From contig NZ_KB894420.1 in assembly GCF_000374445.1 (NCBI RefSeq), positions 62,001 through 126,000 of the forward strand: a stretch of 64,000 nucleotides of DNA. The letters are read 5' to 3'. Under the pieces are notes generated by a model, which had not been told where the DNA came from, made no database searches, and was given only the letters and a program-made list of their open reading frames with translations. Made by a program: the position numbers and the translations under genes. Each line of letters opens with the position of its first letter. Positions within the stretch are counted from its first letter, which is position 1. The stretch comes from Actinokineospora enzanensis DSM 44649. Lineage in GTDB: Bacteria > Actinomycetota > Actinomycetes > Mycobacteriales > Pseudonocardiaceae. Of the stretch, positions 1 through 64,000 are shown in pieces.

Positions 1-764
1 GCGCGGTCAAGTTCTTTCTCGACGGCACCATCGACGGCGGCTCGGCCTGGCTGGCGCACCCGGACTGCGCGGGCGAGGGCACCCGGCCGATGTGGCGGGA
101 GGTCGGGCGGTACGAGGAGGCGGTGCGGCGCGTGGTCGGGCTGGGCCTGCCGTGCCTCACGCACGCCATCGGCGACCAGGCCGTCACCACGGTTCTGGAC
201 ACATACCAATCGGTCGGTAGGCCGCGCCGGGGACGGCACCGGGTCGAGCACATCGAGCTGCTCGCCGACGCGGACGTGACCCGGTTCGCCGAGCTCGACG
301 TGGTCGCGTCGATGCAGCCCACGCACATGGACTGGACGTTGCCCGACCACACCGACAACTGGTCCCAGCGGCTGGGCGCGCCCCGCTGCGCGCACGGCTG
401 GCGCTGTGCCGACATCACGCAGGCAGGCGGCCGGATCGCGCTGGGCTCCGACTGGCCGGTGGCCCACTACGACCCGCGCGTGGTCATGGCGGGCGCCCGA
501 CTGCGCCGCCCGGTCGCCCACGACCGTGCCCCCGTCGGTATTGATCAGGCGCTCAGTGCACGGCAGAGCCTCGCAGGCTACACCACCTGGGCCGCTTACG
601 GCGTCGGCGAGGAGAGCATCGCCGGTCGGATCCGGGAAGGATTCCGCGCGGATCTCACCGTGTTCGCTGGTGATCCGCTTTCCTGTCCCGCCAGGGAACT
701 GGCGGATCTGCCGGTCGCGTTGACGGTCGTCGACGGCCGGATCGCGCACCGCGCCGATATCTGA
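1..764 (+). CDS. YtcJ-type amidohydrolase, C-terminal part (5' end outside window)
   Basis: The reading frame is open from base 3, with AVKFFLDGTIDGGSAWL as its first residues, so the gene begins upstream of the window. The family (amidohydrolase_3, YtcJ-like) hydrolyses amide or cyclic amide bonds with a metal centre in a TIM barrel. Visible family marks are VKFFLDG, a metal-ligand type histidine in LTHAIGDQAV, HRVEHIELL and the late SDWPVAHYDP motif carrying the catalytic-type aspartate. About 250 residues of a usual 520-550 are present. The permease gene follows on the same strand after roughly 80 bases, so uptake and hydrolysis of a nucleobase- or hydantoin-like compound is plausible, but the substrate is not shown by the sequence. 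Confidence 0.88.
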   Translation, partial: AVKFFLDGTIDGGSAWLAHPDCAGEGTRPMWREVGRYEEAVRRVVGLGLPCLTHAIGDQAVTTVLDTYQSVGRPRRGRHRVEHIELLADADVTRFAELDVVASMQPTHMDWTLPDHTDNWSQRLGAPRCAHGWRCADITQAGGRIALGSDWPVAHYDPRVVMAGARLRRPVAHDRAPVGIDQALSARQSLAGYTTWAAYGVGEESIAGRIREGFRADLTVFAGDPLSCPARELADLPVALTVVDGRIAHRADI

Positions 765-773
765 GTCTTCTGT

Positions 774-790
774 GGACACCCAGGGTGTCC
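774..790. terminator. Small hairpin after the amidohydrolase gene
   Basis: GGACACC-CAG-GGTGTCC forms a perfect 7-bp stem with a 3-base loop, 10 bases after the stop codon, followed by a pyrimidine-rich run. It is short and could be an attenuator, because a same-strand permease gene follows closely. Confidence 0.35.
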
Positions 791-847
791 TCCCTTTCCC
801 GTATTCCAGCCCGCACCGGGGAGCGCGGCAGTTTCGGAGGTTCCGTC

Positions 848-2266
848 ATGACATCCACCCCCGCGTCCCCCGAAGCCGCGGTGGCCCGCCCGGCCAGGGC
901 AGGCCACGTCGAGGCGCACGGCATCGACGTGATCGGCGACGACGAACGCCGCGGCCGCGCCCGCGACCTGGTCGGCGTGTGGGCCGCGCCGAACGTCAGC
1001 TACCTGGCCCTGGTCGTCGGCGGCGCGCTCGTGGTCATGGGCCTGCGGCTGTGGCAGGCGCTTGCGGTGATCCTGGTGGGCAACCTGTGCTGGCTGCTCG
1101 TCGGAATCCTGGCCGTCAGCGGCCCGGCCGCGGGCGCGCCCAGCGAGGTGATCACACGGGCGATCTATGGGACCCGCGCCAACCGGGTCGTCATCGGGGT
1201 GAACGGCTGGTTCATCTCGGTCTGTTATGCCGCGCTCAACTGGTCGGCGGCGTCGGTGACCGCGTTCAGCCTGTGCTCGCGGTACGGGCTCGAACTGGAT
1301 ACCGCGGGGAAGGCGGCGGTCATCATCGTCATCGCCGCGGCCACCCTGGTGATCAGCGTTTACGGGCACGCGACGATCGTGAAGCTGTACCCGCGACTGA
1401 CACTGGTACTCACCGTCGTATTCGCGATCCTGGCGTTCTTCGTATTCGACCACACCGACTGGTCATATCAGCCGCCGACAGAGCTGCAGGGCATCGGACT
1501 GTGGGCCGCGCTCGCGGGTGGTCTCGCGTTGGTCGCGTCCGCCGCTTTGTCCTACAACAACAGCGCGGATTTTGCGCGATACCTGCCCCGCGCCACCAAA
1601 CCCACCGCAGTTGCCGGCTGGACCGCCCTGGGCGCGTTCATCCCGAGCGTGCTGTTCACCTCGCTCGGCGCGCTCGCCGCGACCACATTGGACATGAGCG
1701 ACCCGCAGACCGCCCTGGCAGGCATCCTGCCCGGCTGGTTCACCCCCGTCTTCCTGATCGCCGTCATCATCGGCGCGATCGCCAACAACGCCATGACCAT
1801 CTACAGCGCGGGCCTCGCCATCCAGGCGATCGGCATCCGCATCCGCCGCTCCCGCAGCGTCCTGCTCGACGGCACCATCGGCGTGCTGCTGACCATGTAC
1901 GCCCTGCTGGTCTCGAACTTCCTGGACGCGGTCAGCGAGGGAATGCAGCTCATGGTCGCCGTCCTCGCCCCGATGATGGCCATTTACGCCGCCGACGTCC
2001 TGATCCGCCGCAATCGGTACGACGGCCACGCCCTCAGCGACGAATCCCGCGGCGGTCCATTCTGGTATCGGGGCGGCGTGCATTGGGTGGGTGTCGGAGC
2101 ACTGGTCGTGGGCACGGCGGCCGCGTTCGTCTGCGTCGACATTCCCGATCTCTACACGGGATTCGTGGCCGACGCGGTGGGCGGAATCGATCTGTCACTC
2201 CCGGTAGGCCTGGTCGTCTCCGCCACGATCTACACCACGGGCCGCCTTTCTCGGTCGAATACCTGA
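848..2266 (+). CDS. NCS1-family cytosine/purine permease
   Basis: This 472-residue integral membrane protein of the nucleobase:cation symporter-1 (CodB-like) family imports a nucleobase or related compound with a cation. About twelve hydrophobic segments are visible from VSYLALVVGGALVVMGL onwards. The N-terminal stretch RDLVGVWAAPNVSYLAL matches the family's substrate-site helix region, and SAALSYNNSADFARYLP is typical of helices 7-8. I chose the ATG at 848 because GGAGG lies 7 bases upstream; an in-frame start at 785 has no ribosome binding site. It probably works with the upstream amidohydrolase. The specificity (cytosine, hydantoin, allantoin or other) cannot be read from the sequence. Confidence 0.88.
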   Translation: MTSTPASPEAAVARPARAGHVEAHGIDVIGDDERRGRARDLVGVWAAPNVSYLALVVGGALVVMGLRLWQALAVILVGNLCWLLVGILAVSGPAAGAPSEVITRAIYGTRANRVVIGVNGWFISVCYAALNWSAASVTAFSLCSRYGLELDTAGKAAVIIVIAAATLVISVYGHATIVKLYPRLTLVLTVVFAILAFFVFDHTDWSYQPPTELQGIGLWAALAGGLALVASAALSYNNSADFARYLPRATKPTAVAGWTALGAFIPSVLFTSLGALAATTLDMSDPQTALAGILPGWFTPVFLIAVIIGAIANNAMTIYSAGLAIQAIGIRIRRSRSVLLDGTIGVLLTMYALLVSNFLDAVSEGMQLMVAVLAPMMAIYAADVLIRRNRYDGHALSDESRGGPFWYRGGVHWVGVGALVVGTAAAFVCVDIPDLYTGFVADAVGGIDLSLPVGLVVSATIYTTGRLSRSNT

Positions 2267-2375
2267 ACCGAGACGGTGAACACACATCTTCACCATTTCC
2301 CCCTCGCGGCGGTCACGTGCCGGCTACCCTGACCCGGCGCGTGGACGTCCAGTCGACAAAGGGGGAACAGGGCCC

Positions 2376-2798
2376 GTGATCCGTGATCCGCAGGAGTGGG
2401 TGCGCGAGCAGGAGCAACGCACCGCCACGCTCCTGGCCAAGGCCGAGAACGCCCAGGCCATGCTGGCCGAGAACTCGGTCACCGCGACCAGCCCGGACCG
2501 CGCCGTGACGGTCACGGTCAACCCCGGCGGCGGCCTGACCTCGCTGGTCTTGGCCCCCGAGGCGGAGCGGCTGAGCCACCAGCGGCTGTCGGCCCTGATC
2601 ATGACCACCTACACCCAGGCCGCCCGACAGGCCGCGGCGCGCACCATGGAGATCATGTCCGGCCTGGTCGGCGGCGACTCCGAGGCGCTCGACATCGTCC
2701 GCCAGGCCATGCCCGAACTCCCCGACCCGGACCCCGCCCCGGACCGCCCACGCGACGACGACGACGGCTTCGGCGGCGTCTACGGGGGCCGTCGATGA
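2376..2798 (+). CDS. YbaB/EbfC-like small protein
   Basis: This 140-residue protein has a GTG start preceded by GGGGGAAC. The N-terminal helix (WVREQEQRTATLLAKAE), the central beta hairpin (VTATSPDRAVTVTVNPGGGLTSLVL) and the following helix match the YbaB nucleoid-associated fold. The last 30 residues are acidic and proline-rich. In actinomycetes divergent YbaB proteins often open cassettes that encode WXG100/EspC-type proteins, which is the case here. Its stop overlaps the next start (ATGA), so it is translationally coupled to the downstream gene. A role as a nucleoid protein is uncertain; a role in the type VII-like cassette is equally possible. Confidence 0.8.
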   Translation: MIRDPQEWVREQEQRTATLLAKAENAQAMLAENSVTATSPDRAVTVTVNPGGGLTSLVLAPEAERLSHQRLSALIMTTYTQAARQAAARTMEIMSGLVGGDSEALDIVRQAMPELPDPDPAPDRPRDDDDGFGGVYGGRR

Positions 2799-3121
2799 CC
2801 ACGCCCGGGTACGAGATCAACGACCCGTCGTCGCTGTCCGCGCATGTGGGCAGGGTCGCGCACGTCTCGGACATGATCAACGAGGCCAACACGGCCGGTC
2901 AGCAGGTCGGCCTCGGCGGCGTGGACGCCTATGGCCTGCTCTGCTCGCCGTTGATGATCCCGGCGTTGCAGATGTACGCGGGCAATACGGATGACCTGCT
3001 CAAAGGGGCCGCCGAACTGGCCGCGGCGTTATCGGACGGCATCAAGCGCACCATCACCGACTATGACGGCGTCGAGCAGCAGCTCTCCACCGAGTACGGC
3101 CGGTTGGAGGGGACGCTGTGA
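2795..3121 (+). CDS. EspC-like type VII secretion target protein
   Basis: This 108-residue, mostly helical protein resembles the ESX-1 EspC / DUF2580 group (type VII secretion target). It has a helical hairpin around a central VDAYGLLCSPLMIP turn and no signal peptide. It overlaps the upstream YbaB-like gene (ATGA) and the next gene (GTGA), so the three are coupled. No EccC ATPase or other secretion-channel gene is present nearby, so any export would depend on machinery encoded elsewhere. The family assignment rests on size, fold and context. Confidence 0.72.
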   Translation: MTTPGYEINDPSSLSAHVGRVAHVSDMINEANTAGQQVGLGGVDAYGLLCSPLMIPALQMYAGNTDDLLKGAAELAAALSDGIKRTITDYDGVEQQLSTEYGRLEGTL

Positions 3122-4101
3122 GCGCCGAGGAGCTGATCGCCCAGCCGAAGGAAGTGAAGGACGACGACCTCACGGGCGCGGGCGTCGTCGAGTCGAACGT
3201 GGCACTGATCAAGGATATTTTCTTCGACGCCACCAGCTGGGACGAGCTGGCCATGGAGGGGTTGGTCGCAGGTCTCGACCTCCTCTCGGCCTGGATGAAC
3301 CCGCTCGGCGAGCTGGTCAAGGCCGGGGTCGGTTGGCTGATGGAGCATCTGGACCTGATCCGCGAGCCGCTTGAGGTGCTGACCGGCGATGCCAACCAGG
3401 TCAACGCGATCGCGGACACCTGGACCAACATCGGCAAGCGGCTCGACGACGCGGCGGCCGAGTACAAAGCCGCGATGCCACTCACCGAGGACTGGCGCGG
3501 TGACGCGGCGACCCGCTATCGCGAGCTGGCCATGGCCTATTTCGGGGCGCTCGGTCAAGTCGCGGAGCAGGCCAGGAGCGCGGCCACCGGGTTGAAGGTC
3601 GCCGGGGTCGTGGTCGCGACCGAGCGTGCGATCGTGTTCGACCTGATCGCGACCTTCGTCAGCGATGTGATCACCCGCGCGTTGCTGGCCCTGGCCTCCT
3701 CCTGGTTCACCTTCGGGACGTCGGTCTGCGTGTTCGTCGCCAGTGTGGTCACGGACGCCGTCCAGTTGGCGGCGAAGCTCCAGAAGCGGCTTGGCAATCT
3801 GTTGGGCTCCATCCAGCGGTTTGTGAAGAAGTTCGACGAACTCGGCGTGAACTCGGCTCGCCTGCAGTCGGCACTCGGTCGAGTGTCGACCACGCTGGGG
3901 CAAGAGGCCAACCAGGTCATCAAGGGGACCACGAAGACCCTGGGTGAGTTGGCGCCGCAAGCGGGCCGCCTCAAGGACTTCTCCGTCCGGACGGAGAGAT
4001 ACGCCGAGTCCACGATCGGTCGTGCCCTCGACGGGATGCCCGCGAAGGTCGGCAAGGAGGGCATGAAGGCCACCAACGACACCGTTAACCCGGATGACTG
4101 A
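3118..4101 (+). CDS. WXG-motif, PPE-like protein with hydrophobic hairpin
   Basis: This 327-residue protein starts at a GTG overlapping the previous stop. Residues 90-160 form a WXG100-like helical pair with the turn motif WRG at 126-128. Residues about 164-215 are strongly hydrophobic (two probable membrane-active helices), and residues 220-327 are an amphipathic, lysine-rich helical tail. The hydrophobic hairpin after a WXG module resembles export-domain proteins and some type VII-linked effectors. No catalytic motif is visible. The next gene starts inside its last codons. It could be a structural ESX substrate or an effector whose partners are the two downstream membrane proteins. Confidence 0.7.
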   Translation: MSAEELIAQPKEVKDDDLTGAGVVESNVALIKDIFFDATSWDELAMEGLVAGLDLLSAWMNPLGELVKAGVGWLMEHLDLIREPLEVLTGDANQVNAIADTWTNIGKRLDDAAAEYKAAMPLTEDWRGDAATRYRELAMAYFGALGQVAEQARSAATGLKVAGVVVATERAIVFDLIATFVSDVITRALLALASSWFTFGTSVCVFVASVVTDAVQLAAKLQKRLGNLLGSIQRFVKKFDELGVNSARLQSALGRVSTTLGQEANQVIKGTTKTLGELAPQAGRLKDFSVRTERYAESTIGRALDGMPAKVGKEGMKATNDTVNPDD

Positions 4102-4636
4102 CCAGCGGCGGACCTACCACTGGCCCCGTGGGGTTCTCGCGATGATCTTCCTCATGCTCGGGTTGTGGTTTGCCGTCGCGCTGCACTATCGGTTCGGATG
4201 GGGCAATGTCGAGCTTCTGCGCAACGGCAAGGCCGAGATACAGGCATGTTCCCGAGATGTGGGGACCCTGTGGATGATGGTGTCCTGCGACGCGCAAGTG
4301 TGGTGGGATGGCGAGCAGATCCCCACGGCGGCGCGCGTGCGCTCGGCGCACGACCTCAGTGGCGTCACGGATGTACGGGAAGAACGCGTCAGCAGTGGGC
4401 GGCGCAACACCACACGACAGGTCGTGCCTGCGGATACCACGATCGTCCGCAGCCAGACGTTGTCACTGGTGTCCGCGTTCGGGCTCAGTGTCGCGGGATA
4501 TCTCCTCGGGTACTTCCTCGGTGGTCGGTTGGCGCGGTTGTTGCCCGAGCCACCGCCCAAGGTCGAGCGGCTGGAGCTCAAGCCCTTCGCACCCAAGCGC
4601 GGTCCCAAGCGGCCCAAGCGTGGGCGTCGGCGGTGA
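4094..4636 (+). CDS. Two-TM membrane protein, paralogue 1
   Basis: This 180-residue protein is not recognised. It has an N-terminal membrane helix (residues 13-33), an extracytoplasmic domain with conserved cysteines (QACSRD and MVSCDAQVWWDG), a second membrane helix near residues 120-145 with a Gly-rich YLLGYFLGGRLA end, and a basic, proline-rich C-terminal tail (KRGPKRPKRGRRR). It starts within the end of the preceding gene. The adjacent downstream gene is a clear paralogue, so the pair arose by tandem duplication. The context suggests a membrane partner of the WXG protein, but no function can be assigned. Confidence 0.72.
   Translation: MTDQRRTYHWPRGVLAMIFLMLGLWFAVALHYRFGWGNVELLRNGKAEIQACSRDVGTLWMMVSCDAQVWWDGEQIPTAARVRSAHDLSGVTDVREERVSSGRRNTTRQVVPADTTIVRSQTLSLVSAFGLSVAGYLLGYFLGGRLARLLPEPPPKVERLELKPFAPKRGPKRPKRGRRR
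4517..4636 (+). repeat. Direct repeat copy 1 (3' end of membrane paralogue 1)
   Basis: The 120 bases from CTCGGTGGTCGG to the TGA stop are repeated at 5071-5190 with a single G/A difference. Similarity continues for about 15 bases beyond the stop (CTCAGGTG, GGCGGCGA). The copies are 554 bases apart. Confidence 0.95.
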
Positions 4637-5190
4637 TCTCAGGTGGGCGGCGAATCTACCCCTGGCCTGCCATCGGGCTGGGCATCTTCTCCCTCTTGCT
4701 CGTGTTCTGGGCGGGATTTGGGCTCGCTCAGCGGCTGGGGGTGATGAACGTGGAGCCCTACCCGGAATTGCTGCGGAACGGCAAAGCCGAGGTGCAGTCA
4801 TGCTCTGGGGACTGGGTGACCATGTGGATGACCGTGAGCTGTGACGCGCGAGTGCGATGGGACGGCATGGAGGCCACCGAGATGAAGGTCGTGCATTCGA
4901 CCCATGACCTCAGCGGCACCGTGGCTGTCCAAGAGCAACGTGTTCAGAACAGGCGATACAGCACCAGGAAGCAGGTCGTCTCAGCGGACTATACGATCAT
5001 CCGCAGCGAGACCTTGAGCTTGGTGTTGGTGGCTTTCTGCCCGGTATCGGGGTTTGGCCTGGGGTTCTTTCTCGGTGGTCGGTTGGCGCGGTTGTTGCCC
5101 GAGCCACCGCCCAAGGTCGAGCGGCTGAAGCTCAAGCCCTTCGCACCCAAGCGCGGTCCCAAGCGGCCCAAGCGTGGGCGTCGGCGGTGA
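4633..5190 (+). CDS. Two-TM membrane protein, paralogue 2
   Basis: This 185-residue protein starts at a GTG overlapping the previous stop (GTGA). It has the same architecture as its neighbour: N-terminal helix, periplasmic-type domain with QSCSGDWVTMWM and TVSCDARVRWDG, a second helix, and an identical basic tail except for one residue (E to K). The ectodomain has diverged clearly (for example, extra residues MNVEPYPE before LLRNGKAE). The last 120 bases are 119/120 identical to those of the upstream copy, while the middle is much less similar, which points to gene conversion or selection on the tail. Its function is unknown. Confidence 0.72.
   Translation: MISGGRRIYPWPAIGLGIFSLLLVFWAGFGLAQRLGVMNVEPYPELLRNGKAEVQSCSGDWVTMWMTVSCDARVRWDGMEATEMKVVHSTHDLSGTVAVQEQRVQNRRYSTRKQVVSADYTIIRSETLSLVLVAFCPVSGFGLGFFLGGRLARLLPEPPPKVERLKLKPFAPKRGPKRPKRGRRR
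5071..5190 (+). repeat. Direct repeat copy 2 (3' end of membrane paralogue 2)
   Basis: This is the second copy of the 120-base repeat, 119/120 identical to 4517-4636. The similarity extends slightly past the stop codon to the end of the convergent MFS gene, so the duplication boundary lies beyond the coding sequence. Confidence 0.95.
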
Positions 5191-5192
5191 GC

Positions 5193-6722
5193 TCAGGTGC
5201 GGGCGGCGACCATTTCCGGAGCCGTGATGGTCGTGGCTTTCCGTGGTAGACGGAGGGCGATGAGGAGGACCAATGCGCCGGTCAGGGTAACCGCCATAGT
5301 CCAGAGCGCGCTGACGTTCATGGCATGGATGAACGCGTTGTCCGCGGCGCGGGCGAGGCCCGGCTGCTGAGTCGCCACGGCGACATGACGCGCCTGTTCC
5401 GCCGAGATCCTGGCCTGTTCGCGCACGACCTCCGGCTGGTCACGCAGGGCGGGGGCGATCCCGCGCTGGTAGAGAATCGACATGAGCGTGCCGCCCACCG
5501 CGACACCGAACAGGCTGCCCGCCTGGCGGATCGTGCCGTTGACCGCCGATCCCGAGCCTGCCCGGTCCAGCGGAAGGGTGTTCAGCAGCGCCGTCGACAC
5601 CGGCCCGATCACCACGCCGATCGAGAGGCCTTGCGCCAGATAGACGATCTCGTTCCAGACGAGCGGGGTGTCCAGTCCGAACAGCGCCCACGTGCCCTGG
5701 GCCAGCCCGGCAATGGTCAGCGCGGTCGTGGCCACCGGTCGTAAAGACCACCGCCGCACCAGGTACACCCCCAGCGGCGACCCGACGACTGTGCCGAGCG
5801 CGGCCGGGCTCACGGCGAGACCCGCCTCCAACGGCGTGAACCCGCGCGCTCCCTGGAGATAGAAGGCGCCGTAGAAGCTGCCTGCCGTCATCGCGAGCAG
5901 CAACAGCCCAAGTGCAGCGTTGCCACCGCCGAACACGCGCCGGGCGAGCAGGCGCGGGTCGAAGCTGGGGTGCCGGGTCTTCAGCTCGACGAACACGAAG
6001 GCGGCCAGCAGACCCACGCCCGCCAGGATCGGCAGCAGCACGTCCGGTTCGGACCACGAGGTCGCCTGGCCTGCCCGGATCAGCCCGTAGGCCAGCGCGG
6101 ACAGGCCGGTGATCGACAGCAGCAGGCCCCACGGGTCGAGACGGCGCGGGGTCGGCACGCGGAAATCCGGGACCAGCGTGCGGATCCCGATCAGCGCCAC
6201 GATCGCGACCGGGATATTGACCAGGAACACCGAACCCCACCAGAAATGCCCGAGCAGCAGACCGGCCAACAGCGGCCCGGCCGCGACCCCGACCCCGGCC
6301 GCCGACGAGGACAGCGCGATGGCGGTCGCCCGCGCCGGGCCGCTGAATGTCCACATGAGAATGGCCATGGTCGCGGGCATGATCAGCGCACTGCCCAGGC
6401 CCATCACCGCGCGGGCCGCGATCAGCTGACCGGCGTCGCCCGCGTAGGCGGCCCAGGCCGAGGCGGCCGCGAAGACCGCCATCCCGGCGGAGAGCGTGGT
6501 CCGGTGCCCGAAACGGTCGCCGAGCGCCCCCGCGGTGAACATCAACGTGGCGAAGACCAGCGTGTACGCGCCGGTGGCCCACTGCAGCTGCGCCGGACTC
6601 GCGCCCAGCCCGCGCACGGGATCGGTGAGCGTCTCGAACGCCGTGCTCAGGATCGTGTTGTCCAGCCAGATCAGCAACGACGACATCACCAGCACGGCGA
6701 GGACCAACCACTGCCGCTTCAT
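5193..6722 (-). CDS. DHA2-family (EmrB/QacA) multidrug efflux MFS transporter
   Basis: This 509-residue, 14-helix proton-driven drug exporter begins MKRQWLVLAVLVMSSLLIWLD; the LD-NTI signature of DHA2 helix 1 follows. Motif A is seen as GALGDRFGHRTTL between helices 2 and 3, and motif C-like GVAAGPLLAGLLLGHFWW in helix 5. The gene diverges from a MarR regulator and shares an 81-base promoter region with two repeated operator-like sites. It is therefore probably repressed by that MarR protein and induced by a ligand. The end converges on the paralogous membrane protein gene with a 2-base gap. Confidence 0.9.
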   Translation of the reverse strand: MKRQWLVLAVLVMSSLLIWLDNTILSTAFETLTDPVRGLGASPAQLQWATGAYTLVFATLMFTAGALGDRFGHRTTLSAGMAVFAAASAWAAYAGDAGQLIAARAVMGLGSALIMPATMAILMWTFSGPARATAIALSSSAAGVGVAAGPLLAGLLLGHFWWGSVFLVNIPVAIVALIGIRTLVPDFRVPTPRRLDPWGLLLSITGLSALAYGLIRAGQATSWSEPDVLLPILAGVGLLAAFVFVELKTRHPSFDPRLLARRVFGGGNAALGLLLLAMTAGSFYGAFYLQGARGFTPLEAGLAVSPAALGTVVGSPLGVYLVRRWSLRPVATTALTIAGLAQGTWALFGLDTPLVWNEIVYLAQGLSIGVVIGPVSTALLNTLPLDRAGSGSAVNGTIRQAGSLFGVAVGGTLMSILYQRGIAPALRDQPEVVREQARISAEQARHVAVATQQPGLARAADNAFIHAMNVSALWTMAVTLTGALVLLIALRLPRKATTITAPEMVAART

Positions 6723-6740
6723 GGCACCCCCGGTAGAATC

Positions 6741-6788
6741 GACAAGAACCTGTCTATCGCATCGTGCTGGATCGTCAGGAACCTGTCA
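6741..6788. promoter_or_regulatory. Probable MarR operator pair between efflux pump and regulator
   Basis: Two related sites, GACAAGAACCTGTC (6741-6754) and CGTCAGGAACCTGTCA (6773-6788), share AGAACCTGTC or GGAACCTGTC and are imperfect palindromes (ACA..TGT; CAGG-AA-CCTG). Their centres are about 32 bases, three helical turns, apart. They lie in the divergent promoter region, where a MarR dimer would be expected to bind. Confidence 0.6.
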
Positions 6789-6803
6789 AACCTTGGAGGG
6801 TCG

Positions 6804-7238
6804 ATGGTGGCGTCCGACCAGGTCAACCCAGGCTCCCTGGCCTTCGTGGTCCGCCGCGTCTGGCTGGCCATGCGCACCGCGATCGGCGCCGAACTGGCCG
6901 AGTTCGGCCTGTCGACGCCGCAGTACGCCACGCTGATGATGGCCGCCTCACGCCCCGGCATGTCCGTCGCCGACATCGCCCGCGAGGTCGGCAGCACCCG
7001 CCAGGCCGCCAACGAGATGCTCGTCGGCCTGGAACGGGAGAACCTGATCGAACGCCACCCACACCCCAACGACCGCCGCGTCCACCAAATCCACGTCACC
7101 GCCGCGGGCCGAACCCGCCTGGCCGACGCCGGCGTCGCCGTCGCCCGCCGCGAGGCCGAACTGGAGGCGGGTTTCAGCCCGGAACAACTCGGCCTGGTCC
7201 ACGGCTGGCTCCTCACCATCCCGGACAAGTGCCACTAG
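6804..7238 (+). CDS. MarR-family transcriptional regulator
   Basis: This 144-residue winged-helix regulator starts at an ATG 5 bases after GGAGGG. The recognition-helix region reads SVADIAREVGSTRQAANEMLVGLERENLIER, followed by the wing HPHPNDRRVHQIHVT with the usual D-x-R. It is divergent from the DHA2 pump, a standard repressor-pump arrangement. The NDPK-like gene starts 11 bases after its stop and may share its transcript. Confidence 0.93.
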   Translation: MVASDQVNPGSLAFVVRRVWLAMRTAIGAELAEFGLSTPQYATLMMAASRPGMSVADIAREVGSTRQAANEMLVGLERENLIERHPHPNDRRVHQIHVTAAGRTRLADAGVAVARREAELEAGFSPEQLGLVHGWLLTIPDKCH

Positions 7239-7249
7239 ACTGGGCCGGG

Positions 7250-8158
7250 ATGACCAACTGGACCTTCGCCCTCATAACCCCGGACGGATTCCTTGGCGGC
7301 GCCTTCCCGCAGATCACGCGCCTGATCGAACAGGCCGGATTCGACATCCTGGTGGCCCGCCCGATCGTTCTCGACGAAGAAACCATCCGCCGCCTCTACA
7401 TCAGCCCACACCCCCGCCCATCAACCGGCGGCGACGTCTTGATACCCGTCGAGTTGTTCGCGGACCTCTACCAGATCACCCCTGGCTGCCTGCTGATTCT
7501 CGGGCGACAGCAAGGCGACGCGATCAACGCCATGCTCCGGCTGAAAGGCCACACCCGCCCGGAACTGGCCCGTCCCGGCACAATCCGCAGCATCGCCGAG
7601 AACGGTTTCCTCAACTACAGCCACTGTCCGGACACGCCAGCGGACCGAGACCGAGAACTCGCCATCCTCACGCCGGACGCCACGAATCTCCAGGCCATAG
7701 CCGAGTCCTCGAACTCGGACCTGACCGACCTGATCGGCCTCCCTTCCCTTCTCGACAGCGCAGTTGTTGTCGGCGAACGCAACGCCATCTCCTTCCCGGC
7801 AACCGCGATCCGCCTACTCCGCCGCGCCATAGCCCTTCTCGCCACCCACGCTGACGAACCGACGCTCACACAACTCCGCACCTGCCGCGCAGCACTGGAC
7901 ACCACAGCTACAAACCTCGACGACAACAACACCAGCCAAGCCCGAATGTCAACCGTCCAAGACGCGATCCCGCAAGCGGCACGCCCATTGACGGTCATCG
8001 CATCAGAACTCGGTCAGCCTGCAATCGCGGAAGCAGTAGAGAACCTGCTCTTCCTGTTCACCACGACCGGTCGCCCTCGGGGAAACGTGTTTCCCTTGGC
8101 TCTTTCCCCTCTGGAACGCATCGTCCTGGACAGCCACGCCCACACCCACCGCCTATGA
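7250..8158 (+). CDS. Nucleoside diphosphate kinase-like domain fused to an unknown helical domain
   Basis: Residues 4-142 of this 302-residue protein follow the NDP-kinase fold: TFALITPDG (canonical LIKPD), PGTIRS with R113 (canonical PGTIRGD), and NYSHCPDTPADRDREL with H125 at the place of the phospho-accepting histidine (canonical VHGSDSPESAEREI). The nucleotide-phosphate-binding lysine of LIKPD is replaced by T10, and the Kpn-loop region is altered. Residues 155-302 are helical, Ala/Leu/Thr-rich and not recognised. The domain plan differs from the single-domain 136-residue housekeeping enzyme. It may be a nucleotide-binding sensor, a histidine phospho-relay or a residual kinase. It may be co-transcribed with the upstream MarR gene. 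Confidence 0.72.
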   Translation: MTNWTFALITPDGFLGGAFPQITRLIEQAGFDILVARPIVLDEETIRRLYISPHPRPSTGGDVLIPVELFADLYQITPGCLLILGRQQGDAINAMLRLKGHTRPELARPGTIRSIAENGFLNYSHCPDTPADRDRELAILTPDATNLQAIAESSNSDLTDLIGLPSLLDSAVVVGERNAISFPATAIRLLRRAIALLATHADEPTLTQLRTCRAALDTTATNLDDNNTSQARMSTVQDAIPQAARPLTVIASELGQPAIAEAVENLLFLFTTTGRPRGNVFPLALSPLERIVLDSHAHTHRL

Positions 8159-8264
8159 AACCGGCTCCGCCACGCCGAGTTCGACTATGAGCGCCACAGC
8201 TATCAGCATGTAGGGGCTGGCCAAATGCTGTCCAGCCGACAGCTGTCGTTGACATGCTTCCCGG

Positions 8265-8483
8265 ATGACGCAGACCGCGGCCACGGCGCTTGCCCAGTTC
8301 CTACTGGTGAATCTGGTGGGCGACCGGGATCGATACGGTGGGCAACGGCGCTTTCGCGGCCGCGATACCACTGCTGACCGTAGCAATTGCTCCGGACGCT
8401 CGCAATCTTGCTCGGCGTCAACACCTTCTGCGGCCAGCGCGACGAACTGCGCGCCCTGCCGGTGTCCGGTAGTCGATGAGCGT
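8265..8483 (+). pseudogene. Possible remnant of an MFS transporter N-terminus
   Basis: The frame from ATG 8265 begins TALAQFLLVNL. After a one-base shift near 8315 it continues as WATGIDTVGNGAFAAAIPLL, which reads like helix 1 of a DHA3-type MFS transporter. Beyond about 8400 no transporter sequence follows and the frames close. I interpret it as a short frameshifted gene fragment. This is a pattern judgement without alignment. The rest of 8159-8684 contains nothing else I can support. Confidence 0.35.
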
Positions 8484-8684
8484 TACCAGTGCGGGCTGGC
8501 GTTGTGCATCCTCCGATCCGGCCGGGGCGGAGGCAGACACTGTACGGGAGGTGTGGTCTTCCGGCGCCAGCGTGGGCGTCCCGCACAGATTGGTTGAACC
8601 AATTGGCAGATGATTGTGGACGGTCGGCCTGCTTTGATGGAGCGGGCCCACACCGGGCCTGGCCGCAGCGAAAGGTGGACCTCC

Positions 8685-8981
8685 GTGAAGTTCGGGAAGA
8701 TGCTCGGTGTCGCGTCGGCGACGATGCTGGCGTTGACGGCCCTGGCCGTGCCTGCGTCGGCGCAGGACTCGCCGTTCTGGTCGTGCCGCAGGGTGCCTGC
8801 GGGCTACACCTACACGATGGTGCGTGCGGACCAGGGATGCGAGCCCCTGTACTACGTCACGCTGCCCCGGACCGGGTTATGGGCGTGCAAGGTGACCGCC
8901 GGGTTCACCTACACCGCCACCCGCCCCAGTTCCAACTGCCGTCCCGACACCGACGTGCAGTACCTGCTCGCCGCCGAGTAG
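8685..8981 (+). CDS. Small secreted protein with duplicated Cys motif
   Basis: This 98-residue precursor starts at a GTG with AAAGGTGG upstream. Residues 1-27 form a Sec signal peptide (basic start, hydrophobic ATMLALTALAVP, cleavage after ASA). The mature part has two similar units, WSCRRVPAGYTYTMVRADQG and WACKVTAGFTYTATRPSSN, with a cysteine after each W-S/A and two more cysteines (GCEP, NCRP), so two disulphides are likely. It resembles small exported proteins common in actinomycetes whose role is unknown. A hairpin terminator follows. Confidence 0.75.
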   Translation: MKFGKMLGVASATMLALTALAVPASAQDSPFWSCRRVPAGYTYTMVRADQGCEPLYYVTLPRTGLWACKVTAGFTYTATRPSSNCRPDTDVQYLLAAE

Positions 8982-8990
8982 CCGCGCCGC

Positions 8991-9016
8991 GCCCCACGGC
9001 CGCGCGGTCGTGGGGC
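8991..9016. terminator. Hairpin terminator after the small secreted protein
   Basis: GCCCCACGGCC and GGTCGTGGGGC pair over 11 positions with one mismatch around a 4-base loop, starting 10 bases after the stop codon. Confidence 0.65.
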
Positions 9017-9114
9017 ACAGCGCCTGCGCGGGGGGCGGGTGTCACCGAACAACGAGTCCTTCCGGCCGTCGAATCCGCCTCGCTGACCGGACGCGTACCG
9101 GGGGTCCCAAGTGC

Positions 9115-9398
9115 GATGCACGTGCGGTGGGCGGGCCGGTTGAGATGCTCTTTTCGTCGGGGTATTCGAGTAGAAGGTCATTCCGAATGCCCTGATCAAT
9201 CGAGGACCAAGAACCAGTCACCCGGCGATACGCGGCCAAGTCTGCCGTCGCGTGGGCCGCGATACCTCTTCCGAGGGCGTTCGGCCCACCCGAACTGGAA
9301 CTGGCTGTACGCCCCTGGGGCTGCTCCGGATCTGCTCCGGAACCGGCCGGCGGAGTCCACAAGGGACATCAAACGAAGATCACCCGCCGACCATGCTT
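9115..9398 (+). repeat. Diverged repeat A (inverted copy at 21416-21740)
   Basis: This stretch aligns along its length with the reverse complement of 21416-21740. Shared blocks include GATGCTCTTTTCGTCGGGG/GGTGCTCTTTCCGGCGGGG, CGGAACCGGCCG and GAAGATCACCCGCCGACCAT. Similarity stops after CCATGCTT. In the other copy that edge lies about 40 bases upstream of the HTH gene start, so this copy looks like the leftover upstream region of a lost relative. The rest of 8982-9623 contains no gene I can support. Confidence 0.75.
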
Positions 9399-9623
9399 TC
9401 GCAGGTTGCTCCAGTCAGCACCACGGACCTGTATCGCTGTGAATCACTCACCAACACGGCTTAAGTTGCTTGGTGTACTAAGGACCCGACTCTCGTTCCG
9501 TGGCCCTCACGATCAGCGGCGTGGTATCCGCCGCTTGCGGCTTGTCCGCGCCCACTGCCGATCATGGGAGAGCGCCACCAGGTCAGCCGCTGCCGGACCG
9601 AGGTGGTGGTATCAGAGGCAGGC

Positions 9624-9757
9624 GCTCGCTTCGGAACCCCAAGTGTGAGCCGACACGCCGGGAGGTTCCGAACCTGGAGTCGGCGTGTCGGCAGGTGGAC
9701 GTGTCAACAGCCATTGGCATTGTCGGTTAGAGTGCGCATAGTGCCTGCTCACGCAGG
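9624..9757 (+). promoter_or_regulatory. CRISPR leader 1
   Basis: These 134 bases directly precede the first CRISPR repeat and match the 134 bases before the second array (21893-22026) without net insertion or deletion. Shared elements are CTTCGGAACC, CCGACACGCCGGGAGGTTCC, CGGCGTGTCG, TGTCAACAGC and CCTGCTCACGCAGG at the array edge. An inverted repeat GCCGACACGCCG/CGGCGTGTCGGC (9649-9660, 9681-9692) is perfect over 12 bp. Confidence 0.8.
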
Positions 9758-9891
9758 CTGGCACCGGCCGTCACCGGCCGGTGAGGATCGCAACTCCTGA
9801 CGATGGCCACACCCGGCGACATCGACAGCACTGGCACCGGCCGTCACCGGCCGGTGAGGATCGCAACTCACGAGCCGGTGAGGATCGCAAC
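9758..9891 (+). CRISPR. CRISPR array 1: two full 37-nt repeats plus one truncated repeat
   Basis: Full repeats lie at 9758-9794 and 9831-9867. The unit begins CTGGCACCGG and ends GTGAGGATCGCAAC, with an internal stem CACCGGCCG/CGGCCGGTG. They flank one 36-nt spacer. After a 6-base residue, an 18-base repeat end (GCCGGTGAGGATCGCAAC, 9874-9891) marks a deletion that removed most of a spacer and half a repeat. The array then runs straight into a 5'-truncated TetR gene. The repeat is identical to that of the array at 22027. The GGATCGCAAC 3' end resembles the GGATTGAAAC ends of type I-B/III repeats, but the subtype is uncertain. No cas genes are in the window. Confidence 0.93.
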
Positions 9892-10212
9892 TACCGGGAG
9901 AACCGGGTCGAGCTGGTCGCGCTGCGCCAGGCCGCGCTGGTCAACGACGACTTCGCGAACCAGCTGCAGGGGATCGTGCGGGCGGAGAGCTCACACCTGC
10001 GCGAGCACCTGGAGTCGATCACCGAGGCAGGCCGCCCCCCGGCGGGCGACCCGGACCTGCTGGTCTCGGCCGTCACCAGCCTGCTGGACCAGTTCGCCTA
10101 CACCTGGCTGGCGGCCGGGGGCGACGGCTCCGGTCGTCGGATCGACGACGACGAAGCCGTCGACACCCTCACCGAGCTGCTCTACTGCGGCCTGGCAGGG
10201 CACCCCGGCTGA
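9892..10212 (+). pseudogene. TetR-family regulator, C-terminal fragment fused to CRISPR array end
   Basis: From the base after the truncated CRISPR repeat the frame encodes about 106 residues of a TetR ligand-binding domain: RENRVELVALRQAALVNDD, then SSHLREHLESI and VTSLLDQFAYTWLAAGG, ending GLAGHPG. The N-terminal helix-turn-helix half is missing, and no start codon with a ribosome binding site precedes the fragment. The join indicates that recombination with the CRISPR array deleted the 5' half of the gene. Confidence 0.75.
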
Positions 10213-10216
10213 GCGC

Positions 10217-10636
10217 TCAGCCCTTCGCCTTGACCTGGTTGATCCGGATCAGGTTGCCCGCGGGGTCGCGGAAGGCGCAGTCGCGCACGCCGTAGGGCTG
10301 GTCCATCGGCTCCTGCACGACCTCGGCGCCGGACGCGGCGACGCGCTCGAAGGTGGCGTCGCAGTCGTCGGTGGCGAAGATGACGCCGCGCAGCAGGCCC
10401 TTGGCCATCAGCTCGGTGAGCGCCTTGCGGTCGGCGTCGGAGGCGTCCGGGGCCGCGGTCGGCGGCTCCAGCACGATCTCCAGCTCGGGCTGGGTCGGCG
10501 GGTGCAGCGAGACCCAGCGCATGCCCTCGAAACTGATGTCCCGGTGGACCTCAAGGCCGAGCGCGTCCCGATAGAAGGCCAGGGCGGCGTCGTGGTCTTC
10601 GACGGCGATGAACGTGTGCGAGAGAGTCAGCTTCAT
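10217..10636 (-). CDS. VOC (glyoxalase/bleomycin-resistance fold) family protein
   Basis: This 139-residue protein is built from two beta-alpha-beta-beta-beta modules. It starts MKLTLSHTFIAVEDHDAALAFYRDALGLEV and ends FRDPAGNLIRINQV, with metal-ligand candidates H (SHTFIAV), E (ELEIVLE) and the second-module EPM. I chose the ATG at 10636 because upstream in-frame residues do not fit the fold. The AraC-type regulator gene ends 10 bases upstream on the same strand. The pair (regulator then VOC enzyme) is common in actinomycetes and is probably co-transcribed. The substrate is unknown. Confidence 0.9.
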   Translation of the reverse strand: MKLTLSHTFIAVEDHDAALAFYRDALGLEVHRDISFEGMRWVSLHPPTQPELEIVLEPPTAAPDASDADRKALTELMAKGLLRGVIFATDDCDATFERVAASGAEVVQEPMDQPYGVRDCAFRDPAGNLIRINQVKAKG

Positions 10637-10646
10637 ACCGGAGACG

Positions 10647-11066
10647 CTACGACCCGGTGGCCCGCTTGGCTTCTTTGTTCCTGACCGGTCTGGTGAACCG
10701 CTTGGCGTAGCAGGCCGGGATGTCGACACTGTCCGCATGCGACCGCGCGCGGTACGCGCTCGGCGTCTCCCCCACCAGCTCGGTGAACCGGGAGCTGAAC
10801 GATCCCAGCGACGAACAGCCGACCGCGAAGCACACCTCGGTGACGCTCAGGTCGCCGCGCCGCAGCAGGGCCTTGGCGCGTTCGACCCGCCGGGTCATCA
10901 GGTAGCTGTACGGGGTCTCGCCGAAGGCGGCGCGGAACGCGCGGGCGAAGTGCCCGGTCGACATCAGCGCGCCGCGGGCCAACGCCGGGACGTCGAGCGG
11001 CTGCGCGTAGTCGCGGTCCATCCGGTCGCGCGCCCGGCGCAACCGGACCAGGTCATCCGTGTCCAC
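10647..11066 (-). CDS. AraC-family DNA-binding protein without sensor domain
   Basis: This 139-residue protein contains only the AraC DNA-binding domain: first HTH VPALARGALMSTGHFARAFR, second HTH LSVTEVCFAVGCSSLGSFSSRF, with the conserved FGETPYSYL and GETPSAYRAR. A GTG at 11066 is the likely start, since the upstream in-frame sequence is not regulator-like. The basic C-terminal extension (AKRFTRPVRNKEAKRATG) is unusual. It lies immediately upstream of the VOC gene and probably controls it. Lack of a ligand domain implies control by abundance or by a partner. Confidence 0.88.
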   Translation of the reverse strand: MDTDDLVRLRRARDRMDRDYAQPLDVPALARGALMSTGHFARAFRAAFGETPYSYLMTRRVERAKALLRRGDLSVTEVCFAVGCSSLGSFSSRFTELVGETPSAYRARSHADSVDIPACYAKRFTRPVRNKEAKRATGS

Positions 11067-11223
11067 TGCACCAGCATCGCACGACCGCCCACCGAATTGT
11101 CCGGTAGTACCGCGAAATGCCACGCTCCGCGATCTTTCCCAGTGTTCAGGACGCCACTTTCGGCTGTATGTCCAGGCACGCTCCGTCGATATCTTCGTCG
11201 GCGCCCACAAGGAAAGGATGGAG

Positions 11224-12717
11224 ATGCGCACGACAGTTCGCACCACCTCTGGTGTCGCCCTCGCCTGTGTGGCGTCCGTGCTGCTCACCAGCATCGCGGC
11301 GGCGACCCCCACACCGGGCGCGCCGGGCGTCGGCGACCCCTACTACCCGAATGACGGAAACGGCGGCTACGACGTTTCCCACTACGACATCCGGCTCACC
11401 TACCAGCCCAGCACCGACCTGCTGTCCGGCACCACGACCATCTCGTTGACGACCACGCAGGAATTGTCCAGATTCGACCTCGATTTCGCGTTGCGGGCAA
11501 AGTCGGTGCTGGTCGACAACGTCCCGGCGACGTTCTCGGCCAACACCGACGGCCACGGCGAGCTGGTCGTGACCCCGGCGCGGCCGTTACCGAGCGGCAA
11601 GCAGGTCACCGTCGCGGTCAGCTACGCGGACACCCCGTCCACGGCCAAGATCGACGGCGTCAGCACCTGGAAGCGGACCCCGGACGGCGCCCTCGGCGTG
11701 GACGAGCCGAACAGCGCCCCGTGGTGGTACCCGTCGAACAACCACCCCACCGACAAGGCCACCTTCGACGTCAACGTGGAGGTGCCGGACGGGCTGTCCG
11801 CGCTGTCCAACGGAACCCTGCTGCGCACCAGCAAGAACCGCGCGGGCTGGACGCGCTGGTGGTGGCGCAGCACGCAGCCGCAGGCGACGTACCTGACCTC
11901 GCTGGAGGTCGGCAACTTCGAGGTGATCCGGCAGACCACCCCGGACGGCAAGCCGTTCATCACTGCCTACGACAGCGACCTCGGCGACTCGCTCGGCGCG
12001 GCGAAGGCGAGCCTGGAGCGCACCCCGGAGATCATCGAGTTCCTGGCCTCCCAGTTCGGTCCCTACCCCTTCGAGGCCCAGGGCGGGGTGGTCAGCGACG
12101 GCATCACCTTCTCCCTGGAGAACCAGACCCGACCGGTGTACGGGTCGGTCAACTTCCGCTACGGGGCGAACACCTCGCTGATCGCGCACGAGAACGCGCA
12201 CCAGTGGTTCGGCGACAGCGTCTCGGTGGGCCGGTGGAGCGACATCTGGCTCAACGAGGGTTTCGCGACGTACGCGCAGTATCTCTGGTCGGAGCACACC
12301 GGCGAGGGCACCGCGGACGAGTTGGCGCAGTACACCTATGACCGTATCCCCGCGACCGACCCGTTCTGGCAGGTGCTGCCGAGCAACCCTGGTCCGGACA
12401 AGCAGTTCGACAACGCCGTCTACGACCGCGGTGCCCTGACCCTGCACGCGCTGCGCAAGGCCGTGGGCGATGACACGTTCTTCCGCATCCTGCGCGAGTG
12501 GACCTCGTCGAAGAAGGGCAAGACCGGCCTGATCTCCGAGTTCGTGGCGTTGTCGGAGAAGGTGTCGGGCAAGCCGTTGCAGGAGTTGTTCCGCACCTGG
12601 CTCTACACCGCCGGCAAGCCTGCCGTCGGTCCGAACGGTCCGTCCTTCGGGGCGGCCAAGGCGTTGGTGGAACCCAAGTCGTTCAAGCAGATCGAGGCGG
12701 CGCACCACCTCGGTTGA
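11224..12717 (+). CDS. Secreted M1-family zinc metallopeptidase
   Basis: This 497-residue precursor has a signal peptide (MRTTVRTTSGVALACVASVLLTSIAAA). It has the M1 N-terminal beta domain and the zinc site HENAH (H322, E323, H326) with the third ligand E345 in NEGFA, exactly 18 residues later. SLENQTRPVYG precedes the site where the family usually has the GAMEN exopeptidase motif; here that motif is not canonical. The ATG at 11224 has AGGAAAGG about 8 bases upstream; the ATG at 11218 is too close. The gene lacks the long C-terminal ERAP-like domain. It is probably an extracellular aminopeptidase. A strong palindromic terminator follows. Confidence 0.92.
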   Translation: MRTTVRTTSGVALACVASVLLTSIAAATPTPGAPGVGDPYYPNDGNGGYDVSHYDIRLTYQPSTDLLSGTTTISLTTTQELSRFDLDFALRAKSVLVDNVPATFSANTDGHGELVVTPARPLPSGKQVTVAVSYADTPSTAKIDGVSTWKRTPDGALGVDEPNSAPWWYPSNNHPTDKATFDVNVEVPDGLSALSNGTLLRTSKNRAGWTRWWWRSTQPQATYLTSLEVGNFEVIRQTTPDGKPFITAYDSDLGDSLGAAKASLERTPEIIEFLASQFGPYPFEAQGGVVSDGITFSLENQTRPVYGSVNFRYGANTSLIAHENAHQWFGDSVSVGRWSDIWLNEGFATYAQYLWSEHTGEGTADELAQYTYDRIPATDPFWQVLPSNPGPDKQFDNAVYDRGALTLHALRKAVGDDTFFRILREWTSSKKGKTGLISEFVALSEKVSGKPLQELFRTWLYTAGKPAVGPNGPSFGAAKALVEPKSFKQIEAAHHLG

Positions 12718-12723
12718 CAGTTC

Positions 12724-12753
12724 GGGGCGGATCACCCGCGGGTGATCCGCCCC
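12724..12753. terminator. Perfect palindromic terminator after the metallopeptidase
   Basis: GGGGCGGATCACCC-GC-GGGTGATCCGCCCC is a perfect 14-bp stem, 6 bases after the stop codon. It can act in both directions and also closes the minus-strand multicopper oxidase fragment. Confidence 0.85.
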
Positions 12754-12759
12754 GCCTGC

Positions 12760-12969
12760 TCACGGGGTGGTCCGGAAGGTCGCCATCATCATGTCCTCGT
12801 GTTCGAGGTTGTGGCAGTGGACCAGGTACCGGCCTGGGTAGGCAGTGAACCGCACGGCGACGTCGACGAACTCGGCCGGGAGCACATCGACTGTGTCCTT
12901 CCGCCCACGTCGTAGGGGCCGCGCGCTGAGTGGAAACCGGACCGCGGCGATCGGCAGGTCACCCGATCC
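12760..12969 (-). pseudogene. Multicopper oxidase, C-terminal fragment
   Basis: The minus-strand frame encodes RKDTVDVLPAEFVDVAVRF followed by YPGRYLVHCHNLEHEDMMM and a stop. HCHNLEHED is the type 1/type 3 copper-ligand motif at the C-terminus of bilirubin-oxidase/CotA-like multicopper oxidases, with M as axial ligand. Only about 60 of some 480 residues remain, there is no plausible start, and the next gene ends immediately upstream. The fragment was therefore left by a deletion. Confidence 0.8.
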
Positions 12970-12974
12970 TCACG

Positions 12975-14273
12975 CTATTCCAGGCCCGCCACCGGCGCCT
13001 CCCCTGACACCCACCGCACCAGCCGCTGCGTCTTCCCCACCTCGACCCGCGGCACCGCCCCGGCCGCGACCACCCGCACGTCGCAGGTCAGCCCCAACCG
13101 TTCGCGCAATGCCCCGCGCAGGTCATCGATCAACCTGGGCACGTCCGCCGTCGCCGTCTCCACGGCCACCCGCAGCTCGGGCCGCGCGGGCTGTCGTCGG
13201 TCCTCCACGACCAGATAGTGCGGACTGACCCGCCCGTCCGCGAGCAGAACGGCTTCGACCTCGGTCGGGAACACGTTCACACCGCGGATGACCACCATGT
13301 CGTCCGTGCGCCCGAGCACCTTGGTCATCCGCCGCCATTGCCCCGAGACCGGCGTGGACAATGCCGCAACATCACCGGTCCGGTAGCGGAGCAATGGCAT
13401 GCCCGTCTTGGTCAATGTCGTGAACACCAACTCGCCGGGAGTCCCATCCGGAACCGGGTTGCCGTCACTGTCGAGGCATTCCGGGTAGAAGTGGTCCTCC
13501 GCGATGTCGAGCATCCCGTCGGACTCGAACGACTCGCACGCGACACCCGGACCGATGATCTCGGTCAACCCGTAGATATCGAGCGCGCGAATACCGAGCA
13601 GGTTCTCCACCTGCACCCGCATCTCGTGCGTCCACGGCTCCGCCCCGAACACCCCGACCCGCAGGCTCGTCGGCACCACCCCGGCCGCCGACATGGCCTC
13701 ACCGAGGTGCAGCGCGAAGGACGGCGTGCAGGTCAGCACGTCCGGCCGGAGGTCCTGGATCAATCGAACCTGCCGCTCGGTCATCCCCCCGGACACCGGC
13801 ACGACGGCGGCCCCCAGCCGGGTCGCCCCGTGGTGAACCCCCAACCCGCCCGTGAACAGCCCATACCCGTACGCGTTGTGCACGACACTCTGCCGGGTGA
13901 CCCCCGCCCCGGCCAATGCCCGCGCCGCCACCTCGGCCCAGACATCCAGGTCATGCGCGGTATAGGGCACCAACGTCGGCCGCCCACCGGTCCCGGACGA
14001 CCCATGCACACACACGACGTCATCGGCCTCGACCGCCCGCAACCCGTACGGGTAATGCTCCCAGAGATCTCGCTTGCCGACCGTGGGCAGCCGATGCAGA
14101 TCACCCAATCGCACGTCCCGCCCGCCGCGCACCCCGCAGTCCCGCAGCCACCGAGCCTGGATGCCACCGGCCGCCAACAGCCGGTCCACCAGCCCGCACA
14201 ACCGCTGTTCCTGCAGTTCACGCCGCTGCTCCAGGCCCATGTCCCGAGCACCCACACCGTCTACCACCGTCAC
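12975..14273 (-). CDS. Phenylacetate-CoA ligase-like adenylate-forming enzyme
   Basis: This 432-residue enzyme is of the PaaK type. It carries the ATP-binding motif VHGSSGTGGRPTLVPYT, the motif YGLTEIIGPGVACE, and RYRTGDVAAL before the hinge, then GRTDDMVVIRGVNVFPTEVE and a C-terminal VGKTQRLVRWV with the catalytic-type lysine. It would activate an aryl acid to an acyl adenylate and CoA thioester. The GTG start at 14273 gives the family length. No paa genes are nearby, so the substrate and pathway are open. Confidence 0.9.
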   Translation of the reverse strand: MTVVDGVGARDMGLEQRRELQEQRLCGLVDRLLAAGGIQARWLRDCGVRGGRDVRLGDLHRLPTVGKRDLWEHYPYGLRAVEADDVVCVHGSSGTGGRPTLVPYTAHDLDVWAEVAARALAGAGVTRQSVVHNAYGYGLFTGGLGVHHGATRLGAAVVPVSGGMTERQVRLIQDLRPDVLTCTPSFALHLGEAMSAAGVVPTSLRVGVFGAEPWTHEMRVQVENLLGIRALDIYGLTEIIGPGVACESFESDGMLDIAEDHFYPECLDSDGNPVPDGTPGELVFTTLTKTGMPLLRYRTGDVAALSTPVSGQWRRMTKVLGRTDDMVVIRGVNVFPTEVEAVLLADGRVSPHYLVVEDRRQPARPELRVAVETATADVPRLIDDLRGALRERLGLTCDVRVVAAGAVPRVEVGKTQRLVRWVSGEAPVAGLE

Positions 14274-14406
14274 CCGGACTGGTCTACACCTTTCCGGCTC
14301 ACCAGGGAAGACCCGCGCAACCCCACCCCCGATTTCTCCCCCACCCGCCCGATGTTGTAGCGTATGCGCAGCACGCCGGGACCAAATCCTGAACGTGCCT
14401 GGTACG

Positions 14407-14479
14407 GGGCTGTGGCGCAGCTGGTAGCGCATCACACTGGCAGTGTGAGGGTCAGGGGTTCGAGTCCCCTCAGCTCCAC
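14407..14479 (+). tRNA. tRNA-Ala (anticodon GGC)
   Basis: The 73-base cloverleaf folds fully: acceptor GGGGCTG/CAGCTCC, D arm GCGC-AGCTGGTA-GCGC, anticodon stem TCACA/TGTGA with loop CTGGCAG (anticodon GGC), T arm AGGGG-TTCGAGT-CCCCT and discriminator A. The G3:U70 pair is the identity mark of alanine tRNAs. The CCA end is not encoded. Confidence 0.97.
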
Positions 14480-14788
14480 CCTAGGGGTCTTACTAGAACA
14501 AGTGCCTGAATGAAGGCCACGAAGTAGGATCGCGACGCCTGAAGGCGTGCAAGGACCACCCGCATCGCGGGTGGTCCTTTTGCTTGCACCCTCCGCGCCG
14601 GTTGCTTCGGCCCGCTGATCTTGGATGGCGTGGAGCTCGCCGAAGGGCTCCCGGAGCTCACCGTCTGTGATCTTGTCGTCCTCGATGTAGAGGGCGTGGA
14701 AGATCGCCTGGTTGAGGAGGCGCCGCTGTTGGTCGCTGCAGAGTGGACGTTTCTGGTGAACCTGGCCCAGCAGTGTCTGGAGCCGCGG
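14433..14788 (-). pseudogene. Site-specific recombinase/integrase, C-terminal fragment at the tRNA
   Basis: The minus-strand frame encodes RLLNQAIFHALYIEDDKITD and GELREPFGELH, which resemble the C-terminal part of large serine recombinases. It then runs in frame through VELRGLEPLTLTLPV into the tRNA-Ala 3' half, where it stops at 14433. Reading into a tRNA end is typical of integrase genes that sit beside their attachment site. A stop at about 14789 closes the frame upstream, and no catalytic domain is present. The fragment marks a former integrated element at this tRNA. Confidence 0.6.
14551..14581 (+). terminator. Rho-independent terminator downstream of tRNA-Ala
   Basis: AAGGACCACCCGC-ATC-GCGGGTGGTCCTT forms a perfect 13-bp stem and is followed by TTTGCTT. 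It lies 70 bases after the tRNA and overlaps the integrase remnant on the other strand. Confidence 0.85.
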
Positions 14789-14791
14789 CTA

Positions 14792-15046
14792 CGCGCCCGC
14801 CTCGTCGACCGGGTTCGCCGCGGGGAGACCGTCTTGGTCGGTGGCGCCTTGCGGGTGAGTCGGCACGGCATCGGGTGTCTCAAGCCAGCCCTCTCGCTGC
14901 CCTGGCATTCGTACGGCGGTGCCACGGTGTCCGACGGCGCGGTCTGGATCCATCAGGCAGGCGCCGGGAAGCCGGTGGTGGCCGTGCCACTGAGCAACCC
15001 CAACGCGGGCTTGATTCCCGCTCTCCTCGTCGCACTCAGGTCGTGA
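14792..15046 (+). pseudogene. DUF6585-like protein, C-terminal fragment
   Basis: The frame encodes RRGETVLVGGALRVSRHGI, then SLPWHSYGGATVSDGAVWIH and VAVPLSNPNAGLIPALLVAL. This resembles the C-terminal PH-like repeat seen in DUF6585 proteins of actinomycetes. The in-frame sequence further upstream lies antisense to the recombinase remnant and does not continue the domain, so the gene appears 5'-truncated at the junction. The bases 15047-15408 hold only an AT-richer stretch (15100-15190) and no gene I can support. Confidence 0.45.
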
Positions 15047-15408
15047 CTGCGGCATCCGCGGCCGTTGAGCCCTTTCGCGTGAACGTGGCCGTGGTCGGCA
15101 AACCGGTCCATTTCATATCTGACACAGGTCAGAAACGCAAAAACGAGTGGAAAATTCGTCCGAATCGAGCGCGTTCACCAGCATGTCCGCTATCGGCGAT
15201 GTCGGCTTTCCACGTTCCCACTCCGCGCGGCTATGTCGGGTAGCGATGCCCGGGATCCGATCCCCCCTGCGGGGCGCTGATCATCCAAAGGTGGTGCTCA
15301 TGGTTGATGCCGGTGCCGGGGGCGGGAGCCTCGCCTGCCCCGTACGCGTCTCCCGCTGCTTGTTCTCGGGTCGATCCGGTCGGGTTCTCGAACAGGAGCT
15401 GGTGTTGG

Positions 15409-16722
15409 CTACCGCCGAAGTCCAGGCCTTGTCTGGGTTGCGTGGACGCGGTGGGCGAGATCGGCCAGGTGCGGCATGGTGTTCTGGCGGGGTGCCTGTC
15501 TCAGGTCGGTGACCAGGGTGCGCACGGCGGCGCGGGTGTGGACCTCGCCGGGTGCGGTGCGTTCGGCGGCGAGCAGGGTGCGGTAGGCGCGTTCGGGGTT
15601 GCCGTGGTCGTACCAGCAGCGTGCGGTGTCGACCAGGACGCGGGCGCGTCGTTCGACGGTGGGGATGACTGCGAGCGACTGGTGATGGGCGTGGGCGAGT
15701 CCGGCGGCGGGGTCGCCGAGGGCGTGCGCGCCGCAGATCCGGTAGCTGACCAGGTTGCCCAGCAGGGTGCGCTGGTGTGGGCTGTTCTCGGCGAGGTGGG
15801 TGACGGCAGCGGCGGCGTCGGCGAGCAGTTCGTGGGAGCGGTCGCGGTCACCGGCCTGGGCGGCGGCGTAGCTGGCCGTGCAGTGCAGCATCCCGTGCAT
15901 CAGTGCGTGGTCGGGGTGCCCGGCGGGGTCGAGGTGGGCTGCGGCGTCGAGGGTCAGGTGTTGGGCGTGGTCGTGGTGTCCGGCGCGGCGGGCCACGGCG
16001 GCGAGCATGCGCTGGGCGCGCGCCAGGACCAGGGGGTCTTCGGCCAGGTGGGCGTGGTGTTGGGCGCGGTCGGCGGCGACCCATTCCAGCCCGGAGGCCG
16101 TCAGCTTGATCAGTGCTTCGGTGGTCAGGGTGTAGGCGGCGGCTGCCAGGGCGTGGGTGTCGGGAGTGGAGGTGCGGTCGGCGGCGGCCTGGGTGGCGGC
16201 CAGCAGCGGGGGCAGTCGGTCGGCGAGCATCAGGTAGTCGCAGCGGGTGAAGGCTTCTCGGGCCTCGGCGATCCGCGAGGCCTGCGGCGGGGCCGGTCCG
16301 GGGTCGGTCTCGGTCGGTCCGAGCAGGAGCGCGTCGCCGAGTGTCCGGGTCAGCAGTCGCGCCGGGTCGATATCGGTGCCGGATCCGGTGGGGAGCCCGG
16401 TCATCATGCCGCCTGCCGCGATCAGGAAGGTGCGGCGGCGCATGGGGTCCTCCTCGGTCGGTGCCGGTCCAGGCTCACTGTAGGGGCGCGGTAGCGCCCG
16501 TGCCGGGAGGACGGGAGCGAGTCCGAACGACTCGACGGGCAGCGCAAGGGCCTCGGCGAAGGCCCGCATCGTCGGTACGTCGCGCAGGGGCACGGCGCCG
16601 GTCTCGTACCGGGATACCGCGCTGGCGTGCAGTCCGCAGCGGCGCCCGAGCTCGGTCTGTGTCCACCCGCGCGCGGTACGGGCCTGGCGCAGGACGGCTC
16701 CGGGGTGGTCCGCGGTGCTCAT
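15409..16722 (-). CDS. XRE-family regulator with C-terminal TPR-like sensor domain
   Basis: This 437-residue protein has an N-terminal HTH_3 domain (residues 8-65: LRQARTARGWTQTELGRRCG, SAVSRYETGAVPLRDVPTM). It is followed by a twin-arginine-like segment MRRRTFLIAAGGM near residue 95 and about 300 residues of alpha-helical TPR-type repeats rich in Ala and His. Such actinomycete XRE-TPR proteins often govern neighbouring biosynthetic or metabolic genes. It diverges from the ribonucleotide-reductase-like gene over a 200-base region containing repeated TGTGCGG half-sites, its probable operator. The RRR-hydrophobic segment may be an internal helix and need not be a signal. Confidence 0.88.
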   Translation of the reverse strand: MSTADHPGAVLRQARTARGWTQTELGRRCGLHASAVSRYETGAVPLRDVPTMRAFAEALALPVESFGLAPVLPARALPRPYSEPGPAPTEEDPMRRRTFLIAAGGMMTGLPTGSGTDIDPARLLTRTLGDALLLGPTETDPGPAPPQASRIAEAREAFTRCDYLMLADRLPPLLAATQAAADRTSTPDTHALAAAAYTLTTEALIKLTASGLEWVAADRAQHHAHLAEDPLVLARAQRMLAAVARRAGHHDHAQHLTLDAAAHLDPAGHPDHALMHGMLHCTASYAAAQAGDRDRSHELLADAAAAVTHLAENSPHQRTLLGNLVSYRICGAHALGDPAAGLAHAHHQSLAVIPTVERRARVLVDTARCWYDHGNPERAYRTLLAAERTAPGEVHTRAAVRTLVTDLRQAPRQNTMPHLADLAHRVHATQTRPGLRR

Positions 16723-16790
16723 CGTCGAGTCCCTTCCCGGGGTCGCTCCGGTGTCCCTCGAACCGGTTCACGGTAGTCGCCGCGCGCCGG

Positions 16791-16840
16791 TGTGCGGGCC
16801 GGATGTGCGGGATCGGCACACGGTGTGCGCGATCCGCACA
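16791..16840. promoter_or_regulatory. TGTGCGG half-site cluster in the XRE/RNR-like divergent promoter
   Basis: TGTGCGG occurs at 16791 and 16804. CCGCACA occurs inverted at 16834-16840, and the internal palindrome GCACAC-G-GTGTGC lies between two GATC blocks. The nested symmetry TGTGCGG-GATC...GATC-CGCACA suits a dimeric HTH regulator, most simply the adjacent XRE protein. Confidence 0.6.
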
Positions 16841-16922
16841 CGCCCCTGCCTCGCGCACCGGCCACGGGATTGTCTTGGGTGGCCCGCTTTCCGTTGGACC
16901 GCAACAGAAAGAAGCCATCGTG

Positions 16923-18623
16923 ATGACCGCTACCACGATCACCGACACCGTCGACCCCGTGGACGCCTATCTGCGTGCCGGGCGCATCATCGCCGCGCAC
17001 GAGACCCGCTCGGACATGATCGAGCGGGTGACCGCCGCCCTGTGCGCCGCCGATTGCGCCTTCTACCCCGCAGGTGCCGCCGCGTTCGGTGCCCGGCTGC
17101 GCCGGGCCATGGACGCGCGGCAGGTGGTGTTCTCCACCCCGATCATGACCAACGCCGGCCGCCACCCCGACCGTGCGCTGGCCGCGTGCGTGGTGCCGCC
17201 AGTGGACCTGCGCGGTGACCTCGCGGCCGTCGCGGCGAGCGTGCACGCCCACCACCAGGCCGGGATGGGCACCGGGTTCCGGCTCGACGAGGTCACCGAT
17301 CCCGTCACGGTGCTGCGTCACCTCAACACCGTCGCCGTCGAGGGGGCGTGTGCCGGTCGGGAGGACAGGCCGGTGGGCAACATGGCCGTCCTGTCCCTGG
17401 ACCACCCCCGCGTGCAGGAGTTCATCGACTGCAAACTCGGCGCCGACACCCGCGGTGAGATCTGGAAGTTCAACATCAGCCTCCTGGTCACCGACGCGCA
17501 GATGCGGGCCGCGGACGCCGGGCCCGGCCGGGAACGTGATCTGCTGTCCGCCGCCGCGCGCGCCGTGCACGCCTGCGCCGACCCCGGCCTGGTGTTCATC
17601 GACCGCCTGGAGGCCACCAACCCCACCCCGCACCTGGGCGCCTACGTCTCCACCGCCCCCTGCGCCGAGGTCGGCCTGGCCACTGGAGAAGCGTGCCAGT
17701 TCGGCTACCTCAACCTCGGTGCCTTCCACCGCCCGGACGGGGACGTCGTGCCGGTCGACCTCGACGCCCTCGCCGAGACCACGGCGTTGCTGGTGCGGGC
17801 CCTCGACGACGCGATCGAGGCCAGCCTCCCGCACTACCCCAGCCCCGTCACCGTGGCCATCATGACCGCCAAACGCAAGATCGGCATCGGGATCTGCGGG
17901 CTGGCCGACTTGTTGTTGACCGCGGGCCTGCCCTACGGCAGCCCGGACGCGATCCGGCTCACCCGCGATCTGGTGGCCTTCGTCAACTACCACTCCAAGC
18001 TGGCCTCGGTCACCCTCGCCGAGGCGCGCGGCCCCGCCCCCGCAGTCGCCGACGGCCGCTCCCGCTACGCCGACCCCGACTTCCTACGCCGCTTCGCCCG
18101 CCCCGAGATCCGCACCGTCACCCCCGCCCACTGGGACACCCTCGCCGACCGCATCGCCACCACCGGGCAGCTGCGCCACGCCCACACCGTCGCCCTGCCC
18201 CCGACCGGGCGCAGCGCCCCCGTCATCGGCGCCAGCACCGGCATCGAACCCCTGTTCCGACTCACCAGCGACCACACCGGCGACCTGCACCCCGCCGCCG
18301 CCCACGCCCTACGCCAGGCCGGGCGCACCGACCTGATCGGCCACATCCACCTCCACGGCAAACTCCCCCGCGACCACGGCCTGCCCGCCCCGCTGGCCGA
18401 CCTGCTGGCCACCGCCACCGACCTCGAACCCGCCGCCCACCTGGCCATGACCGCCGCCGCCCAGGCGGGCGTCGACGACGCGGTCAGCAAGACCGTCAAC
18501 CTGCCCGCCGACGCCACCGTCGAACAAGTCCACGACATCCTGACCACCGCGTGGCGACTCGGCTGCGCCGGGGTCACCGTCTACCGCGACGGCAGCCGCG
18601 GCACCCAACCCAAACCCCTGTGA
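16923..18623 (+). CDS. Divergent class II ribonucleotide reductase-like protein
   Basis: This 566-residue protein has the ten-stranded barrel of the adenosylcobalamin-dependent reductase family. It shows FSTPIMTNAG, a first redox cysteine C89 in AACVVPP, GMGTGF, FNISLLVTD, NPTPHLG, the radical cysteine C247 with E249 in APCAEV, a second redox cysteine C258 in EACQFGYLNL, IGIGICGLADLL, SAPVIGASTGIEPLF and the C-terminal VTVYRDGSRG. The family's N-P-C-G-E motif reads A-P-C-A-E, so the catalytic-site asparagine is missing. It is much shorter than the usual 700-950 residues and lacks a C-terminal zinc domain. It may reduce an unusual nucleotide or act in a specialised pathway with the downstream NUDIX enzyme. 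Confidence 0.82.
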   Translation: MTATTITDTVDPVDAYLRAGRIIAAHETRSDMIERVTAALCAADCAFYPAGAAAFGARLRRAMDARQVVFSTPIMTNAGRHPDRALAACVVPPVDLRGDLAAVAASVHAHHQAGMGTGFRLDEVTDPVTVLRHLNTVAVEGACAGREDRPVGNMAVLSLDHPRVQEFIDCKLGADTRGEIWKFNISLLVTDAQMRAADAGPGRERDLLSAAARAVHACADPGLVFIDRLEATNPTPHLGAYVSTAPCAEVGLATGEACQFGYLNLGAFHRPDGDVVPVDLDALAETTALLVRALDDAIEASLPHYPSPVTVAIMTAKRKIGIGICGLADLLLTAGLPYGSPDAIRLTRDLVAFVNYHSKLASVTLAEARGPAPAVADGRSRYADPDFLRRFARPEIRTVTPAHWDTLADRIATTGQLRHAHTVALPPTGRSAPVIGASTGIEPLFRLTSDHTGDLHPAAAHALRQAGRTDLIGHIHLHGKLPRDHGLPAPLADLLATATDLEPAAHLAMTAAAQAGVDDAVSKTVNLPADATVEQVHDILTTAWRLGCAGVTVYRDGSRGTQPKPL

Positions 18624-18649
18624 CCGTGTCGATCACGACCCTGCCCCGA

Positions 18650-18721
18650 GGTGAGGATGACCTCCACCGACCACGTACTCGACACACCATGCACCCGGTG
18701 GCCCGGTAGGTCATCCTCACC
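18650..18721. other. Long inverted repeat between RNR-like and NUDIX genes
   Basis: GGTGAGGATGACCT (18650-18663) and AGGTCATCCTCACC (18708-18721) pair perfectly over 14 bases, and inside them CCACCG pairs with CGGTGG. The 44-base loop is larger than in ordinary terminators. It could be a terminator, a processed RNA structure or a regulator site for the NUDIX gene. Confidence 0.6.
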
Positions 18722-18802
18722 CAGTCCGGCCCCGACGGGACCCGCGTACCGTGGGCCCGCCGCGCCACCCAGCGGATCCAACGTCGGGAGACAGGAGAAA
18801 CC

Positions 18803-19300
18803 ATGGTGGATCAGTGCATCAAGGACACCCGACACGACCGCTACCCCGTCGCCGCCCACCTGATCCTCACCCACCCCACCACCGGCCACGTACTGCTGAT
18901 GCGACGCGACGGCACGTACTACGGCCGACATCGACTCGCCTTCGTGGCCGGACACGTGGACACCGGCGAGACAGTCACCGACTGCGTGGTCCGCGAGTCC
19001 GCCGAGGAGATCGGAATCGGACTCGACCCCGCCGACCTGACCCCAGCCGGTGTGATGTTCCGCCGCTCAGCCGAGCCCCGAGTGGACTTCTTCTTCACCG
19101 CTCACACCTGGACGGGAGAACCACGCATCCGCGAACCGCACAAGTGCAGCGAGCTCCTCTGGGCCGACCCCGACAACCTGCCCGCCGACGTGCTCGACTT
19201 CGTCCCCCGCGCGCTCGACAACACCCGAACCCAGCGGCACTTCGACGAGTTCGGCTGGACCACCACACCCGCCCTGCCAGCCACCCCTCCCCGCCGCTGA
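18803..19300 (+). CDS. NUDIX hydrolase
   Basis: This 165-residue protein has a complete Nudix box GHVDTGE...RESAEEIGI (G-x5-E-x7-R-E-x2-E-E-x-G), which binds Mg2+ and cleaves nucleoside-diphosphate-linked compounds. The ATG follows GGAGAAACC. The segment LMRRDGTYYGRHRLAFVAGH is typical of MutT-like subfamilies acting on NTPs or nucleotide sugars. Placement after the RNR-like gene suggests nucleotide metabolism or sanitation, but the long inverted repeat between them may separate transcripts. Confidence 0.93.
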   Translation: MVDQCIKDTRHDRYPVAAHLILTHPTTGHVLLMRRDGTYYGRHRLAFVAGHVDTGETVTDCVVRESAEEIGIGLDPADLTPAGVMFRRSAEPRVDFFFTAHTWTGEPRIREPHKCSELLWADPDNLPADVLDFVPRALDNTRTQRHFDEFGWTTTPALPATPPRR

Positions 19301-19374
19301 AACAACACCCACGACACGGTCCACGTGCTCCGACAGGACAAGCACTGCCAGCATGCTCTTGTCATGATGGTGGT

Positions 19375-20126
19375 GTGACTCGTGTGCTTGTGCTCGGCGG
19401 CTCGTGGTTCCTTGGTCGTGCTGTCGTCGAGGAGGCGCTGGCACGAGGCTGGCAAGTGACCACGTTCCGCCGCAGCAGGTCAGGGGCGGACGTGGGCGAC
19501 GTTCGCGTCATCCACGGTGATCGGACCGTGCACGCGGACCTGACGCGGTTGGCCGCGCACGGGCCTGGGATGCACTCGTCGACACCTCCGGCTATGTTCC
19601 CCGCGAGGTGGGCCTCGCCGCTCGCGCACTTGAGCCGGTGGTCGGTCGGTACGTGTTCGTCTCCACGGTGTCGGTGTACGAGGGTTGGCCGGTGCAGCCC
19701 CTGACGGAGGAGTCCGCGGTCCTGGACTGTCCCGCGGATGTCGGGGCCGACTTCGGGTACGACGGGGACCCTGGCCCGTCGATCTACGGGTTCACCAAGG
19801 CCGGCTCGGAGCGCGCGGTCCTGGAGGCGTTCGGTGATCGACGAGTCGCCGTGCTGAGACCGGGAGTGATCCTCGGGCCACGGGAGTATGTCGGCAGGCT
19901 TCCGTGGTGGCTGCGCCGATTCGAACGAGGCGGGCGGGTGCTCGCACCGGGACGTCCGGAACGGGCTGTGCAGCCCGTCGATGTACGCGACGTCGCCGCC
20001 TTCGCGCTGACGACAGCCACCGGTCCCACCGGAACGTTCAACGTCACAGCCACGGGAGATGACAGCCGCGACGAAAGATCAGCAACGAAGAGCCCCGCCA
20101 GGCCACTACACGGTCGACTCATGTAG
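19375..20126 (+). pseudogene. NAD-dependent epimerase/dehydratase, frameshifted and 3'-truncated
   Basis: A GTG at 19375 opens a Rossmann start TRVLVLGGSWFLGRAVVEEA (the GxxGxxG nucleotide-binding loop is modified to GGSWFLG). Near 19567 one base is missing: restoring a T in CCTGGGAT joins the frame to DALVDTSGYVPREV and on through VFVSTVSVYEGWPV and the YGFTKAGSE active-site tyrosine/lysine. After GTFNVTATG the sequence departs from the family and stops, about 60 residues short. Both defects suggest decay; the first could also be a sequencing error. Confidence 0.8.
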
Positions 20127-20922
20127 CCACGATGGTTGCCTCCTCCAATTCGTTCACCACATCGCCCGTGGCGCGCTGGACGGCGAGCTGCTCCTCGAAC
20201 TCGGCCCGGACGATCTTGACGAGCTGGCGAGCCCGAGTGGTCCCTACTCCGAGCCGGATGCGCAAGGCATCAGCGGATATCGGCTTCTGGTGAGCCGCAC
20301 GGTGAACCGCGTCTTCTCGCCGAGCCTGAGCCAAGAGAACCTCCGGCGTGCGCCCAACGGCTACTCGCCCGCCACCTCGCGGCAACACGTCCTCACCAAG
20401 TTCGGGCCTCGTCTCCGGCGCACCCTCATTCGCGTCCGCATGGACAGCCAGCCCAGGTCGACCGACTCCGGACGCGGCTGACACACGAGTTGTAGCGCCA
20501 ATCGCTTGCAAGAGGCCAGGACCGACCTCCGCCCAGCCGATCAACAGCAGCGGCCCTACCGCATCGAACGCCGCCTTACCGAACTCGCCCGCGACCAGAG
20601 GCTCTGCCACGTTCAGCGCGAGCGTGACCGCGCTGGCGAAGAGCAGCAACCGACGAGCAGGTCGCAGCACGTCCGGCGAAACACCAGTGAGGGCCAAGTG
20701 CCGGATGCCCAGCAGCAGCCCGAGGATCGAAAGATCAACCGCAGGAGCCACCAGCGGCGCGACCCACGCTGGCACACCAAGCCGGAGCGCGAGATTGAGG
20801 ACGTTGCCAAAACCGAACAGGAAGGCCAGACCAACGACCACGCCCATGATCACGGTGACAGCCTGAATTACAGCAGCCCCGTCTGACCCTGATCGCGTCG
20901 ACACAGCTGCCCCGCGAGTCAT
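20119..20922 (-). CDS. DUF2637 membrane protein with C-terminal HTH
   Basis: This 267-residue protein has four membrane helices ([70 protein letters not shown]), the DUF2637 signature with D and E in the helices. A C-terminal helical region [21 protein letters not shown] looks like an HTH. DUF2637 proteins are carried mainly by actinomycete plasmids and integrative conjugative elements. Its ATG overlaps the stop of the upstream HTH gene (ATGA), so the two are coupled. Its end converges with the broken epimerase gene, overlapping by 8 bases. Confidence 0.82.
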
Positions 20923-21377
20923 CGAACATCACCTGCTTCGACGCGCGGACGCCCGTGGGTGTCTCGGGTGGCAATGCCGCGTTCACGCAGTTTGCTCAGC
21001 ACAGTGGTGTGGGCGACGCCGAGATGGTCGCCGACTCGTACCAGCGACCAGCCGAGGCCATAGAGGCGGATGGCATCCTCGACCTGCTCGGTCGAGAGAC
21101 CACGGCGGCGCATCAACACACCGTTCCGGTGGAGAATGCTACTGGCCGTTCGCCGTTCGATGCCGAACCGGTCACCGAGCTCGTACACCGTCGCACCGGA
21201 CCGGTAGCCGGCGATCAGCTGTTCGACTTGCTCGGTGCTGAGTTGCCGGGCGCGGCCGGGGCGGTCGCGCTTGATCGACGGCGGCTCGGGCGTGTCGAGG
21301 CTGGGGAGCTTCTCGCGGAGCTCTTCCAGGGCTTTGACCTGGTATTTTATGTTCGAGTAAGGCCCCCTAACCTCCAC
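20919..21377 (-). CDS. Double-HTH DNA-binding protein, resolvase-like
   Basis: This 152-residue protein contains two Hin/resolvase-type helix-turn-helix units in tandem: [19 protein letters not shown] followed by [20 protein letters not shown], and [19 protein letters not shown] followed by [20 protein letters not shown]. The N-terminal part is short. The likely start is a GTG at 21377, though the frame stays open upstream. It is translationally coupled to the DUF2637 gene and preceded by repeat B. It is probably a mobile-element regulator or the DNA-binding remnant of a recombinase; no catalytic serine domain is seen. Confidence 0.7.
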
Positions 21378-21415
21378 AATGGAATTTTGTGCGTGAATCA
21401 CCCGTTGACCTGTGG

Positions 21416-21740
21416 AAGCATGGTCAGCGGGTGATCTTTGTTTGGTGTCCTCTGTGGACTGTGTCGGCTGGTTCTGGAGCGGATTCGGAGCGGTCGTCAT
21501 CCCGGGATGGAATGGGTCGTAGGTCGGCTCCAGGTCGAGCGGTCCGGGTGTCTTCGGGACGGTGGCATCTCGGGCCGTGAGTGTGGCGACCTTGCTGCTC
21601 CATGCGCGCGGACGAAGACGTGGACGCTTGTTGTCGGGCGGCCGGTTCCCGCTTCTCGATCGGAACGTCGGCATGGCTTCCCATTCGAATGCCCCGCCGG
21701 AAAGAGCACCTCGAACGATCCACCCGCCGCACACGCACCG
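21416..21740 (-). repeat. Diverged repeat B (inverted copy of 9115-9398)
   Basis: Read on the minus strand, this region aligns with 9115-9398, including GGTGCTCTTTCCGGCGGGG, CCAGAACCAGCCGACA and AAGATCACCCGCTGACCATG. It lies directly upstream of the HTH/DUF2637 operon and may carry its promoter. The overall similarity is partial, so the copies are old. The remaining bases of 21378-21892 hold no gene I can support. Confidence 0.75.
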
Positions 21741-21892
21741 ATCCGGTCCGCGCGACTCGTCCTGCGTACCGAACAGAACCCCGACGGTCACCGAGCAGTC
21801 CTCACCCCCGTTCCCGGCCACGGGCGACGTGCCACGGCGACACGACTGGTATCGCGAGCTCCGTCCACGCGAGAGTGTTGTCGGGTGCCCGT

Positions 21893-22026
21893 ACGCGCTT
21901 CGGAACCTCCAGTGCGGGCCGACACGCCGGGAGGTTCCGAACCACACCTCGGCGTGTCGACCCCGGACCATGTCAACAGCTGTTGATAAAGTCCGGCCGC
22001 GTGGACAAAACCCCTGCTCACGCAGG
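21893..22026 (+). promoter_or_regulatory. CRISPR leader 2
   Basis: These 134 bases match leader 1 (9624-9757) in length and in spaced conserved blocks, ending in the identical CCTGCTCACGCAGG before the first repeat. The internal inverted repeat GCCGACACGCCG/CGGCGTGTCG (21918-21929, 21950-21959) is retained over 10 pairs. Confidence 0.8.
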
Positions 22027-22211
22027 CTGGCACCGGCCGTCACCGGCCGGTGAGGATCGCAACTGACGCGGTTCGGAAGGCCAGGTCGAGGGCTCATCGC
22101 TGGCACCGGCCGTCACCGGCCGGTGAGGATCGCAACCACCAGCTCGCGCACGAGTTGGAGGGCCGGTTCACCCCCTGGCACCGGCCGTCACCGGCCGGTG
22201 AGGATCGCAAC
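22027..22211 (+). CRISPR. CRISPR array 2: three 37-nt repeats, two spacers
   Basis: Identical repeats (CTGGCACCGG...GAGGATCGCAAC) lie at 22027-22063, 22100-22136 and 22175-22211, with spacers of 36 and 38 nt. Repeat sequence and orientation are the same as in array 1, 12.2 kb away, so both would be served by one Cas system elsewhere. The last repeat is intact, with no sequence decay. The few spacers suggest low acquisition or repeated loss. Confidence 0.95.
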
Positions 22212-22308
22212 CGCCCGCCTGATCGAGCTGCCGCGTGACTCCCGGCACACAGCCACCGCATAGCCGTGGCACATGCCCGCCTCAGCGCCCCTGCCGATCG
22301 TTACCGGC

Positions 22309-23106
22309 ATGACGGCGATCGCAGAAGCCCCACGGGCCACCGAACGAAGCACCGACCACCACCGGGTCACCCTCGATGTGGTCATTCCCGTGTACAACGA
22401 GGAAACCGACCTGGAGCCCGGTGTCCGCACGCTCCGCGCCTACCTGGCGGTGTCCGTCCCCTACCGGTTCCGGATCACCATCGCGGACAACGCCAGCACC
22501 GACGCCACCCCCGAGGTCGGTACCCGGCTGGCTCGGGAGCTGCCCGAGGTCGAGTACGTCCGCTTGGCGGAGAAGGGGCGCGGGCGCGCGCTCAAGGCGG
22601 TCTGGCTCGCCTCGGACGCCGAGGTTCTCGCCTACATGGACGTCGACCTGTCCACCGATCTGGCGGCACTCGACGTGCTGGTCGCGCCGCTGTTGTCCGG
22701 GCACTCGGATGTGGCGATCGGCAGCAGGCTGATCCGGGGTGCGCGGGTGGTGCGCGGCGTGCAGCGAGAGTTCATCTCCCGCTGCTACAACCGGATCCTC
22801 CGCACGGTCCTGCGCGCCCGGTTCTCCGACGCGCAGTGCGGGTTCAAGGCGATCCGGTCGGACGCGGCACGGGCGTTGCTTCCGCTGGTCGAGGACACCG
22901 GCTGGTTCTTCGACACCGAGCTGCTGATCCTGGCCCAGCGCAGCGGGATGCGGATCTACGAGGTGCCGGTCGACTGGATCGACGACCCGAACTCCTCGGT
23001 GGACATCGTGGCCACCGCGCTCGCCGACCTCCGGGGTGTCGCGCGCATGCGGCGTACCCGGGCCCGCCGGGTCACCGCCCCCGTTCGCGTCCTGACCGCC
23101 GCCTGA
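22309..23106 (+). CDS. Family 2 glycosyltransferase (polyprenyl-phosphate sugar synthase type)
   Basis: This 265-residue cytoplasmic GT-A enzyme resembles dolichol-phosphate mannosyltransferases. It shows DVVIPVYNEETDLEPGV, ADNASTDATPEV, the DxD metal site in AYMDVDLSTDL, the acceptor-loop DAQCGFKAIRSDAAR and TGWFFDTELL. It would load a sugar on polyprenyl phosphate. The start is the ATG at 22309; 22273 is possible, and neither has a strong ribosome binding site. The ArnT-like transferase gene follows after 29 bases, so the two probably form donor synthase and lipid-linked sugar transferase. Confidence 0.9.
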   Translation: MTAIAEAPRATERSTDHHRVTLDVVIPVYNEETDLEPGVRTLRAYLAVSVPYRFRITIADNASTDATPEVGTRLARELPEVEYVRLAEKGRGRALKAVWLASDAEVLAYMDVDLSTDLAALDVLVAPLLSGHSDVAIGSRLIRGARVVRGVQREFISRCYNRILRTVLRARFSDAQCGFKAIRSDAARALLPLVEDTGWFFDTELLILAQRSGMRIYEVPVDWIDDPNSSVDIVATALADLRGVARMRRTRARRVTAPVRVLTAA

Positions 23107-23135
23107 CTGCCGCCTGACCTCGAAAAGGGAACGCC

Positions 23136-25259
23136 ATGACCGCCCTGCTGTCCACCCCGCCCCGCCACCGCGTCGACGAGCCCGCGCCGCTCAAGCCCCC
23201 CGCGCGGATCGTCCGCCTGCTGCGTGGCCCGCTCGACCAACCCGCGTTCGTTCGCCCGGCCGCAATCGGACTGCTCGTCGCCACGGCGTTTCTGTACCTG
23301 TGGGACCTGACCGCGTCTGGCTACGGCAACAGCTTCTACGCAGCCGCCGTGCAGGCGGGCACCCAGAGTTGGAAGGCCTGGCTGTTCGGGTCGCTCGACG
23401 CGGGCAACGCGATCACCGTGGATAAACCACCGGGTGCGCTCTGGGTGGCCACCGCGTTCGCGCGGCTGTTCGGGTTCTCCAGTTTCACCGTGCTGGCGCC
23501 GCAGGCGTTGATGGGTGTGGCCTCGGTCGGGCTGCTCTACGCCACCGTCAAGCGCACCAACGGCCCGGTCGCGGGTCTGATCGCCGGTGCGACGCTGGCG
23601 GTGACGCCGGTCGCGGTGTTGATGTTCCGGTTCGACAACCCGGACGCGCTGCTCGTGCTGCTCATGGTCGCCGCCGCCTACTGCGTGGTGCGCGCCCTGG
23701 AGAAGGCAGGCGCGAAGTGGCTGATGTGGGCGGGTACCGCCATCGGGTTCGCCTTCCTGACCAAGATGATGCAGGCGTTCCTCGTCCTGCCCGCGTTCGC
23801 GCTGGTCTACCTGGTCGCCGCGCCCACGACGCTGCGCAAGCGTTTGCTGCACCTGGCGGGCGCGCTGGTCGCCGTGGTCGTCTCGGCCGGTTGGTACGTC
23901 GCGTTGGTCGAGTTGTGGCCTGCCGACGCCCGCCCGTACATCGGCGGTTCCACCACCAACAGCCTGCTCGAACTCGCCCTCGGCTACAACGGCCTCGGTC
24001 GCATCTTCGGCGGCGAGGGCGCGGGCGGCGGCGGTGGGGGTGGCATGTCGACCGGCTTCGGTGGCGCCACCGGCATCACCCGCATGTTCGGCACCGCGTT
24101 CGGCACCGAGATCTCCTGGTTGCTGCCCGCCGCGCTGATCGCCCTGGTCGCAGGCCTGTGGTTCACCCGCCGCGCCCCGCGCACCGATCAGACCCGGGCC
24201 GCGCTGCTGCTGTGGGGTGGCTGGCTGGTGGTGACCGCCCTGGTGTTCAGCTACATGGACGGCATCATCCACCCGTACTACACGGTCGCCCTGGCCCCGG
24301 CGCTCGGCGCCCTGGTCGGTATCGGCACCCGGGAACTGTGGCGCGGCCGGACCGCTTTCGGCCCGCGCGCCGCGCTGGCCGCCATGGTCGCCGTGACCGC
24401 CGTGTGGGACTTCATCCTGCTCGACCGCGACACCTCTTTCCTGCCGTGGCTTCGGTATGTGATCGCCGGTCTCGGTCTGCTCGCCGCCGTGGTGCTGCTG
24501 GTCGGTCTGCCCCGTGCCCGCCAGGCGATCGCCGTCGTCCTCACCGCCGCCGTTCTCAGCCTCGGCCTGGGCGGCGCGGCCTGGGCGGTCAGCACCGCCG
24601 GGCAGGCGCACACCGGGTCCATCCCCACCTCGGGTCCGGCGAGCAGTGCCCAGGGCGGCGGCCCCGGCGGCATGATGGGCGGCACCCCGTCCGGCTCGGC
24701 AGGCTCTGCCGGGTCCGGTTCGGACTCGACCGGCTCGACGCCGTTCGGCTCGGCTCCCTCCGGTTCGGGCACAGCCGGTTCGGATGGAGTGGGCTCGGAC
24801 GTCAACGGCACTGCCCCGTCCGGCTCGGGCTCGTCCGGTTCGGGGGCAGATGGTTCTGGGTCGGGTGGTGCCGGGTCGACCGACTCCGGGCGCACGGGTG
24901 ACCGGGGCATGGGGCGCGGTGGTGAGGTGAGCAGCGAGGTGACCGCGTTGCTCTCGGCGACCACCGGCAAGTGGGCCGCGGCGGTGTCCGGATCGCAGAC
25001 CGCCGCGTCGTTGGAGTTGGCCACCGGCAAGGCCGTCATCGCGATCGGCGGGTGGAGCGGTACCGACGACGCGCCGACCCTCGCCCAGTTCCAGGCGGCG
25101 GTCGCCGCGGGGGACATCGGCTACTACATCAGCGGTGGCCAGGGTGGCGGTGGGATGAGTGGTGGCACCTCGGCCGCCGCCGAGATCGCCGCCTGGGTCC
25201 AGGCCGACTTCACGGCCACCACGGTCGGCGGGTCCCAGGTCTACGACCTGACCAAGTAG
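23136..25259 (+). CDS. ArnT/GT39-type membrane glycosyltransferase with Gly/Ser-rich region
   Basis: This 707-residue protein starts after GAAAAGGGAACGCC. About a dozen membrane helices fill residues 40-490. The first external loop has NSFYAAAVQAGTQSWKAWLFGS and VDKPPGALWV, the PMT/ArnT family's acidic donor-binding region. Residues about 300-315 hold a glycine run. Residues 505-600 are a low-complexity Gly/Ser stretch with an SGSG-type repeat, and the C-terminal 110 residues form a small extracytoplasmic domain. It uses a polyprenyl-phosphate sugar, likely made by the upstream GT2, to glycosylate a cell-surface acceptor. Confidence 0.9.
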   Translation: MTALLSTPPRHRVDEPAPLKPPARIVRLLRGPLDQPAFVRPAAIGLLVATAFLYLWDLTASGYGNSFYAAAVQAGTQSWKAWLFGSLDAGNAITVDKPPGALWVATAFARLFGFSSFTVLAPQALMGVASVGLLYATVKRTNGPVAGLIAGATLAVTPVAVLMFRFDNPDALLVLLMVAAAYCVVRALEKAGAKWLMWAGTAIGFAFLTKMMQAFLVLPAFALVYLVAAPTTLRKRLLHLAGALVAVVVSAGWYVALVELWPADARPYIGGSTTNSLLELALGYNGLGRIFGGEGAGGGGGGGMSTGFGGATGITRMFGTAFGTEISWLLPAALIALVAGLWFTRRAPRTDQTRAALLLWGGWLVVTALVFSYMDGIIHPYYTVALAPALGALVGIGTRELWRGRTAFGPRAALAAMVAVTAVWDFILLDRDTSFLPWLRYVIAGLGLLAAVVLLVGLPRARQAIAVVLTAAVLSLGLGGAAWAVSTAGQAHTGSIPTSGPASSAQGGGPGGMMGGTPSGSAGSAGSGSDSTGSTPFGSAPSGSGTAGSDGVGSDVNGTAPSGSGSSGSGADGSGSGGAGSTDSGRTGDRGMGRGGEVSSEVTALLSATTGKWAAAVSGSQTAASLELATGKAVIAIGGWSGTDDAPTLAQFQAAVAAGDIGYYISGGQGGGGMSGGTSAAAEIAAWVQADFTATTVGGSQVYDLTK

Positions 25260-25271
25260 CCCCGCACAGTG

Positions 25272-25297
25272 CCCGGCGGCTCCGGTGAGCCGTCGGG
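25272..25297. terminator. Hairpin after the ArnT-like gene
   Basis: CCCGGCGGCTC and GAGCCGTCGGG pair over 11 positions with one mismatch around CGGT, 13 bases after the stop. It separates this operon from the convergent hypothetical gene. Confidence 0.65.
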
Positions 25298-25329
25298 CCT
25301 GCCCCGTCCCGATTGTCTGCTGTGGACTG

Positions 25330-26352
25330 TCAGGCTTCCGGTTCCTGCCACTGCAGGCCGTAGCTCAAGCCCTGCTGCAGGTCGTGGAACTCCAGCGCGA
25401 TATCGCCCACCCGGTCGATGTTCAGCAGGTCCGCGCCCGGCTCGAAATCCTCGTAGGCCTTGGCGGGCAGCCCGTTGATCCGCCACACCCGCGGGGGCGG
25501 GTTGGTCGGGTCGAAGCGCACCCGCACCGAGAACTCCTCGCACCGGCGCAGCGGGGTGAACACGTAGTAGGGGCGCATCCACGAGCGCGGATAGGAGGTG
25601 AACTTGATGCTGTAGTCGTGCCGCTGCCCCAGGCTCAGCGGGCTGGGCAGGCGGACCACGAAGCGGGTGTGGCTGGAGGAGACGCGCTGCTCCTCGACGA
25701 TCTCGCCGCCGTAGGCGATCTCCGCGCGGATCACCGAGTCGTCCGGGGCGCCCCGGTCGCGCGGCGCGCTCAGCGACAGGATCAGCTCGTCCAGCTCGTC
25801 CACCGCCGCCACGATCTGGCGCTGTTCGGTGAGCGTGGGGGTGTCCAGGTCCAGCCGGAGAGCCGCGCGCAGCGACTCGACGTACCAGCCGTCGGGGGAG
25901 TAGGAGCCTGCTTTGCGGTCGCGCATGCCCACGTCGTAGAGCAGCTCGGCGAGCAGCTGGAACGCGCTGTCGACCCGCCTGCGCGCGGTGCGCGGGTCGC
26001 GGTCGAACCGGTTGGCCAGCCAGTCGATGCGCTGGTCGAGGAAGCCGCCGTCGGCCTCCTTGTGCAGGCCGAGCGCCACCGAGGCGGCCAGGTCCAGGTC
26101 GGAGGGCAGCCGGGCGCTGAGGTGGGTCAGCTGGAGCACCAGCTTGCGCCGCACCAGCGCCGGGTCGTCGATACCGGTGATCCCGCAGGCCATCCGCAGC
26201 GCCCGGCCGACCCGGTTGTGCAGGTCGTCGGAGCGCACCCCGCGACCGCGCCGGATCTCCTTCAGCTCGCTGACCACCTCGGCGATCTGCACACCCACCA
26301 CCTGCTCGCCCACCGCTTTCCGCACTCGCCCGGCCCGCACCTTTTCCTCCAC
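25330..26352 (-). CDS. Conserved hypothetical protein (helical N-half, beta C-half)
   Basis: This 340-residue soluble protein is not recognised. The N-terminal 130 residues are helical, with an arginine-rich VSELKEIRRGRGVRSDDLHNR that resembles a short HTH-like region and NRVGRALRMACGI. The C-terminal half (residues 205-340) is beta-rich with VSSSHTRFVVRLPSPLSLGQ and ends DLQQGLSYGLQWQEPEA. No catalytic motif, signal peptide or membrane helix is visible. It probably belongs to a family widespread in actinomycetes. Downstream is the ArnT-like gene on the opposite strand. Confidence 0.75.
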   Translation of the reverse strand: MEEKVRAGRVRKAVGEQVVGVQIAEVVSELKEIRRGRGVRSDDLHNRVGRALRMACGITGIDDPALVRRKLVLQLTHLSARLPSDLDLAASVALGLHKEADGGFLDQRIDWLANRFDRDPRTARRRVDSAFQLLAELLYDVGMRDRKAGSYSPDGWYVESLRAALRLDLDTPTLTEQRQIVAAVDELDELILSLSAPRDRGAPDDSVIRAEIAYGGEIVEEQRVSSSHTRFVVRLPSPLSLGQRHDYSIKFTSYPRSWMRPYYVFTPLRRCEEFSVRVRFDPTNPPPRVWRINGLPAKAYEDFEPGADLLNIDRVGDIALEFHDLQQGLSYGLQWQEPEA

Positions 26353-26572
26353 CCAGGATCGCAGAACTCGGCCGGGTGTAACCAGTGCCAGTCACGGCGG
26401 GCACCCGGACCTGTTGACAAATCAAGGACAACGCTGGGGCGGCGGGCGGAAACAAAGGCGGTGGTCCACGCTCCCCGCGCGAACCACCGCCTTCCCCCCG
26501 CCCCCGATCCATTACCCGGCCCCGACCGGGCGACCGACGGGCGGGACACCGCGTGGTGCCCCGCCGGGTCGT

Positions 26573-26629
26573 TCACTGCAGCGTGACCAGGGTGCCCAGC
26601 ACCCACACCGGCATCGAGTGGCTCTCCAT
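26573..26629 (-). CDS. Candidate 18-residue peptide gene
   Basis: An ATG with a near-perfect ribosome binding site (GAGGAGGTGGAAGCC before ATG) opens an 18-codon frame, MESHSMPVWVLGTLVTLQ. It is the last of three tiny frames around the Crp gene, all on the same strand. The peptide is short and moderately hydrophobic. It might be a leader peptide, a signal or a chance frame; the strong ribosome binding site is the main support. Confidence 0.4.
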   Translation of the reverse strand: MESHSMPVWVLGTLVTLQ

Positions 26630-26723
26630 GGCTTCCACCTCCTCACCGTGCCGCGGGCAGCCTCCAGCCCGCGTCGAACTCGGTTGTTACCGCGAGAAAG
26701 TCGCTAGAAAGAAGATTCCCGGC

Positions 26724-26822
26724 CTAGAACCCGGACACGAGCAGCATCCCGGAGCCGACACCCGCCAGGAAGGACCAGAATCCCATTCGGGCCACCGATC
26801 CCATCGTCATGAGCATTCGCAT
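26724..26822 (-). CDS. Candidate 32-residue hydrophobic peptide gene
   Basis: An ATG preceded by GGGGAGGTAAGCACT opens a 32-codon frame. The product begins MRMLMTMGSVARMGFW and continues as a glycine-rich hydrophobic helix (SFLAGVGSGMLLVSGF), so it is a plausible single-helix membrane micro-protein. It lies 86 bases downstream of the Crp gene on the same strand. No known family is recognised. Confidence 0.5.
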   Translation of the reverse strand: MRMLMTMGSVARMGFWSFLAGVGSGMLLVSGF

Positions 26823-26908
26823 AGTGCTTACCTCCCCGTTTCCCCGCACCGTCCCGCAGTGACAACAATGCCCCGGTCGGGAGACCGGGGCGATGACACG
26901 GGGCAGGG

Positions 26909-27610
26909 TCAGTGCATGCCATTTGGCATATCGCCGACGAAGGCACGCAGCACGTCGGGGCGGGCGATCACGGTCTGCCTGCGGGTGGTGACCACGATGC
27001 CGCGGTCGCGCAGCACCGCGAAGGCACGGGCCACGGCGCGCAGCGAGGCGCCGACCCGGTTGGCGGTGTCCTGCTGGGTGAACGGCACGCGCAGCGCCAC
27101 GCCGGTGTCGGTGGGCACCCCGTGCGTCTGGGACAGCCACAGCAGGAACGCGGCGACCCGGCGGGTGACGTCCATGGTGGCCGAGTCGGCGCGGGCGGTC
27201 TCCGCCTCCATCAGCCTGCCCGCCAGCTGCTTGATCATTGCCAGCGCCACCGCGGGCCGGTCCAGCAGCAGCGCGCTGAACTCGGTCGCGCGCAGCACCA
27301 CGGCCCGGACCTCCTCCAGGCTCTCCACGCTGGCGGTGCGCATCCAGCCGTGCAGCGCGGCCAGGTCGCCCAGCACGTCGCCGGGGCCGCGGAAGGCCAG
27401 CAGCACGGTCTGCCCGTCCGGGCGGTGCGAGAGCACCCGGGTCCAGCCGCGCAGCAGGACCAGCACGTGGTCGGTGGGGTCGCCCTGCCGCAGCAGCACC
27501 TCGCCCGCGGCGTACGTGCGTGGCAACCCCAGGCCGACCACGTGCTCGCGGTCTTCCTCGGCCAGGTATGCCATCAGGGACTCGGCAACCAGTTCACTCG
27601 GAAGGCGCAT
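26909..27610 (-). CDS. Crp/Fnr-family transcriptional regulator
   Basis: This 233-residue protein has a cyclic-nucleotide-binding-type beta barrel (residues 20-120: AAGEVLLRQGDPTDHVLVLL, LLAFRGPGDVLGDLAAL), a dimerisation helix, and a C-terminal winged helix (VPFTQQDTANRVGASLRAVARAFAVL). The phosphate-binding cassette usually has an R-T/S pair; here the equivalent is GWMRTASVES, with partial agreement, so ligand binding is uncertain. The ATG follows AAGGGTGG. It sits between a 31-codon frame 10 bases upstream and two small frames downstream, all on the minus strand. Confidence 0.9.
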   Translation of the reverse strand: MRLPSELVAESLMAYLAEEDREHVVGLGLPRTYAAGEVLLRQGDPTDHVLVLLRGWTRVLSHRPDGQTVLLAFRGPGDVLGDLAALHGWMRTASVESLEEVRAVVLRATEFSALLLDRPAVALAMIKQLAGRLMEAETARADSATMDVTRRVAAFLLWLSQTHGVPTDTGVALRVPFTQQDTANRVGASLRAVARAFAVLRDRGIVVTTRRQTVIARPDVLRAFVGDMPNGMH

Positions 27611-27620
27611 GGACCACCCT

Positions 27621-27716
27621 TCACCGCCGGCGCACCGCGATGATCATCGCGCCGCCGGCCACGTTGGCGCCACCGGGACCGTCCGGTCCCGGTGGCCTGC
27701 GTAGCTCGGTTTCCAT
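27621..27716 (-). CDS. Candidate 31-residue peptide gene upstream of the Crp regulator
   Basis: An ATG preceded by GAGAGGAGTCCGTG opens a 31-codon frame whose stop lies 10 bases before the Crp start. The product begins METELRRPPGPDGPGG and ends AMIIAVRRR. Its middle codons coincide with an 11-bp inverted repeat (CCACCGGGACC/GGTCCCGGTGG, 27670-27695). The element could therefore be a leader peptide with an attenuator hairpin or a real peptide. Confidence 0.45.
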   Translation of the reverse strand: METELRRPPGPDGPGGANVAGGAMIIAVRRR

Positions 27717-27797
27717 CACGGACTCCTCTCGTCGCCGACGTGGTCCTCGGTCGACGGTAATGCGCGCGGCCCCGCGGCCGGGTGCGCGCAGGGCGAT

Positions 27798-27832
27798 TGA
27801 CCAGGTTCTGTCCACGGGGGAAGACCTGGTCA
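27798..27832. promoter_or_regulatory. Inverted repeat upstream of the Crp/micro-ORF unit
   Basis: TGACCAGGT (27798-27806) and ACCTGGTCA (27824-27832) are perfectly inverted with a 17-base spacer. The repeat overlaps the methyltransferase stop codon and lies 82 bases upstream of the 31-codon frame. It may be a regulator operator for that unit or a weak terminator for the methyltransferase. Confidence 0.45.
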
Positions 27833-28471
27833 CGGCCCTGTTCGGGCCAGTACGCGGGCCTGTGGCACGCGCGCGTCTGGGTCGCGCAGCACCCGGGTGT
27901 CCACGGTGAGCCCGGCATCGGCCAACCACCCGCACACCCGGTCGACCGGCTGTCGGTACACGTCCAGCGCGATGCCGGTGTGACCGTAGCCCTCGGTCTT
28001 GTGGCTGCGCAGGTCGCCGACGTGGAAGGCCAGCAGCAGCCATCCGCCGGGGCGCAGGACGCGGGCGAACTCGGCGAACGCCGCGGGCATGTGCTCGGCG
28101 GGCAGGTGGACGGTCGAGTACCAGGCGAGCACCCCGGCCAGGGACGCGTCCGGCTGGTCCAGGGCGAGCATCGAGCCCTGGCGGAACCGCAGTCCAGGGT
28201 GGCCCCGGCGGGCGATGGCGAGCATCTCCGCCGACAGGTCGACGCCCGAGACGTCCAGGCCCGCGGCGGCGAGGTGGCCGATGAGCCGTCCGGTGCCGCA
28301 GCCCGCGTCCAGCACCGGGCCGCCGCCGTCTGCCAGGACGAGGTCCGCGAACGCGGTGAGCAGTGCCCGGTCCTGGAGGTCGGTGGCGATGGCGGGCACG
28401 GTCGCGGCATAGCCGGGCGCCACGGTGTCGTAGGCCGCGCGGGTGGCGGTGAGGAAGGAGGGCTCGGTCAT
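27830..28471 (-). CDS. Class I SAM-dependent methyltransferase
   Basis: This 213-residue protein has the methyltransferase_11/25 fold with motif I VLDAGCGTGRLIGHLAAAG, SGVDLSAEMLAIARR, and the motif IV-V region LAGVLAWYSTVHLP and VLRPGGWLLLAFHVGD. The acceptor is unknown; the residue pattern resembles small-molecule methyltransferases. It follows the tandem glycosyltransferases on the same strand and may act with them on the same metabolite, though a 92-base gap separates it. Confidence 0.9.
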   Translation of the reverse strand: MTEPSFLTATRAAYDTVAPGYAATVPAIATDLQDRALLTAFADLVLADGGGPVLDAGCGTGRLIGHLAAAGLDVSGVDLSAEMLAIARRGHPGLRFRQGSMLALDQPDASLAGVLAWYSTVHLPAEHMPAAFAEFARVLRPGGWLLLAFHVGDLRSHKTEGYGHTGIALDVYRQPVDRVCGWLADAGLTVDTRVLRDPDARVPQARVLARTGP

Positions 28472-28563
28472 GCCCGGGGACCGTAACCGCGGGGACCGTC
28501 ACCGGTCGGCGGACAGCGCCATCGCGAGAGCCGAGACGATGCCACCGACCGGTGCGGGGAGGT

Positions 28564-29724
28564 TCAGGCGTATTCGGGCAGCCGCTCGGCCACCTCGGCG
28601 GGCGTGGGCATGGCCGCGATCTCGTCGGCCAGGGAGCGCGCGAGCTTCGTCGCGGACTCGTCGGCCAGCAGGCCGTCGGCGGCCGCGGTGACGGCCTCGG
28701 CGGTCAGGCCGGGGCCGACCAGCTGCCTGCCGCTGCCGTGGGCGCTGATCGCGTCGGCGTTCACGAACTGGTCGGCGCCCTGTGGCAGCACCAGCTGCGG
28801 CACTCCCACCGCCGCGGTTCCCAGGGTGGTGCCCGCGCCGCCGTGGTGCACGACCAGGTCGGTGTGCGGGAGCAGGTCGGCCTGCGGGACCCAGGGCAGC
28901 ACGGTGACGTTCGCGGGCACGTCACCCAGCGAGTCGACGGGCACCGTGGGGCCTGCCGCGACCAGGACCCGGTGGCCGGTGGCGGCCAGTCCGTCGATCG
29001 CCGCGCGCAGCACGCTCGCGCTGCCGAACGCGGTGCCCAGGGTCAGGTAGATCAGCTTCTCGCGGTGCTCGGTCACCCAGTCGGGCAGCTCGCCCGGCTC
29101 GGCGAAAGCCGTGGGGCGCAACGGGATCCGGCTGACGTACCCCGCCGCGTGCTCGGGGTCCTGGAGTGAGAGCGGGTAGATGTCCAGGTAGGGGGTGCCG
29201 CCGGGGAAGCCGGGCGTGCCGCCGTACTCGACGCCGACCTCCTCGGCCAGCGCGCTCAGCCAGTCCTGCGGCCGGAACGTCGTGTTCGACATGGTGCCGC
29301 GGCCGATCCCGTGGCACACCGCGGGCACGCCCTCGGCGGCCGCCGCGATCGCCGCGCCGGGCGCGCCCGCCTCGTAGATGACCAGGTCGGGGCGGCGTTC
29401 GGCGAGCACCGGCCGGAGCGTGGCCACGGTGGAGCGGGGCAGCACGTCGCCGAACACCCGGGTGGCGATGCGGTTCTGCGCGTCCTGGTCGAGCCGGACG
29501 TGCTCACCGGGCATGATCCGGTGCTCGCGCATGGCGTCGCCGAACGCGGCCTGCATGTCGGCACCTGCGTGCACGACGTCCAGGCCGAGCGCCACCAGCG
29601 GCGGGTGGAAGTTGCCCCAGGTGCTGTAGATGATCTCGTGCCCCTGGTCGCGCGCGGCGAGCGCGAGTGGGAGCAGCGGGTAGGTGTGCCCGTGTGAGGG
29701 CAGGCTGTTGAAGAGGATCTTCAC
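28564..29724 (-). CDS. Family 1 glycosyltransferase (macrolide/natural-product type), copy A
   Basis: This 386-residue GT-B enzyme starts at GTG 29724 with VKILFNSLPSHGHTYPLLPLA, carrying the H of the catalytic dyad. The C-terminal donor-binding signature reads NVTVLPWVPQADLLPHTDLVVHHGGAGTT and VPQLVLPQGADQFVNAD. It would transfer a sugar from an NDP donor to a small molecule such as a terpenoid, polyketide or xenobiotic. It is a tandem paralogue of the next gene upstream; a 17-bp tandem repeat lies between them. An in-frame ATG at 29796 is unlikely. Confidence 0.92.
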   Translation of the reverse strand: MKILFNSLPSHGHTYPLLPLALAARDQGHEIIYSTWGNFHPPLVALGLDVVHAGADMQAAFGDAMREHRIMPGEHVRLDQDAQNRIATRVFGDVLPRSTVATLRPVLAERRPDLVIYEAGAPGAAIAAAAEGVPAVCHGIGRGTMSNTTFRPQDWLSALAEEVGVEYGGTPGFPGGTPYLDIYPLSLQDPEHAAGYVSRIPLRPTAFAEPGELPDWVTEHREKLIYLTLGTAFGSASVLRAAIDGLAATGHRVLVAAGPTVPVDSLGDVPANVTVLPWVPQADLLPHTDLVVHHGGAGTTLGTAAVGVPQLVLPQGADQFVNADAISAHGSGRQLVGPGLTAEAVTAAADGLLADESATKLARSLADEIAAMPTPAEVAERLPEYA

Positions 29725-29900
29725 AGCACCACGGTAGGGAAGTTCCGGAATGAACGCTCCCGCGATAATCCGGACATATCCCGGAATCCGGCACACGGTG
29801 CCCGTTTCGGTGCGTCGCCCTGGTCACCCGTCGCCGGTCGGTGGGACGGCCCCCACCGACCGGCGAGTGCCCGGATCGGACGGGTGTCCGGACAAGAAGA

Positions 29901-29968
29901 GTGTCCAGAGCAGCGGAGTGTTCAGAGCAGCGGAGTGTTCAGAGCAGCGGAGTGTTCAGAGCAGCGGA
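29901..29968. repeat. Four tandem copies of a 17-bp unit
   Basis: GTGTTCAGAGCAGCGGA is repeated four times in direct succession (29901, 29918, 29935, 29952; the first copy has C for T) and begins a fifth time at 29969. It lies in the 253-base gap between the two glycosyltransferase genes, 10 bases beyond the stop of the upstream copy. Copy number may vary between strains. Confidence 0.97.
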
Positions 29969-29977
29969 GTGTACGGA

Positions 29978-31141
29978 TCAGACGTAGGTCGACAGGGTGG
30001 CGGCGGTCTCCGCCGGGGATGGCATGGCGGCGATCTCGTCGGCCAGCGCCCGCACGCACTCGGCGACCGCGGTGTCGGTCAGCAGCTCCCCGGCCAGCGC
30101 GGTGATCGCCTTGGCGGTCTGCGCCTCGCCTGCGAGCTGCCGGGCCGCGCCGGTGCCGGTGATCGCGTCGGCGTTGATGAACTGGTCGGCGCCCTGCGGC
30201 AGGAACAGCTGCGGTATCCCCGCCGCTGCCGTACCCAGGGTGGTGCCCGAGCCGCCGTGGTGGGCCACCAGGTCGGCGTGCGGGAGCACCTCGGCCTGCG
30301 GGACCCAGGGCAGCACGGTCACGTTGTCCGGCGACGCCCCGAGCGAGTCCACCGGCACCGTCGGGCCCGCGGCCACCAGCACCCGGTGGCCGGTGGCGGC
30401 CAGGCCCCGGATGGCGGCACGCATCACCGCGGAGCTGCCGAACGCGGTGCCCAGGGTCAGGTAGATCAGCTTCTCGCGGTGCTCGGCCACCCAGTCGGGC
30501 AGCTCCCCCGGCTCGGCGAACGCGGTCGGGCGCAGCGGGACCCGGGTGGTGTACTTGGCCGCGTAGGCCGGGTCCTGCGCGGACAGCGGGTAGATGTCCA
30601 GATAGGGGTCGCTGCCCGGGTGGCCTGCGTTGATGGCGAACTCCACGCCGTTGTCGGCGGCCAGCGCGCCCAGCCATTCCTTCATGCCGGGCAGCTCGTC
30701 CAGTCCGCCGCCGCGGCCGAACCCGTGGCACAGGGCGGGCACGCCCTCGGCGCGGGCGGCGATGCCGACGCCGATCGCCCCGGACTCGTAGACGACCAGG
30801 TCGGGGCGGCGTTCGGCGATCAGCGGGCGCACCGTGGCCACCGCGGCGCGGGGCAGCAGCTCGCCGAACACCCGCACCGCAGCCGCGCGGATGACACCCT
30901 CGTCGAGCTGGGCGTGCGTGCCGCTCGCGGGGCGTTCGACACCCGCGAGCGCGTCGGCGAACGCGCCGTTCATGTCGCCGCCGCCGCGCACGACCTCGAA
31001 GCCGAGCGCGACCAGCGGCGGGTGGAAGTTGTCCCAGGTGGCGTAGATGATCTCGTGCCCCTGGTCGCGCGCGGCCACGGCGAGCGGGAGCAGCGGGTAG
31101 GTGTGCCCGTGCGAGGGCAGACTGCTGAAGAGGATCTTCAC
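29978..31141 (-). CDS. Family 1 glycosyltransferase, copy B
   Basis: This 387-residue GT-B enzyme is clearly paralogous to the downstream copy: VKILFSSLPSHGHTYPLLPLA, DNFHPPLVALGFEVV, LPWVPQAEVLPHADLVAHHGGSGTT, IPQLFLPQGADQFINAD. The acceptor-binding middle part differs more (FGRGGGLDELPGMKEWLGAL against FRPQDWLSALAEEV), so the two may use different acceptors. It follows idi on the same strand with a 60-base gap, which suggests, but does not show, a terpenoid acceptor. Confidence 0.92.
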   Translation of the reverse strand: MKILFSSLPSHGHTYPLLPLAVAARDQGHEIIYATWDNFHPPLVALGFEVVRGGGDMNGAFADALAGVERPASGTHAQLDEGVIRAAAVRVFGELLPRAAVATVRPLIAERRPDLVVYESGAIGVGIAARAEGVPALCHGFGRGGGLDELPGMKEWLGALAADNGVEFAINAGHPGSDPYLDIYPLSAQDPAYAAKYTTRVPLRPTAFAEPGELPDWVAEHREKLIYLTLGTAFGSSAVMRAAIRGLAATGHRVLVAAGPTVPVDSLGASPDNVTVLPWVPQAEVLPHADLVAHHGGSGTTLGTAAAGIPQLFLPQGADQFINADAITGTGAARQLAGEAQTAKAITALAGELLTDTAVAECVRALADEIAAMPSPAETAATLSTYV

Positions 31142-31201
31142 CAGTCCACGGTAGGGAACTTTCCCACCGGCGCGGTCACCCTTTTCGGTGACCTCCGCCG
31201 C

Positions 31202-31795
31202 TCACCGTAGGGCGGGTGGCAGCTCGGCCGGATCGCCCAGCGGCCAGTCGAGCGGGTCGGGGCCGAGCCCGGTCAGCTCGCGCAGCTGCAGGACGCACCA
31301 CGGGGACACCGCGCGGGTACCGGCCGCCACCGACGCGGTGAACTCCGTCCACGGCACCCACTCGACCGAGTCCACCTCGTCCGGGTTCGGTCGCGGTGTG
31401 TCCTCCACCACCACCCGGTACACCGGGCACATCTCGTTCTCCACCACGCCGTTGCCCATCTCGGCGCGATAGCGGAACCGCGGCAGGACCAGCTCCACCT
31501 TGTGCGGTCCGGACAGTCCCAGCTCGTCGACGAGCCTGCGGGCGACCGCCTCCTCGGGGGCCTCGCCCGGCGCCGGGTGCCCGCAGCAGGAGTTCGTCCA
31601 CACGCCCGGCCAGGTCCGCTTGTGCGTGGCCCGCCGGGTGAGCAGGAACCGACCCGCGCGGTCGAACACGTAGCTGGAGAACGCCAGGTGCAACGGGGTG
31701 TCCGCGTGGTGCACGGTGGCCTTGTCGGCCACCCCCGCCGCGTGCCCGGCCTCGTCCAGCAACACGACCCGCTCGACCTGCTCGATGATCGTCAC
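31202..31795 (-). CDS. idi: Isopentenyl-diphosphate delta-isomerase, type 1
   Basis: This 197-residue metal-dependent enzyme interconverts IPP and DMAPP. Hallmarks are [19 protein letters not shown], the catalytic cysteine region [11 protein letters not shown], the Nudix-like segment [14 protein letters not shown] and the catalytic glutamate in [11 protein letters not shown]. The GTG at 31795 is the start. It stands between argS and the glycosyltransferase pair, all transcribed leftwards. Type 1 IDI supports isoprenoid supply (menaquinone, carotenoids, terpenes). Confidence 0.95.
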
Positions 31796-31847
31796 CGGGT
31801 CACTGTGCCGGTCCGGTCCGGGTCGGGCAACCCGGATCGGACCCGTC

Positions 31848-33578
31848 TCACAGTTCGTGCGGCGCGGCGATGCCCAGCAGGTCCAGGCCCAGGGTCAGCA
31901 CGTCCGAGGTGACCTTCGTGAGCACCAGCCGGGACGCCCTGGTCTCGGCCGGGACGTCCGAGCGCAGCACCGGGCAGGTGTCGTAGAAGGCGGTGAACGC
32001 CGTGGCCGCCTCGTACAGGTACGCGCACAGCTTGTGCGGCGCGTACGCCTCCACCGTCGCCGCCAGCGCGGCGGGCAGCTGCAGCAGCTTGAGCACCAGT
32101 GCACGCTCGGCGGGCTCGGTGATGAGCACCTCGCCCGCGGGCTCCTGCCCGGCCTTGCGCAGCACTGAGTGCGCGCGCGCGTTGGCGTACTGCAGGTAGA
32201 CGGAGGTGTTGCCCTCCTTGGCGAGCATCCGCGACCAGGTGAACACGTAGTCCTTTTCCCGGTCGTTGGACAGGTCGGCGTACTTGACCGCGCCGATGCC
32301 CACCGCGCGGGCCACCTCCACCTGTCGGTCGGAGTCCAAAGAGGACCGTTCGGCGACGGTCTTCGCCGCCTGCTGCACGGCTTCCTCCAGCAGCTCGACC
32401 AGCTTCACCGAGCCGCCAGCCCTGGTGCGGATGGTTTTGCCGTCCTCGCCGAGGATCGTGCCGAATCCGATGTGGACGGCCGTGTGCGCGTCGGTCAGGT
32501 AGCCCGCCTGCCGGGAGGCGGCGAACACCATCTGGAAGTGCTGCGCCTGCGGCATGCCCACCACGTACAGCAGGTCGGACATGCCCCGCTCGGCCGCCCA
32601 GTACCGGGCGGTGGCCAGGTCGGTGCTGGCGTAGCCGTAGCCGCCGTCGCTCTTGCGCACGATCAGCGGCAGCGGGTCGCCCTCCCGGTTGGCGAACCCG
32701 GGCGGGAACACGCACACCGCGCCGTCGCTGATCGTGGTCAGTCCCTTGGCGTCGAGGTCCTCGATCACCGCGTCCAGGTAGGGGTTGTAGAAGCTCTCGC
32801 CGTAGATGTCGCCGGGGGTGAGCAGGATGCCCAGCAGCTCGTAGACCTTCTGGAAGTACCGGGTGGACTCGCCGACCAGCTCCCGCCACAGCGTCAGCGT
32901 CGCCTCGTCGCCGCCCTGCAGCGCCACCACCCTGGCCCTGGACCGCTCGGCGAACGCCGGGTCGGCGTCGAACTTGGCCCGCGCCTCCTGGTAGAAGCGG
33001 TTGAGGTCGCTGATGCCGGTGTCCGCCGAGTGGCCTTCGTCGACCAGGTGCTCGATGAGCATGCCGAACGGGGTACCCCAGTCGCCCAGGTGGTTGTGCG
33101 GGGTGACCTCGTGCCCGGCGAAACGCAGCAGCCGCAGCACCGCGTCGCCGATGATCGACGACCGCAGGTGCCCGATGTGCATCTCCTTGGCCACGTTCGG
33201 GCTGGAGTAGTCCAGCGCGTACCGCCGCGGCTCCTCGGCCGCGGGTACGCCCAGCCGCGGGTCGCCGAGCAGTCCGGCCGCCCGCGCGCGCAGCCACTCG
33301 TCCCGCAGCCGCAGGTTCACGAATCCGGGCCCGGCCACCTCCGGCGGCTCGACCATGTCCGCGGCGTCCAAGTGGTCCACGATGGCCTGCGCCACCTCGC
33401 GCGGCGCCTTGCCGATCCGCTTGGCCAGGCTCATCGCCGCGTTGCACTGGTAGTCGGCACCCTCGCGGGTGGACGGTCGGACGACGGCCTCGACCGGTGT
33501 GATCTCCACGCCAAGGCCGCGGCGCAGCGCCCCGGCCACCCGGGCACCCAGTTCGAGTCCGACATCTCCGTGCGCCAC
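31848..33578 (-). CDS. argS: Arginyl-tRNA synthetase
   Basis: This 576-residue class Ia synthetase has the N-terminal Arg-tRNA additional domain (residues 1-85), [21 protein letters not shown] (HIGH motif) and [14 protein letters not shown]. In place of KMSKS it has the degenerate [17 protein letters not shown], as usual for ArgRS. The C-terminal anticodon-binding domain runs from [11 protein letters not shown] to [10 protein letters not shown]. The GTG start at 33578 has GGTGAGGAGGTGCC upstream. It charges tRNA-Arg. Many actinomycetes carry a second argS, so this copy may or may not be the only one. Confidence 0.97.
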
Positions 33579-34448
33579 CCTGGCACCTCCTCACCGTCGG
33601 TGACCAGTATTCCAGGGGGCCGCACCCGACTTTCCCGGCAGTCCCGGGGTGGACCGGGATGGATCGCCCGCCCGCCCGGCGGTGCTGGTCGCGCCGGGCG
33701 GGTGGGCGGGCCTGGCGGCCGGACGGCGGGGTCCGGCCGGGGTATGGCGGTGGAGGCCGCCGCCCGTGCGGTGGGGGCGGCCTCCACGGCCCTTCGGAGC
33801 CCCTGGTGCGGGACAGGCTCCGGCGCAGTGGTCGGGAGGGCGCGGCGGCACCCGCCGTGCGGGCACCGCCGTCGCCACGTGTTCCCCCGGTCCCCGGGGG
33901 GAGCGGTCGCGCGCCGCGGTCACCGTCCCCCGGTCGCAGGGTCCCGGCGGCCCCAGCCCTCGATGGAGTTCGCCGGATGGTGGAGTGGTGTTCGCTTCGC
34001 GTGGAACGATGTCAGTATTTGTTAACCGCCGTGAACCTGACAAGGCACCGGGCCGGTGGGGTTTTTACCGTTCCCAGTACTGCGTCCGCCCGCGGCCGGA
34101 TCCCGCGCCCCGCAACGGGATGCCGCTCGAACGTCCTTTGTGGATGGTCACACCGGCGCGGTGGTCGTGCGTACACCACACGGTGGCCTGGCTGGGATCG
34201 CGACCGTTCGCCCGCCGTGCTCGGTCCGACTCCGTTCACGGCTCGCAATGGATCACAGTCGACCCATTGCCGGGCGGATTCCCCCGCCACGCGGACCGGG
34301 CGGGCGACGACCGGGCGTCGTGCCCCGGTCACGAACTGTTCCCCCTCCGGCGGTTGCGCATGTCGGGCAGCGCTGCCAGCATGCTGGGGGCACATCCGGC
34401 AATGGGTCACCAAACGAACCTTTACGACCCGCGCGAGGAGGTCGGCTC
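33579..34448. other. 870-base non-coding region with hairpin
   Basis: No frame here looks like a real gene; the open frames on both strands are Pro/Arg-rich shadows of GC bias. A strong hairpin, GTGGAGGCCGCC/GGCGGCCTCCAC, lies at 33750-33787. An AT-richer stretch at 34005-34055 (around GTCAGTATTTGTTAACC) is the best promoter candidate for the downstream operon, leaving a leader of roughly 400 bases. Confidence 0.55.
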
Positions 34449-35810
34449 ATGCGCGACGGCGACCGGCTCACCCCGGACCGGCTGCGGGAACTGGTCGCGG
34501 CGGGTCGGGTGGACACCGTGCTGGTCGCGCTGACCGACATGCAGGGCAGGCTGCAGGGCAAGCGGTGCTCGGCCCGCTACTTCCTCGACGAGGTGCTCGC
34601 GCACGGCACCGAGGCCTGTGACTACCTGCTGGCCGTCGATGTGGAAATGAACACCGTCCCCGGTTTCCGGTCCTCCTCCTGGGATCTCGGCTATGGCGAC
34701 CTCGTGCTCCGCCCGGACCCGGCCACCCTGCGCCCGCTGCCCTGGCACGAGGGCACCGCGCTGGTGCTCGCCGACGTGGAGCTGGTCGGCGGTGGCCCGG
34801 TCACCGTCTCCCCGCGCCAGGTGCTGCGCCGCCAGCTCGACCGGCTCGCCGCGCGCGGACTCACCGCCTTCGTCGGCACCGAGCTGGAGTTCCTGCTCTT
34901 CACCGACACCTACGAGCAGGCCTGGCGCTCCGGCTACCGGGACCTCACCGCGGCCAACCAGTACAATGTGGACTACTCGCTGCTTGGCACCGGCCGGGTC
35001 GAGCCGGTGCTGCGCGCCATCCGCCAGGGCATGGCGGGCGCCGGGATGTACGTCGAGTCGGCCAAGGGCGAGTGCAACCCCGGCCAGCACGAGATCGCCT
35101 TCCGCTACACCGACGCGCTGACGACCTGCGACAACCACGTCGTCTACAAGACCGGCGCCAAGGAGATCGCGGCCGCGCACGGGATGAGCCTGACATTCAT
35201 GTCCAAGTACGACGCGCGCGAGGGCAACTCCTGCCACATCCACCTGAGCCTGCGCGCCGACGACGGCACGCCGGTCATGGCGGGCGACGGCGAGCACGGC
35301 TTCGCCCCGCTGATGCGGCACTTCCTCGCCGGTCAGCTGGCCTGCCTGCCCGAGCTCACCTACTTCCACGCGCCGAACATCAACTCCTACAAGCGGTTCG
35401 CGGACGGTTCGTTCGCCCCGACCGCGTTGGCCTGGGGCGTGGACAACCGCACCTGCGCGCTGCGCGTGGTCGGTCACGGCGAGTCGCTGCGGGTGGAGAA
35501 CCGGGTGCCGGGCGGCGACGTCAACCCCTATCTCGCGGTCGCCGCCATGATCGCGGCTGGCCTGCACGGCATCGACCATGAGCTGCCGCTGGAACCCGCC
35601 ACCACCGGCAACGCCTACACCGCCGACAAGCCCCGCGTCCCCGCCACCCTGCGGGACGCGGCCGACCGGCTGGCCGACAGCACGGTCGCGCGCGAGGCGT
35701 TCGGCGCCGAGGTGGTCGAGCACTACCGCAACGCCGCGCGGGTCGAGCAGCGCGCCTTCGACGCGGCCGTCACCGACTGGGAGCGCGTGCGTGGCTTCGA
35801 ACGCCTCTGA
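34449..35810 (+). CDS. Glutamine synthetase-like gamma-glutamylamine ligase (GlnA3/PuuA type)
   Basis: This 453-residue protein has the glutamine synthetase fold: beta-grasp N-domain with LVALTDMQGRLQGKR, the metal-site GTELEFLLF, ESAKGECNPGQHEI, the ATP/metal-site GNSCHIHLSL, HAPNINSYKRF and the C-terminal arginine site RVENRVPGGDVNPYLAV. The adenylylation-loop tyrosine of true GlnA is not seen. With the next genes it matches a gamma-glutamylation route: the enzyme would join glutamate to a polyamine or monoamine. The ATG at 34449 has GAGGAGG upstream. The amine substrate is inferred from context only. Confidence 0.9.
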   Translation: MRDGDRLTPDRLRELVAAGRVDTVLVALTDMQGRLQGKRCSARYFLDEVLAHGTEACDYLLAVDVEMNTVPGFRSSSWDLGYGDLVLRPDPATLRPLPWHEGTALVLADVELVGGGPVTVSPRQVLRRQLDRLAARGLTAFVGTELEFLLFTDTYEQAWRSGYRDLTAANQYNVDYSLLGTGRVEPVLRAIRQGMAGAGMYVESAKGECNPGQHEIAFRYTDALTTCDNHVVYKTGAKEIAAAHGMSLTFMSKYDAREGNSCHIHLSLRADDGTPVMAGDGEHGFAPLMRHFLAGQLACLPELTYFHAPNINSYKRFADGSFAPTALAWGVDNRTCALRVVGHGESLRVENRVPGGDVNPYLAVAAMIAAGLHGIDHELPLEPATTGNAYTADKPRVPATLRDAADRLADSTVAREAFGAEVVEHYRNAARVEQRAFDAAVTDWERVRGFERL

Positions 35811-36528
35811 CCCCGAGCGGCCCCCGCTCATCGGCCTGACCACCTACCTGGAACCGGCCACCTTCGGCATCTGGGAGACCGACGCCGCCGTGCTGCACCG
35901 CGACTACCTGGACGCGGTCCGCGCCGCGGGCGGCAACCCGGTGCTGATCCCGCCGATCGGCGACTGGCGGGCGGAGACGGTGGCCTGGCTGGACGGGCTG
36001 GTGCTGGTCGGCGGCGCCGACCTGGACCCGAGGCACTACGGCCAGGCCCCGCACCCGACCACCGGCACCCCGCAGCCGCTGCGCGACACCGCCGAGCTGG
36101 CCCTGGTGCGTGCCGCCCTGGAGCTCGACCTGCCCATGCTGGCGGTGTGTCGGGGCATGCAGCTGCTCAACGTCGCTCTCGGCGGCACCCTGCACCAGCA
36201 CACCCCGGAGATCGTCGGCACCAGCGACCACCAGCCGCAGGTGGCCATGTTCGGCAAGACCGAGGTGCGGGTGCTGCCCGGTTCCCGGCTCGCGGACGTG
36301 GTCGGCGAGTCGGTGGACGCGCTCTGCTACCACCACCAGTCGCTGGACCTGGTGGCCGAGGGTCTGCGCGTGGTGGCCACCGCCGCGGACGGCACCGTGG
36401 AGGCGGTCGAGCTGGACGGCGCCCGGTTCGTGCTGGGTGTGCAGTCGCACCCGGAGCAGAACACCGACGACGTCCGCATGTTCGCCGCGCTGGTGCGCGC
36501 GGCCTGCCAGCGAAGGGAATCCCGGTGA
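35791..36528 (+). CDS. Class I glutamine amidotransferase, peptidase C26 (PuuD type)
   Basis: This 245-residue gamma-glutamyl hydrolase-like enzyme has the nucleophile cysteine in LAVCRGMQLLNVALGG, GLVLVGGADLDPRHYG, and the histidine/glutamate pair in QSHPEQN. It would release glutamate from gamma-glutamylated intermediates. The GTG start at 35791 overlaps the ligase gene by 20 bases and has GGAG 8 bases upstream. Overlap with neighbours on both sides supports one operon. Confidence 0.9.
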   Translation: MASNASDPERPPLIGLTTYLEPATFGIWETDAAVLHRDYLDAVRAAGGNPVLIPPIGDWRAETVAWLDGLVLVGGADLDPRHYGQAPHPTTGTPQPLRDTAELALVRAALELDLPMLAVCRGMQLLNVALGGTLHQHTPEIVGTSDHQPQVAMFGKTEVRVLPGSRLADVVGESVDALCYHHQSLDLVAEGLRVVATAADGTVEAVELDGARFVLGVQSHPEQNTDDVRMFAALVRAACQRRESR

Positions 36529-37886
36529 CCGATCTCGCCGTGTTCAACCCGGCCACCGCCGAGCTGATCGCGTCGGTGCCCGCGCTCGGGGTGGTGGAGA
36601 CCGATGTGGCGATCGCCCGCGCGCACGCCGCGTTCCCGGCCTGGCGCGCGGTGGCGCCCGCGGACCGCGCCCGGCTGCTGCGCCGGTTCGCCGACGCCGT
36701 GGACGCCGACCTGGAGAACCTCGCCCGGATCGAGGTCGCCAACGCGGGCCACACGATCGGCAACGCGCGCTGGGAGGCGGGCAACGTCCGGGACGTGCTG
36801 CACTACTTCGCGGGTGTGCCGGAGCGGCTGTCCGGCAGGCAGATCCCGGTGGCGGGCGGGGTGGACATCACCTTCGCCGAGCCGCTGGGCGTGGTCGGCG
36901 TGATCGTGCCGTGGAACTTCCCGATGCCGATCGCCGCCTGGGGGTTCGCGCCCGCGCTGGCCGCGGGCAACACGGTGGTGCTCAAGCCCGCCGAGCTGAC
37001 CCCGCTGACCGCGCTGCGGCTGGCCGAGCTGGCCCGTCAGGCGGGCATCCCGGCCGAGGTGTTCCAGGTACTGCCGGGGGAGGGGCCGGTGGTGGGGGAG
37101 CGGTTCGTCACCCACCCGCTGGTCCGCAAGATCGTGTTCACCGGGTCCACCCGGGTCGGCAAGCGGATCATGGCCGGGTGCGCCGACCAGGTGAAGCGGC
37201 TGACGCTGGAGCTGGGCGGCAACAACGCCAACATTGTGTTCGCGGACGCCGACCTGGCGAAGGCCGCCGCGACCGCGCCGTACGCGGTGTTCGACAACGC
37301 TGGCCAGGATTGCTGCGCGCGGTCCCGCGTGCTGGTCGAGCACTCGGTGTACGAAGAGTTCCTCGGGCTGTTCGAGCAGGCGGTCCGCCGGGTCGTGGTC
37401 GGCGACCCGGCCGACGAGGCCACCGAGATGGGGCCGCTGATCTCGGCCGACCACCTGGCCCACGTGCAGTCCTATGTGGACAACGCGCCGGTTGCCTGCC
37501 GGGGCACCGCGCCGGACGGGCCCGGCTTCTGGTTCCCGCCCACCGTCCTCGGTCCGATCCCGGCCGACCACCCGGCCGTCGCCGAGGAGGTGTTCGGGCC
37601 GGTGGTCGCCGTGCTGCCGTTCACCGACGAGGCCGACGCGGTCCGCCAGGCCAACGCCACCGAGTACGGCCTTGCCTGCTCCCTGTGGACCCGCGACGTC
37701 GGCCGCGCCCTGCGCGTCGCCCGCGCTGTCGAGGCGGGCAACCTCTCGGTCAACTCGCACGCGTCGGTCCGCTACTCGACCCCGTTCGGCGGCGTCAAGC
37801 AGTCCGGTCTTGGCCGCGAGCTGGGACCCGACGCGGTCGCCGCGTTCACCGAGACCAAGAACGTCTTCCTCGACACGCAGGAGTGA
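36525..37886 (+). CDS. Aldehyde dehydrogenase (PuuC-like)
   Basis: This 453-residue NAD(P)-dependent enzyme has VPWNFPMPIAAWGFAPALA, KPAELTPLTALRLAE, the cofactor loop FTGSTRVGKRIM, the general-base glutamate in LTLELGGNNANIVF, the catalytic cysteine in NAGQDCCARSRV, EEVFGPVVAVLPF and STPFGGVKQSGLGRE. In the operon it would oxidise the gamma-glutamyl aminoaldehyde or a free aminoaldehyde to the acid. It starts at a GTG overlapping the previous stop. The cysteine pair at the active site is unremarkable in the family. Confidence 0.93.
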   Translation: MTDLAVFNPATAELIASVPALGVVETDVAIARAHAAFPAWRAVAPADRARLLRRFADAVDADLENLARIEVANAGHTIGNARWEAGNVRDVLHYFAGVPERLSGRQIPVAGGVDITFAEPLGVVGVIVPWNFPMPIAAWGFAPALAAGNTVVLKPAELTPLTALRLAELARQAGIPAEVFQVLPGEGPVVGERFVTHPLVRKIVFTGSTRVGKRIMAGCADQVKRLTLELGGNNANIVFADADLAKAAATAPYAVFDNAGQDCCARSRVLVEHSVYEEFLGLFEQAVRRVVVGDPADEATEMGPLISADHLAHVQSYVDNAPVACRGTAPDGPGFWFPPTVLGPIPADHPAVAEEVFGPVVAVLPFTDEADAVRQANATEYGLACSLWTRDVGRALRVARAVEAGNLSVNSHASVRYSTPFGGVKQSGLGRELGPDAVAAFTETKNVFLDTQE

Positions 37887-37888
37887 AC

Positions 37889-38665
37889 ATGACGCAGGAC
37901 GGGCGACGGCTGGCAGGCCGGGTCGCCGTGGTGACGGGCGGGGCCAGTGGAATCGGGCTGGCCTCGGTGCACAGGCTCGCGGCCGAGGGGGCCAGGGTGG
38001 TGGTCGGCGACGTCGACCAGGACGGCGGGGCGGCCGCGGCCGAGGCGGTGGACGGGCTGTTCGTGCGGGTCGACGTGACCGACGAGGCCCAGGTCGAGGC
38101 CCTGTTCCAGGCCGCTGTCGACACCTACGGCAGCGTGGACGTGGCGTTCAACAACGCGGGCATCTCCCCGCCGGAGGACGACTCCATCCTCACCACCGGC
38201 CTGGACGCCTGGCGCCGGGTGCAGGAGGTCAACCTGACCTCGGTGTTCCTCTGCAGCAAGCACGCCATCGGCCACATGCGCCGCCAGGGCCGCGGCTCGG
38301 TGATCAACACGGCCTCGTTCGTCGCGGTCATGGGCGCGGCCACCTCGCAGGTCTCCTACACCGCGTCCAAGGGCGGCGTGCTGGCCCTGAGCCGGGAGCT
38401 GGGCGTGCAGTTCGCCCGTGAGGGCATCCGCGTCAACGCGCTGTGCCCCGGCCCGGTGAACACGCCGCTGCTGCGCGAGCTGTTCGCCAAGGACCCCGAG
38501 CGGGCCGCGCGCAGGCTCGTGCACATCCCGCTGGGCCGCTTCGCCGAGCCCGAGGAGATCGCCGCCGCCGTCGCGTTCCTCGCCAGCGACGACTCCTCGT
38601 TCATGACCGCCTCCTCGTTCCTGGTCGACGGGGGCATCTCGGGTGCCTATGTCACTCCCCTCTGA
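37889..38665 (+). CDS. Short-chain dehydrogenase/reductase
   Basis: This 258-residue classical SDR has the cofactor loop TGGASGIGLA, the acidic GDVDQD that favours NAD, NNAG, the catalytic serine region and YTASKGG (YxxxK), and the C-terminal FLVDGGISGAYVTPL. It may oxidise a hydroxy intermediate of the same amine catabolic route. It starts 3 bases after the aldehyde dehydrogenase stop; the next gene begins inside its end. Confidence 0.92.
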   Translation: MTQDGRRLAGRVAVVTGGASGIGLASVHRLAAEGARVVVGDVDQDGGAAAAEAVDGLFVRVDVTDEAQVEALFQAAVDTYGSVDVAFNNAGISPPEDDSILTTGLDAWRRVQEVNLTSVFLCSKHAIGHMRRQGRGSVINTASFVAVMGAATSQVSYTASKGGVLALSRELGVQFAREGIRVNALCPGPVNTPLLRELFAKDPERAARRLVHIPLGRFAEPEEIAAAVAFLASDDSSFMTASSFLVDGGISGAYVTPL

Positions 38666-39368
38666 GCCGGTCCCGCAGGTCCTCGCCGACGCGCTGTTCC
38701 GCCCGGTCCGGGCGGGCAACGCGTTCGAGGAGACGATGGAACGCATGCTCCAGGCCATCCGCCTTGGCGTCGTCCCCCCGGGCGGCAGGCTCCCGCCCGA
38801 ACGGGAGCTGGCCGCCCGCCTGGGGGTGAGCCGCGTCACTCTCCGCGAGGCGCTGCGCGCCCTCCAGGAAGCGGGCTACGTCGAGTCCCGCCGCGGCCGG
38901 TACGGCGGCACCTTCGTCCGCCCGACCTCCGCCGACAACCTGCCCCTGCCGCCCCCGGGCGACCTGGAGGACACCCTCACGCTCCGCCTTGCCCTGGAGA
39001 CCGGTGCCGCCGAGGCCGCGGCCGCGCGCGCCCTCACCCCGCAGTCCCGCCGCCACCTCCGCGCCCGCCTGGACGACTGCACCGCCGCCCCGCTGGCCGA
39101 CTACCGCCGCACCGACTCCCGCCTCCACCTGGCCATCGCCGAGGCGACCGGCGCGCCGTCGCTGACCGGGGCGGTGGCCGACGTCCGTACCCGCCTGAAC
39201 GCCCTGCTCGCGTCGATCCCGCTGATCCCCACCAACATCGAGCACTCGGACGACCAGCACCGCGCCATCATCGACGCCATCCTCGCGGGCGATCCCGTGG
39301 CCGCTCGTACCGCGATGGCCGAGCACATCTCCGGTACCGCGTCCCTCCTGCGCGGCTTCCTCGCCTGA
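38649..39368 (+). CDS. FadR-type GntR-family regulator
   Basis: This 239-residue regulator has an N-terminal winged helix (LPPERELAARLGVSRVTLREALRAL, ESRRGRYGGTFV) and a C-terminal all-helical FCD-type ligand domain with metal-site residues (DSRLHLAIAEATG, HRAIIDAILAGD, MAEHISG). The start is ATG 38649, overlapping the SDR end by 17 bases; GTG 38643 is possible. As the last gene of the operon it is the likely repressor of the pathway, responding to an intermediate. Confidence 0.92.
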   Translation: MSLPSEPVPQVLADALFRPVRAGNAFEETMERMLQAIRLGVVPPGGRLPPERELAARLGVSRVTLREALRALQEAGYVESRRGRYGGTFVRPTSADNLPLPPPGDLEDTLTLRLALETGAAEAAAARALTPQSRRHLRARLDDCTAAPLADYRRTDSRLHLAIAEATGAPSLTGAVADVRTRLNALLASIPLIPTNIEHSDDQHRAIIDAILAGDPVAARTAMAEHISGTASLLRGFLA

Positions 39369-39805
39369 GGACTGTCCACATGGTTCTCGGGATCGACCGT
39401 GGTTTCGTCCTGGTCGTCGTGGGTGTATCGGGCCTCTGGAGATCTTTTCGCCGGTTATCCACACCCTGGTCGGTTCAATCGCGGGTTTGGTCGCGGGGTA
39501 TCGACCTCGGGCAAGATCGCATGACTTTCCGGGCGGGCGGCGTTTCGCGTCGGGATGGAGCAAGGAATGAGGCGAGGAGTATTCATGCGGGGCATCGGTG
39601 TCGGATTCGGGTCGCGGGAGATCATTGCGCGGACGGATTTGTCCACGGATGTCGGTAAGCTGGATTCGGGCGGCGGAGGCGGGCAACCCCGGGGCTGTCC
39701 GGGTCGTGTCTCCTGGGGGGATGGCCGGACTCACGCCATGGGAACGCCCGGGTGACCTATCGTCTTCGCAACGGACCGGCATCGAACGGCGCAGGGAGTG
39801 GACAG
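39369..39805. other. Intergenic region before the sortase gene
   Basis: No convincing gene is seen. The first 230 bases are AT-richer for this genome. The segment 39680-39770 is very G/C-rich, with several short complementary runs (CCCCGGGG, CCTGGGGGGAT, CGCCCGGG) and may be a structured leader of the sortase mRNA. I could not match it to a riboswitch class. Confidence 0.4.
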
Positions 39806-41818
39806 GTGCAGGACGACCATCGACACTCGACGCCCCCCACGGGGGCGCGAGGGCCGGTGCGCCCAGCCGGTCCGCCCACCCGGTCGGCCGCGCCTACCGG
39901 GGCCGAGACCGGCGGGCCCGGTGCCGACGAGGCCGCGGCGGCTGGATCCGCCGCTGGTCAGGCAGCTGATCGGCGGCCGGGCTCCGGACCGCAGCGGGCT
40001 GGTCGGCAGCCGGGCGCACCGGTTGAGCGGTCGAACCGTCAGCCTGCCGGGCGCGATGTCAACGGGCGGGACCCGGATCGGCAGACACCTGTTCGACGGA
40101 ACGGCACCCGCCCGGCACCTGAGCAGCAGCCCCCGACTCGACGCCCCGGTGGACAGGCCGCCGGGAGGACCGATCGGCAGCTCGCGGAACCCCAGCCCCG
40201 AGACCCCGGTCGACCAGCCCCTGATCGGCCGGATCAGGTCGGTCCAGCACCGGACCGGCAGGGCTCACCGGACCGGCAGGCACGGCCGCGACGTGTCCCG
40301 GGCCGAGCGGACCCGGACGGATCGGCCTCCGCCGGACAGAACCCCGCCCAGCAGAGTCCGGCGCGCCGACATCCCGAGAACCCGGCGCCGGTGCGTCCGG
40401 GATCGACTCGACGCCGCCAGGACGCCGATGGGTCTGCTCCCGCCGGGCGGGATACGGATCGCCAGGACCCCGGTGGCGCGCAGCCGCGCTCGGGCCCGGG
40501 TAGCGCGCCTGGACAAGGCGCGGACCCGCGGGGTTCGGATCCACGAGGGGCGCGGCGCGCGCCGGGCGGGCCGGATGTCGAAGGGGCTGACCCGGGGCGA
40601 CGCGGCTCGGAACGGCAGGACTCCGGTCGGCTCGCTCGGCAGGGGCAACGCCCGGACCAGGGTGGTTCGCCTCGTCGGGAGCCCGGTCGGCAAGGCTCGG
40701 GCCTGCGTGGGCCCGCTGGGCAGGGGCGGAAGAACCCGGCGGAGGCACGTACCGAGATCCTGCGGCCCGTCAGCCCGCCGGTGGACGAGCCCACGGAGTT
40801 CATCACCGTGCACCGGGGCGACCTGGGGGGCGCGATCTACCGCGACCCCGCCACCGAGGACCTGACGCCGCTCCCCGCCACCGAGGATGCCCCCGGGCAC
40901 GACCGGGACGACCGGGACGGCGACCGAGACGACCAGCACGACGAGCACGACGAGACGCACGCGGACGGCCAGGAGGCCGACGAGCGGCCCGAGCCGCGCA
41001 AGCTCGGGACCGGGGCCGCCATCGTGCGGACGGCGGGCGAGGTCATGGTCACCCTTGGCCTGGTCATGCTGTTGTTCGTCGTCTACGAGGTCTGGGTCAC
41101 CGACCTGATCTCCGCGGGCAAGCAGGAGGACGTCACCGTCGCGCTGGACGAGCAGTGGCAGCACCCGACGGACGCCGGGCCGGAGCGGCAGGAGCGGTTC
41201 CAGTTCGCCGAGGGGCAGGGGATGGCCAAGCTGTACATCCCCGCGCTCGGCGAGGACTACAAGTTCACCGTGGTCGAGGGCACCTCCGAGCGGGACCTGG
41301 AGATCGGCCCCGGCCACTACGCGCACTCCGCCCTGCCCGGTCAGGCGGGCAACTTCGCCGTCGCCGGGCACCGGGTCGGCAAGGGCGCGCCGTTCAACGA
41401 CCTCGACCTGATCCAGGCGTGTGACGCGATCGTGGTGGAGACCGAGACGCACTGGTACGTCTACCGGCTGCTGCCCACCCCGGACGACGCCCGGGACTGG
41501 GCCGCGAAGGCCGCCGACCCACGGTGTGCCGGGTCGGCCGACTCGGCGAAGGTGGAGCCGCTCGGCGGCGAGTACGCGGCCGCGGTGGGCAGGCAGATCG
41601 TGTCGCCGTCGCAGAGCGAGGTCGTGGCGCCGGTGCCGGGGAACGCGAAAGCGACGACGCCGCCGGACCAGCGGAAGAAAATGATCACATTGACCACCTG
41701 CCACCCGAAGTTCTCGAATCGGCAGCGAATGATCCTGCAGGGGATCATGGTGCGCGAGCAGGCGAAGAACCCGGCCGATCAAGGGGCGGTCCCGGCCGAG
41801 TTGCGCGAGACCGGCTGA
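39806..41818 (+). CDS. Class E sortase with long disordered N-terminus
   Basis: Of the 670 residues, about 1-410 are Pro/Arg/Gly/Gln/Asp-rich and low complexity, then an acidic His/Asp stretch. One membrane helix follows (VMVTLGLVMLLFVVYEVWV), then a sortase domain with GHRVGKGAPFNDLDLI (catalytic His), MITLTTCHPKF (catalytic Cys632 in TLTTC) and the Arg in SNRQRM. Class E sortases act on LAxTG signals, and the adjacent gene ends in one. The GTG at 39806 has AGGGAG upstream; GTG 39752 is an alternative. The N-terminus is far longer than usual and probably cytoplasmic. Confidence 0.88.
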   Translation: MQDDHRHSTPPTGARGPVRPAGPPTRSAAPTGAETGGPGADEAAAAGSAAGQAADRRPGSGPQRAGRQPGAPVERSNRQPAGRDVNGRDPDRQTPVRRNGTRPAPEQQPPTRRPGGQAAGRTDRQLAEPQPRDPGRPAPDRPDQVGPAPDRQGSPDRQARPRRVPGRADPDGSASAGQNPAQQSPARRHPENPAPVRPGSTRRRQDADGSAPAGRDTDRQDPGGAQPRSGPGSAPGQGADPRGSDPRGARRAPGGPDVEGADPGRRGSERQDSGRLARQGQRPDQGGSPRREPGRQGSGLRGPAGQGRKNPAEARTEILRPVSPPVDEPTEFITVHRGDLGGAIYRDPATEDLTPLPATEDAPGHDRDDRDGDRDDQHDEHDETHADGQEADERPEPRKLGTGAAIVRTAGEVMVTLGLVMLLFVVYEVWVTDLISAGKQEDVTVALDEQWQHPTDAGPERQERFQFAEGQGMAKLYIPALGEDYKFTVVEGTSERDLEIGPGHYAHSALPGQAGNFAVAGHRVGKGAPFNDLDLIQACDAIVVETETHWYVYRLLPTPDDARDWAAKAADPRCAGSADSAKVEPLGGEYAAAVGRQIVSPSQSEVVAPVPGNAKATTPPDQRKKMITLTTCHPKFSNRQRMILQGIMVREQAKNPADQGAVPAELRETG

Positions 41819-41917
41819 AGATCCGCCCAAACCCGCCGGACCGCATCGTTACCGACATTTACCCAACTCGGTGAACATCCGCTCGCCAACGCGCGCCCGC
41901 CCAGGACGCGCGGCACA

Positions 41918-41933
41918 TTCCGAAACGTCGGAA
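41918..41933. promoter_or_regulatory. Inverted repeat upstream of the giant surface protein
   Basis: TTCCGA-AACG-TCGGAA is a perfect 6-bp inverted repeat 25 bases before the ATG, between the sortase and surface protein genes. It may be an operator or a small leader hairpin close to the ribosome binding site. Confidence 0.4.
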
Positions 41934-41958
41934 AGTGCTTCCGTGGTTGGGAGTTGGC

Positions 41959-44900
41959 ATGTCCAAATCGAGAGCGGCACGTCGCACACTGGCGGCCGCG
42001 CTGGCGGCGACGGCCGCGGCGGCGGGAGTGGTGTTCGTGTCCTCTCCCGTCGAGGCGTCCATCGAACGCGGGCTCACGCTCGCGTACGACAGTGAGGTCT
42101 ACGGCGACTTCCTGCAGACGGGCAACGGCAGTCTGCGTTGTCCGGACGTCACAGATCCCGTCGACCCGTTCGGTGAGCCCCGCACGACCTGTGCCACCAC
42201 ACAGGACCGTTCGAACGTCTCCGCCACCGGTATCAACGACAGCTACTACATGCGGTGGGCCGACGTCGACTCCATCGACGAGACCTACAACTCCTCCACG
42301 GCCAGCCTCACCATCCCGACCGGTGCCAAGGTCGACTTCGCCCGGCTGAACTGGGGCGGCAACACCGGCAAGTTCCGCGGTGACGACGGCGTCATGTCCG
42401 AGCAGACCGGGTGCAGCTCCCGACAGGTGCTCGCGGACGCCGGTTCGGCGAACAAGCCCACGGGCAGCCCGAGCAGCACGCAGGTCTGGTTCACCACGGG
42501 CGGTTCGACGCTCACCTACCTCCCCGCGGTGGTGAACTCGGACTCGACCGCCAACATCCCCAACTCCCAGCCGCAGTACTACACGGCGTACGCCGACGTG
42601 ACCGGCCAGGTCCAGGGCCTGGCGAGCGGCTCGGCGCAGACCATCGGCGTCGGCAACGTCTGGACCCCGGAGGGCTTCGGCTGCTACGGCGGCTGGTCGC
42701 TGGAGGTCGTCTACTACTACGACGCCCCGGACGCGACCAACGCCCCGGTCAAGCGGCACGTCTTCGTCTACGACGGACACATCCGGCAGTCCTCCAGCGA
42801 CAGCGCGGTGTCCCAGACGATCAACAACTTCACCGCCATCAGCAACAACGTGCACGCGGGCGTCACCGCCTACGAGGGCGACTTCAACCTCAACGGCGAC
42901 ACGTTCTCGATCAACAGCACCGCGCAGGGCGAGCCGCTGGCGACCGGCACGACGAACAACTTCTTCGTCGGCAACGCGCCGGGCAAGCTGAGCCCGTCGG
43001 TCGCGAACAACATGAGCGTCGACTCGAAGCGGTGGACCACCTCCGCCGTCCTGGCGGGCGACCTCTCCGCCACCATGGGCTTCACCACCACGAACGACAC
43101 GTTCGTGCTGGAGGGCATGGCGATGTCGGTGCCGGTGGCCTCGCTCACGGTGGCGAAGACGATCACCTCGGGCGGGCCGTTCCGGCCGGGTGACACCGTG
43201 CCCTACCAGATCGTCGTGACCTCCCCGGGCGCGACCGCCTCGACCGTGGCGGTGTCCGACCCGTTGGTGTCCAACTGCGACAAGACCATCGGCGCGTTGG
43301 CCGCGGACACCCCGTACACGTACACGTGCAGCGGGCCCGCGCCGCAGAACGACTTCACCAACGTCGCCAACGCGTCCGGCCTCGGCCCGTACGGCGAGGA
43401 GATCTCCGGCCAGGGCAAGGTGGACGTCGACGTGTTCCACCCGTCGATCGCGATCACCAAGACCGCGGACAAGGCGAACTACGCGGCGGGCGAGACGATC
43501 ACCTTCACCATCACCGTCCACAACGACGGCGACAGCCCGCTGACCGGCGTGGCCGTCACCGACGCCAAGGTGGCCGGTTGCGCCTCCACCATCGGCAGCC
43601 TGGGCACCGGCGGCAGCAACAGCTACACCTGCACCGCGACGGCACCGATCACCGGCGACAGCAACACGGCCACGGTGACGGGTACCGACCAGCTGGGCGG
43701 CACGGTCACCGACAGCGACACGGCGAGCGTCCCGACCGTCGGCGCGGTGTCCGGCAAGGTGTTCTCCGACCGCGAGAACAACGGCACCTTCGACGCGGGC
43801 TCCAGCGACTCCGGCATCAGCGGCGTCGCGATCGCCCTCACCGGCAGCACCACCATCGGCAGCAACCCGGTCAACCTGAACACGACCACCGCCTCGGATG
43901 GCACGTTCAGCTTCCCGAACATCCAGGCGGGCACCTACACGCTCACCGAGACGCAGCCGACCGACTTCGACGCGGGCACCGGCACCCCCGGCACCAACGC
44001 GACGAAGGTCAACGACAACTCCTTCACGGTGACGTTGCTCCAGGGCGCCAACAGCGCGAACAACCTGTTCGCCGAGAAGCCGACCTCCAGCTTCGCGGGC
44101 TCGGTCTACATCGACGCGAACAACGACGGCATCCGGCAGGGCGCCGAGACCGGCATCCAGAACACGCTGGTCTCGCTGGCGGGCACCGACTCCCAGGGCA
44201 ACGCGATCTCGCTGACCATGTCGACCGACAGCAACGGCCTGTTCATGTTCCCGGCGCTGCGCCAGGGCATCTACAGCCTCGCCGAGAACCAGCCGCTCGG
44301 GTACTCCGACGGCAAGGACACGGCGGGCACGTCCGGCGGCTCGACCACGATCAGCGACCTGATCAGCGGTATCAGCCTGGCGGCGCGCACCGACGCGACC
44401 GGTTACCTGTTCGGCGAGTACGTCGCGTCCTCGATCACCGGCTCGGTGGTGGACGACGCGGGCAACCCGATCCAGGGCGCCACCGTCACGCTGAGCATGC
44501 AGGGCGGCGGCACCACCCCGGGCAGCACGGCCTCCAACGGCCAGTTCGTGTTCCCGAACCTGGCGCCGGGCACCTACACGCTGACCGAGACCCAGCCGCT
44601 CGGCTACGGTGACGGCCCCGAGACGGCGGGCCTCCCGGCGGGCAACATCACCGTCAACGACGTGATCAGCGGCATCGTGATCGCGTCCAACACCGCGGCG
44701 GTCAACTACAAGTTCGCCGAGACCCGCGGCTCGATCGCCGGGTTCGTCTACGTCGACAAGAACAACAACGGCCTGATGGACCCCGGTGAGGCGCCGATCC
44801 AGAACGCGTCGGTGACGCTGACCGGCATGGATGTCCGGGGCAACCCGGTCAACACGCCCGTCACCTCCGGCCCGACCGGCAGCTTCCTGTTCAGCGGCCT

Positions 44901-47784
44901 GGTCGCGAGCACCAACTACACGCTCACCGAGGTCACCCCGAGCGGGTACACCGACGGCAAGGAGACGGTCGGCACGGCCAGCGGCACGAACAACACGGCC
45001 GACTCGATCAGCGGTATCAACCTGACCGCGGGCACCAACGCCACCGGCTACCTGTTCGGCGAGTACATGCCTGGCTCGCTCGCCGGTCGGGTGGTTGACG
45101 ACGGCGGGAACGGCATCAAGAACGTCTCGCTGCTGCTCACCGGGGTCGGCGCGCCGATCCCGGCCACGACGAACAGCAACGGCGACTTCTCCTTCCCGAA
45201 CCTGGTACCCGGCACGTACTCGCTGCTGGAGGGCCAGCCCACTGGCTACGCCGACGGCGCGGACGAGGCGGGCACCCTGGGCGGCACGCTCAGCGGCACC
45301 GACCAGATCGACGGCATCGTCGTGAACTCCGGTGACGAGGGCAGCGAGTACCTGTTCAGCGAGATCCGCGGCTCGATCAAGGGCGTCGTCTACGAGGACA
45401 AGAACAACAACGGCGTCCAGGACCCGAACGAGCCCGGCATCGGCAACGTCCCGGTGGTGCTGACGGGCACCGACGCCAACGGTGACCCGGTCAACGTCCA
45501 GGTCACGTCCGTCGCGGGCACCACCGAGGCGGACGCGGGCACCGGTGACTTCTCGGTGACCGGCGGCGCGGTCGACCCGCCCGGCACGTTCACCTTCATG
45601 GACGTGGTCGGCGGCGAGTACTCCCTGTCGGAGAACACCCCGGAGGGCTACCTCGACGGCAAGGAGACGGCGGGTACCGCGGGCGGTTCGAGCCTGCCGC
45701 CGGACGAGATCGTCGGCATCGCGCTCACCGGCGGCCAGAACGCCACCGGCTACCGGTTCGGCGAGCTGATGGGTGCCTCGATCAGCGGCATGGTGACCTA
45801 CACCAACGTCGACGGGCCCAACCCGATCGACAACGTGCTGCTCACCCTCACCGGCAAGGACGATCTCAACGCGGACGTCAACGAGCAGATCCGCACCGAC
45901 AGCGACGGCGTGTTCACCTTCGATGGCCTGCGCCCGAGCGGTGTCGGCGGCTACACGCTGACCGAGGAGAGCCTGCTGCCGCAGTACCTGCACCTCGGGC
46001 AGGCGGCGGGCAGCGCGGGTGGTATCACCACGCTCCCGCACGTGATCAGCGGGATCGCCCTCGACCCGGCCGAGAAGGCGAGCGAGTACGAGTTCACCGA
46101 GAAGCTGGGCTCGCTCAGCGGCAAGGTGTTCCAGGACTTCAACGACAACGGCATCCAGGACCCGGCCGTTCCGGCAGGTCCGAGCACCCCGGCCATCCCG
46201 GCCGAGCCGGGCATCCCGGGTGTCACGGTCACGTTGACCTACCTGGGCGTGGCGACGTCGAACCCACCGGTCACCGCCGTGACGAAGGGGGACGGGTCGT
46301 ACAACTTCCCGAACCTCCTCGGCGGTGAGTACACGCTGACCGAGACCCAGCCCGCGAACTACGCGGACGGCCTCGACAAGCCGGGCGGTTCGAGCTCGAC
46401 CCCGAACGGCACCCTGGAACCGCCGGACACGATCACCGACATCGAGCTGTCCGCGGGCGCCGATCTTGAGGGCTACACCTTCGCCGAGAAGGGCGGCATC
46501 ATCAACGGCACGGTGTGGCGGGACGAGAACAGCAACGGGACCATCGACATCGATGAGACCGTGCGCTACCCGGGCGTCACGATCACGCTGAAGACGGCGG
46601 GCGGCCAGGACGTGACCACCGCGACCACCAACTCGCAGGGTGTCTACTCCTTCAAGGACATCCCGGGCGGCAGCTACGTGGTGGTCGAGAGCCAGCCGGT
46701 CGGCCTCGGGTCGTCCACTCCGGACTCCGTGCCGGTGACGCTGTCGGTCGTGCCGGTTGCCAGGGCGGCCGCCGAGCCGAACCCGACCGGTGCCGTGGTC
46801 AACTTCGGTGACCAGCTCGGCCTCATCGGCGATCTGGTGTGGAGCGACACCAACGGCAACGGCCTGCAGGACTCCGGCGAACCCGGCGTCCAGGGCGTGA
46901 CGGTGATCCTGTTCAACGAGGCGGGCACCGAGGTCACCAGGACCACGACCAACACCGACGGCGTCTACTGGTTCCGCAACATCGAGGTGGGCAACTACAC
47001 GGTCGGCATCGAGCCGCCGACCGGGAAGGTGCTGACCAAGCCGGGTGTGGCCGGGGACGACAAGAACTCGGACTTCAACTGGGTCACGATGAAGACCGCG
47101 ACCATCCCGATCCAGGTCGTGGCGGCCATGATCCCGCAGCTGACCACCATCGACGCCGGTCTGGTGAACAAGCTGACCGACCTCTCGGTCGGCGTCACGA
47201 CCGACACCCCGAGCGCCACCATCGGCGCCACCGTGGTGTTCAGCGCCAAGGTCACCAACGCGGGCACGGTGCCGGTCAAGGGCGCCCGGACCACGATCAA
47301 GGTCCCGGACGGCCTGAAGATCGTCTCGGCGGGCGGCACCGCCGTTGCCGCGAACGACTTCGGCACCGAGTCGGTCGACGGCGACGCCTTCCAGGCGGAG
47401 GCGGCGGCCGTGTGGACCTGCACGATCAGCGGCCAGATCGCGACCTGCACCACGGACGCGACGATCCTGCCCGGACAGTCGACCAGCCCGGTGCTGGTGA
47501 ACACGACCGCGCTCACCACGGTCGCCGACACCACCGCGATCGCGGGCGTCACGCTGGCCGACGGCACGGCCGACGACAACTCGGCCAACGACGCCGCCCA
47601 GGCGGTCGTGGGCGTCGTCGCCCCGACCGAGACCACGACGACCGGCACGTCCACGAGCGGCACGCTCGCCAGCACCGGCGCCAATGTCCGGTGGCTCTTC
47701 TACGGCGGCGCGCTGCTGATCGTGATCGGCTGCGCCACGGTCTTCCTGGTCCGCAGGCGGAAGGGGAACAACACCCCGGAATGA
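41959..47784 (+). CDS. Giant LAxTG surface protein with about ten SdrD-type B domains
   Basis: This 1941-residue protein has a signal peptide (RRTLAAALAATAAAAGVVF), an N-terminal beta-rich head (about residues 35-390), and two DUF11-like Ig modules (to about 595) ending in the SVPTVG type linker. About ten repeats of 100-135 residues follow, each with a GxVxxDxNxNGxxD-type calcium-loop start and a GxYTLxExxPxGYxDGxxTxG core, then another DUF11 module. The C-terminal sorting signal is LASTG at 1903-1907, a hydrophobic helix and RRRKG. The neighbouring class E sortase is the evident anchoring enzyme. Its role is probably adhesion or aerial-surface stalk formation. Confidence 0.92.
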   Translation: MSKSRAARRTLAAALAATAAAAGVVFVSSPVEASIERGLTLAYDSEVYGDFLQTGNGSLRCPDVTDPVDPFGEPRTTCATTQDRSNVSATGINDSYYMRWADVDSIDETYNSSTASLTIPTGAKVDFARLNWGGNTGKFRGDDGVMSEQTGCSSRQVLADAGSANKPTGSPSSTQVWFTTGGSTLTYLPAVVNSDSTANIPNSQPQYYTAYADVTGQVQGLASGSAQTIGVGNVWTPEGFGCYGGWSLEVVYYYDAPDATNAPVKRHVFVYDGHIRQSSSDSAVSQTINNFTAISNNVHAGVTAYEGDFNLNGDTFSINSTAQGEPLATGTTNNFFVGNAPGKLSPSVANNMSVDSKRWTTSAVLAGDLSATMGFTTTNDTFVLEGMAMSVPVASLTVAKTITSGGPFRPGDTVPYQIVVTSPGATASTVAVSDPLVSNCDKTIGALAADTPYTYTCSGPAPQNDFTNVANASGLGPYGEEISGQGKVDVDVFHPSIAITKTADKANYAAGETITFTITVHNDGDSPLTGVAVTDAKVAGCASTIGSLGTGGSNSYTCTATAPITGDSNTATVTGTDQLGGTVTDSDTASVPTVGAVSGKVFSDRENNGTFDAGSSDSGISGVAIALTGSTTIGSNPVNLNTTTASDGTFSFPNIQAGTYTLTETQPTDFDAGTGTPGTNATKVNDNSFTVTLLQGANSANNLFAEKPTSSFAGSVYIDANNDGIRQGAETGIQNTLVSLAGTDSQGNAISLTMSTDSNGLFMFPALRQGIYSLAENQPLGYSDGKDTAGTSGGSTTISDLISGISLAARTDATGYLFGEYVASSITGSVVDDAGNPIQGATVTLSMQGGGTTPGSTASNGQFVFPNLAPGTYTLTETQPLGYGDGPETAGLPAGNITVNDVISGIVIASNTAAVNYKFAETRGSIAGFVYVDKNNNGLMDPGEAPIQNASVTLTGMDVRGNPVNTPVTSGPTGSFLFSGLVASTNYTLTEVTPSGYTDGKETVGTASGTNNTADSISGINLTAGTNATGYLFGEYMPGSLAGRVVDDGGNGIKNVSLLLTGVGAPIPATTNSNGDFSFPNLVPGTYSLLEGQPTGYADGADEAGTLGGTLSGTDQIDGIVVNSGDEGSEYLFSEIRGSIKGVVYEDKNNNGVQDPNEPGIGNVPVVLTGTDANGDPVNVQVTSVAGTTEADAGTGDFSVTGGAVDPPGTFTFMDVVGGEYSLSENTPEGYLDGKETAGTAGGSSLPPDEIVGIALTGGQNATGYRFGELMGASISGMVTYTNVDGPNPIDNVLLTLTGKDDLNADVNEQIRTDSDGVFTFDGLRPSGVGGYTLTEESLLPQYLHLGQAAGSAGGITTLPHVISGIALDPAEKASEYEFTEKLGSLSGKVFQDFNDNGIQDPAVPAGPSTPAIPAEPGIPGVTVTLTYLGVATSNPPVTAVTKGDGSYNFPNLLGGEYTLTETQPANYADGLDKPGGSSSTPNGTLEPPDTITDIELSAGADLEGYTFAEKGGIINGTVWRDENSNGTIDIDETVRYPGVTITLKTAGGQDVTTATTNSQGVYSFKDIPGGSYVVVESQPVGLGSSTPDSVPVTLSVVPVARAAAEPNPTGAVVNFGDQLGLIGDLVWSDTNGNGLQDSGEPGVQGVTVILFNEAGTEVTRTTTNTDGVYWFRNIEVGNYTVGIEPPTGKVLTKPGVAGDDKNSDFNWVTMKTATIPIQVVAAMIPQLTTIDAGLVNKLTDLSVGVTTDTPSATIGATVVFSAKVTNAGTVPVKGARTTIKVPDGLKIVSAGGTAVAANDFGTESVDGDAFQAEAAAVWTCTISGQIATCTTDATILPGQSTSPVLVNTTALTTVADTTAIAGVTLADGTADDNSANDAAQAVVGVVAPTETTTTGTSTSGTLASTGANVRWLFYGGALLIVIGCATVFLVRRRKGNNTPE

Positions 47785-47800
47785 GAGTGAGTAGTCGCTG

Positions 47801-47839
47801 AAACAGCGGGCTCGCCGATCTTCGGCGGGCCCGCTGTTT
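47801..47839 (+). terminator. Rho-independent terminator after the surface protein
   Basis: AAACAGCGGG and CCCGCTGTTT pair perfectly over 10 bases, with an inner stem CGCCG/CGGCG, 17 bases after the stop codon; T-rich bases follow. Confidence 0.85.
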
Positions 47840-47999
47840 CGTCCTGTTGATCACGGGTGGTGAGGCTGATGCAACGCGGGCGGTACTCGTTCGTTATCTG
47901 ATTTCACCTGAACAGCCCAAATTGTGGATCAAGGACTTGCCTCGGTAGCTCTTGCGACGTAAACCATCACCCATCGGTGGTCAGATGGGCGGAGGAGCG

Positions 48000-48713
48000 A
48001 TGGACCGAGCGGTCAACGCGAACTGGCAAGGCTTCTGGGACGACCTGCCGCACGAGAGCGGCCTGGCGGTCTGGGACAGCGCGCCGGAGGTCACCGCCGT
48101 CGCCCACTTACCGCTGTTCGAACAGCACTTCGCCGTGGACCTGCCGGTGCTCGACATCGGGTGCGGCAACGGCACTCAGTCGGCGGCGCTCGCAGGCCAC
48201 TTCGAGCGGGTGCTGGGGCTCGACTTCGCGCCGTCCGCGATCGCGCACGCGCAAGCGTTGCAGGCCGCCGCCGGGGTGGAGTTCCGGACGTTCGACCTGG
48301 CGGACGTGGCCGGTGCGCGGGCGTTGCATGCGGAGCTGGGCGACGTCAACGTGTACATGCGGGGGGTGTTGCACCAGATGCCGGACGAGCGGCGGGGGGA
48401 TGCGGCTGCCGCCCTGGCCGTACTGTTGGGGAATGGCGGGCATCTGTTCGCGGTGGAGTTGTCGCCTGCTGCCGGGTTGACGATCAAGGACGCTATTTCG
48501 GAGGGGCCCTCGGCCGTGCCGAAGATGCGACAGGTGTTCAAGCACAATCTGACGCCCGCGGCTTGGGACGAGGGGAAGCTGGAGGCTGTGCTGGCGGGGG
48601 CCGGGCTGGCGGTCGTGGAGTCCGGGGCGGTCGTGTTGGAGAGCACGGATACGTTGGCCAATGGGGACCGGTTGGATTTGCCGATGAATTATGTGGTGGC
48701 TCGGCGAGGGTGA
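48000..48713 (+). CDS. Class I SAM-dependent methyltransferase
   Basis: This 237-residue protein carries motif I LPVLDIGCGNGTQSAALAGHF, the acidic motif II GLDFAPSAIAHAQAL, and a VNVYMRGVLHQMP motif IV region. The N-terminal WQGFWDDLPHESGLAVWDS resembles SAM enzymes acting on small thiols or phenols. The ATG at 48000 follows GGCGGAGGAGCG; ATG 47985 is an alternative. The gene stands alone between a terminator and the PPTase gene. The substrate is unknown. Confidence 0.88.
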   Translation: MDRAVNANWQGFWDDLPHESGLAVWDSAPEVTAVAHLPLFEQHFAVDLPVLDIGCGNGTQSAALAGHFERVLGLDFAPSAIAHAQALQAAAGVEFRTFDLADVAGARALHAELGDVNVYMRGVLHQMPDERRGDAAAALAVLLGNGGHLFAVELSPAAGLTIKDAISEGPSAVPKMRQVFKHNLTPAAWDEGKLEAVLAGAGLAVVESGAVVLESTDTLANGDRLDLPMNYVVARRG

Positions 48714-48915
48714 GTTGTTCGGGCGCGGGCCGAGGGCTTCTTTTACGACTGGCCTTCGGCCTGCGCCTGGATCTTTCGGCCCGCTCACTTTCGGTATCAG
48801 GGCGGCGAGGCCAGGCGGGCGGGCAACCCCTGCATGATCCATCCCACGACCCCTCCCCTGGGGGGACCGGCGGGGCTAAGGTCGCGGGGGTGTCGATGGG
48901 CCCTGGGGGTGGAGT

Positions 48916-49566
48916 GTGATCGAGCGGATCCTGCCGGTCGACGTGGTGGCCGTGGAAGCCTTCGCCGATCCGCCGGACGCCGTGCTGCTTCCCGAGGAGG
49001 AGGCGGTCGTCGCCAAGGCGGTCGACAAGCGACGTAGGGAGTTCACCACCGTCCGTCACTGTGCCCGCCAGGCGCTGGCACGTCTTGGCCGGGAGCCGGT
49101 CGCGATCCTTCCCGGTGAGCGGGGCGCTCCCGGGTGGCCGGACGGCATCGTCGGGAGCATGACGCACTGTGCCGGTTACCGGGCGGCCGTGTTGGCGGAG
49201 GACAAGGTGGTCACCTCGCTCGGTATCGATGCCGAGCCGCACGTGACCCTGCCGGACGGGGTGCTGGACGCGGTCTCGCTGCCGGACGAGCGGGAGCACC
49301 TCGCCGCGCTCGCGGCCGCCGAACCCGGTGTGCACTGGGACAAGCTGCTGTTCGCCGCCAAGGAAAGTGTCTACAAGACCTGGTTCCCGTTGGCGCGCAA
49401 ATGGCTCGGCTTCTCGGATGCCCGCATCCGCCTTGCCCGGGACGGGACGTTCACGGCGGAGCTGCTGGTTCCCGGGCCGCAGGTGAACGGGGCCGAGCTG
49501 CGGGGATTCGACGGGCGCTGGACGACCGGTGACGGGCTCGTGGTCGCCGCGATCGCGATGGTCTAG
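48916..49566 (+). CDS. 4'-phosphopantetheinyl transferase (Sfp/EntD type)
   Basis: This 216-residue enzyme transfers phosphopantetheine from CoA to carrier-protein serines. The motifs are GSMTHCAGYRAAVL, SLGIDAEPH (Mg-binding Asp and Glu), and FAAKESVYKTWFPLARKWLGF (W-KES-YK). The GTG start at 48916 follows GGGGGTGGA. Sfp-type enzymes serve polyketide/NRPS synthases of the whole genome; no such synthase is in the window. It converges on ogt with overlapping stop codons. Confidence 0.94.
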   Translation: MIERILPVDVVAVEAFADPPDAVLLPEEEAVVAKAVDKRRREFTTVRHCARQALARLGREPVAILPGERGAPGWPDGIVGSMTHCAGYRAAVLAEDKVVTSLGIDAEPHVTLPDGVLDAVSLPDEREHLAALAAAEPGVHWDKLLFAAKESVYKTWFPLARKWLGFSDARIRLARDGTFTAELLVPGPQVNGAELRGFDGRWTTGDGLVVAAIAMV

Positions 49567-50105
49567 TCGAACAGGGACGGTTGGCCGTTGGGGGCCGCGC
49601 CCTCGATGCCAAGCATGCGGAGCTTGGTGACCGCGCCATCGCCCGCCGAGAAGCCGCCGACCTTGCCGTTCGCGCCGAGGACGCGGTGGCAGGGGATGAC
49701 GATCGGGTACGGGTTGCGGCCGAGTGCCTGGCCGACTGCCTGGGCCGAGCCGGGCAGGCCGAGGCGGGTGGCGACCTCGCCGTAGGTCAGGGTGTCGCCG
49801 GGCGGGATGGCGCGGGCGATGGCGTAGACGCGGCGGTCGAAGTCGGGGATGTCGGTCGGGTCGACCTCGATGTCGGTGAGGTCGTCGCGGTCGCCGGTCA
49901 GCAGGGCGGTCATCCGGGCGATCGCGGCGCGAATGTGTGCTGGTGGTTCGGCTTCGTCGGACGCGTATCGGCGCAGGCGGGCGACCGTGGCGGATTCGCG
50001 ACGTTCCGGCAGTTGCACGGCGGTAATGCCCTGCGGACCCCACGCGACGCCGCAGCGGCCGATGGCCGTGTCGAAAAGGGCGAATCCGCTCGTCTCGGTT
50101 TCCAC
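49563..50105 (-). CDS. ogt: Methylated-DNA--protein-cysteine methyltransferase
   Basis: This 180-residue suicide DNA repair enzyme removes the methyl group from O6-methylguanine. It shows the recognition-helix region YGEVATRLGLPGSAQAVGQALGRNP and the acceptor cysteine in PIVIPCHRVLGANGKVGGF. It starts at GTG 50105 (an upstream in-frame GTG is possible). Its stop codon overlaps that of the convergent PPTase gene. Confidence 0.95.
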   Translation of the reverse strand: METETSGFALFDTAIGRCGVAWGPQGITAVQLPERRESATVARLRRYASDEAEPPAHIRAAIARMTALLTGDRDDLTDIEVDPTDIPDFDRRVYAIARAIPPGDTLTYGEVATRLGLPGSAQAVGQALGRNPYPIVIPCHRVLGANGKVGGFSAGDGAVTKLRMLGIEGAAPNGQPSLFD

Positions 50106-50135
50106 TCCGACAGTGTGCCGCACCGCACCGACAAA

Positions 50136-50167
50136 GCGGCCCCCTCCCGAAACCGAGAGGGGGCCGC
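50136..50167. terminator. Hairpin terminator between ogt and the acidic protein gene
   Basis: GCGGCCCCCTC and GAGGGGGCCGC pair perfectly over 11 bases around a 10-base loop, 12 bases beyond the stop of the minus-strand gene 50180-50908. Confidence 0.75.
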
Positions 50168-50179
50168 GAAGGTCGTTTC

Positions 50180-50908
50180 TCAGGAGTGCAGGAGCTGGTT
50201 GAAGAACGCGCGGTAGCGGCGGAGTGCCTGGCGCAGTTCCTCGGTCTGCGCGTCGGCGCCGCTCTGCCATTGCTCCTCCAGGCCGCGCTTGTGCTCGGTG
50301 AAGGTGGCGGCGAGCGCCTGCATGACCTCGGCGACCAGGTGGTCCGCGTTGCGCACGGCGTCCCGCGGGTCGTCGACGAAGGTTCCCTGGATGCCCGACC
50401 ACTGGGCCCGGAAACGTTCGACCTCGTCGTCGCTGAACAGGTCGGCGCCGGGTTCCTCGGCGTCGGTCGCGACCGGGACGCCCGCGGCGCGGTGCTCCTG
50501 CTGGACCGGGATGGCCGCGGTCGGCGTGGTGTCCGCGGGTGTGGTGACCTCGGCCGGGCCGGTGTACAGGTCGGCGTCGGTCGGCCCGCGGTACGGGTCG
50601 GCGGCCTCGGGGGTGGTGCTGTCGGGGGTGGTGACGTCGGCCTCGACGGGCTCGCCGTACCGGTCGTCCGCGGTGGCCGGTCGGGGCGACTCGTGCACCG
50701 CGTCGCGGTCGAACGCGTCCGGGTCGGTGCGGTCCGGGTCGGGGGTGTCGGTGTGGCCTCTGTCGGTGTGTTCAGCGGCCCCGGTGTATTCGGGGGCGTT
50801 GCGTTCGGGGTCGGGGTGAGCGCTGCCCGGGTGGTCGGTGTCGCGGCCGCGGGTGCCGCCAAGCAGGTCCTCGGTCTGCAGCTGGTCGTCGCTCTGGTTC
50901 TGTCGCAA
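50180..50908 (-). CDS. Hypothetical acidic protein, paralogous C-terminus with neighbour
   Basis: This 242-residue protein is not assigned to a family. Residues 1-150 are acidic, Pro/Thr-rich and probably disordered. Residues 155-242 form a helical domain (FSDDEVERFRAQWSGIQGTF, VDDPRDAVRNADHLVAEVMQ, ELRQALRRYRAFFNQLL) that matches the C-terminal domain of the next gene upstream (ERYTADWAAVQERFVDRPAE, ADRLVTALM, LREAIVRYRSLFQDLL). The two share an operon and presumably a complex, possibly at the membrane through the partner's helix. Confidence 0.72.
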   Translation of the reverse strand: MRQNQSDDQLQTEDLLGGTRGRDTDHPGSAHPDPERNAPEYTGAAEHTDRGHTDTPDPDRTDPDAFDRDAVHESPRPATADDRYGEPVEADVTTPDSTTPEAADPYRGPTDADLYTGPAEVTTPADTTPTAAIPVQQEHRAAGVPVATDAEEPGADLFSDDEVERFRAQWSGIQGTFVDDPRDAVRNADHLVAEVMQALAATFTEHKRGLEEQWQSGADAQTEELRQALRRYRAFFNQLLHS

Positions 50909-50947
50909 GGGAAAGGCCTTCCGTGTGCCAGGGAGGGGAAGGGGGTG

Positions 50948-51568
50948 TCAGGCCTGACCGGCGTGGTGGTCGGTGGGGGCCACCTGGCCGTTCGCGTGCT
51001 GGTCGGTGGTGCGCGGCCGCGGGATCTCGGTGTCCGCGCCGTCGCCGAGCAGGTCCTGGAACAGCGAGCGGTAACGCACGATCGCCTCGCGCAGGTCCTC
51101 GGTGGACACGTCGCCGGCGTCCTGGCGCAGCCGCACCGCGTGCGCCAGCCGGTAATGCTCCACAGTGGACGAATGGCGCACGGACAGGTCGGCGAAACGC
51201 TGGTCGGCGTCCCCGTCGAGCGGGTAGCCGCGGTCCGCCATCAGGGCGGTGACCAGACGGTCCGCCTCCTCGACGGCCTCCGCCGGGCGGTCGACGAACC
51301 GCTCCTGCACGGCCGCCCAGTCCGCGGTGTAGCGCTCGCGCTCGTCCGCGGACAGCGTGCGCAGCTCGAACTGGGCGTGCCGCTTCTCGCGTTCGACCAG
51401 CTCCCGCTCGGCCTCGCGCTTGGGGTGCTCGCGCAGCAGCCGCTCGTACTCGCCGCCGAACCGCGAGCGCAGCCGTCGGGTGTGGGTCTGCGACCGCACC
51501 ACCACGGCGACCAACGCGATGATGACGACGACCGCGACGACGATGCCGATGATCGCGCCAGTGGACAT
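50948..51568 (-). CDS. Membrane-anchored helical protein, partner of the acidic protein
   Basis: This 206-residue protein has an N-terminal membrane helix (GAIIGIVVAVVVIIALVAVVV), a basic RRLRSRFGGEYERLLREHPKRE coiled coil, then the helical domain shared with the downstream gene. The ATG at 51568 follows GAAGGAGAATCC. Such N-anchored proteins with this domain recur in actinomycetes without a known role. The gap to the next gene is 39 bases, so co-transcription is likely. Confidence 0.78.
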   Translation of the reverse strand: MSTGAIIGIVVAVVVIIALVAVVVRSQTHTRRLRSRFGGEYERLLREHPKREAERELVEREKRHAQFELRTLSADERERYTADWAAVQERFVDRPAEAVEEADRLVTALMADRGYPLDGDADQRFADLSVRHSSTVEHYRLAHAVRLRQDAGDVSTEDLREAIVRYRSLFQDLLGDGADTEIPRPRTTDQHANGQVAPTDHHAGQA

Positions 51569-51698
51569 CGGATTCTCCTTCCGGACTGGGAAAACCGCGT
51601 GCTGTGTCCGCGTCCCGGTTCGGGCTCTACTTACCCGGGGCCCCGGAAGGCGAAACGGCTTCGCCGGACGTTGGTCCGATAGGCGCAGTCTGCCCCGG

Positions 51699-52112
51699 TC
51701 AGCAACCGCAGTCGGAAACCGTGGTGAGCGGATCGGCCATCCGGTCGCGCAACTCCCCGGCCACTGGAAGCCCTTCCCGCGCCCAGTATTCGAATCCGCC
51801 GAGCATTTCCCGGACCTGGTAGCCGAGCCGCGCGAACGCCAGTGCCGCGCGGGTCGCGCCGTTGCAACCGGGACCCCAGCAATAGGTGACGACCCGCGCA
51901 CCGATCGGCACGAGCTCGGCGGCGCGCGCGGCGATGTCGGCGGTGGGCAGGTGGATCGCGTCCGGGATGTGTCCCTGCGCCCAGGCCGCGGCCGAGCGCG
52001 AGTCGACCACGACCAGGTCGGGCTCGCCCGCCAGGAGTGCGGCGCGGACGTCGGAGACGTCGGTCTCGAAGGTGAGTCTGGCGGTGAAGTGGGCGACGGC
52101 GTCGGTGTTCAT
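51699..52112 (-). CDS. Rhodanese-like sulfurtransferase
   Basis: This 137-residue single-domain rhodanese has LVVVDSRSAAAWAQGHIPDAIHLP and the active-site cysteine loop VTYCWGPGCNGATRAA, one residue pattern longer than the usual six-residue loop. The C-terminal DCGC may add a redox or metal-binding pair. It diverges from a GlxA-type regulator across 80 bases. This arrangement is common: the AraC-type protein probably controls the rhodanese gene. Confidence 0.9.
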   Translation of the reverse strand: MNTDAVAHFTARLTFETDVSDVRAALLAGEPDLVVVDSRSAAAWAQGHIPDAIHLPTADIAARAAELVPIGARVVTYCWGPGCNGATRAALAFARLGYQVREMLGGFEYWAREGLPVAGELRDRMADPLTTVSDCGC

Positions 52113-52192
52113 GTCGGAATCCTGCGACGGCGGGGGTGGTCGGGGACAGTGGCGCTGACGACGCTGTGCGCTAATATCTCGCCATCCACACC

Positions 52193-53125
52193 GTGACCGT
52201 CCTGGCCTATGACGGCCTGTCCGCCTTCGAACTCGGCATCGTGACCGAGGTCTTCGGCCTACCCCGCCCGGAACTCGGCATCGACTGGTACCGGCTGACC
52301 ATCTGCGCCCCCGCCGCGGTCCGCATGGTCGGCGGCGCCACCCTGACCGCCGACGCGGACCTGTCGGCCATGGCCGACGCCGACACGGTGATCGTCCCCG
52401 GGGTGCCGAACGTCCACACGCGAGTCTCACCGGCCGTCGTCGAGGCACTCCGCTCCGCGCACGCCCGAGGCGCTCGGCTGGTGTCGATCTGCTCGGGAGC
52501 CTTCGCGTTGGCCGAGACGGGCTTGCTCGACGGCCGCCGCGCCGCCACGCATTGGCGTTACGCGGATCTGTTGGCGCGGCGCTATCCGGCCGTGCGGGTC
52601 GATGCCGACGTGCTCTATGTCGACGACGGGGATGTGTTGACCAGCGCCGGTAGTGCTGCCGGTATCGACCTATGCCTGCACCTTGTCCGCGCCGACCACG
52701 GCACCGCGATCGCCAACGCGGTGGCGCGGCGGTTGGTGGTGCCGCCGCATCGGGAAGGCGGGCAGGCGCAGTTCATCGAGTCGCCGGTGCCCGCGCCCGC
52801 GGATGACGCCGTGAGCGTGAGCATGGCCTGGGCGTTGGCGAACCTGACCGAGTCGATCACGGTCGATCTGCTGGCGCGGCGCGCGCATCTGTCGGCGCGC
52901 ACGTATCTGCGGCGGTTCAAGCAGGCGAGTGGGACCAGTCCTATTCGTTGGCTTATCACCCAGCGCGTACAGGCGAGCCTGCCGTTGCTGGAGACGGGGG
53001 AGCAGTCGATCGAGGAGATCGCCGCAGCGGTCGGGTTCGACAGCCCGGTGACCTATCGGCACCACTTCACGCGCGCGTTGCACACGTCCCCATCGGCCTA
53101 CCGCCGAGCCTTCCGCGCCCGCTGA
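52193..53125 (+). CDS. GlxA-type AraC-family regulator with DJ-1/PfpI domain
   Basis: This 310-residue regulator has an N-terminal DJ-1/PfpI fold (residues 1-170: VLAYDGLSAFELGIVTEVFG, the cysteine elbow LVSICSGAFALAETGLLDGR, ATHW) and a C-terminal AraC double HTH (TVDLLARRAHLSARTYLRRF, IEEIAAAVGFDSPVTYRHHF). The GTG at 52193 is used because a TAA lies 18 bases upstream in frame; there is no good ribosome binding site, so the message may be nearly leaderless. It likely regulates the divergent rhodanese gene. Confidence 0.92.
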   Translation: MTVLAYDGLSAFELGIVTEVFGLPRPELGIDWYRLTICAPAAVRMVGGATLTADADLSAMADADTVIVPGVPNVHTRVSPAVVEALRSAHARGARLVSICSGAFALAETGLLDGRRAATHWRYADLLARRYPAVRVDADVLYVDDGDVLTSAGSAAGIDLCLHLVRADHGTAIANAVARRLVVPPHREGGQAQFIESPVPAPADDAVSVSMAWALANLTESITVDLLARRAHLSARTYLRRFKQASGTSPIRWLITQRVQASLPLLETGEQSIEEIAAAVGFDSPVTYRHHFTRALHTSPSAYRRAFRAR

Positions 53126-53217
53126 CGTTTCTCGTACGCCCGCGGTGCTTCCGGATCGCGTCCTGGGTGGTGGGCTCGATGGGGCGTGTCGACCTGGCAG
53201 GTGTCGCGGGCCCTGGT

Positions 53218-53718
53218 CTATTTGCCGCGTTCGATGGCGACCAGGGACGGGTCGGCGATCTGGTAGCCGACACCGCGGACGGTGCGGATCAGGTCGGTGT
53301 TGGTGTCGATCTTGCCGCGCAGCCTGCGGACGTGCACGTCCACCGTCCGCTCGCTGACGTACAAGGTCCGCCAGACCTGGCTCATCAGGGCGCGCCTGCG
53401 GTGGACGCGCTCCGGGTGCGATGCCAGGTACAGCAGCAGGTCGAACTCCAACCGCGTCAGCACCACCTCGCGGTCGCGCCACAGCACGCGGCGGGCGTCG
53501 GCCTGGACGCGCAGCGGGGCGGTCTTGCGGGGGAGCGGGACGAGCTTGGCGGGGGCCTTGGGCTGGTCCACGGTGACGGCGAGCCCGTCGTCGCCGAGCG
53601 CGCGCAGCGCCTGGACCAGGCCTTCGGTGAGCGCCGGGACCCGGTCGGGCTCGGCGGTGAGGTGGACGGTGAGCGTGATCCGGGTCGGTTGCCCGGCCTT
53701 GCTGAGCGGAGTGGCCAT
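53218..53718 (-). CDS. OmpR-type winged-helix protein lacking a receiver domain
   Basis: This 166-residue protein has a C-terminal PhoB/OmpR DNA-binding domain (residues 75-160: VVLTRLEFDLLLYLASHPE, YVSERTVDVHVRRLRGKI, LIRTVRGVGYQIA). The N-terminal 70 residues (VHLTAEPDRVPALTEGLVQA, ALGDDGLAVTV) form a small alpha/beta domain and not a phospho-receiver. No sensor kinase is adjacent. The ATG at 53718 is preceded by AGGGA; an in-frame ATG at 53775 is possible. It is a one-component orphan regulator of unknown signal. Confidence 0.85.
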   Translation of the reverse strand: MATPLSKAGQPTRITLTVHLTAEPDRVPALTEGLVQALRALGDDGLAVTVDQPKAPAKLVPLPRKTAPLRVQADARRVLWRDREVVLTRLEFDLLLYLASHPERVHRRRALMSQVWRTLYVSERTVDVHVRRLRGKIDTNTDLIRTVRGVGYQIADPSLVAIERGK

Positions 53719-53858
53719 GGGGATCCCTGCTGATCGCACGTGACGGGGGCGGTGGTTCGGCGTCAGCGCCGACATCGCCCTCCCGTGATCGGGTCGGGAC
53801 GCACGGCCACAGTCGACCAGCCGGGTGGCGGCCGGTCAACGGTGTCCGGAGGGTGGGA

Positions 53859-54908
53859 CTACTCCGCGTAGTGCTCGGTGGTCAGGTATGGGTGCAGCAC
53901 GTCGGTGCCGCGCGGCAGGAACCACTCGTCGAAGTCGAGGCCGGGGGTGCCGAGCAGGTCGATCTCGTCCTCGCCGGTCTCCTCGTCCAGGTCGTAGACC
54001 CGCTCGTGGTCCAGGTCGGCGAACACGTGCTCGTCGAACGCGGCGAACATCTCCTTGACCGGCAGCTCGTCGAGCAGGCCTGCCAGGTCCAGCTGCACAC
54101 CGGTCTCGGCCTTGAGCACGTGCAGCGCGAGCGCCTCCGCGGTGCACAGCGGCGGGGTCCAATCCGGCTGCGAGAGCCGGTAGCCCAGGATCGCGGTGAC
54201 TACCAGGAACTGCTTGGCGAACAGCGCGCCGTAGTGCTCGGCGTAGCGAGCGGGCAGCTGGTTGAGCACGCTGAGCGCCTCGACCTCGCCTGCCGAGCCC
54301 TCCGCGTCCTCCAGCTCCTGCACGTCCGCGAACAGCTCGTCGGTGAGGATCTCCATGGCCTGCACCATGGCGCCCGCGACCAGCCGGGCCGCGTCGGCGG
54401 ACACCGCGGTGTCCGGGTCGGCCGGGTCGTGCCCGAACGCCTCGGGGCCGAACGCGCGCAGCGCGTCCGCGGCGCCGCGCAGCTCCTCGCGCAGGGCGGC
54501 GACCTCCTCCTCGGTCAGCTCGGCGTCGTCGTCCTCCAGCTCCTCGACCGCGTCGCCCTCGCCGAGCGCGGCGGCCAGGTCGTCGTCGGAGGCGATGACC
54601 TCGCAGCGGCCGACCGACCAGCCGGACAGCAGCTCGGTCTGGGCGAGCAGCTCGGTCAGCACGTGCCGGGCCGCCTCCTCGGCGAACGACAGCGCCGGGG
54701 CGTCCAGCAGCCAGGTGATGACGGCCCCGCTCGGGTGCACCGCGACCCGGTGGTCCAGCGGTTCCACCTCGACCCCGTCCGGGCCCTCGATCCCGGCGAG
54801 CAGGTCGAGCTGCTCGTCCAGCAGGGCGGCGACACCGTGCCGCTGCAGCGGGTCGAGTTCCGCGGTGTCGGAGGGCGGGGTGACGTCGGCGGTGAGCTGG
54901 TATTCCAC
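53859..54908 (-). CDS. Hypothetical acidic cytoplasmic protein
   Basis: This 349-residue protein is not recognised. It is strongly acidic, with an EELEDDDAELTEEEV linker near residue 125 between an N-terminal alpha/beta part (ATWLLDAPALSFAEEAARHV-like) and a helical C-terminal part that ends FDEWFLPRGTDVLHPYLTTEHYAE. It has no membrane helix or signal. It lies 22 bases downstream of the PhoD gene on the same strand, so the two may be co-transcribed. Confidence 0.72.
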   Translation of the reverse strand: MEYQLTADVTPPSDTAELDPLQRHGVAALLDEQLDLLAGIEGPDGVEVEPLDHRVAVHPSGAVITWLLDAPALSFAEEAARHVLTELLAQTELLSGWSVGRCEVIASDDDLAAALGEGDAVEELEDDDAELTEEEVAALREELRGAADALRAFGPEAFGHDPADPDTAVSADAARLVAGAMVQAMEILTDELFADVQELEDAEGSAGEVEALSVLNQLPARYAEHYGALFAKQFLVVTAILGYRLSQPDWTPPLCTAEALALHVLKAETGVQLDLAGLLDELPVKEMFAAFDEHVFADLDHERVYDLDEETGEDEIDLLGTPGLDFDEWFLPRGTDVLHPYLTTEHYAE

Positions 54909-54930
54909 GCGGGCAGTTTAGGAGCGCCGC

Positions 54931-56580
54931 TCACTCCCGGCTCGCGCGACCCACCGTCAGTCCGACGGCGGGCAGCGGCCGCAGGTACGGGCCGTCGGCA
55001 CCGGTGTCGGCGCACTCCACGACCAGGTCGGCACGCCTGCCGCGGACGCGCAGCGTGGCGACCGCGTTGCCGAAGTAGGGCCCCGCGATCTTGCGCCAGT
55101 CCACCGGCAGCGGTCGGATCTCGGGCGACCGGTACATCCACCACCGCAGCACCCGGGCCAGCGGCCGCCACCAGCTGACCCGGAACAGCGGCCGCATGTA
55201 CCGCTCGACGCTGTTGTGCACGGGCGAGCAGGTCAGCTGGTAGACCCGGGCGTTCACCGGCCGGTCGAACGTGGCCTCCGCCGCGTACACGTGGTGCACA
55301 TCGCCGGACAGCACGCTCACCGTCGCCGCCGAACCCTCCGCGATGCGCCGAATCAGCCGGGTCAGCCGGTCGCTGGACTGCCGGAACGACGGCCAGTGCT
55401 CCAGGTCGGCGCCCTGCCGCAGCTTCTCCGCGAGCCGCCCGCGCCAGTCGGTGCGGCGGCAGGCCACCTCGTTCATCGACTGCACGTGGCTGATCACCGG
55501 CGGCATCAGCCAGGGCAGCGACGAGCCGATCAGCAGATGGTCGTAGTCGCCGTCGGCGTTGTCCTCGATCCACTCGAACTCGCCGTCGCCGACCATGGAC
55601 CGCCTGCCGTCCTTGAGGATCCGGCCGGACCGGGTGTCGATCACCAGCAGCCGCACGTTCCCGAAGTCCCGCCGGTAGCTCCACCGCACACCCTTGCGGC
55701 CGTTGTACTCGTGCGTCGCCACATCGGCGAACCCGGCCAGCACGGCCGCCGCGTCGCCCTCGGCGGCGGTGACCTTGCGGTAGGTCTCGTCGGCGGCCAG
55801 CTCGGTGGGGGAGAGGTTGCCGAGATGCTGGTAGACCCAGTACGACACCAGCGCCCCGCGTTCCCGCTCGGCCCACCACGACGTCCGCTCGATGGCGTCG
55901 CGCCAGGTCTGCGAGGTGTTCCAGTCGTCCCGCACGTCGTGGTCGTCGAAGATCATCGAGATCGGCACGGTCGAGAACAGCCAGCGCACCGACGGCGACG
56001 ACCACGCCTCCAGGTAGAGGTGGGTGTACTCGGTGAAGTCCGCGACCTCGGTCCCGGGCGGCTCGGTGATGTCGCGGCGGGCGGCGATCCAGGCCTGGGT
56101 GGCCTTGCTGGTCTCGTCCGCATAGACCTGGTCACCCAGGAGCACCAGCGAGTGCGGCCACTCCGACTCGTCCTGCCCGGCCATCCGGTTCGCGTAGGCG
56201 GCGAGCGCGTCGGTGCCCCAGAGCTCGTGCTCCTCCGGGTCGTCGCTCTCCGGTTTGCGGCAGGAGCCGAACAGCAGGAGGAAGTCGGAGTCGTCCTCGG
56301 GGAGGGTGCGGATGCGGCTGGGCGGGCGGTCGTCGGGCAGCGGCCAGCGCGGGGTGCCGTCGAGGCGCACCTGGTACTCGGTCACCGAGCCCGGCGCCAG
56401 GTCGGTGAGTGCGACCAGCGCGTAGTGGTGCCCGGTGACCTCGAACGTGCGGGCGGCCGCGGCGGCCTGGCCTGCGGTGTCGGTGATGGTCACCTCGCAG
56501 GCCGCGTCGGTCTCCACCCAGACGGTGGCCGACGTCCGGTCCACGTGTCGCAGGATCGGGCCGAGTACCAGGTCGGGCAT
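54931..56580 (-). CDS. PhoD-family metallophosphoesterase
   Basis: This 549-residue protein is related to alkaline phosphatase D. It has an N-terminal Ig-like domain (LGPILRHVDRTSATVWVET), then metal-site motifs FGSCRKPES, LVLLGDQVYADE, SMIFDDHDVRDDW, IGSSLPWLMPP, VLSGDVHHVY. It has no signal peptide, unlike secreted Tat-dependent PhoD enzymes, so it is probably cytoplasmic and may act on phosphodiesters or nucleotides. The ATG at 56580 follows GAGGAGGATTC. Confidence 0.9.
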   Translation of the reverse strand: MPDLVLGPILRHVDRTSATVWVETDAACEVTITDTAGQAAAAARTFEVTGHHYALVALTDLAPGSVTEYQVRLDGTPRWPLPDDRPPSRIRTLPEDDSDFLLLFGSCRKPESDDPEEHELWGTDALAAYANRMAGQDESEWPHSLVLLGDQVYADETSKATQAWIAARRDITEPPGTEVADFTEYTHLYLEAWSSPSVRWLFSTVPISMIFDDHDVRDDWNTSQTWRDAIERTSWWAERERGALVSYWVYQHLGNLSPTELAADETYRKVTAAEGDAAAVLAGFADVATHEYNGRKGVRWSYRRDFGNVRLLVIDTRSGRILKDGRRSMVGDGEFEWIEDNADGDYDHLLIGSSLPWLMPPVISHVQSMNEVACRRTDWRGRLAEKLRQGADLEHWPSFRQSSDRLTRLIRRIAEGSAATVSVLSGDVHHVYAAEATFDRPVNARVYQLTCSPVHNSVERYMRPLFRVSWWRPLARVLRWWMYRSPEIRPLPVDWRKIAGPYFGNAVATLRVRGRRADLVVECADTGADGPYLRPLPAVGLTVGRASRE

Positions 56581-56715
56581 GAATCCTCCTCGGTTTCGTC
56601 CGGTAGGTACCCCGATCCGCGCCCGCCTCACAGCCCACCCGACATCTCGGTGATCAGGTGGACATCGACCCGCACGACCGGTGGCCGAGCAGGCCGCAGA
56701 CGGCCCCGGCGGTGG

Positions 56716-58026
56716 TCAGACGGCCTGTACGCCCCCGATCTCGCCGCTGCGGAAGGCATCGACGAACAACCGATGGTCCTCCCGGGTCTGCTCCGCATAA
56801 CGCAACGCGAACTCCACCACCCAGTCCACGAACTCGCCTTCACGCCCGGCCAGCACCACCGATATAGCGTCCTCGACCTGGAAATCGACCAGCGCCTGCT
56901 CCGAATCGGAGTCCGAGACACAATGCGCCTTGGCCGTGGCCCGCCCCAGATACGCCACCACCGGCAACATATCCGCGGGCTCGCTCAGCTCCGACCAATC
57001 CAGATCGGACGTATACGGCGACAACTCCGCCACCACGAACCCGACCCCGTCGATCTCGGTATGCCCCAACCACGGATCGGCGTGTGCCTGGAGAGCCCGC
57101 TGCGACACGGCGGTGCGGTGCCCATGGTGATCGAAGTAACCACGGATCCGCTCGTCGGTCACGATCCGACTGGGCGCCGCCACGTTCGCCTGTTTCATCG
57201 ACAGCACCACGTCGTTCTCCAGTGCCTGCGACCGCCCCTCGACCAGCACGTTGTACGCGGGTAACCCCGCCGAGCCGATGCCGAACCCGCTGCGCCCGAC
57301 CACGTCCTTGATCCGGTAGCTCAGGCTGCTCACGGCCCGCTTCCCGTCCGGGATGGTGTCCAGGTACCGCTCGAACGCCGCCTCCACCCGCGCCCGTTCG
57401 TCGTCGTCGAGTCGGCGGGTGCCGGGCCGCATTCGGAACGCCCGGTCGAAGTCGCGGACCTCGGTGATCTCGTCGAGCAGGTCGACCCGGGTGGCCAGGC
57501 GGGCGCGCAGCAGGACGTGTCGCAGGGCGCCGTCGGTGTTGTCGATGTGCAGGCGGAACATCTCGTCGCCGGGGTGTTCGGCGAACGAGCGGACCTGGTC
57601 GACGTAGGCGCGGGTGTAGGCGCGGACCAGTTTGGTGATCTCCGCGTCGGGCAGTGCCTTGCGCCAGCCCAGCAGGGCCATGCTGGCCGCGAACCGGCGC
57701 ACGTCCCAGGTGAACGAGCCGGGGTAGGCCTCGTCGAAGTCGTTGACGTCGAAGACCAGGGTGCCCTCGGCGTCCATGTAGGTGCCGAAGTTCTCCGCGT
57801 GCAGGTCGCCCTGGATCCACACCCGGCCGGTGCGGTCGTCGGCCCACTCGTCCGGCTCGTCGGCCATGTCGGCGTAGAACAGGCAGGCGCTGCCGCGGTA
57901 GAAGGCGAACGGCTCGGCGGCCATCTTGCGGAACTTGCCGCGGAAGGCGGCCGGGTCGGCGCTCATCAGCTCGTCGAACGCCGACTGCAGCACGGACACG
58001 ATGCGGGCGCGACGGTCGTCGCTCAT
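56716..58026 (-). CDS. DUF2252 family protein (kinase-like fold)
   Basis: This 436-residue protein belongs to DUF2252, distantly related to aminoglycoside phosphotransferase-type kinases. It has FRKMAAEPFAFYRGSACLFY, VWIQGDLHAENFGTYMDAEG (catalytic-loop-like D-L-H-x-E-N), FDVNDFDEAYPGSFTWDVRR (DFD metal motif), and VVGRSGFGIGSAGLPAYNVL. The ATG at 58026 has GAGGAG upstream. Many actinomycetes hold several copies; the substrate is unknown. Confidence 0.9.
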   Translation of the reverse strand: MSDDRRARIVSVLQSAFDELMSADPAAFRGKFRKMAAEPFAFYRGSACLFYADMADEPDEWADDRTGRVWIQGDLHAENFGTYMDAEGTLVFDVNDFDEAYPGSFTWDVRRFAASMALLGWRKALPDAEITKLVRAYTRAYVDQVRSFAEHPGDEMFRLHIDNTDGALRHVLLRARLATRVDLLDEITEVRDFDRAFRMRPGTRRLDDDERARVEAAFERYLDTIPDGKRAVSSLSYRIKDVVGRSGFGIGSAGLPAYNVLVEGRSQALENDVVLSMKQANVAAPSRIVTDERIRGYFDHHGHRTAVSQRALQAHADPWLGHTEIDGVGFVVAELSPYTSDLDWSELSEPADMLPVVAYLGRATAKAHCVSDSDSEQALVDFQVEDAISVVLAGREGEFVDWVVEFALRYAEQTREDHRLFVDAFRSGEIGGVQAV

Positions 58027-58565
58027 GCGGGGACTCCTCGGGGCCGGGGCCGGTCCCGCCAGGTTGTCCATAGTGGATTAACACCGCGTTCACACCCGGT
58101 TTCGCGCACCGGAATCGTGAACCGGACTCCGGTACGGCCCTGGCGGGCACGGATGGTCACTCGACGCAGAGGTTCCCATCACCCGGCAGGCCGATCAAGA
58201 TCCGTTCTGTCCGGTCCGCGCCGACCGCCCGCGACCGCGAGCACACGCCCGGCGAGCGATCCGGCGGCCCGCTCCCCCCTCCCGGTGGCCTGGTGCCACC
58301 GAACGGGCGCTTCCGGGGCGCGACCCTGGGCTATTTCCGGGTGGCTCACTACCTTGTGGACTCGACCCCGGCGGGAAATCACGATGGCAGGTAATCCGAT
58401 CGAGTAGTTCCGTCACTCTGGACGCGCGTTCCGAGCCGATTGTCCGGCAGAGTTCACGCATCGCGCGCGGGCCATGAAACGCGCTCGCTTTCACATTTCC
58501 GGCGGGGAACCGGAGTTCGATCGGTGCGCCGACCCGGGGAACCGGGCCGGGAAAGGGAAGACGGC
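58027..58565. other. Intergenic divergent promoter region
   Basis: No gene is supported in these 539 bases between DUF2252 (leftward) and the DUF4239 gene (rightward). The short open frames are shadows. AT-richer patches lie near 58068-58085 (GTCCATAGTGGATTAACACC) and 58340-58410, the best promoter candidates for the two sides. Confidence 0.5.
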
Positions 58566-59327
58566 ATGAACATCTACGTCACCGGGTTGCTGTGGGTCGT
58601 CGGGGCGGCCGTGGTGACCGCCGCGGTCGCCTACCTGATCCGCCGGATCGGCGAGACCCAGGGCACGATGGACAACAACGAGGCCGCAGGCCAGGTGTTC
58701 ACCATCGTCGGCGGCCTGCACGCGGTGCTGCTGGCGTTCGTGCTGATCTCCCTGTTCGACGCCACCGACGCCGCCGAGGAGGACTCCTACCGGGAGGCCG
58801 ACAACCTCGTCGCCGCCCAGTGGGCCGCCGACTCGCTCGGCGAGCCGACCCGCACCGAGCTGCACGACCTCACCGCGACCTACCTCAACACCGTGATCCA
58901 GCAGGAGTGGCCCGACCTGGTGCAGGGCGACGACGACGTCTCCGGCGACGGCTGGCAGACCCTGGACCGGATGCGGCAGGCCGTCGCGAAGGCCCAGGCC
59001 ACCGACGACTGGCAGAACGACGAGAAGTCCGACGCGGCCAACAAGCTCTGGGAGGTCTACCAGGCCAGGCAGGACCGGCTCAACGCGGCGGGCAACGGCA
59101 TCAGCGACGTGCTGTGGTTCGCGCTGATCGCGGGCAGCGTCATGTCCGTGGCGCTGCCGCTGATGTTCGGCGGTCCGCGCCCGGTCACGCACATCGTCAT
59201 CGTGTCGATTCTCGCGGGCACCCTGTCGCTGCTGCTGTTCGCCACCCACCAGCTGCAGAACCCCTACAGCGGCGGCGCCAAGATCGAGCCAGCCGCGTTC
59301 GAAAGCGCCCAGGCCAGGCTCCAGTGA
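58566..59327 (+). CDS. DUF4239 membrane protein (bestrophin-like)
   Basis: This 253-residue protein has four membrane helices: two N-terminal (TGLLWVVGAAVVTAAVAYLI, VGGLHAVLLAFVLISLF) and two C-terminal (DVLWFALIAGSVMSVALPLM, HIVIVSILAGTLSLLLFAT). Between them lies a cytoplasmic helical domain with the family motif EADNLVAAQWAADSL. A conserved N-terminal MDNNEAAGQVFTIVGG precedes helix 2. The family is compared with bestrophin-type channels; function is unproven. Its stop overlaps the next gene's start (GTGA). Confidence 0.88.
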   Translation: MNIYVTGLLWVVGAAVVTAAVAYLIRRIGETQGTMDNNEAAGQVFTIVGGLHAVLLAFVLISLFDATDAAEEDSYREADNLVAAQWAADSLGEPTRTELHDLTATYLNTVIQQEWPDLVQGDDDVSGDGWQTLDRMRQAVAKAQATDDWQNDEKSDAANKLWEVYQARQDRLNAAGNGISDVLWFALIAGSVMSVALPLMFGGPRPVTHIVIVSILAGTLSLLLFATHQLQNPYSGGAKIEPAAFESAQARLQ

Positions 59328-60580
59328 GCCCCGGCAGGAAGCACCGCAGGACGGCCGCCGCGCTCGACAAGCGCGTGGTGCTCGCGGCCGCGGGCGTGGC
59401 GTGCGTGGTCGGCGCGGCCGGGGTCGTGCTGCGCGGTGCCGAGGGCGAGGCCGCCCAGCCCCGGGGCACCGACTGCGTCTTCTACCGGGTGCACAGCCCC
59501 GACTCCGGGCTGTCCGTGCTGAGCAAGGTGGACCTCGCCGACGACACCGTCACCCGGGTCGCCACCCTCGGCTACCGGGTCAACGCCATCGGCTACTCGG
59601 TGCCGCTGAACACGTTGTGGGGCCTGGCGACCCGCGACGCGCACGGGTCGTTCACCAACGGCGCGCACGTCGTCGCCATCAGCGGCAACGGCAGCGTCGT
59701 CGACTACGGCCAGGTGCACAGCAACAACGACCTGGTGTTCCCGCACGACCGGTTCATGAGCGTCACCGCGGGCACGATGGTGGGCAACACGCTGGTCATC
59801 CGCGAGGCCGCCACGCTCTACCGGATCGACCTGAACCCCAGCAGTCCGGACTACATGGCGCTCGTCGGCAGCACCCCGATGTGGCCGGGCGGCCTGGCGA
59901 GCGACGTCGACGACTTCGACGTGCGCGCGGGCGACGGCCTCGCCTACGGGGTGAGCGCGGCCGACCACGAGCACGCCAGGGTGGTGCGGATCGACCTGAC
60001 CAGCGGCCAGGTGTCGCGTGTGGACGCGCCTGCGCTGCCCGGCAGCAGCTCCTACGGCATGGTGGTCATGGGCCCGGACGACGCCCTCTACGCGGGCGCC
60101 AACCGGGTCGAGGGTGCCGCCCGCCTCTACCGGGTCGGGCTGGACCCGAACGCGCACGTCGATCCGATCGCCACCTGGGCGGCGGTCTCCTCCGCGGACG
60201 CCACCTCCTGCCTGCCCGGCATCGCCCCCGCCACGACCGCGCCGCCCAGCCCGCCGCAGCAGCAACCCGTGCCACCCCCGGCGGCCCGCACGACCACGCC
60301 ACCGCCGCCGCGCGTGACGTCCACTGTGATCAGTCCCACGCCGATCCCGGTCGTGCCGCCACCCCCGCCCGCCGTGCCCCCGGCCGTCCCACCGCCGGTG
60401 CCCGCGCCCCCGGTTCCGGCCGCGCGTGCCACCTTCCGCAAACCACCGCCGACGGTCGCGGCCCCGCACGTGAACAGCGCCCACCACAGCACCCAGGAGA
60501 AGCGGCGCTGGGGCGTGACCATGCTGGTGATCATCATCGGCGCGGGTGCCGCCGCGGCCGCCGGTCGCCGCCGGAGGTAG
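59324..60580 (+). CDS. Exported proline-rich surface protein with beta-propeller-like domain
   Basis: This 418-residue protein has an N-terminal helix after a basic start (KRVVLAAAGVACVVGAAGVVL) and an extracytoplasmic beta-rich domain of about 270 residues resembling DUF6923 propellers (SKVDLADDTVTRVATLGYRV, ALVGSTPMWPGGLASDVDDF). A Pro-rich stretch (residues 305-385) and a C-terminal helix with RRRR follow. No LPxTG/LAxTG is seen, so it is anchored by the C-terminal helix. It is coupled to the DUF4239 gene. The role is unknown. Confidence 0.82.
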   Translation: MSPGRKHRRTAAALDKRVVLAAAGVACVVGAAGVVLRGAEGEAAQPRGTDCVFYRVHSPDSGLSVLSKVDLADDTVTRVATLGYRVNAIGYSVPLNTLWGLATRDAHGSFTNGAHVVAISGNGSVVDYGQVHSNNDLVFPHDRFMSVTAGTMVGNTLVIREAATLYRIDLNPSSPDYMALVGSTPMWPGGLASDVDDFDVRAGDGLAYGVSAADHEHARVVRIDLTSGQVSRVDAPALPGSSSYGMVVMGPDDALYAGANRVEGAARLYRVGLDPNAHVDPIATWAAVSSADATSCLPGIAPATTAPPSPPQQQPVPPPAARTTTPPPPRVTSTVISPTPIPVVPPPPPAVPPAVPPPVPAPPVPAARATFRKPPPTVAAPHVNSAHHSTQEKRRWGVTMLVIIIGAGAAAAAGRRRR

Positions 60581-60684
60581 GGACAGCCCCACCATCGACT
60601 CACCGGCCAGCGCCATGGGTTCGCGCTGGTGGCGGCCATAACGTCAAACCCAGTCCAGAGCGGAACCGGTGAAGGCTGGGGTGA

Positions 60685-61431
60685 ATGACCGTGATCGACT
60701 CTGTGCGCCTCGAACAGGTGCGCAAGACCTACGGCAAGGGCAACGGGGCCGTCGCCGCGCTCGACGGGGTGAGCATCGGCTTCCGGCAGGGCACCTTCAC
60801 CGCCGTGATGGGGCCGTCCGGCTCGGGCAAGAGCACCTTCCTGCACTGCGCGGCAGGACTCGACCGGCCCACCGCCGGTTCCGTCCAGCTGGACGGCGTC
60901 GAACTGACCGGCCTGCGCGAGAAGGCCCTCACCCGGCTGCGCCGCGACAAGATCGGCTTCATCTTCCAGGCGTTCAACCTGCTGCCCGCGCTCACCGTCG
61001 CGCAGAACATCACCCTCCCGCTGCGCCTGGCCGGACGGCACGCCGACAAGGCCGCGCTCGCCGAGGTCGTCGGCCGGGTCGGGCTCGACCAGCGGCTGCG
61101 GCACCGGCCCGCCCAGCTCTCCGGCGGCCAGCAGCAGCGCGTCGCCATCGCCCGCGCGCTGGTCACCCGACCGGCGGTGATCTTCGCCGACGAGCCGACC
61201 GGCGCCCTGGACACCCGCACCGCGCGCGAGGTCCTCGGCCTGCTGCGGCAGTCGGTGAGCAACGGCGGGCAGACCATCGTCATGGTCACCCACGACCCGG
61301 TCGCCGCCTCGTTCGCCGACCGCGTCGTGTTCCTCGCCGACGGCAGGCTCGTCGACGAGCTGCACCGGCCGACCCCGGAGACGGTCGCCGAGCGGATGAC
61401 CCACCTGGGCGCCTGGGCGGGGGCGGCCTGA
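60685..61431 (+). CDS. ABC transporter ATP-binding protein (MacB/LolD type)
   Basis: This 248-residue ATPase has Walker A GPSGSGKST, a Q-loop in GFIFQAFNLLPALTV, the signature LSGGQQQRVAIARAL, Walker B VIFADEPTGALD and the H-loop VTHDPVAASFADR. It matches ATPases that power FtsX-type permeases for peptide, lipid or antibiotic export. Its stop overlaps the permease start by one base (TGATG), so the pair is coupled. Confidence 0.96.
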   Translation: MTVIDSVRLEQVRKTYGKGNGAVAALDGVSIGFRQGTFTAVMGPSGSGKSTFLHCAAGLDRPTAGSVQLDGVELTGLREKALTRLRRDKIGFIFQAFNLLPALTVAQNITLPLRLAGRHADKAALAEVVGRVGLDQRLRHRPAQLSGGQQQRVAIARALVTRPAVIFADEPTGALDTRTAREVLGLLRQSVSNGGQTIVMVTHDPVAASFADRVVFLADGRLVDELHRPTPETVAERMTHLGAWAGAA

Positions 61432-63920
61432 TGTTCGGCCTGGCCATGCGCACCCTGCGGTTCCGCAAGGGCGGCTTCCTGGGCACCTTCGTCGCCCTGT
61501 TCTTCGGCGCGGCACTCGTGCTGGCCTCCGCCGGGCTGATGGAGACCGGCATCCGCACCGCCGTGCCGCCGCAACGGATGACCGCCGCCGACCTGCAGGT
61601 GGTGGCGCCGCAGACGTTCGAGATGCCCCGTGAGGCGGGTTCCTCGGACGATCCCAAGATCAAGTATGAGACGGCCGAGCTGACCGAGCGGGTCCGTCTG
61701 GACCGCGACCTGGTGGTGGCCGCGCGTGGCGTGTCCGGGGTGCGCGACGCGGTGCCGTACGTGTCGTTCCCGGTGCGGGTCACGGGAAGCCCTGTCAGCA
61801 CCGGACTCGGCTGGGACGCCACCCGCGTCGGCCACTACCGGCTCGATGGCGCGGAACCGCGCGCGGGCCAGGTCGTCGTGGCGCCGGGGATGGCACGGCC
61901 GGGGGACCGGGTCACCGTGGTGGCACGGGGGAGCGCGCGGGAGTTCACCGTCAGCGGGTCCGCCGACATGCCCGGCACCGAGGCCGCGCTGTTCTTCGCC
62001 GCCGCCGATGTTCCCGCGTTGTCTGGACAGTCCGGTGTGGACAGTGTCGCGGTGGTCGCCGAGCCGGGAACGGACCTGACCGGCCTGGCCGAACGACTCG
62101 GCCACCTGCGCCCGGCGGGCGAGCTGGACGTGCTCGCCGACGACGACCGAGGGCTGGCGGAACTGCCGGAGGCGCGGACCATGAGCACCGGCCTCATCGC
62201 GCTCGCGGGCGTCACCGGCGGCCTGGCCATGATGGTCGCGATGTTCGTGGTCGCCTCCACGCTCGGCCTGTCCGTGCAGCAACGCGGCCGCGAACTGGCG
62301 CTGCTGCGCGCGATCGGCACGACACCGGGCCAACTGCGGCGCATGGTGCTGTCCGAGGCGATGGTCGTCGCCGTGTTCGCCACCCTGCTCGGCTGCATCC
62401 CCGGGCGCTTTCTCGGCAAGGTCCTCTACGAGCAGCTCGCCCAGCGCGGCGTGGTGCCGCCGGAGATGGCGTTCCACCAGGGCTGGATCCCGATGGTCAT
62501 CACCGTCGGCGCGGGCCTGTTGACCGCCCTGGGCGCCGCCTACCTCACCGCCCGCCGCGCCGGGCGCACCCGACCGACCGAGGCCCTGGCCGACGCCGCG
62601 CTGGAGACGCGCTGGCTGAGCGTGCCCCGGGCGATCATCGCGGCCCTGGCCTTCGGTGGCGGCCTGGCGCTGCTGATCGTCACCATCACGGTGATGGACG
62701 GCCCGATCGCGGCCAGCACGGCGGGCCCGTCGGTGATGCTGTGGGCCATCGCGGTCGCGCTCACCGCTCCGGCGCTGACCAAGGCGGTACTCGGCCTGGT
62801 CCGCTGGCCGCTGCGCGCCTTCGCGGGCATCCCCGGTGAACTCGGCCTGCTCAACGCCCGCGCCCGCACGGTCCGGCTGGCCGCCGCGGTCGTGCCGATC
62901 ATGCTCGCGGTCGGCGTCACCACCGCCAACATCTACCTGCAGACCACCATGGGCCAGCAGTCCCGCGAGGCCTACGCGGCCACCCTGCGCTCGGACGCGG
63001 TGATCGCCTCGACCAGCGGCGGCCTGCCCCGCGACCTGCTCGCCCGCGCCCGGCACACCCCCGGAGTCACGGCGGCGTCCGAACTGGTCACCTCGCGCGT
63101 GTTCGTCATCGACCCCATCCCGGATTCCTCGGAGGACGACGGCTACCCGGTCCAGGGTGTCGGCGGCGACATCGCCGAGACCACCGCGCTCACCGTCACC
63201 GGCGGCTCGCTGGACCGGCTGGTCGGCGCCACCGGCGCGTTCCCGGACTCGCTTGAGCTGAAGGTCGGCGAGCGGGTCAGGGTCCGGCTCGGCGACGGCG
63301 CGGTCCAGGACGTCACGGTCGCGGCCACGTTCACCGGCGTCACCGGCTTCGAGACCGTGCTGATGCCCGCCGACCTGGTCCTGCCGCACACCACCAACGG
63401 CCTGCCCGGCCAGATCCTGCTCCGCGGCGACGTGTCCGCGGCCGCGGCCCTGGCCGCCTCGGTCCCCGGCGCGATCGTCGGCGACCGCGCCACGCTGACC
63501 GCGGCGTTCGAGGAGAAGCAGGCGGTCGGCGAGTGGGTGAACTACATCCTGGTCGGCATGATCATGGCCTACACGGTGATCTCGGTGGTGAACACGCTGG
63601 TCATGGCCACGGTCAAGCGCCGCCGCGAGTTCGGCCTGCAACGCCTCACCGGCTCCAGCCGGGGCCAGGTGCTGCGCATGATGGGCATGGAGGCGCTGGT
63701 CATCGCCCTCATCGGCGTCGTCCTGGGCACCCTGGTCTCGGCCGCCACCCTGGTGCCGTTCACCCTGACCTCGGCGGGCACGATCTGGCCGACCGGGCCG
63801 CTGTGGGTCTACCTGTCGATCATCGGCGGCATGTCGCTGCTGGTCGTCCTGGCCACCCTGCTGCCCACCTGGACCGCCACCCGCACCCGTCCGGTCGACG
63901 CCGCGTCGCTACCGGACTGA
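61431..63920 (+). CDS. ABC transporter permease with two FtsX domains
   Basis: This 829-residue protein has an N-terminal helix, a large extracytoplasmic domain, a first FtsX core (residues 255-380: LALLRAIGTTPGQLRRMVLSE), a second external domain and a second FtsX core at the C-terminus (VKRRREFGLQRLTGSSRGQV, MMGMEALVIALIGVVLGTLV). This is the usual fused actinomycete arrangement. With the upstream ATPase it forms a mechanotransmission-type exporter; the cargo is unknown. Confidence 0.95.
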   Translation: MFGLAMRTLRFRKGGFLGTFVALFFGAALVLASAGLMETGIRTAVPPQRMTAADLQVVAPQTFEMPREAGSSDDPKIKYETAELTERVRLDRDLVVAARGVSGVRDAVPYVSFPVRVTGSPVSTGLGWDATRVGHYRLDGAEPRAGQVVVAPGMARPGDRVTVVARGSAREFTVSGSADMPGTEAALFFAAADVPALSGQSGVDSVAVVAEPGTDLTGLAERLGHLRPAGELDVLADDDRGLAELPEARTMSTGLIALAGVTGGLAMMVAMFVVASTLGLSVQQRGRELALLRAIGTTPGQLRRMVLSEAMVVAVFATLLGCIPGRFLGKVLYEQLAQRGVVPPEMAFHQGWIPMVITVGAGLLTALGAAYLTARRAGRTRPTEALADAALETRWLSVPRAIIAALAFGGGLALLIVTITVMDGPIAASTAGPSVMLWAIAVALTAPALTKAVLGLVRWPLRAFAGIPGELGLLNARARTVRLAAAVVPIMLAVGVTTANIYLQTTMGQQSREAYAATLRSDAVIASTSGGLPRDLLARARHTPGVTAASELVTSRVFVIDPIPDSSEDDGYPVQGVGGDIAETTALTVTGGSLDRLVGATGAFPDSLELKVGERVRVRLGDGAVQDVTVAATFTGVTGFETVLMPADLVLPHTTNGLPGQILLRGDVSAAAALAASVPGAIVGDRATLTAAFEEKQAVGEWVNYILVGMIMAYTVISVVNTLVMATVKRRREFGLQRLTGSSRGQVLRMMGMEALVIALIGVVLGTLVSAATLVPFTLTSAGTIWPTGPLWVYLSIIGGMSLLVVLATLLPTWTATRTRPVDAASLPD

Positions 63921-63927
63921 CCGGACC

Positions 63928-63971
63928 GGGGGACCTCGCCCAAGCCACTCACACCTCGGGCGAGGTCCCCC
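63928..63971. terminator. Strong terminator after the ABC operon
   Basis: GGGGGACCTCGCCC and GGGCGAGGTCCCCC form a perfect 14-bp stem around a 16-base loop, 7 bases after the permease stop. Confidence 0.88.
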
Positions 63972-64000
63972 ACCCTGTGCTGTGGACGTGGATTCGTTGG

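Follow-up and report, generated by a model that had tools for sequence, protein, structure and literature searches.

The locus raises the question why two CRISPR arrays with the same repeat lie 12 kb apart in the genome of Actinokineospora enzanensis DSM 44649 without any recognisable cas gene beside them. The window, i.e. the whole analysed stretch of 64,000 nucleotides (C18:62001-126000), belongs to an 8.1-Mb draft genome with 87 contigs and 99.01% completeness, which is numbered G000 among the genomes of its genus. Orphan CRISPR arrays are common. The two loci described here are type I-C arrays that have become orphans beside a tRNA gene in a rearranged region; relics of this sort are known, and comparison with relatives explains the present pair well. 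Very probably they are the remainder of a type I-C system which lost its cas operon, with a rearranged tRNA-Ala region and the spacers left behind as a frozen memory.

Both loci are genuine CRISPR arrays of one lineage, with near-identical repeats, unique spacers of similar length and a leader in front. Array 1 (9758..9891, plus strand) consists of two 37-nt repeats (9758-9794 and 9831-9867) and one spacer of 36 nt, and it ends in a repeat stub of 23 nt with two mismatches and no proper spacer. Array 2 (22027..22211, plus strand) comprises three 37-nt repeats and two spacers of 36 and 38 nt. All five full repeat copies are identical in sequence, and the arrays share one orientation. Each array is preceded by a leader of 134 bp. 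In these points the sequence-only reading was right, as it had described an identical repeat in the same orientation, one and two spacers, and matched 134-base leaders with an inverted repeat. A genome-wide search located the 37-nt repeat at the two window arrays only: its 23-nt core, with up to three mismatches, gave six matches, every one in the two arrays and none on the opposite strand; the reversed control gave zero matches. Among named genomes, the repeat core was found in five stretches with a single match each, four of them in Bradyrhizobium and one in Devosia.

Leader 1 (9624..9757, plus strand) and leader 2 (21893..22026, plus strand) belong to a type I-C leader family, with 98.6 and 103.3 bits, respectively, against a profile built from seven leaders that include these two. 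They are 76% identical over 131 nt, or 77-80% when the repeat is included, and in their middle part 26 of 44 positions are alike. The query with leader and repeat matched 40 of the 390 genomes of the host family, distributed over 17 of 46 genera, some of these matches comprising the repeat only; in the host genus, leader or repeat matches were obtained for 7 of 16 genomes. A search for the leader on plasmids gave no match. The leader scan covered 51 loci from 34 of the 40 matching genomes, plus G004 and G013, and delivered 44 leaders of at least 30 bits in 31 loci after nine weaker matches had been dropped. A repeat stands behind 39 of the 44, and these 39 have a length of 121-132 nt by one common measure. 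Equal length is thus a property of the leader family and no sign that the 12 kb were duplicated along with the leaders.

That the leader might be a dispersed repeat element and not part of a CRISPR system had been named by the sequence-only reading as the finding that would speak against it. The leader does occur in many genomes, and five of the 44 leaders have no recognisable first repeat, one of them running into undetermined bases. However, the genome of A. enzanensis contains two leader copies in total, and with the repeat following 39 of 44 leaders, a dispersed element has next to no probability. In a tree of the leaders, leaders 1 and 2 are sisters (support 99/94). Leaders from one genome mostly cluster in this tree, in which 25 of 41 inner branches are weak, and for this reason the window arrays cannot be assigned to the upstream or downstream arrays of relatives. 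A division into upstream and downstream leader types across genomes was rejected, as the tree gives no support to it.

The relatives show which cas genes belong to this leader. There, it adjoins an operon of the order cas3-cas5c-cas8c-cas7-cas4-cas1-cas2, whose genes were identified by NCBIfam in G014 as Cas3, Cas5c, Cas8c, Cas7, Cas4, Cas1c and Cas2. Both window arrays are homologous to the leader and repeat beside these I-C operons, and the supposition that the leaders are of a kind linked to adaptation is sustained by the position of the family next to cas1-cas2. Cas7c or Cas1 is present within the examined stretch at 12 of the 31 leader loci. In the host family, I-C Cas7 was detected in 42 of 390 genomes; when the two lists are compared, it occurs in 27 of the 40 genomes with leader or repeat matches versus 15 of the 350 others, leaving 13 of the 40, A. 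enzanensis among them, without it. Close relatives do carry cas genes: in the host genus, some Cas1 was found in 7 of 16 genomes and I-C Cas7 in 3 of 16. As leader or repeat is found in 7 of these 16 genomes, arrays without effector genes recur in the genus.

Not only the leader but also the paired arrangement has its counterparts. We compared 13 pairs of neighbouring leaders, defined as leaders of at least 30 bits that lie on one examined stretch, whose length is 20 kb at most except for the 64 kb of the window, and 12 of the pairs have the same orientation. Six pairs flank a cas operon at distances of 8.8-12.7 kb from start to start, five in the same and one in the opposite orientation; in the operon of G063, Cas4 was not detected. 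The other seven pairs enclose no cas match, including that of the window with its 12.3 kb. The window arrays are therefore like type I-C CRISPR-Cas loci of the host family in their leader and repeat, and in that several relatives have arrays of the same orientation around the operon. They are unlike them in that the window has no cas gene, the genome has no Cas1 or I-C Cas7 match, and only one and two spacers are present. Their repeat is 37 nt long, compared with 32 bp given for the I-C system of Bacillus halodurans in PMC6519985.

In the genome of A. enzanensis, neither Cas1 (PF01867) nor the type I-C Cas7 (TIGR02589) gave a match, i.e. a type I-C system was recognised neither via cas1 nor via cas7/csd2, and the same searches were positive in 9 and 3 of 14 control genomes, respectively. 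Within the window, tblastn with I-C seeds (Cas3, Cas5c, Cas8c, Cas7c, Cas4, Cas1, Cas2) and I-E seeds had a best E-value of 0.025. No cas remnant was accepted; cas5c and cas8c, for which the search was confined to the window, had no match in it. The earlier statement that the window is free of cas genes hence applies to both sets of seeds. The Cas3 core model exceeded its cut-off once in the genome, on contig C5. The open frame there has 1487 aa and a match to Cse1 as well, and Cas7, Cas5 and Cas6 of type I-E come after it. Since the genome has no Cas1 match, this operon looks like an effector set without adaptation genes.

The C5 operon, with its cas3-cse1, cas7, cas5 and cas6, offers an effector that might use the window arrays. 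We regard this as extremely unlikely, because I-E-like repeats with a period of 61 nt sit elsewhere in the genome (contigs C7, C16, C34 and C39), the 37-nt repeat type adjoins I-C operons in relatives, and Cas1 is missing. The sequence-only reading had taken both arrays for satellites of one Cas system elsewhere. This found no support: with no match to Cas1 or I-C Cas7, and with the one cas operon found, which holds the only Cas3 above the cut-off, being of type I-E, they are orphaned I-C arrays rather than satellites of any cognate system that was detected. The lack of cognate cas genes refers to the 99% complete draft and the three families searched. An I-C operon on unassembled DNA or on a plasmid could serve the arrays in trans, and the identical repeats, the same distal leader arms in both leaders and the draft state of the genome with its 87 contigs would be in line with this. 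It is nevertheless improbable, as a 99% complete genome shows neither Cas1 nor I-C Cas7 and the arrays have merely one and two spacers, array 1 ending in a decayed stub.

All three spacers were searched against phages and plasmids, and one exact 20-nt core of each against IMG/VR, where no match was obtained. The best match, of spacer 1 to a Streptomyces mirabilis replicon (28/31 nt, E = 0.008), was not accepted, and the remaining ones in phages and plasmids had E-values of at least 0.1, none of them convincing. In 241 loci, among them the cas operons of congeners, no exact match longer than 15 nt was found, and thus no spacer matching the cas genes of related strains. These results bear on guard arrays, which would be retained for spacers directed at I-C cas genes or islands entering the cell. 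Orphan arrays of this type, left by cas loss and with spacers against cas genes, are reported for type I-F of E. coli in PMC8616872. The window arrays resemble them in being short and devoid of cas genes while relatives keep the genes, and they differ in having no spacer found to match cas and in forming a pair next to a tRNA integration site. Short arrays with well-kept leaders, and I-C operons in congeners, would suit a guard function; the failure to find a target in the 241 loci, or anything convincing in phages, plasmids or IMG/VR, makes it very unlikely.

What lies between the arrays are chromosomal genes and a tRNA-Ala integration hot spot, rearranged in comparison with the congeners. 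The first part (10217..14435) contains genes for a glyoxalase (minus strand), an AraC-type regulator (minus), an M1 peptidase (plus) and an AMP-ligase (minus), all with orthologues in congeners. Next comes tRNA-Ala(GGC) (14406..14480, plus strand); several congeners have a second copy of its 3' end a few kb downstream, which is the pattern of an integration site. A query of glyoxalase and regulator matched 16 of 16 genomes, with E < 1e-100 in 14 of the 15 congeners, and a query of ligase and tRNA likewise matched all 16, strongly in 14 of 15 congeners; G010 was weak in both. The M1 peptidase was found in the examined regions of seven congeners. In 11 of 15 congeners, no more than about 3 kb separate the AMP-ligase from the homologue of C18:44565-46988, versus 28 kb in A. 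enzanensis. Six congeners have M1 peptidase, glyoxalase and right-flank genes all in the examined regions, and in each of them (G002, G003, G005, G007, G008 and G014) the orientation of the first two relative to the right flank is opposite to that in the window. The block 25330-27610 is inverted relative to the window in G003, G005, G008 and G014, and its sole gene found in G002 is oriented as in the window. These differing orientations among congeners indicate that the region is prone to rearrangement.

The moved block has an array at each edge. The idea that the 12 kb may have arrived or been duplicated together with the arrays found no support: the interval shows no long duplication, and congeners possess orthologues of its glyoxalase, M1 peptidase, AMP-ligase and tRNA-Ala, though differently arranged. 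No long repeats were found across it beyond the units of leader and array and one 84-nt inverted repeat (83%), and no cas genes with I-C and I-E seeds. The left arm of this inverted repeat (9323..9406, minus strand) is near array 1 and resembles sequence next to tRNA-Ala in G013 and G014; the right arm (21408..21491, plus strand) is about 400 bp upstream of leader 2. A single inversion between the two arms as the whole history was rejected, as it fails to restore the gene order of the congeners.

The stretch from the tRNA gene to the right arm (14481..21400), with an HTH gene, a ribonucleotide reductase, a NUDIX gene and an epimerase-like ORF, is probably a decayed tRNA-Ala island. The att-like sequence taken as its end, near 21350-21385, was picked out by eye, and a scan did not single it out. 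Four congeners (G007, G012, G013 and G014) carry a further downstream copy of the tRNA-Ala 3' end (43-48 nt, 98-100%), a pattern known from the borders of integrated islands. Copies of this kind flank the I-C operon and arrays of G014, where one array is preceded by genes of HTH and integrase-like type, the latter with both integrase models below the Pfam cut-offs. The locus thereby resembles integrative elements of tRNA genes in the repeated tRNA-Ala 3' end of congeners and the integrase-like gene before an array of G014; it departs from them in that the searched ORFs of the window yielded no recognisable integrase, and the island of the window itself is a probable one. Beside the tRNA-Ala of G014, an array with a 3' fragment of cas2 in front of it (58% over 50 aa, E = 2e-12) comes after an arm-like sequence. 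The order of right arm and leader 2 in the window matches that of arm and leader in G014, which suggests the same kind of slot for array 2. Altogether, an array is near the tRNA-Ala locus in four of the seven congeners with leader or repeat (G000, G011, G013 and G014).

The most probable history of the two arrays, the loss of an I-C operon, can be outlined from the relatives. Cas4-Cas1-Cas2 work at the first repeat, and Cas5c cuts the repeat. In the intact state, two equally oriented units of leader and array would have shared one cas3-cas5c-cas8c-cas7-cas4-cas1-cas2 operon; the leader, together with the inverted repeats of its distal element, would have directed Cas4-Cas1-Cas2 to the first repeat, and Cas5c would have cut the repeat common to both arrays. 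The operon would then have been lost in the lineage of A. enzanensis and the tRNA-Ala region rearranged, with the outcome of two short arrays 12 kb apart and no detected adaptation or I-C effector gene. Such an operon probably once stood near the window arrays, which are presumably inactive now. That it lay between these two arrays is possible at most, given that the window holds no cas remnant.

The repeats may also tell something about the age of the loss. Among 19 pairs of leaders within one genome, the repeats differ at 0-2 positions in 12, the window pair included, and at 4-16 positions in seven (G014 twice, G070, G201 three times, G377), so that the arrays of a pair may have different repeats. 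For 722 pairs between genomes the median difference is 8 of 37 positions, with a minimum of 0, and in the 275 of them with a leader identity of 0.72-0.86 the repeats differ at one position or more. Identical repeats beside leaders of 76% identity suggest a long shared use and a recent loss of the operon, which would be late relative to the split of leaders 1 and 2. Exchange between the arrays could be an alternative cause of the identity.

The leaders contain a distal element about 68-128 bp upstream of the first repeat, which is conserved across genera of the host family. In leader 1 (9630..9690, plus strand) it is composed of the interleaved inverted repeats TTCGGAACC..GGTTCCGAA and CGACACGCC..GGCGTGTCG, and all four arms are intact and the same in leader 2 (21899..21959, plus strand). 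An alignment of 43 leaders gives the arm order TTCGGAACC - CGACACGCC - GGTTCCGAA - GGCGTGTCG. In the arms, 87.3% of cells pair, compared with 26-43% when the partner is slid. Three of five measures (cells paired, cells changed on both sides and covariation score) exceeded all 500 shuffles, a test in which related sequences may exceed shuffles without any structure. The other two stayed within the shuffles (pairs changed on both sides 193/500, further pair types 233/500), and changes on both sides are confined to 5 of 19 pairs. We read the arms as a conserved protein-binding sequence, with base pairing as the less likely cause of the inverted repeats.

By analogy with leader motifs and IHF, which act in types I-E and I-F according to PMC12259127 and PMC8616872, the element is a putative docking site for a protein. 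We tentatively propose, with some doubt, that it could be an undescribed site at which a host factor or Cas4-Cas1-Cas2 docks during type I-C adaptation, and that it allows a single cas operon to supply several arrays lying in the same orientation. The titles and abstract openings of the literature searched contain no description of it, which by itself does not prove that none exists. The relatives display the stages side by side, from an operon between two arrays, over an array behind a cas2 fragment, to bare arrays, so that the order in which cas genes were lost can be put to the test. The distal element provides a concrete candidate for how type I-C systems of this family may locate their integration site.

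Immediately past array 1, the first of the two orphaned type I-C CRISPR arrays, the end of an open frame is found at positions 9892-10212 of the window. By eye, this frame end resembles a truncated regulator of the TetR type. No Pfam match was obtained for the ORF, and its comparison by tblastn with the fetched congener loci gave no convincing match.

Two ORFs of the presumed relic island between the arrays can be described further. The ORF at 16341-18623 includes a ribonucleotide reductase barrel domain, and a helix-turn-helix ORF on the reverse strand (20919-21428) overlaps the 84-nt inverted repeat in the right arm; this second ORF has two HTH matches in Pfam, both slightly below the cut-offs. 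At 25330-27610, a block of two genes is inverted in comparison to the congeners G003, G005, G008 and G014.

The relative G004 carries a second copy of its leader together with cas3 and the start of cas5c (locus L164, G004:C26:878001-898000, positions 7744-10759). This copy of 3,016 bp (99.97% identity) stops no more than a few bases from where leader and repeat meet, and lacks the array; it may be either a true duplication or an assembly effect.

A type I-E effector operon is located on contig C5 of the A. enzanensis genome (35607-43131, locus L160), in which cas3 and cse1 form a single open frame of 1487 aa. No match to Cas1 was detected in this genome. I-E-like repeats with a period of 61 nt are present on four contigs (C7, C16, C34 and C39), away from the C5 operon.
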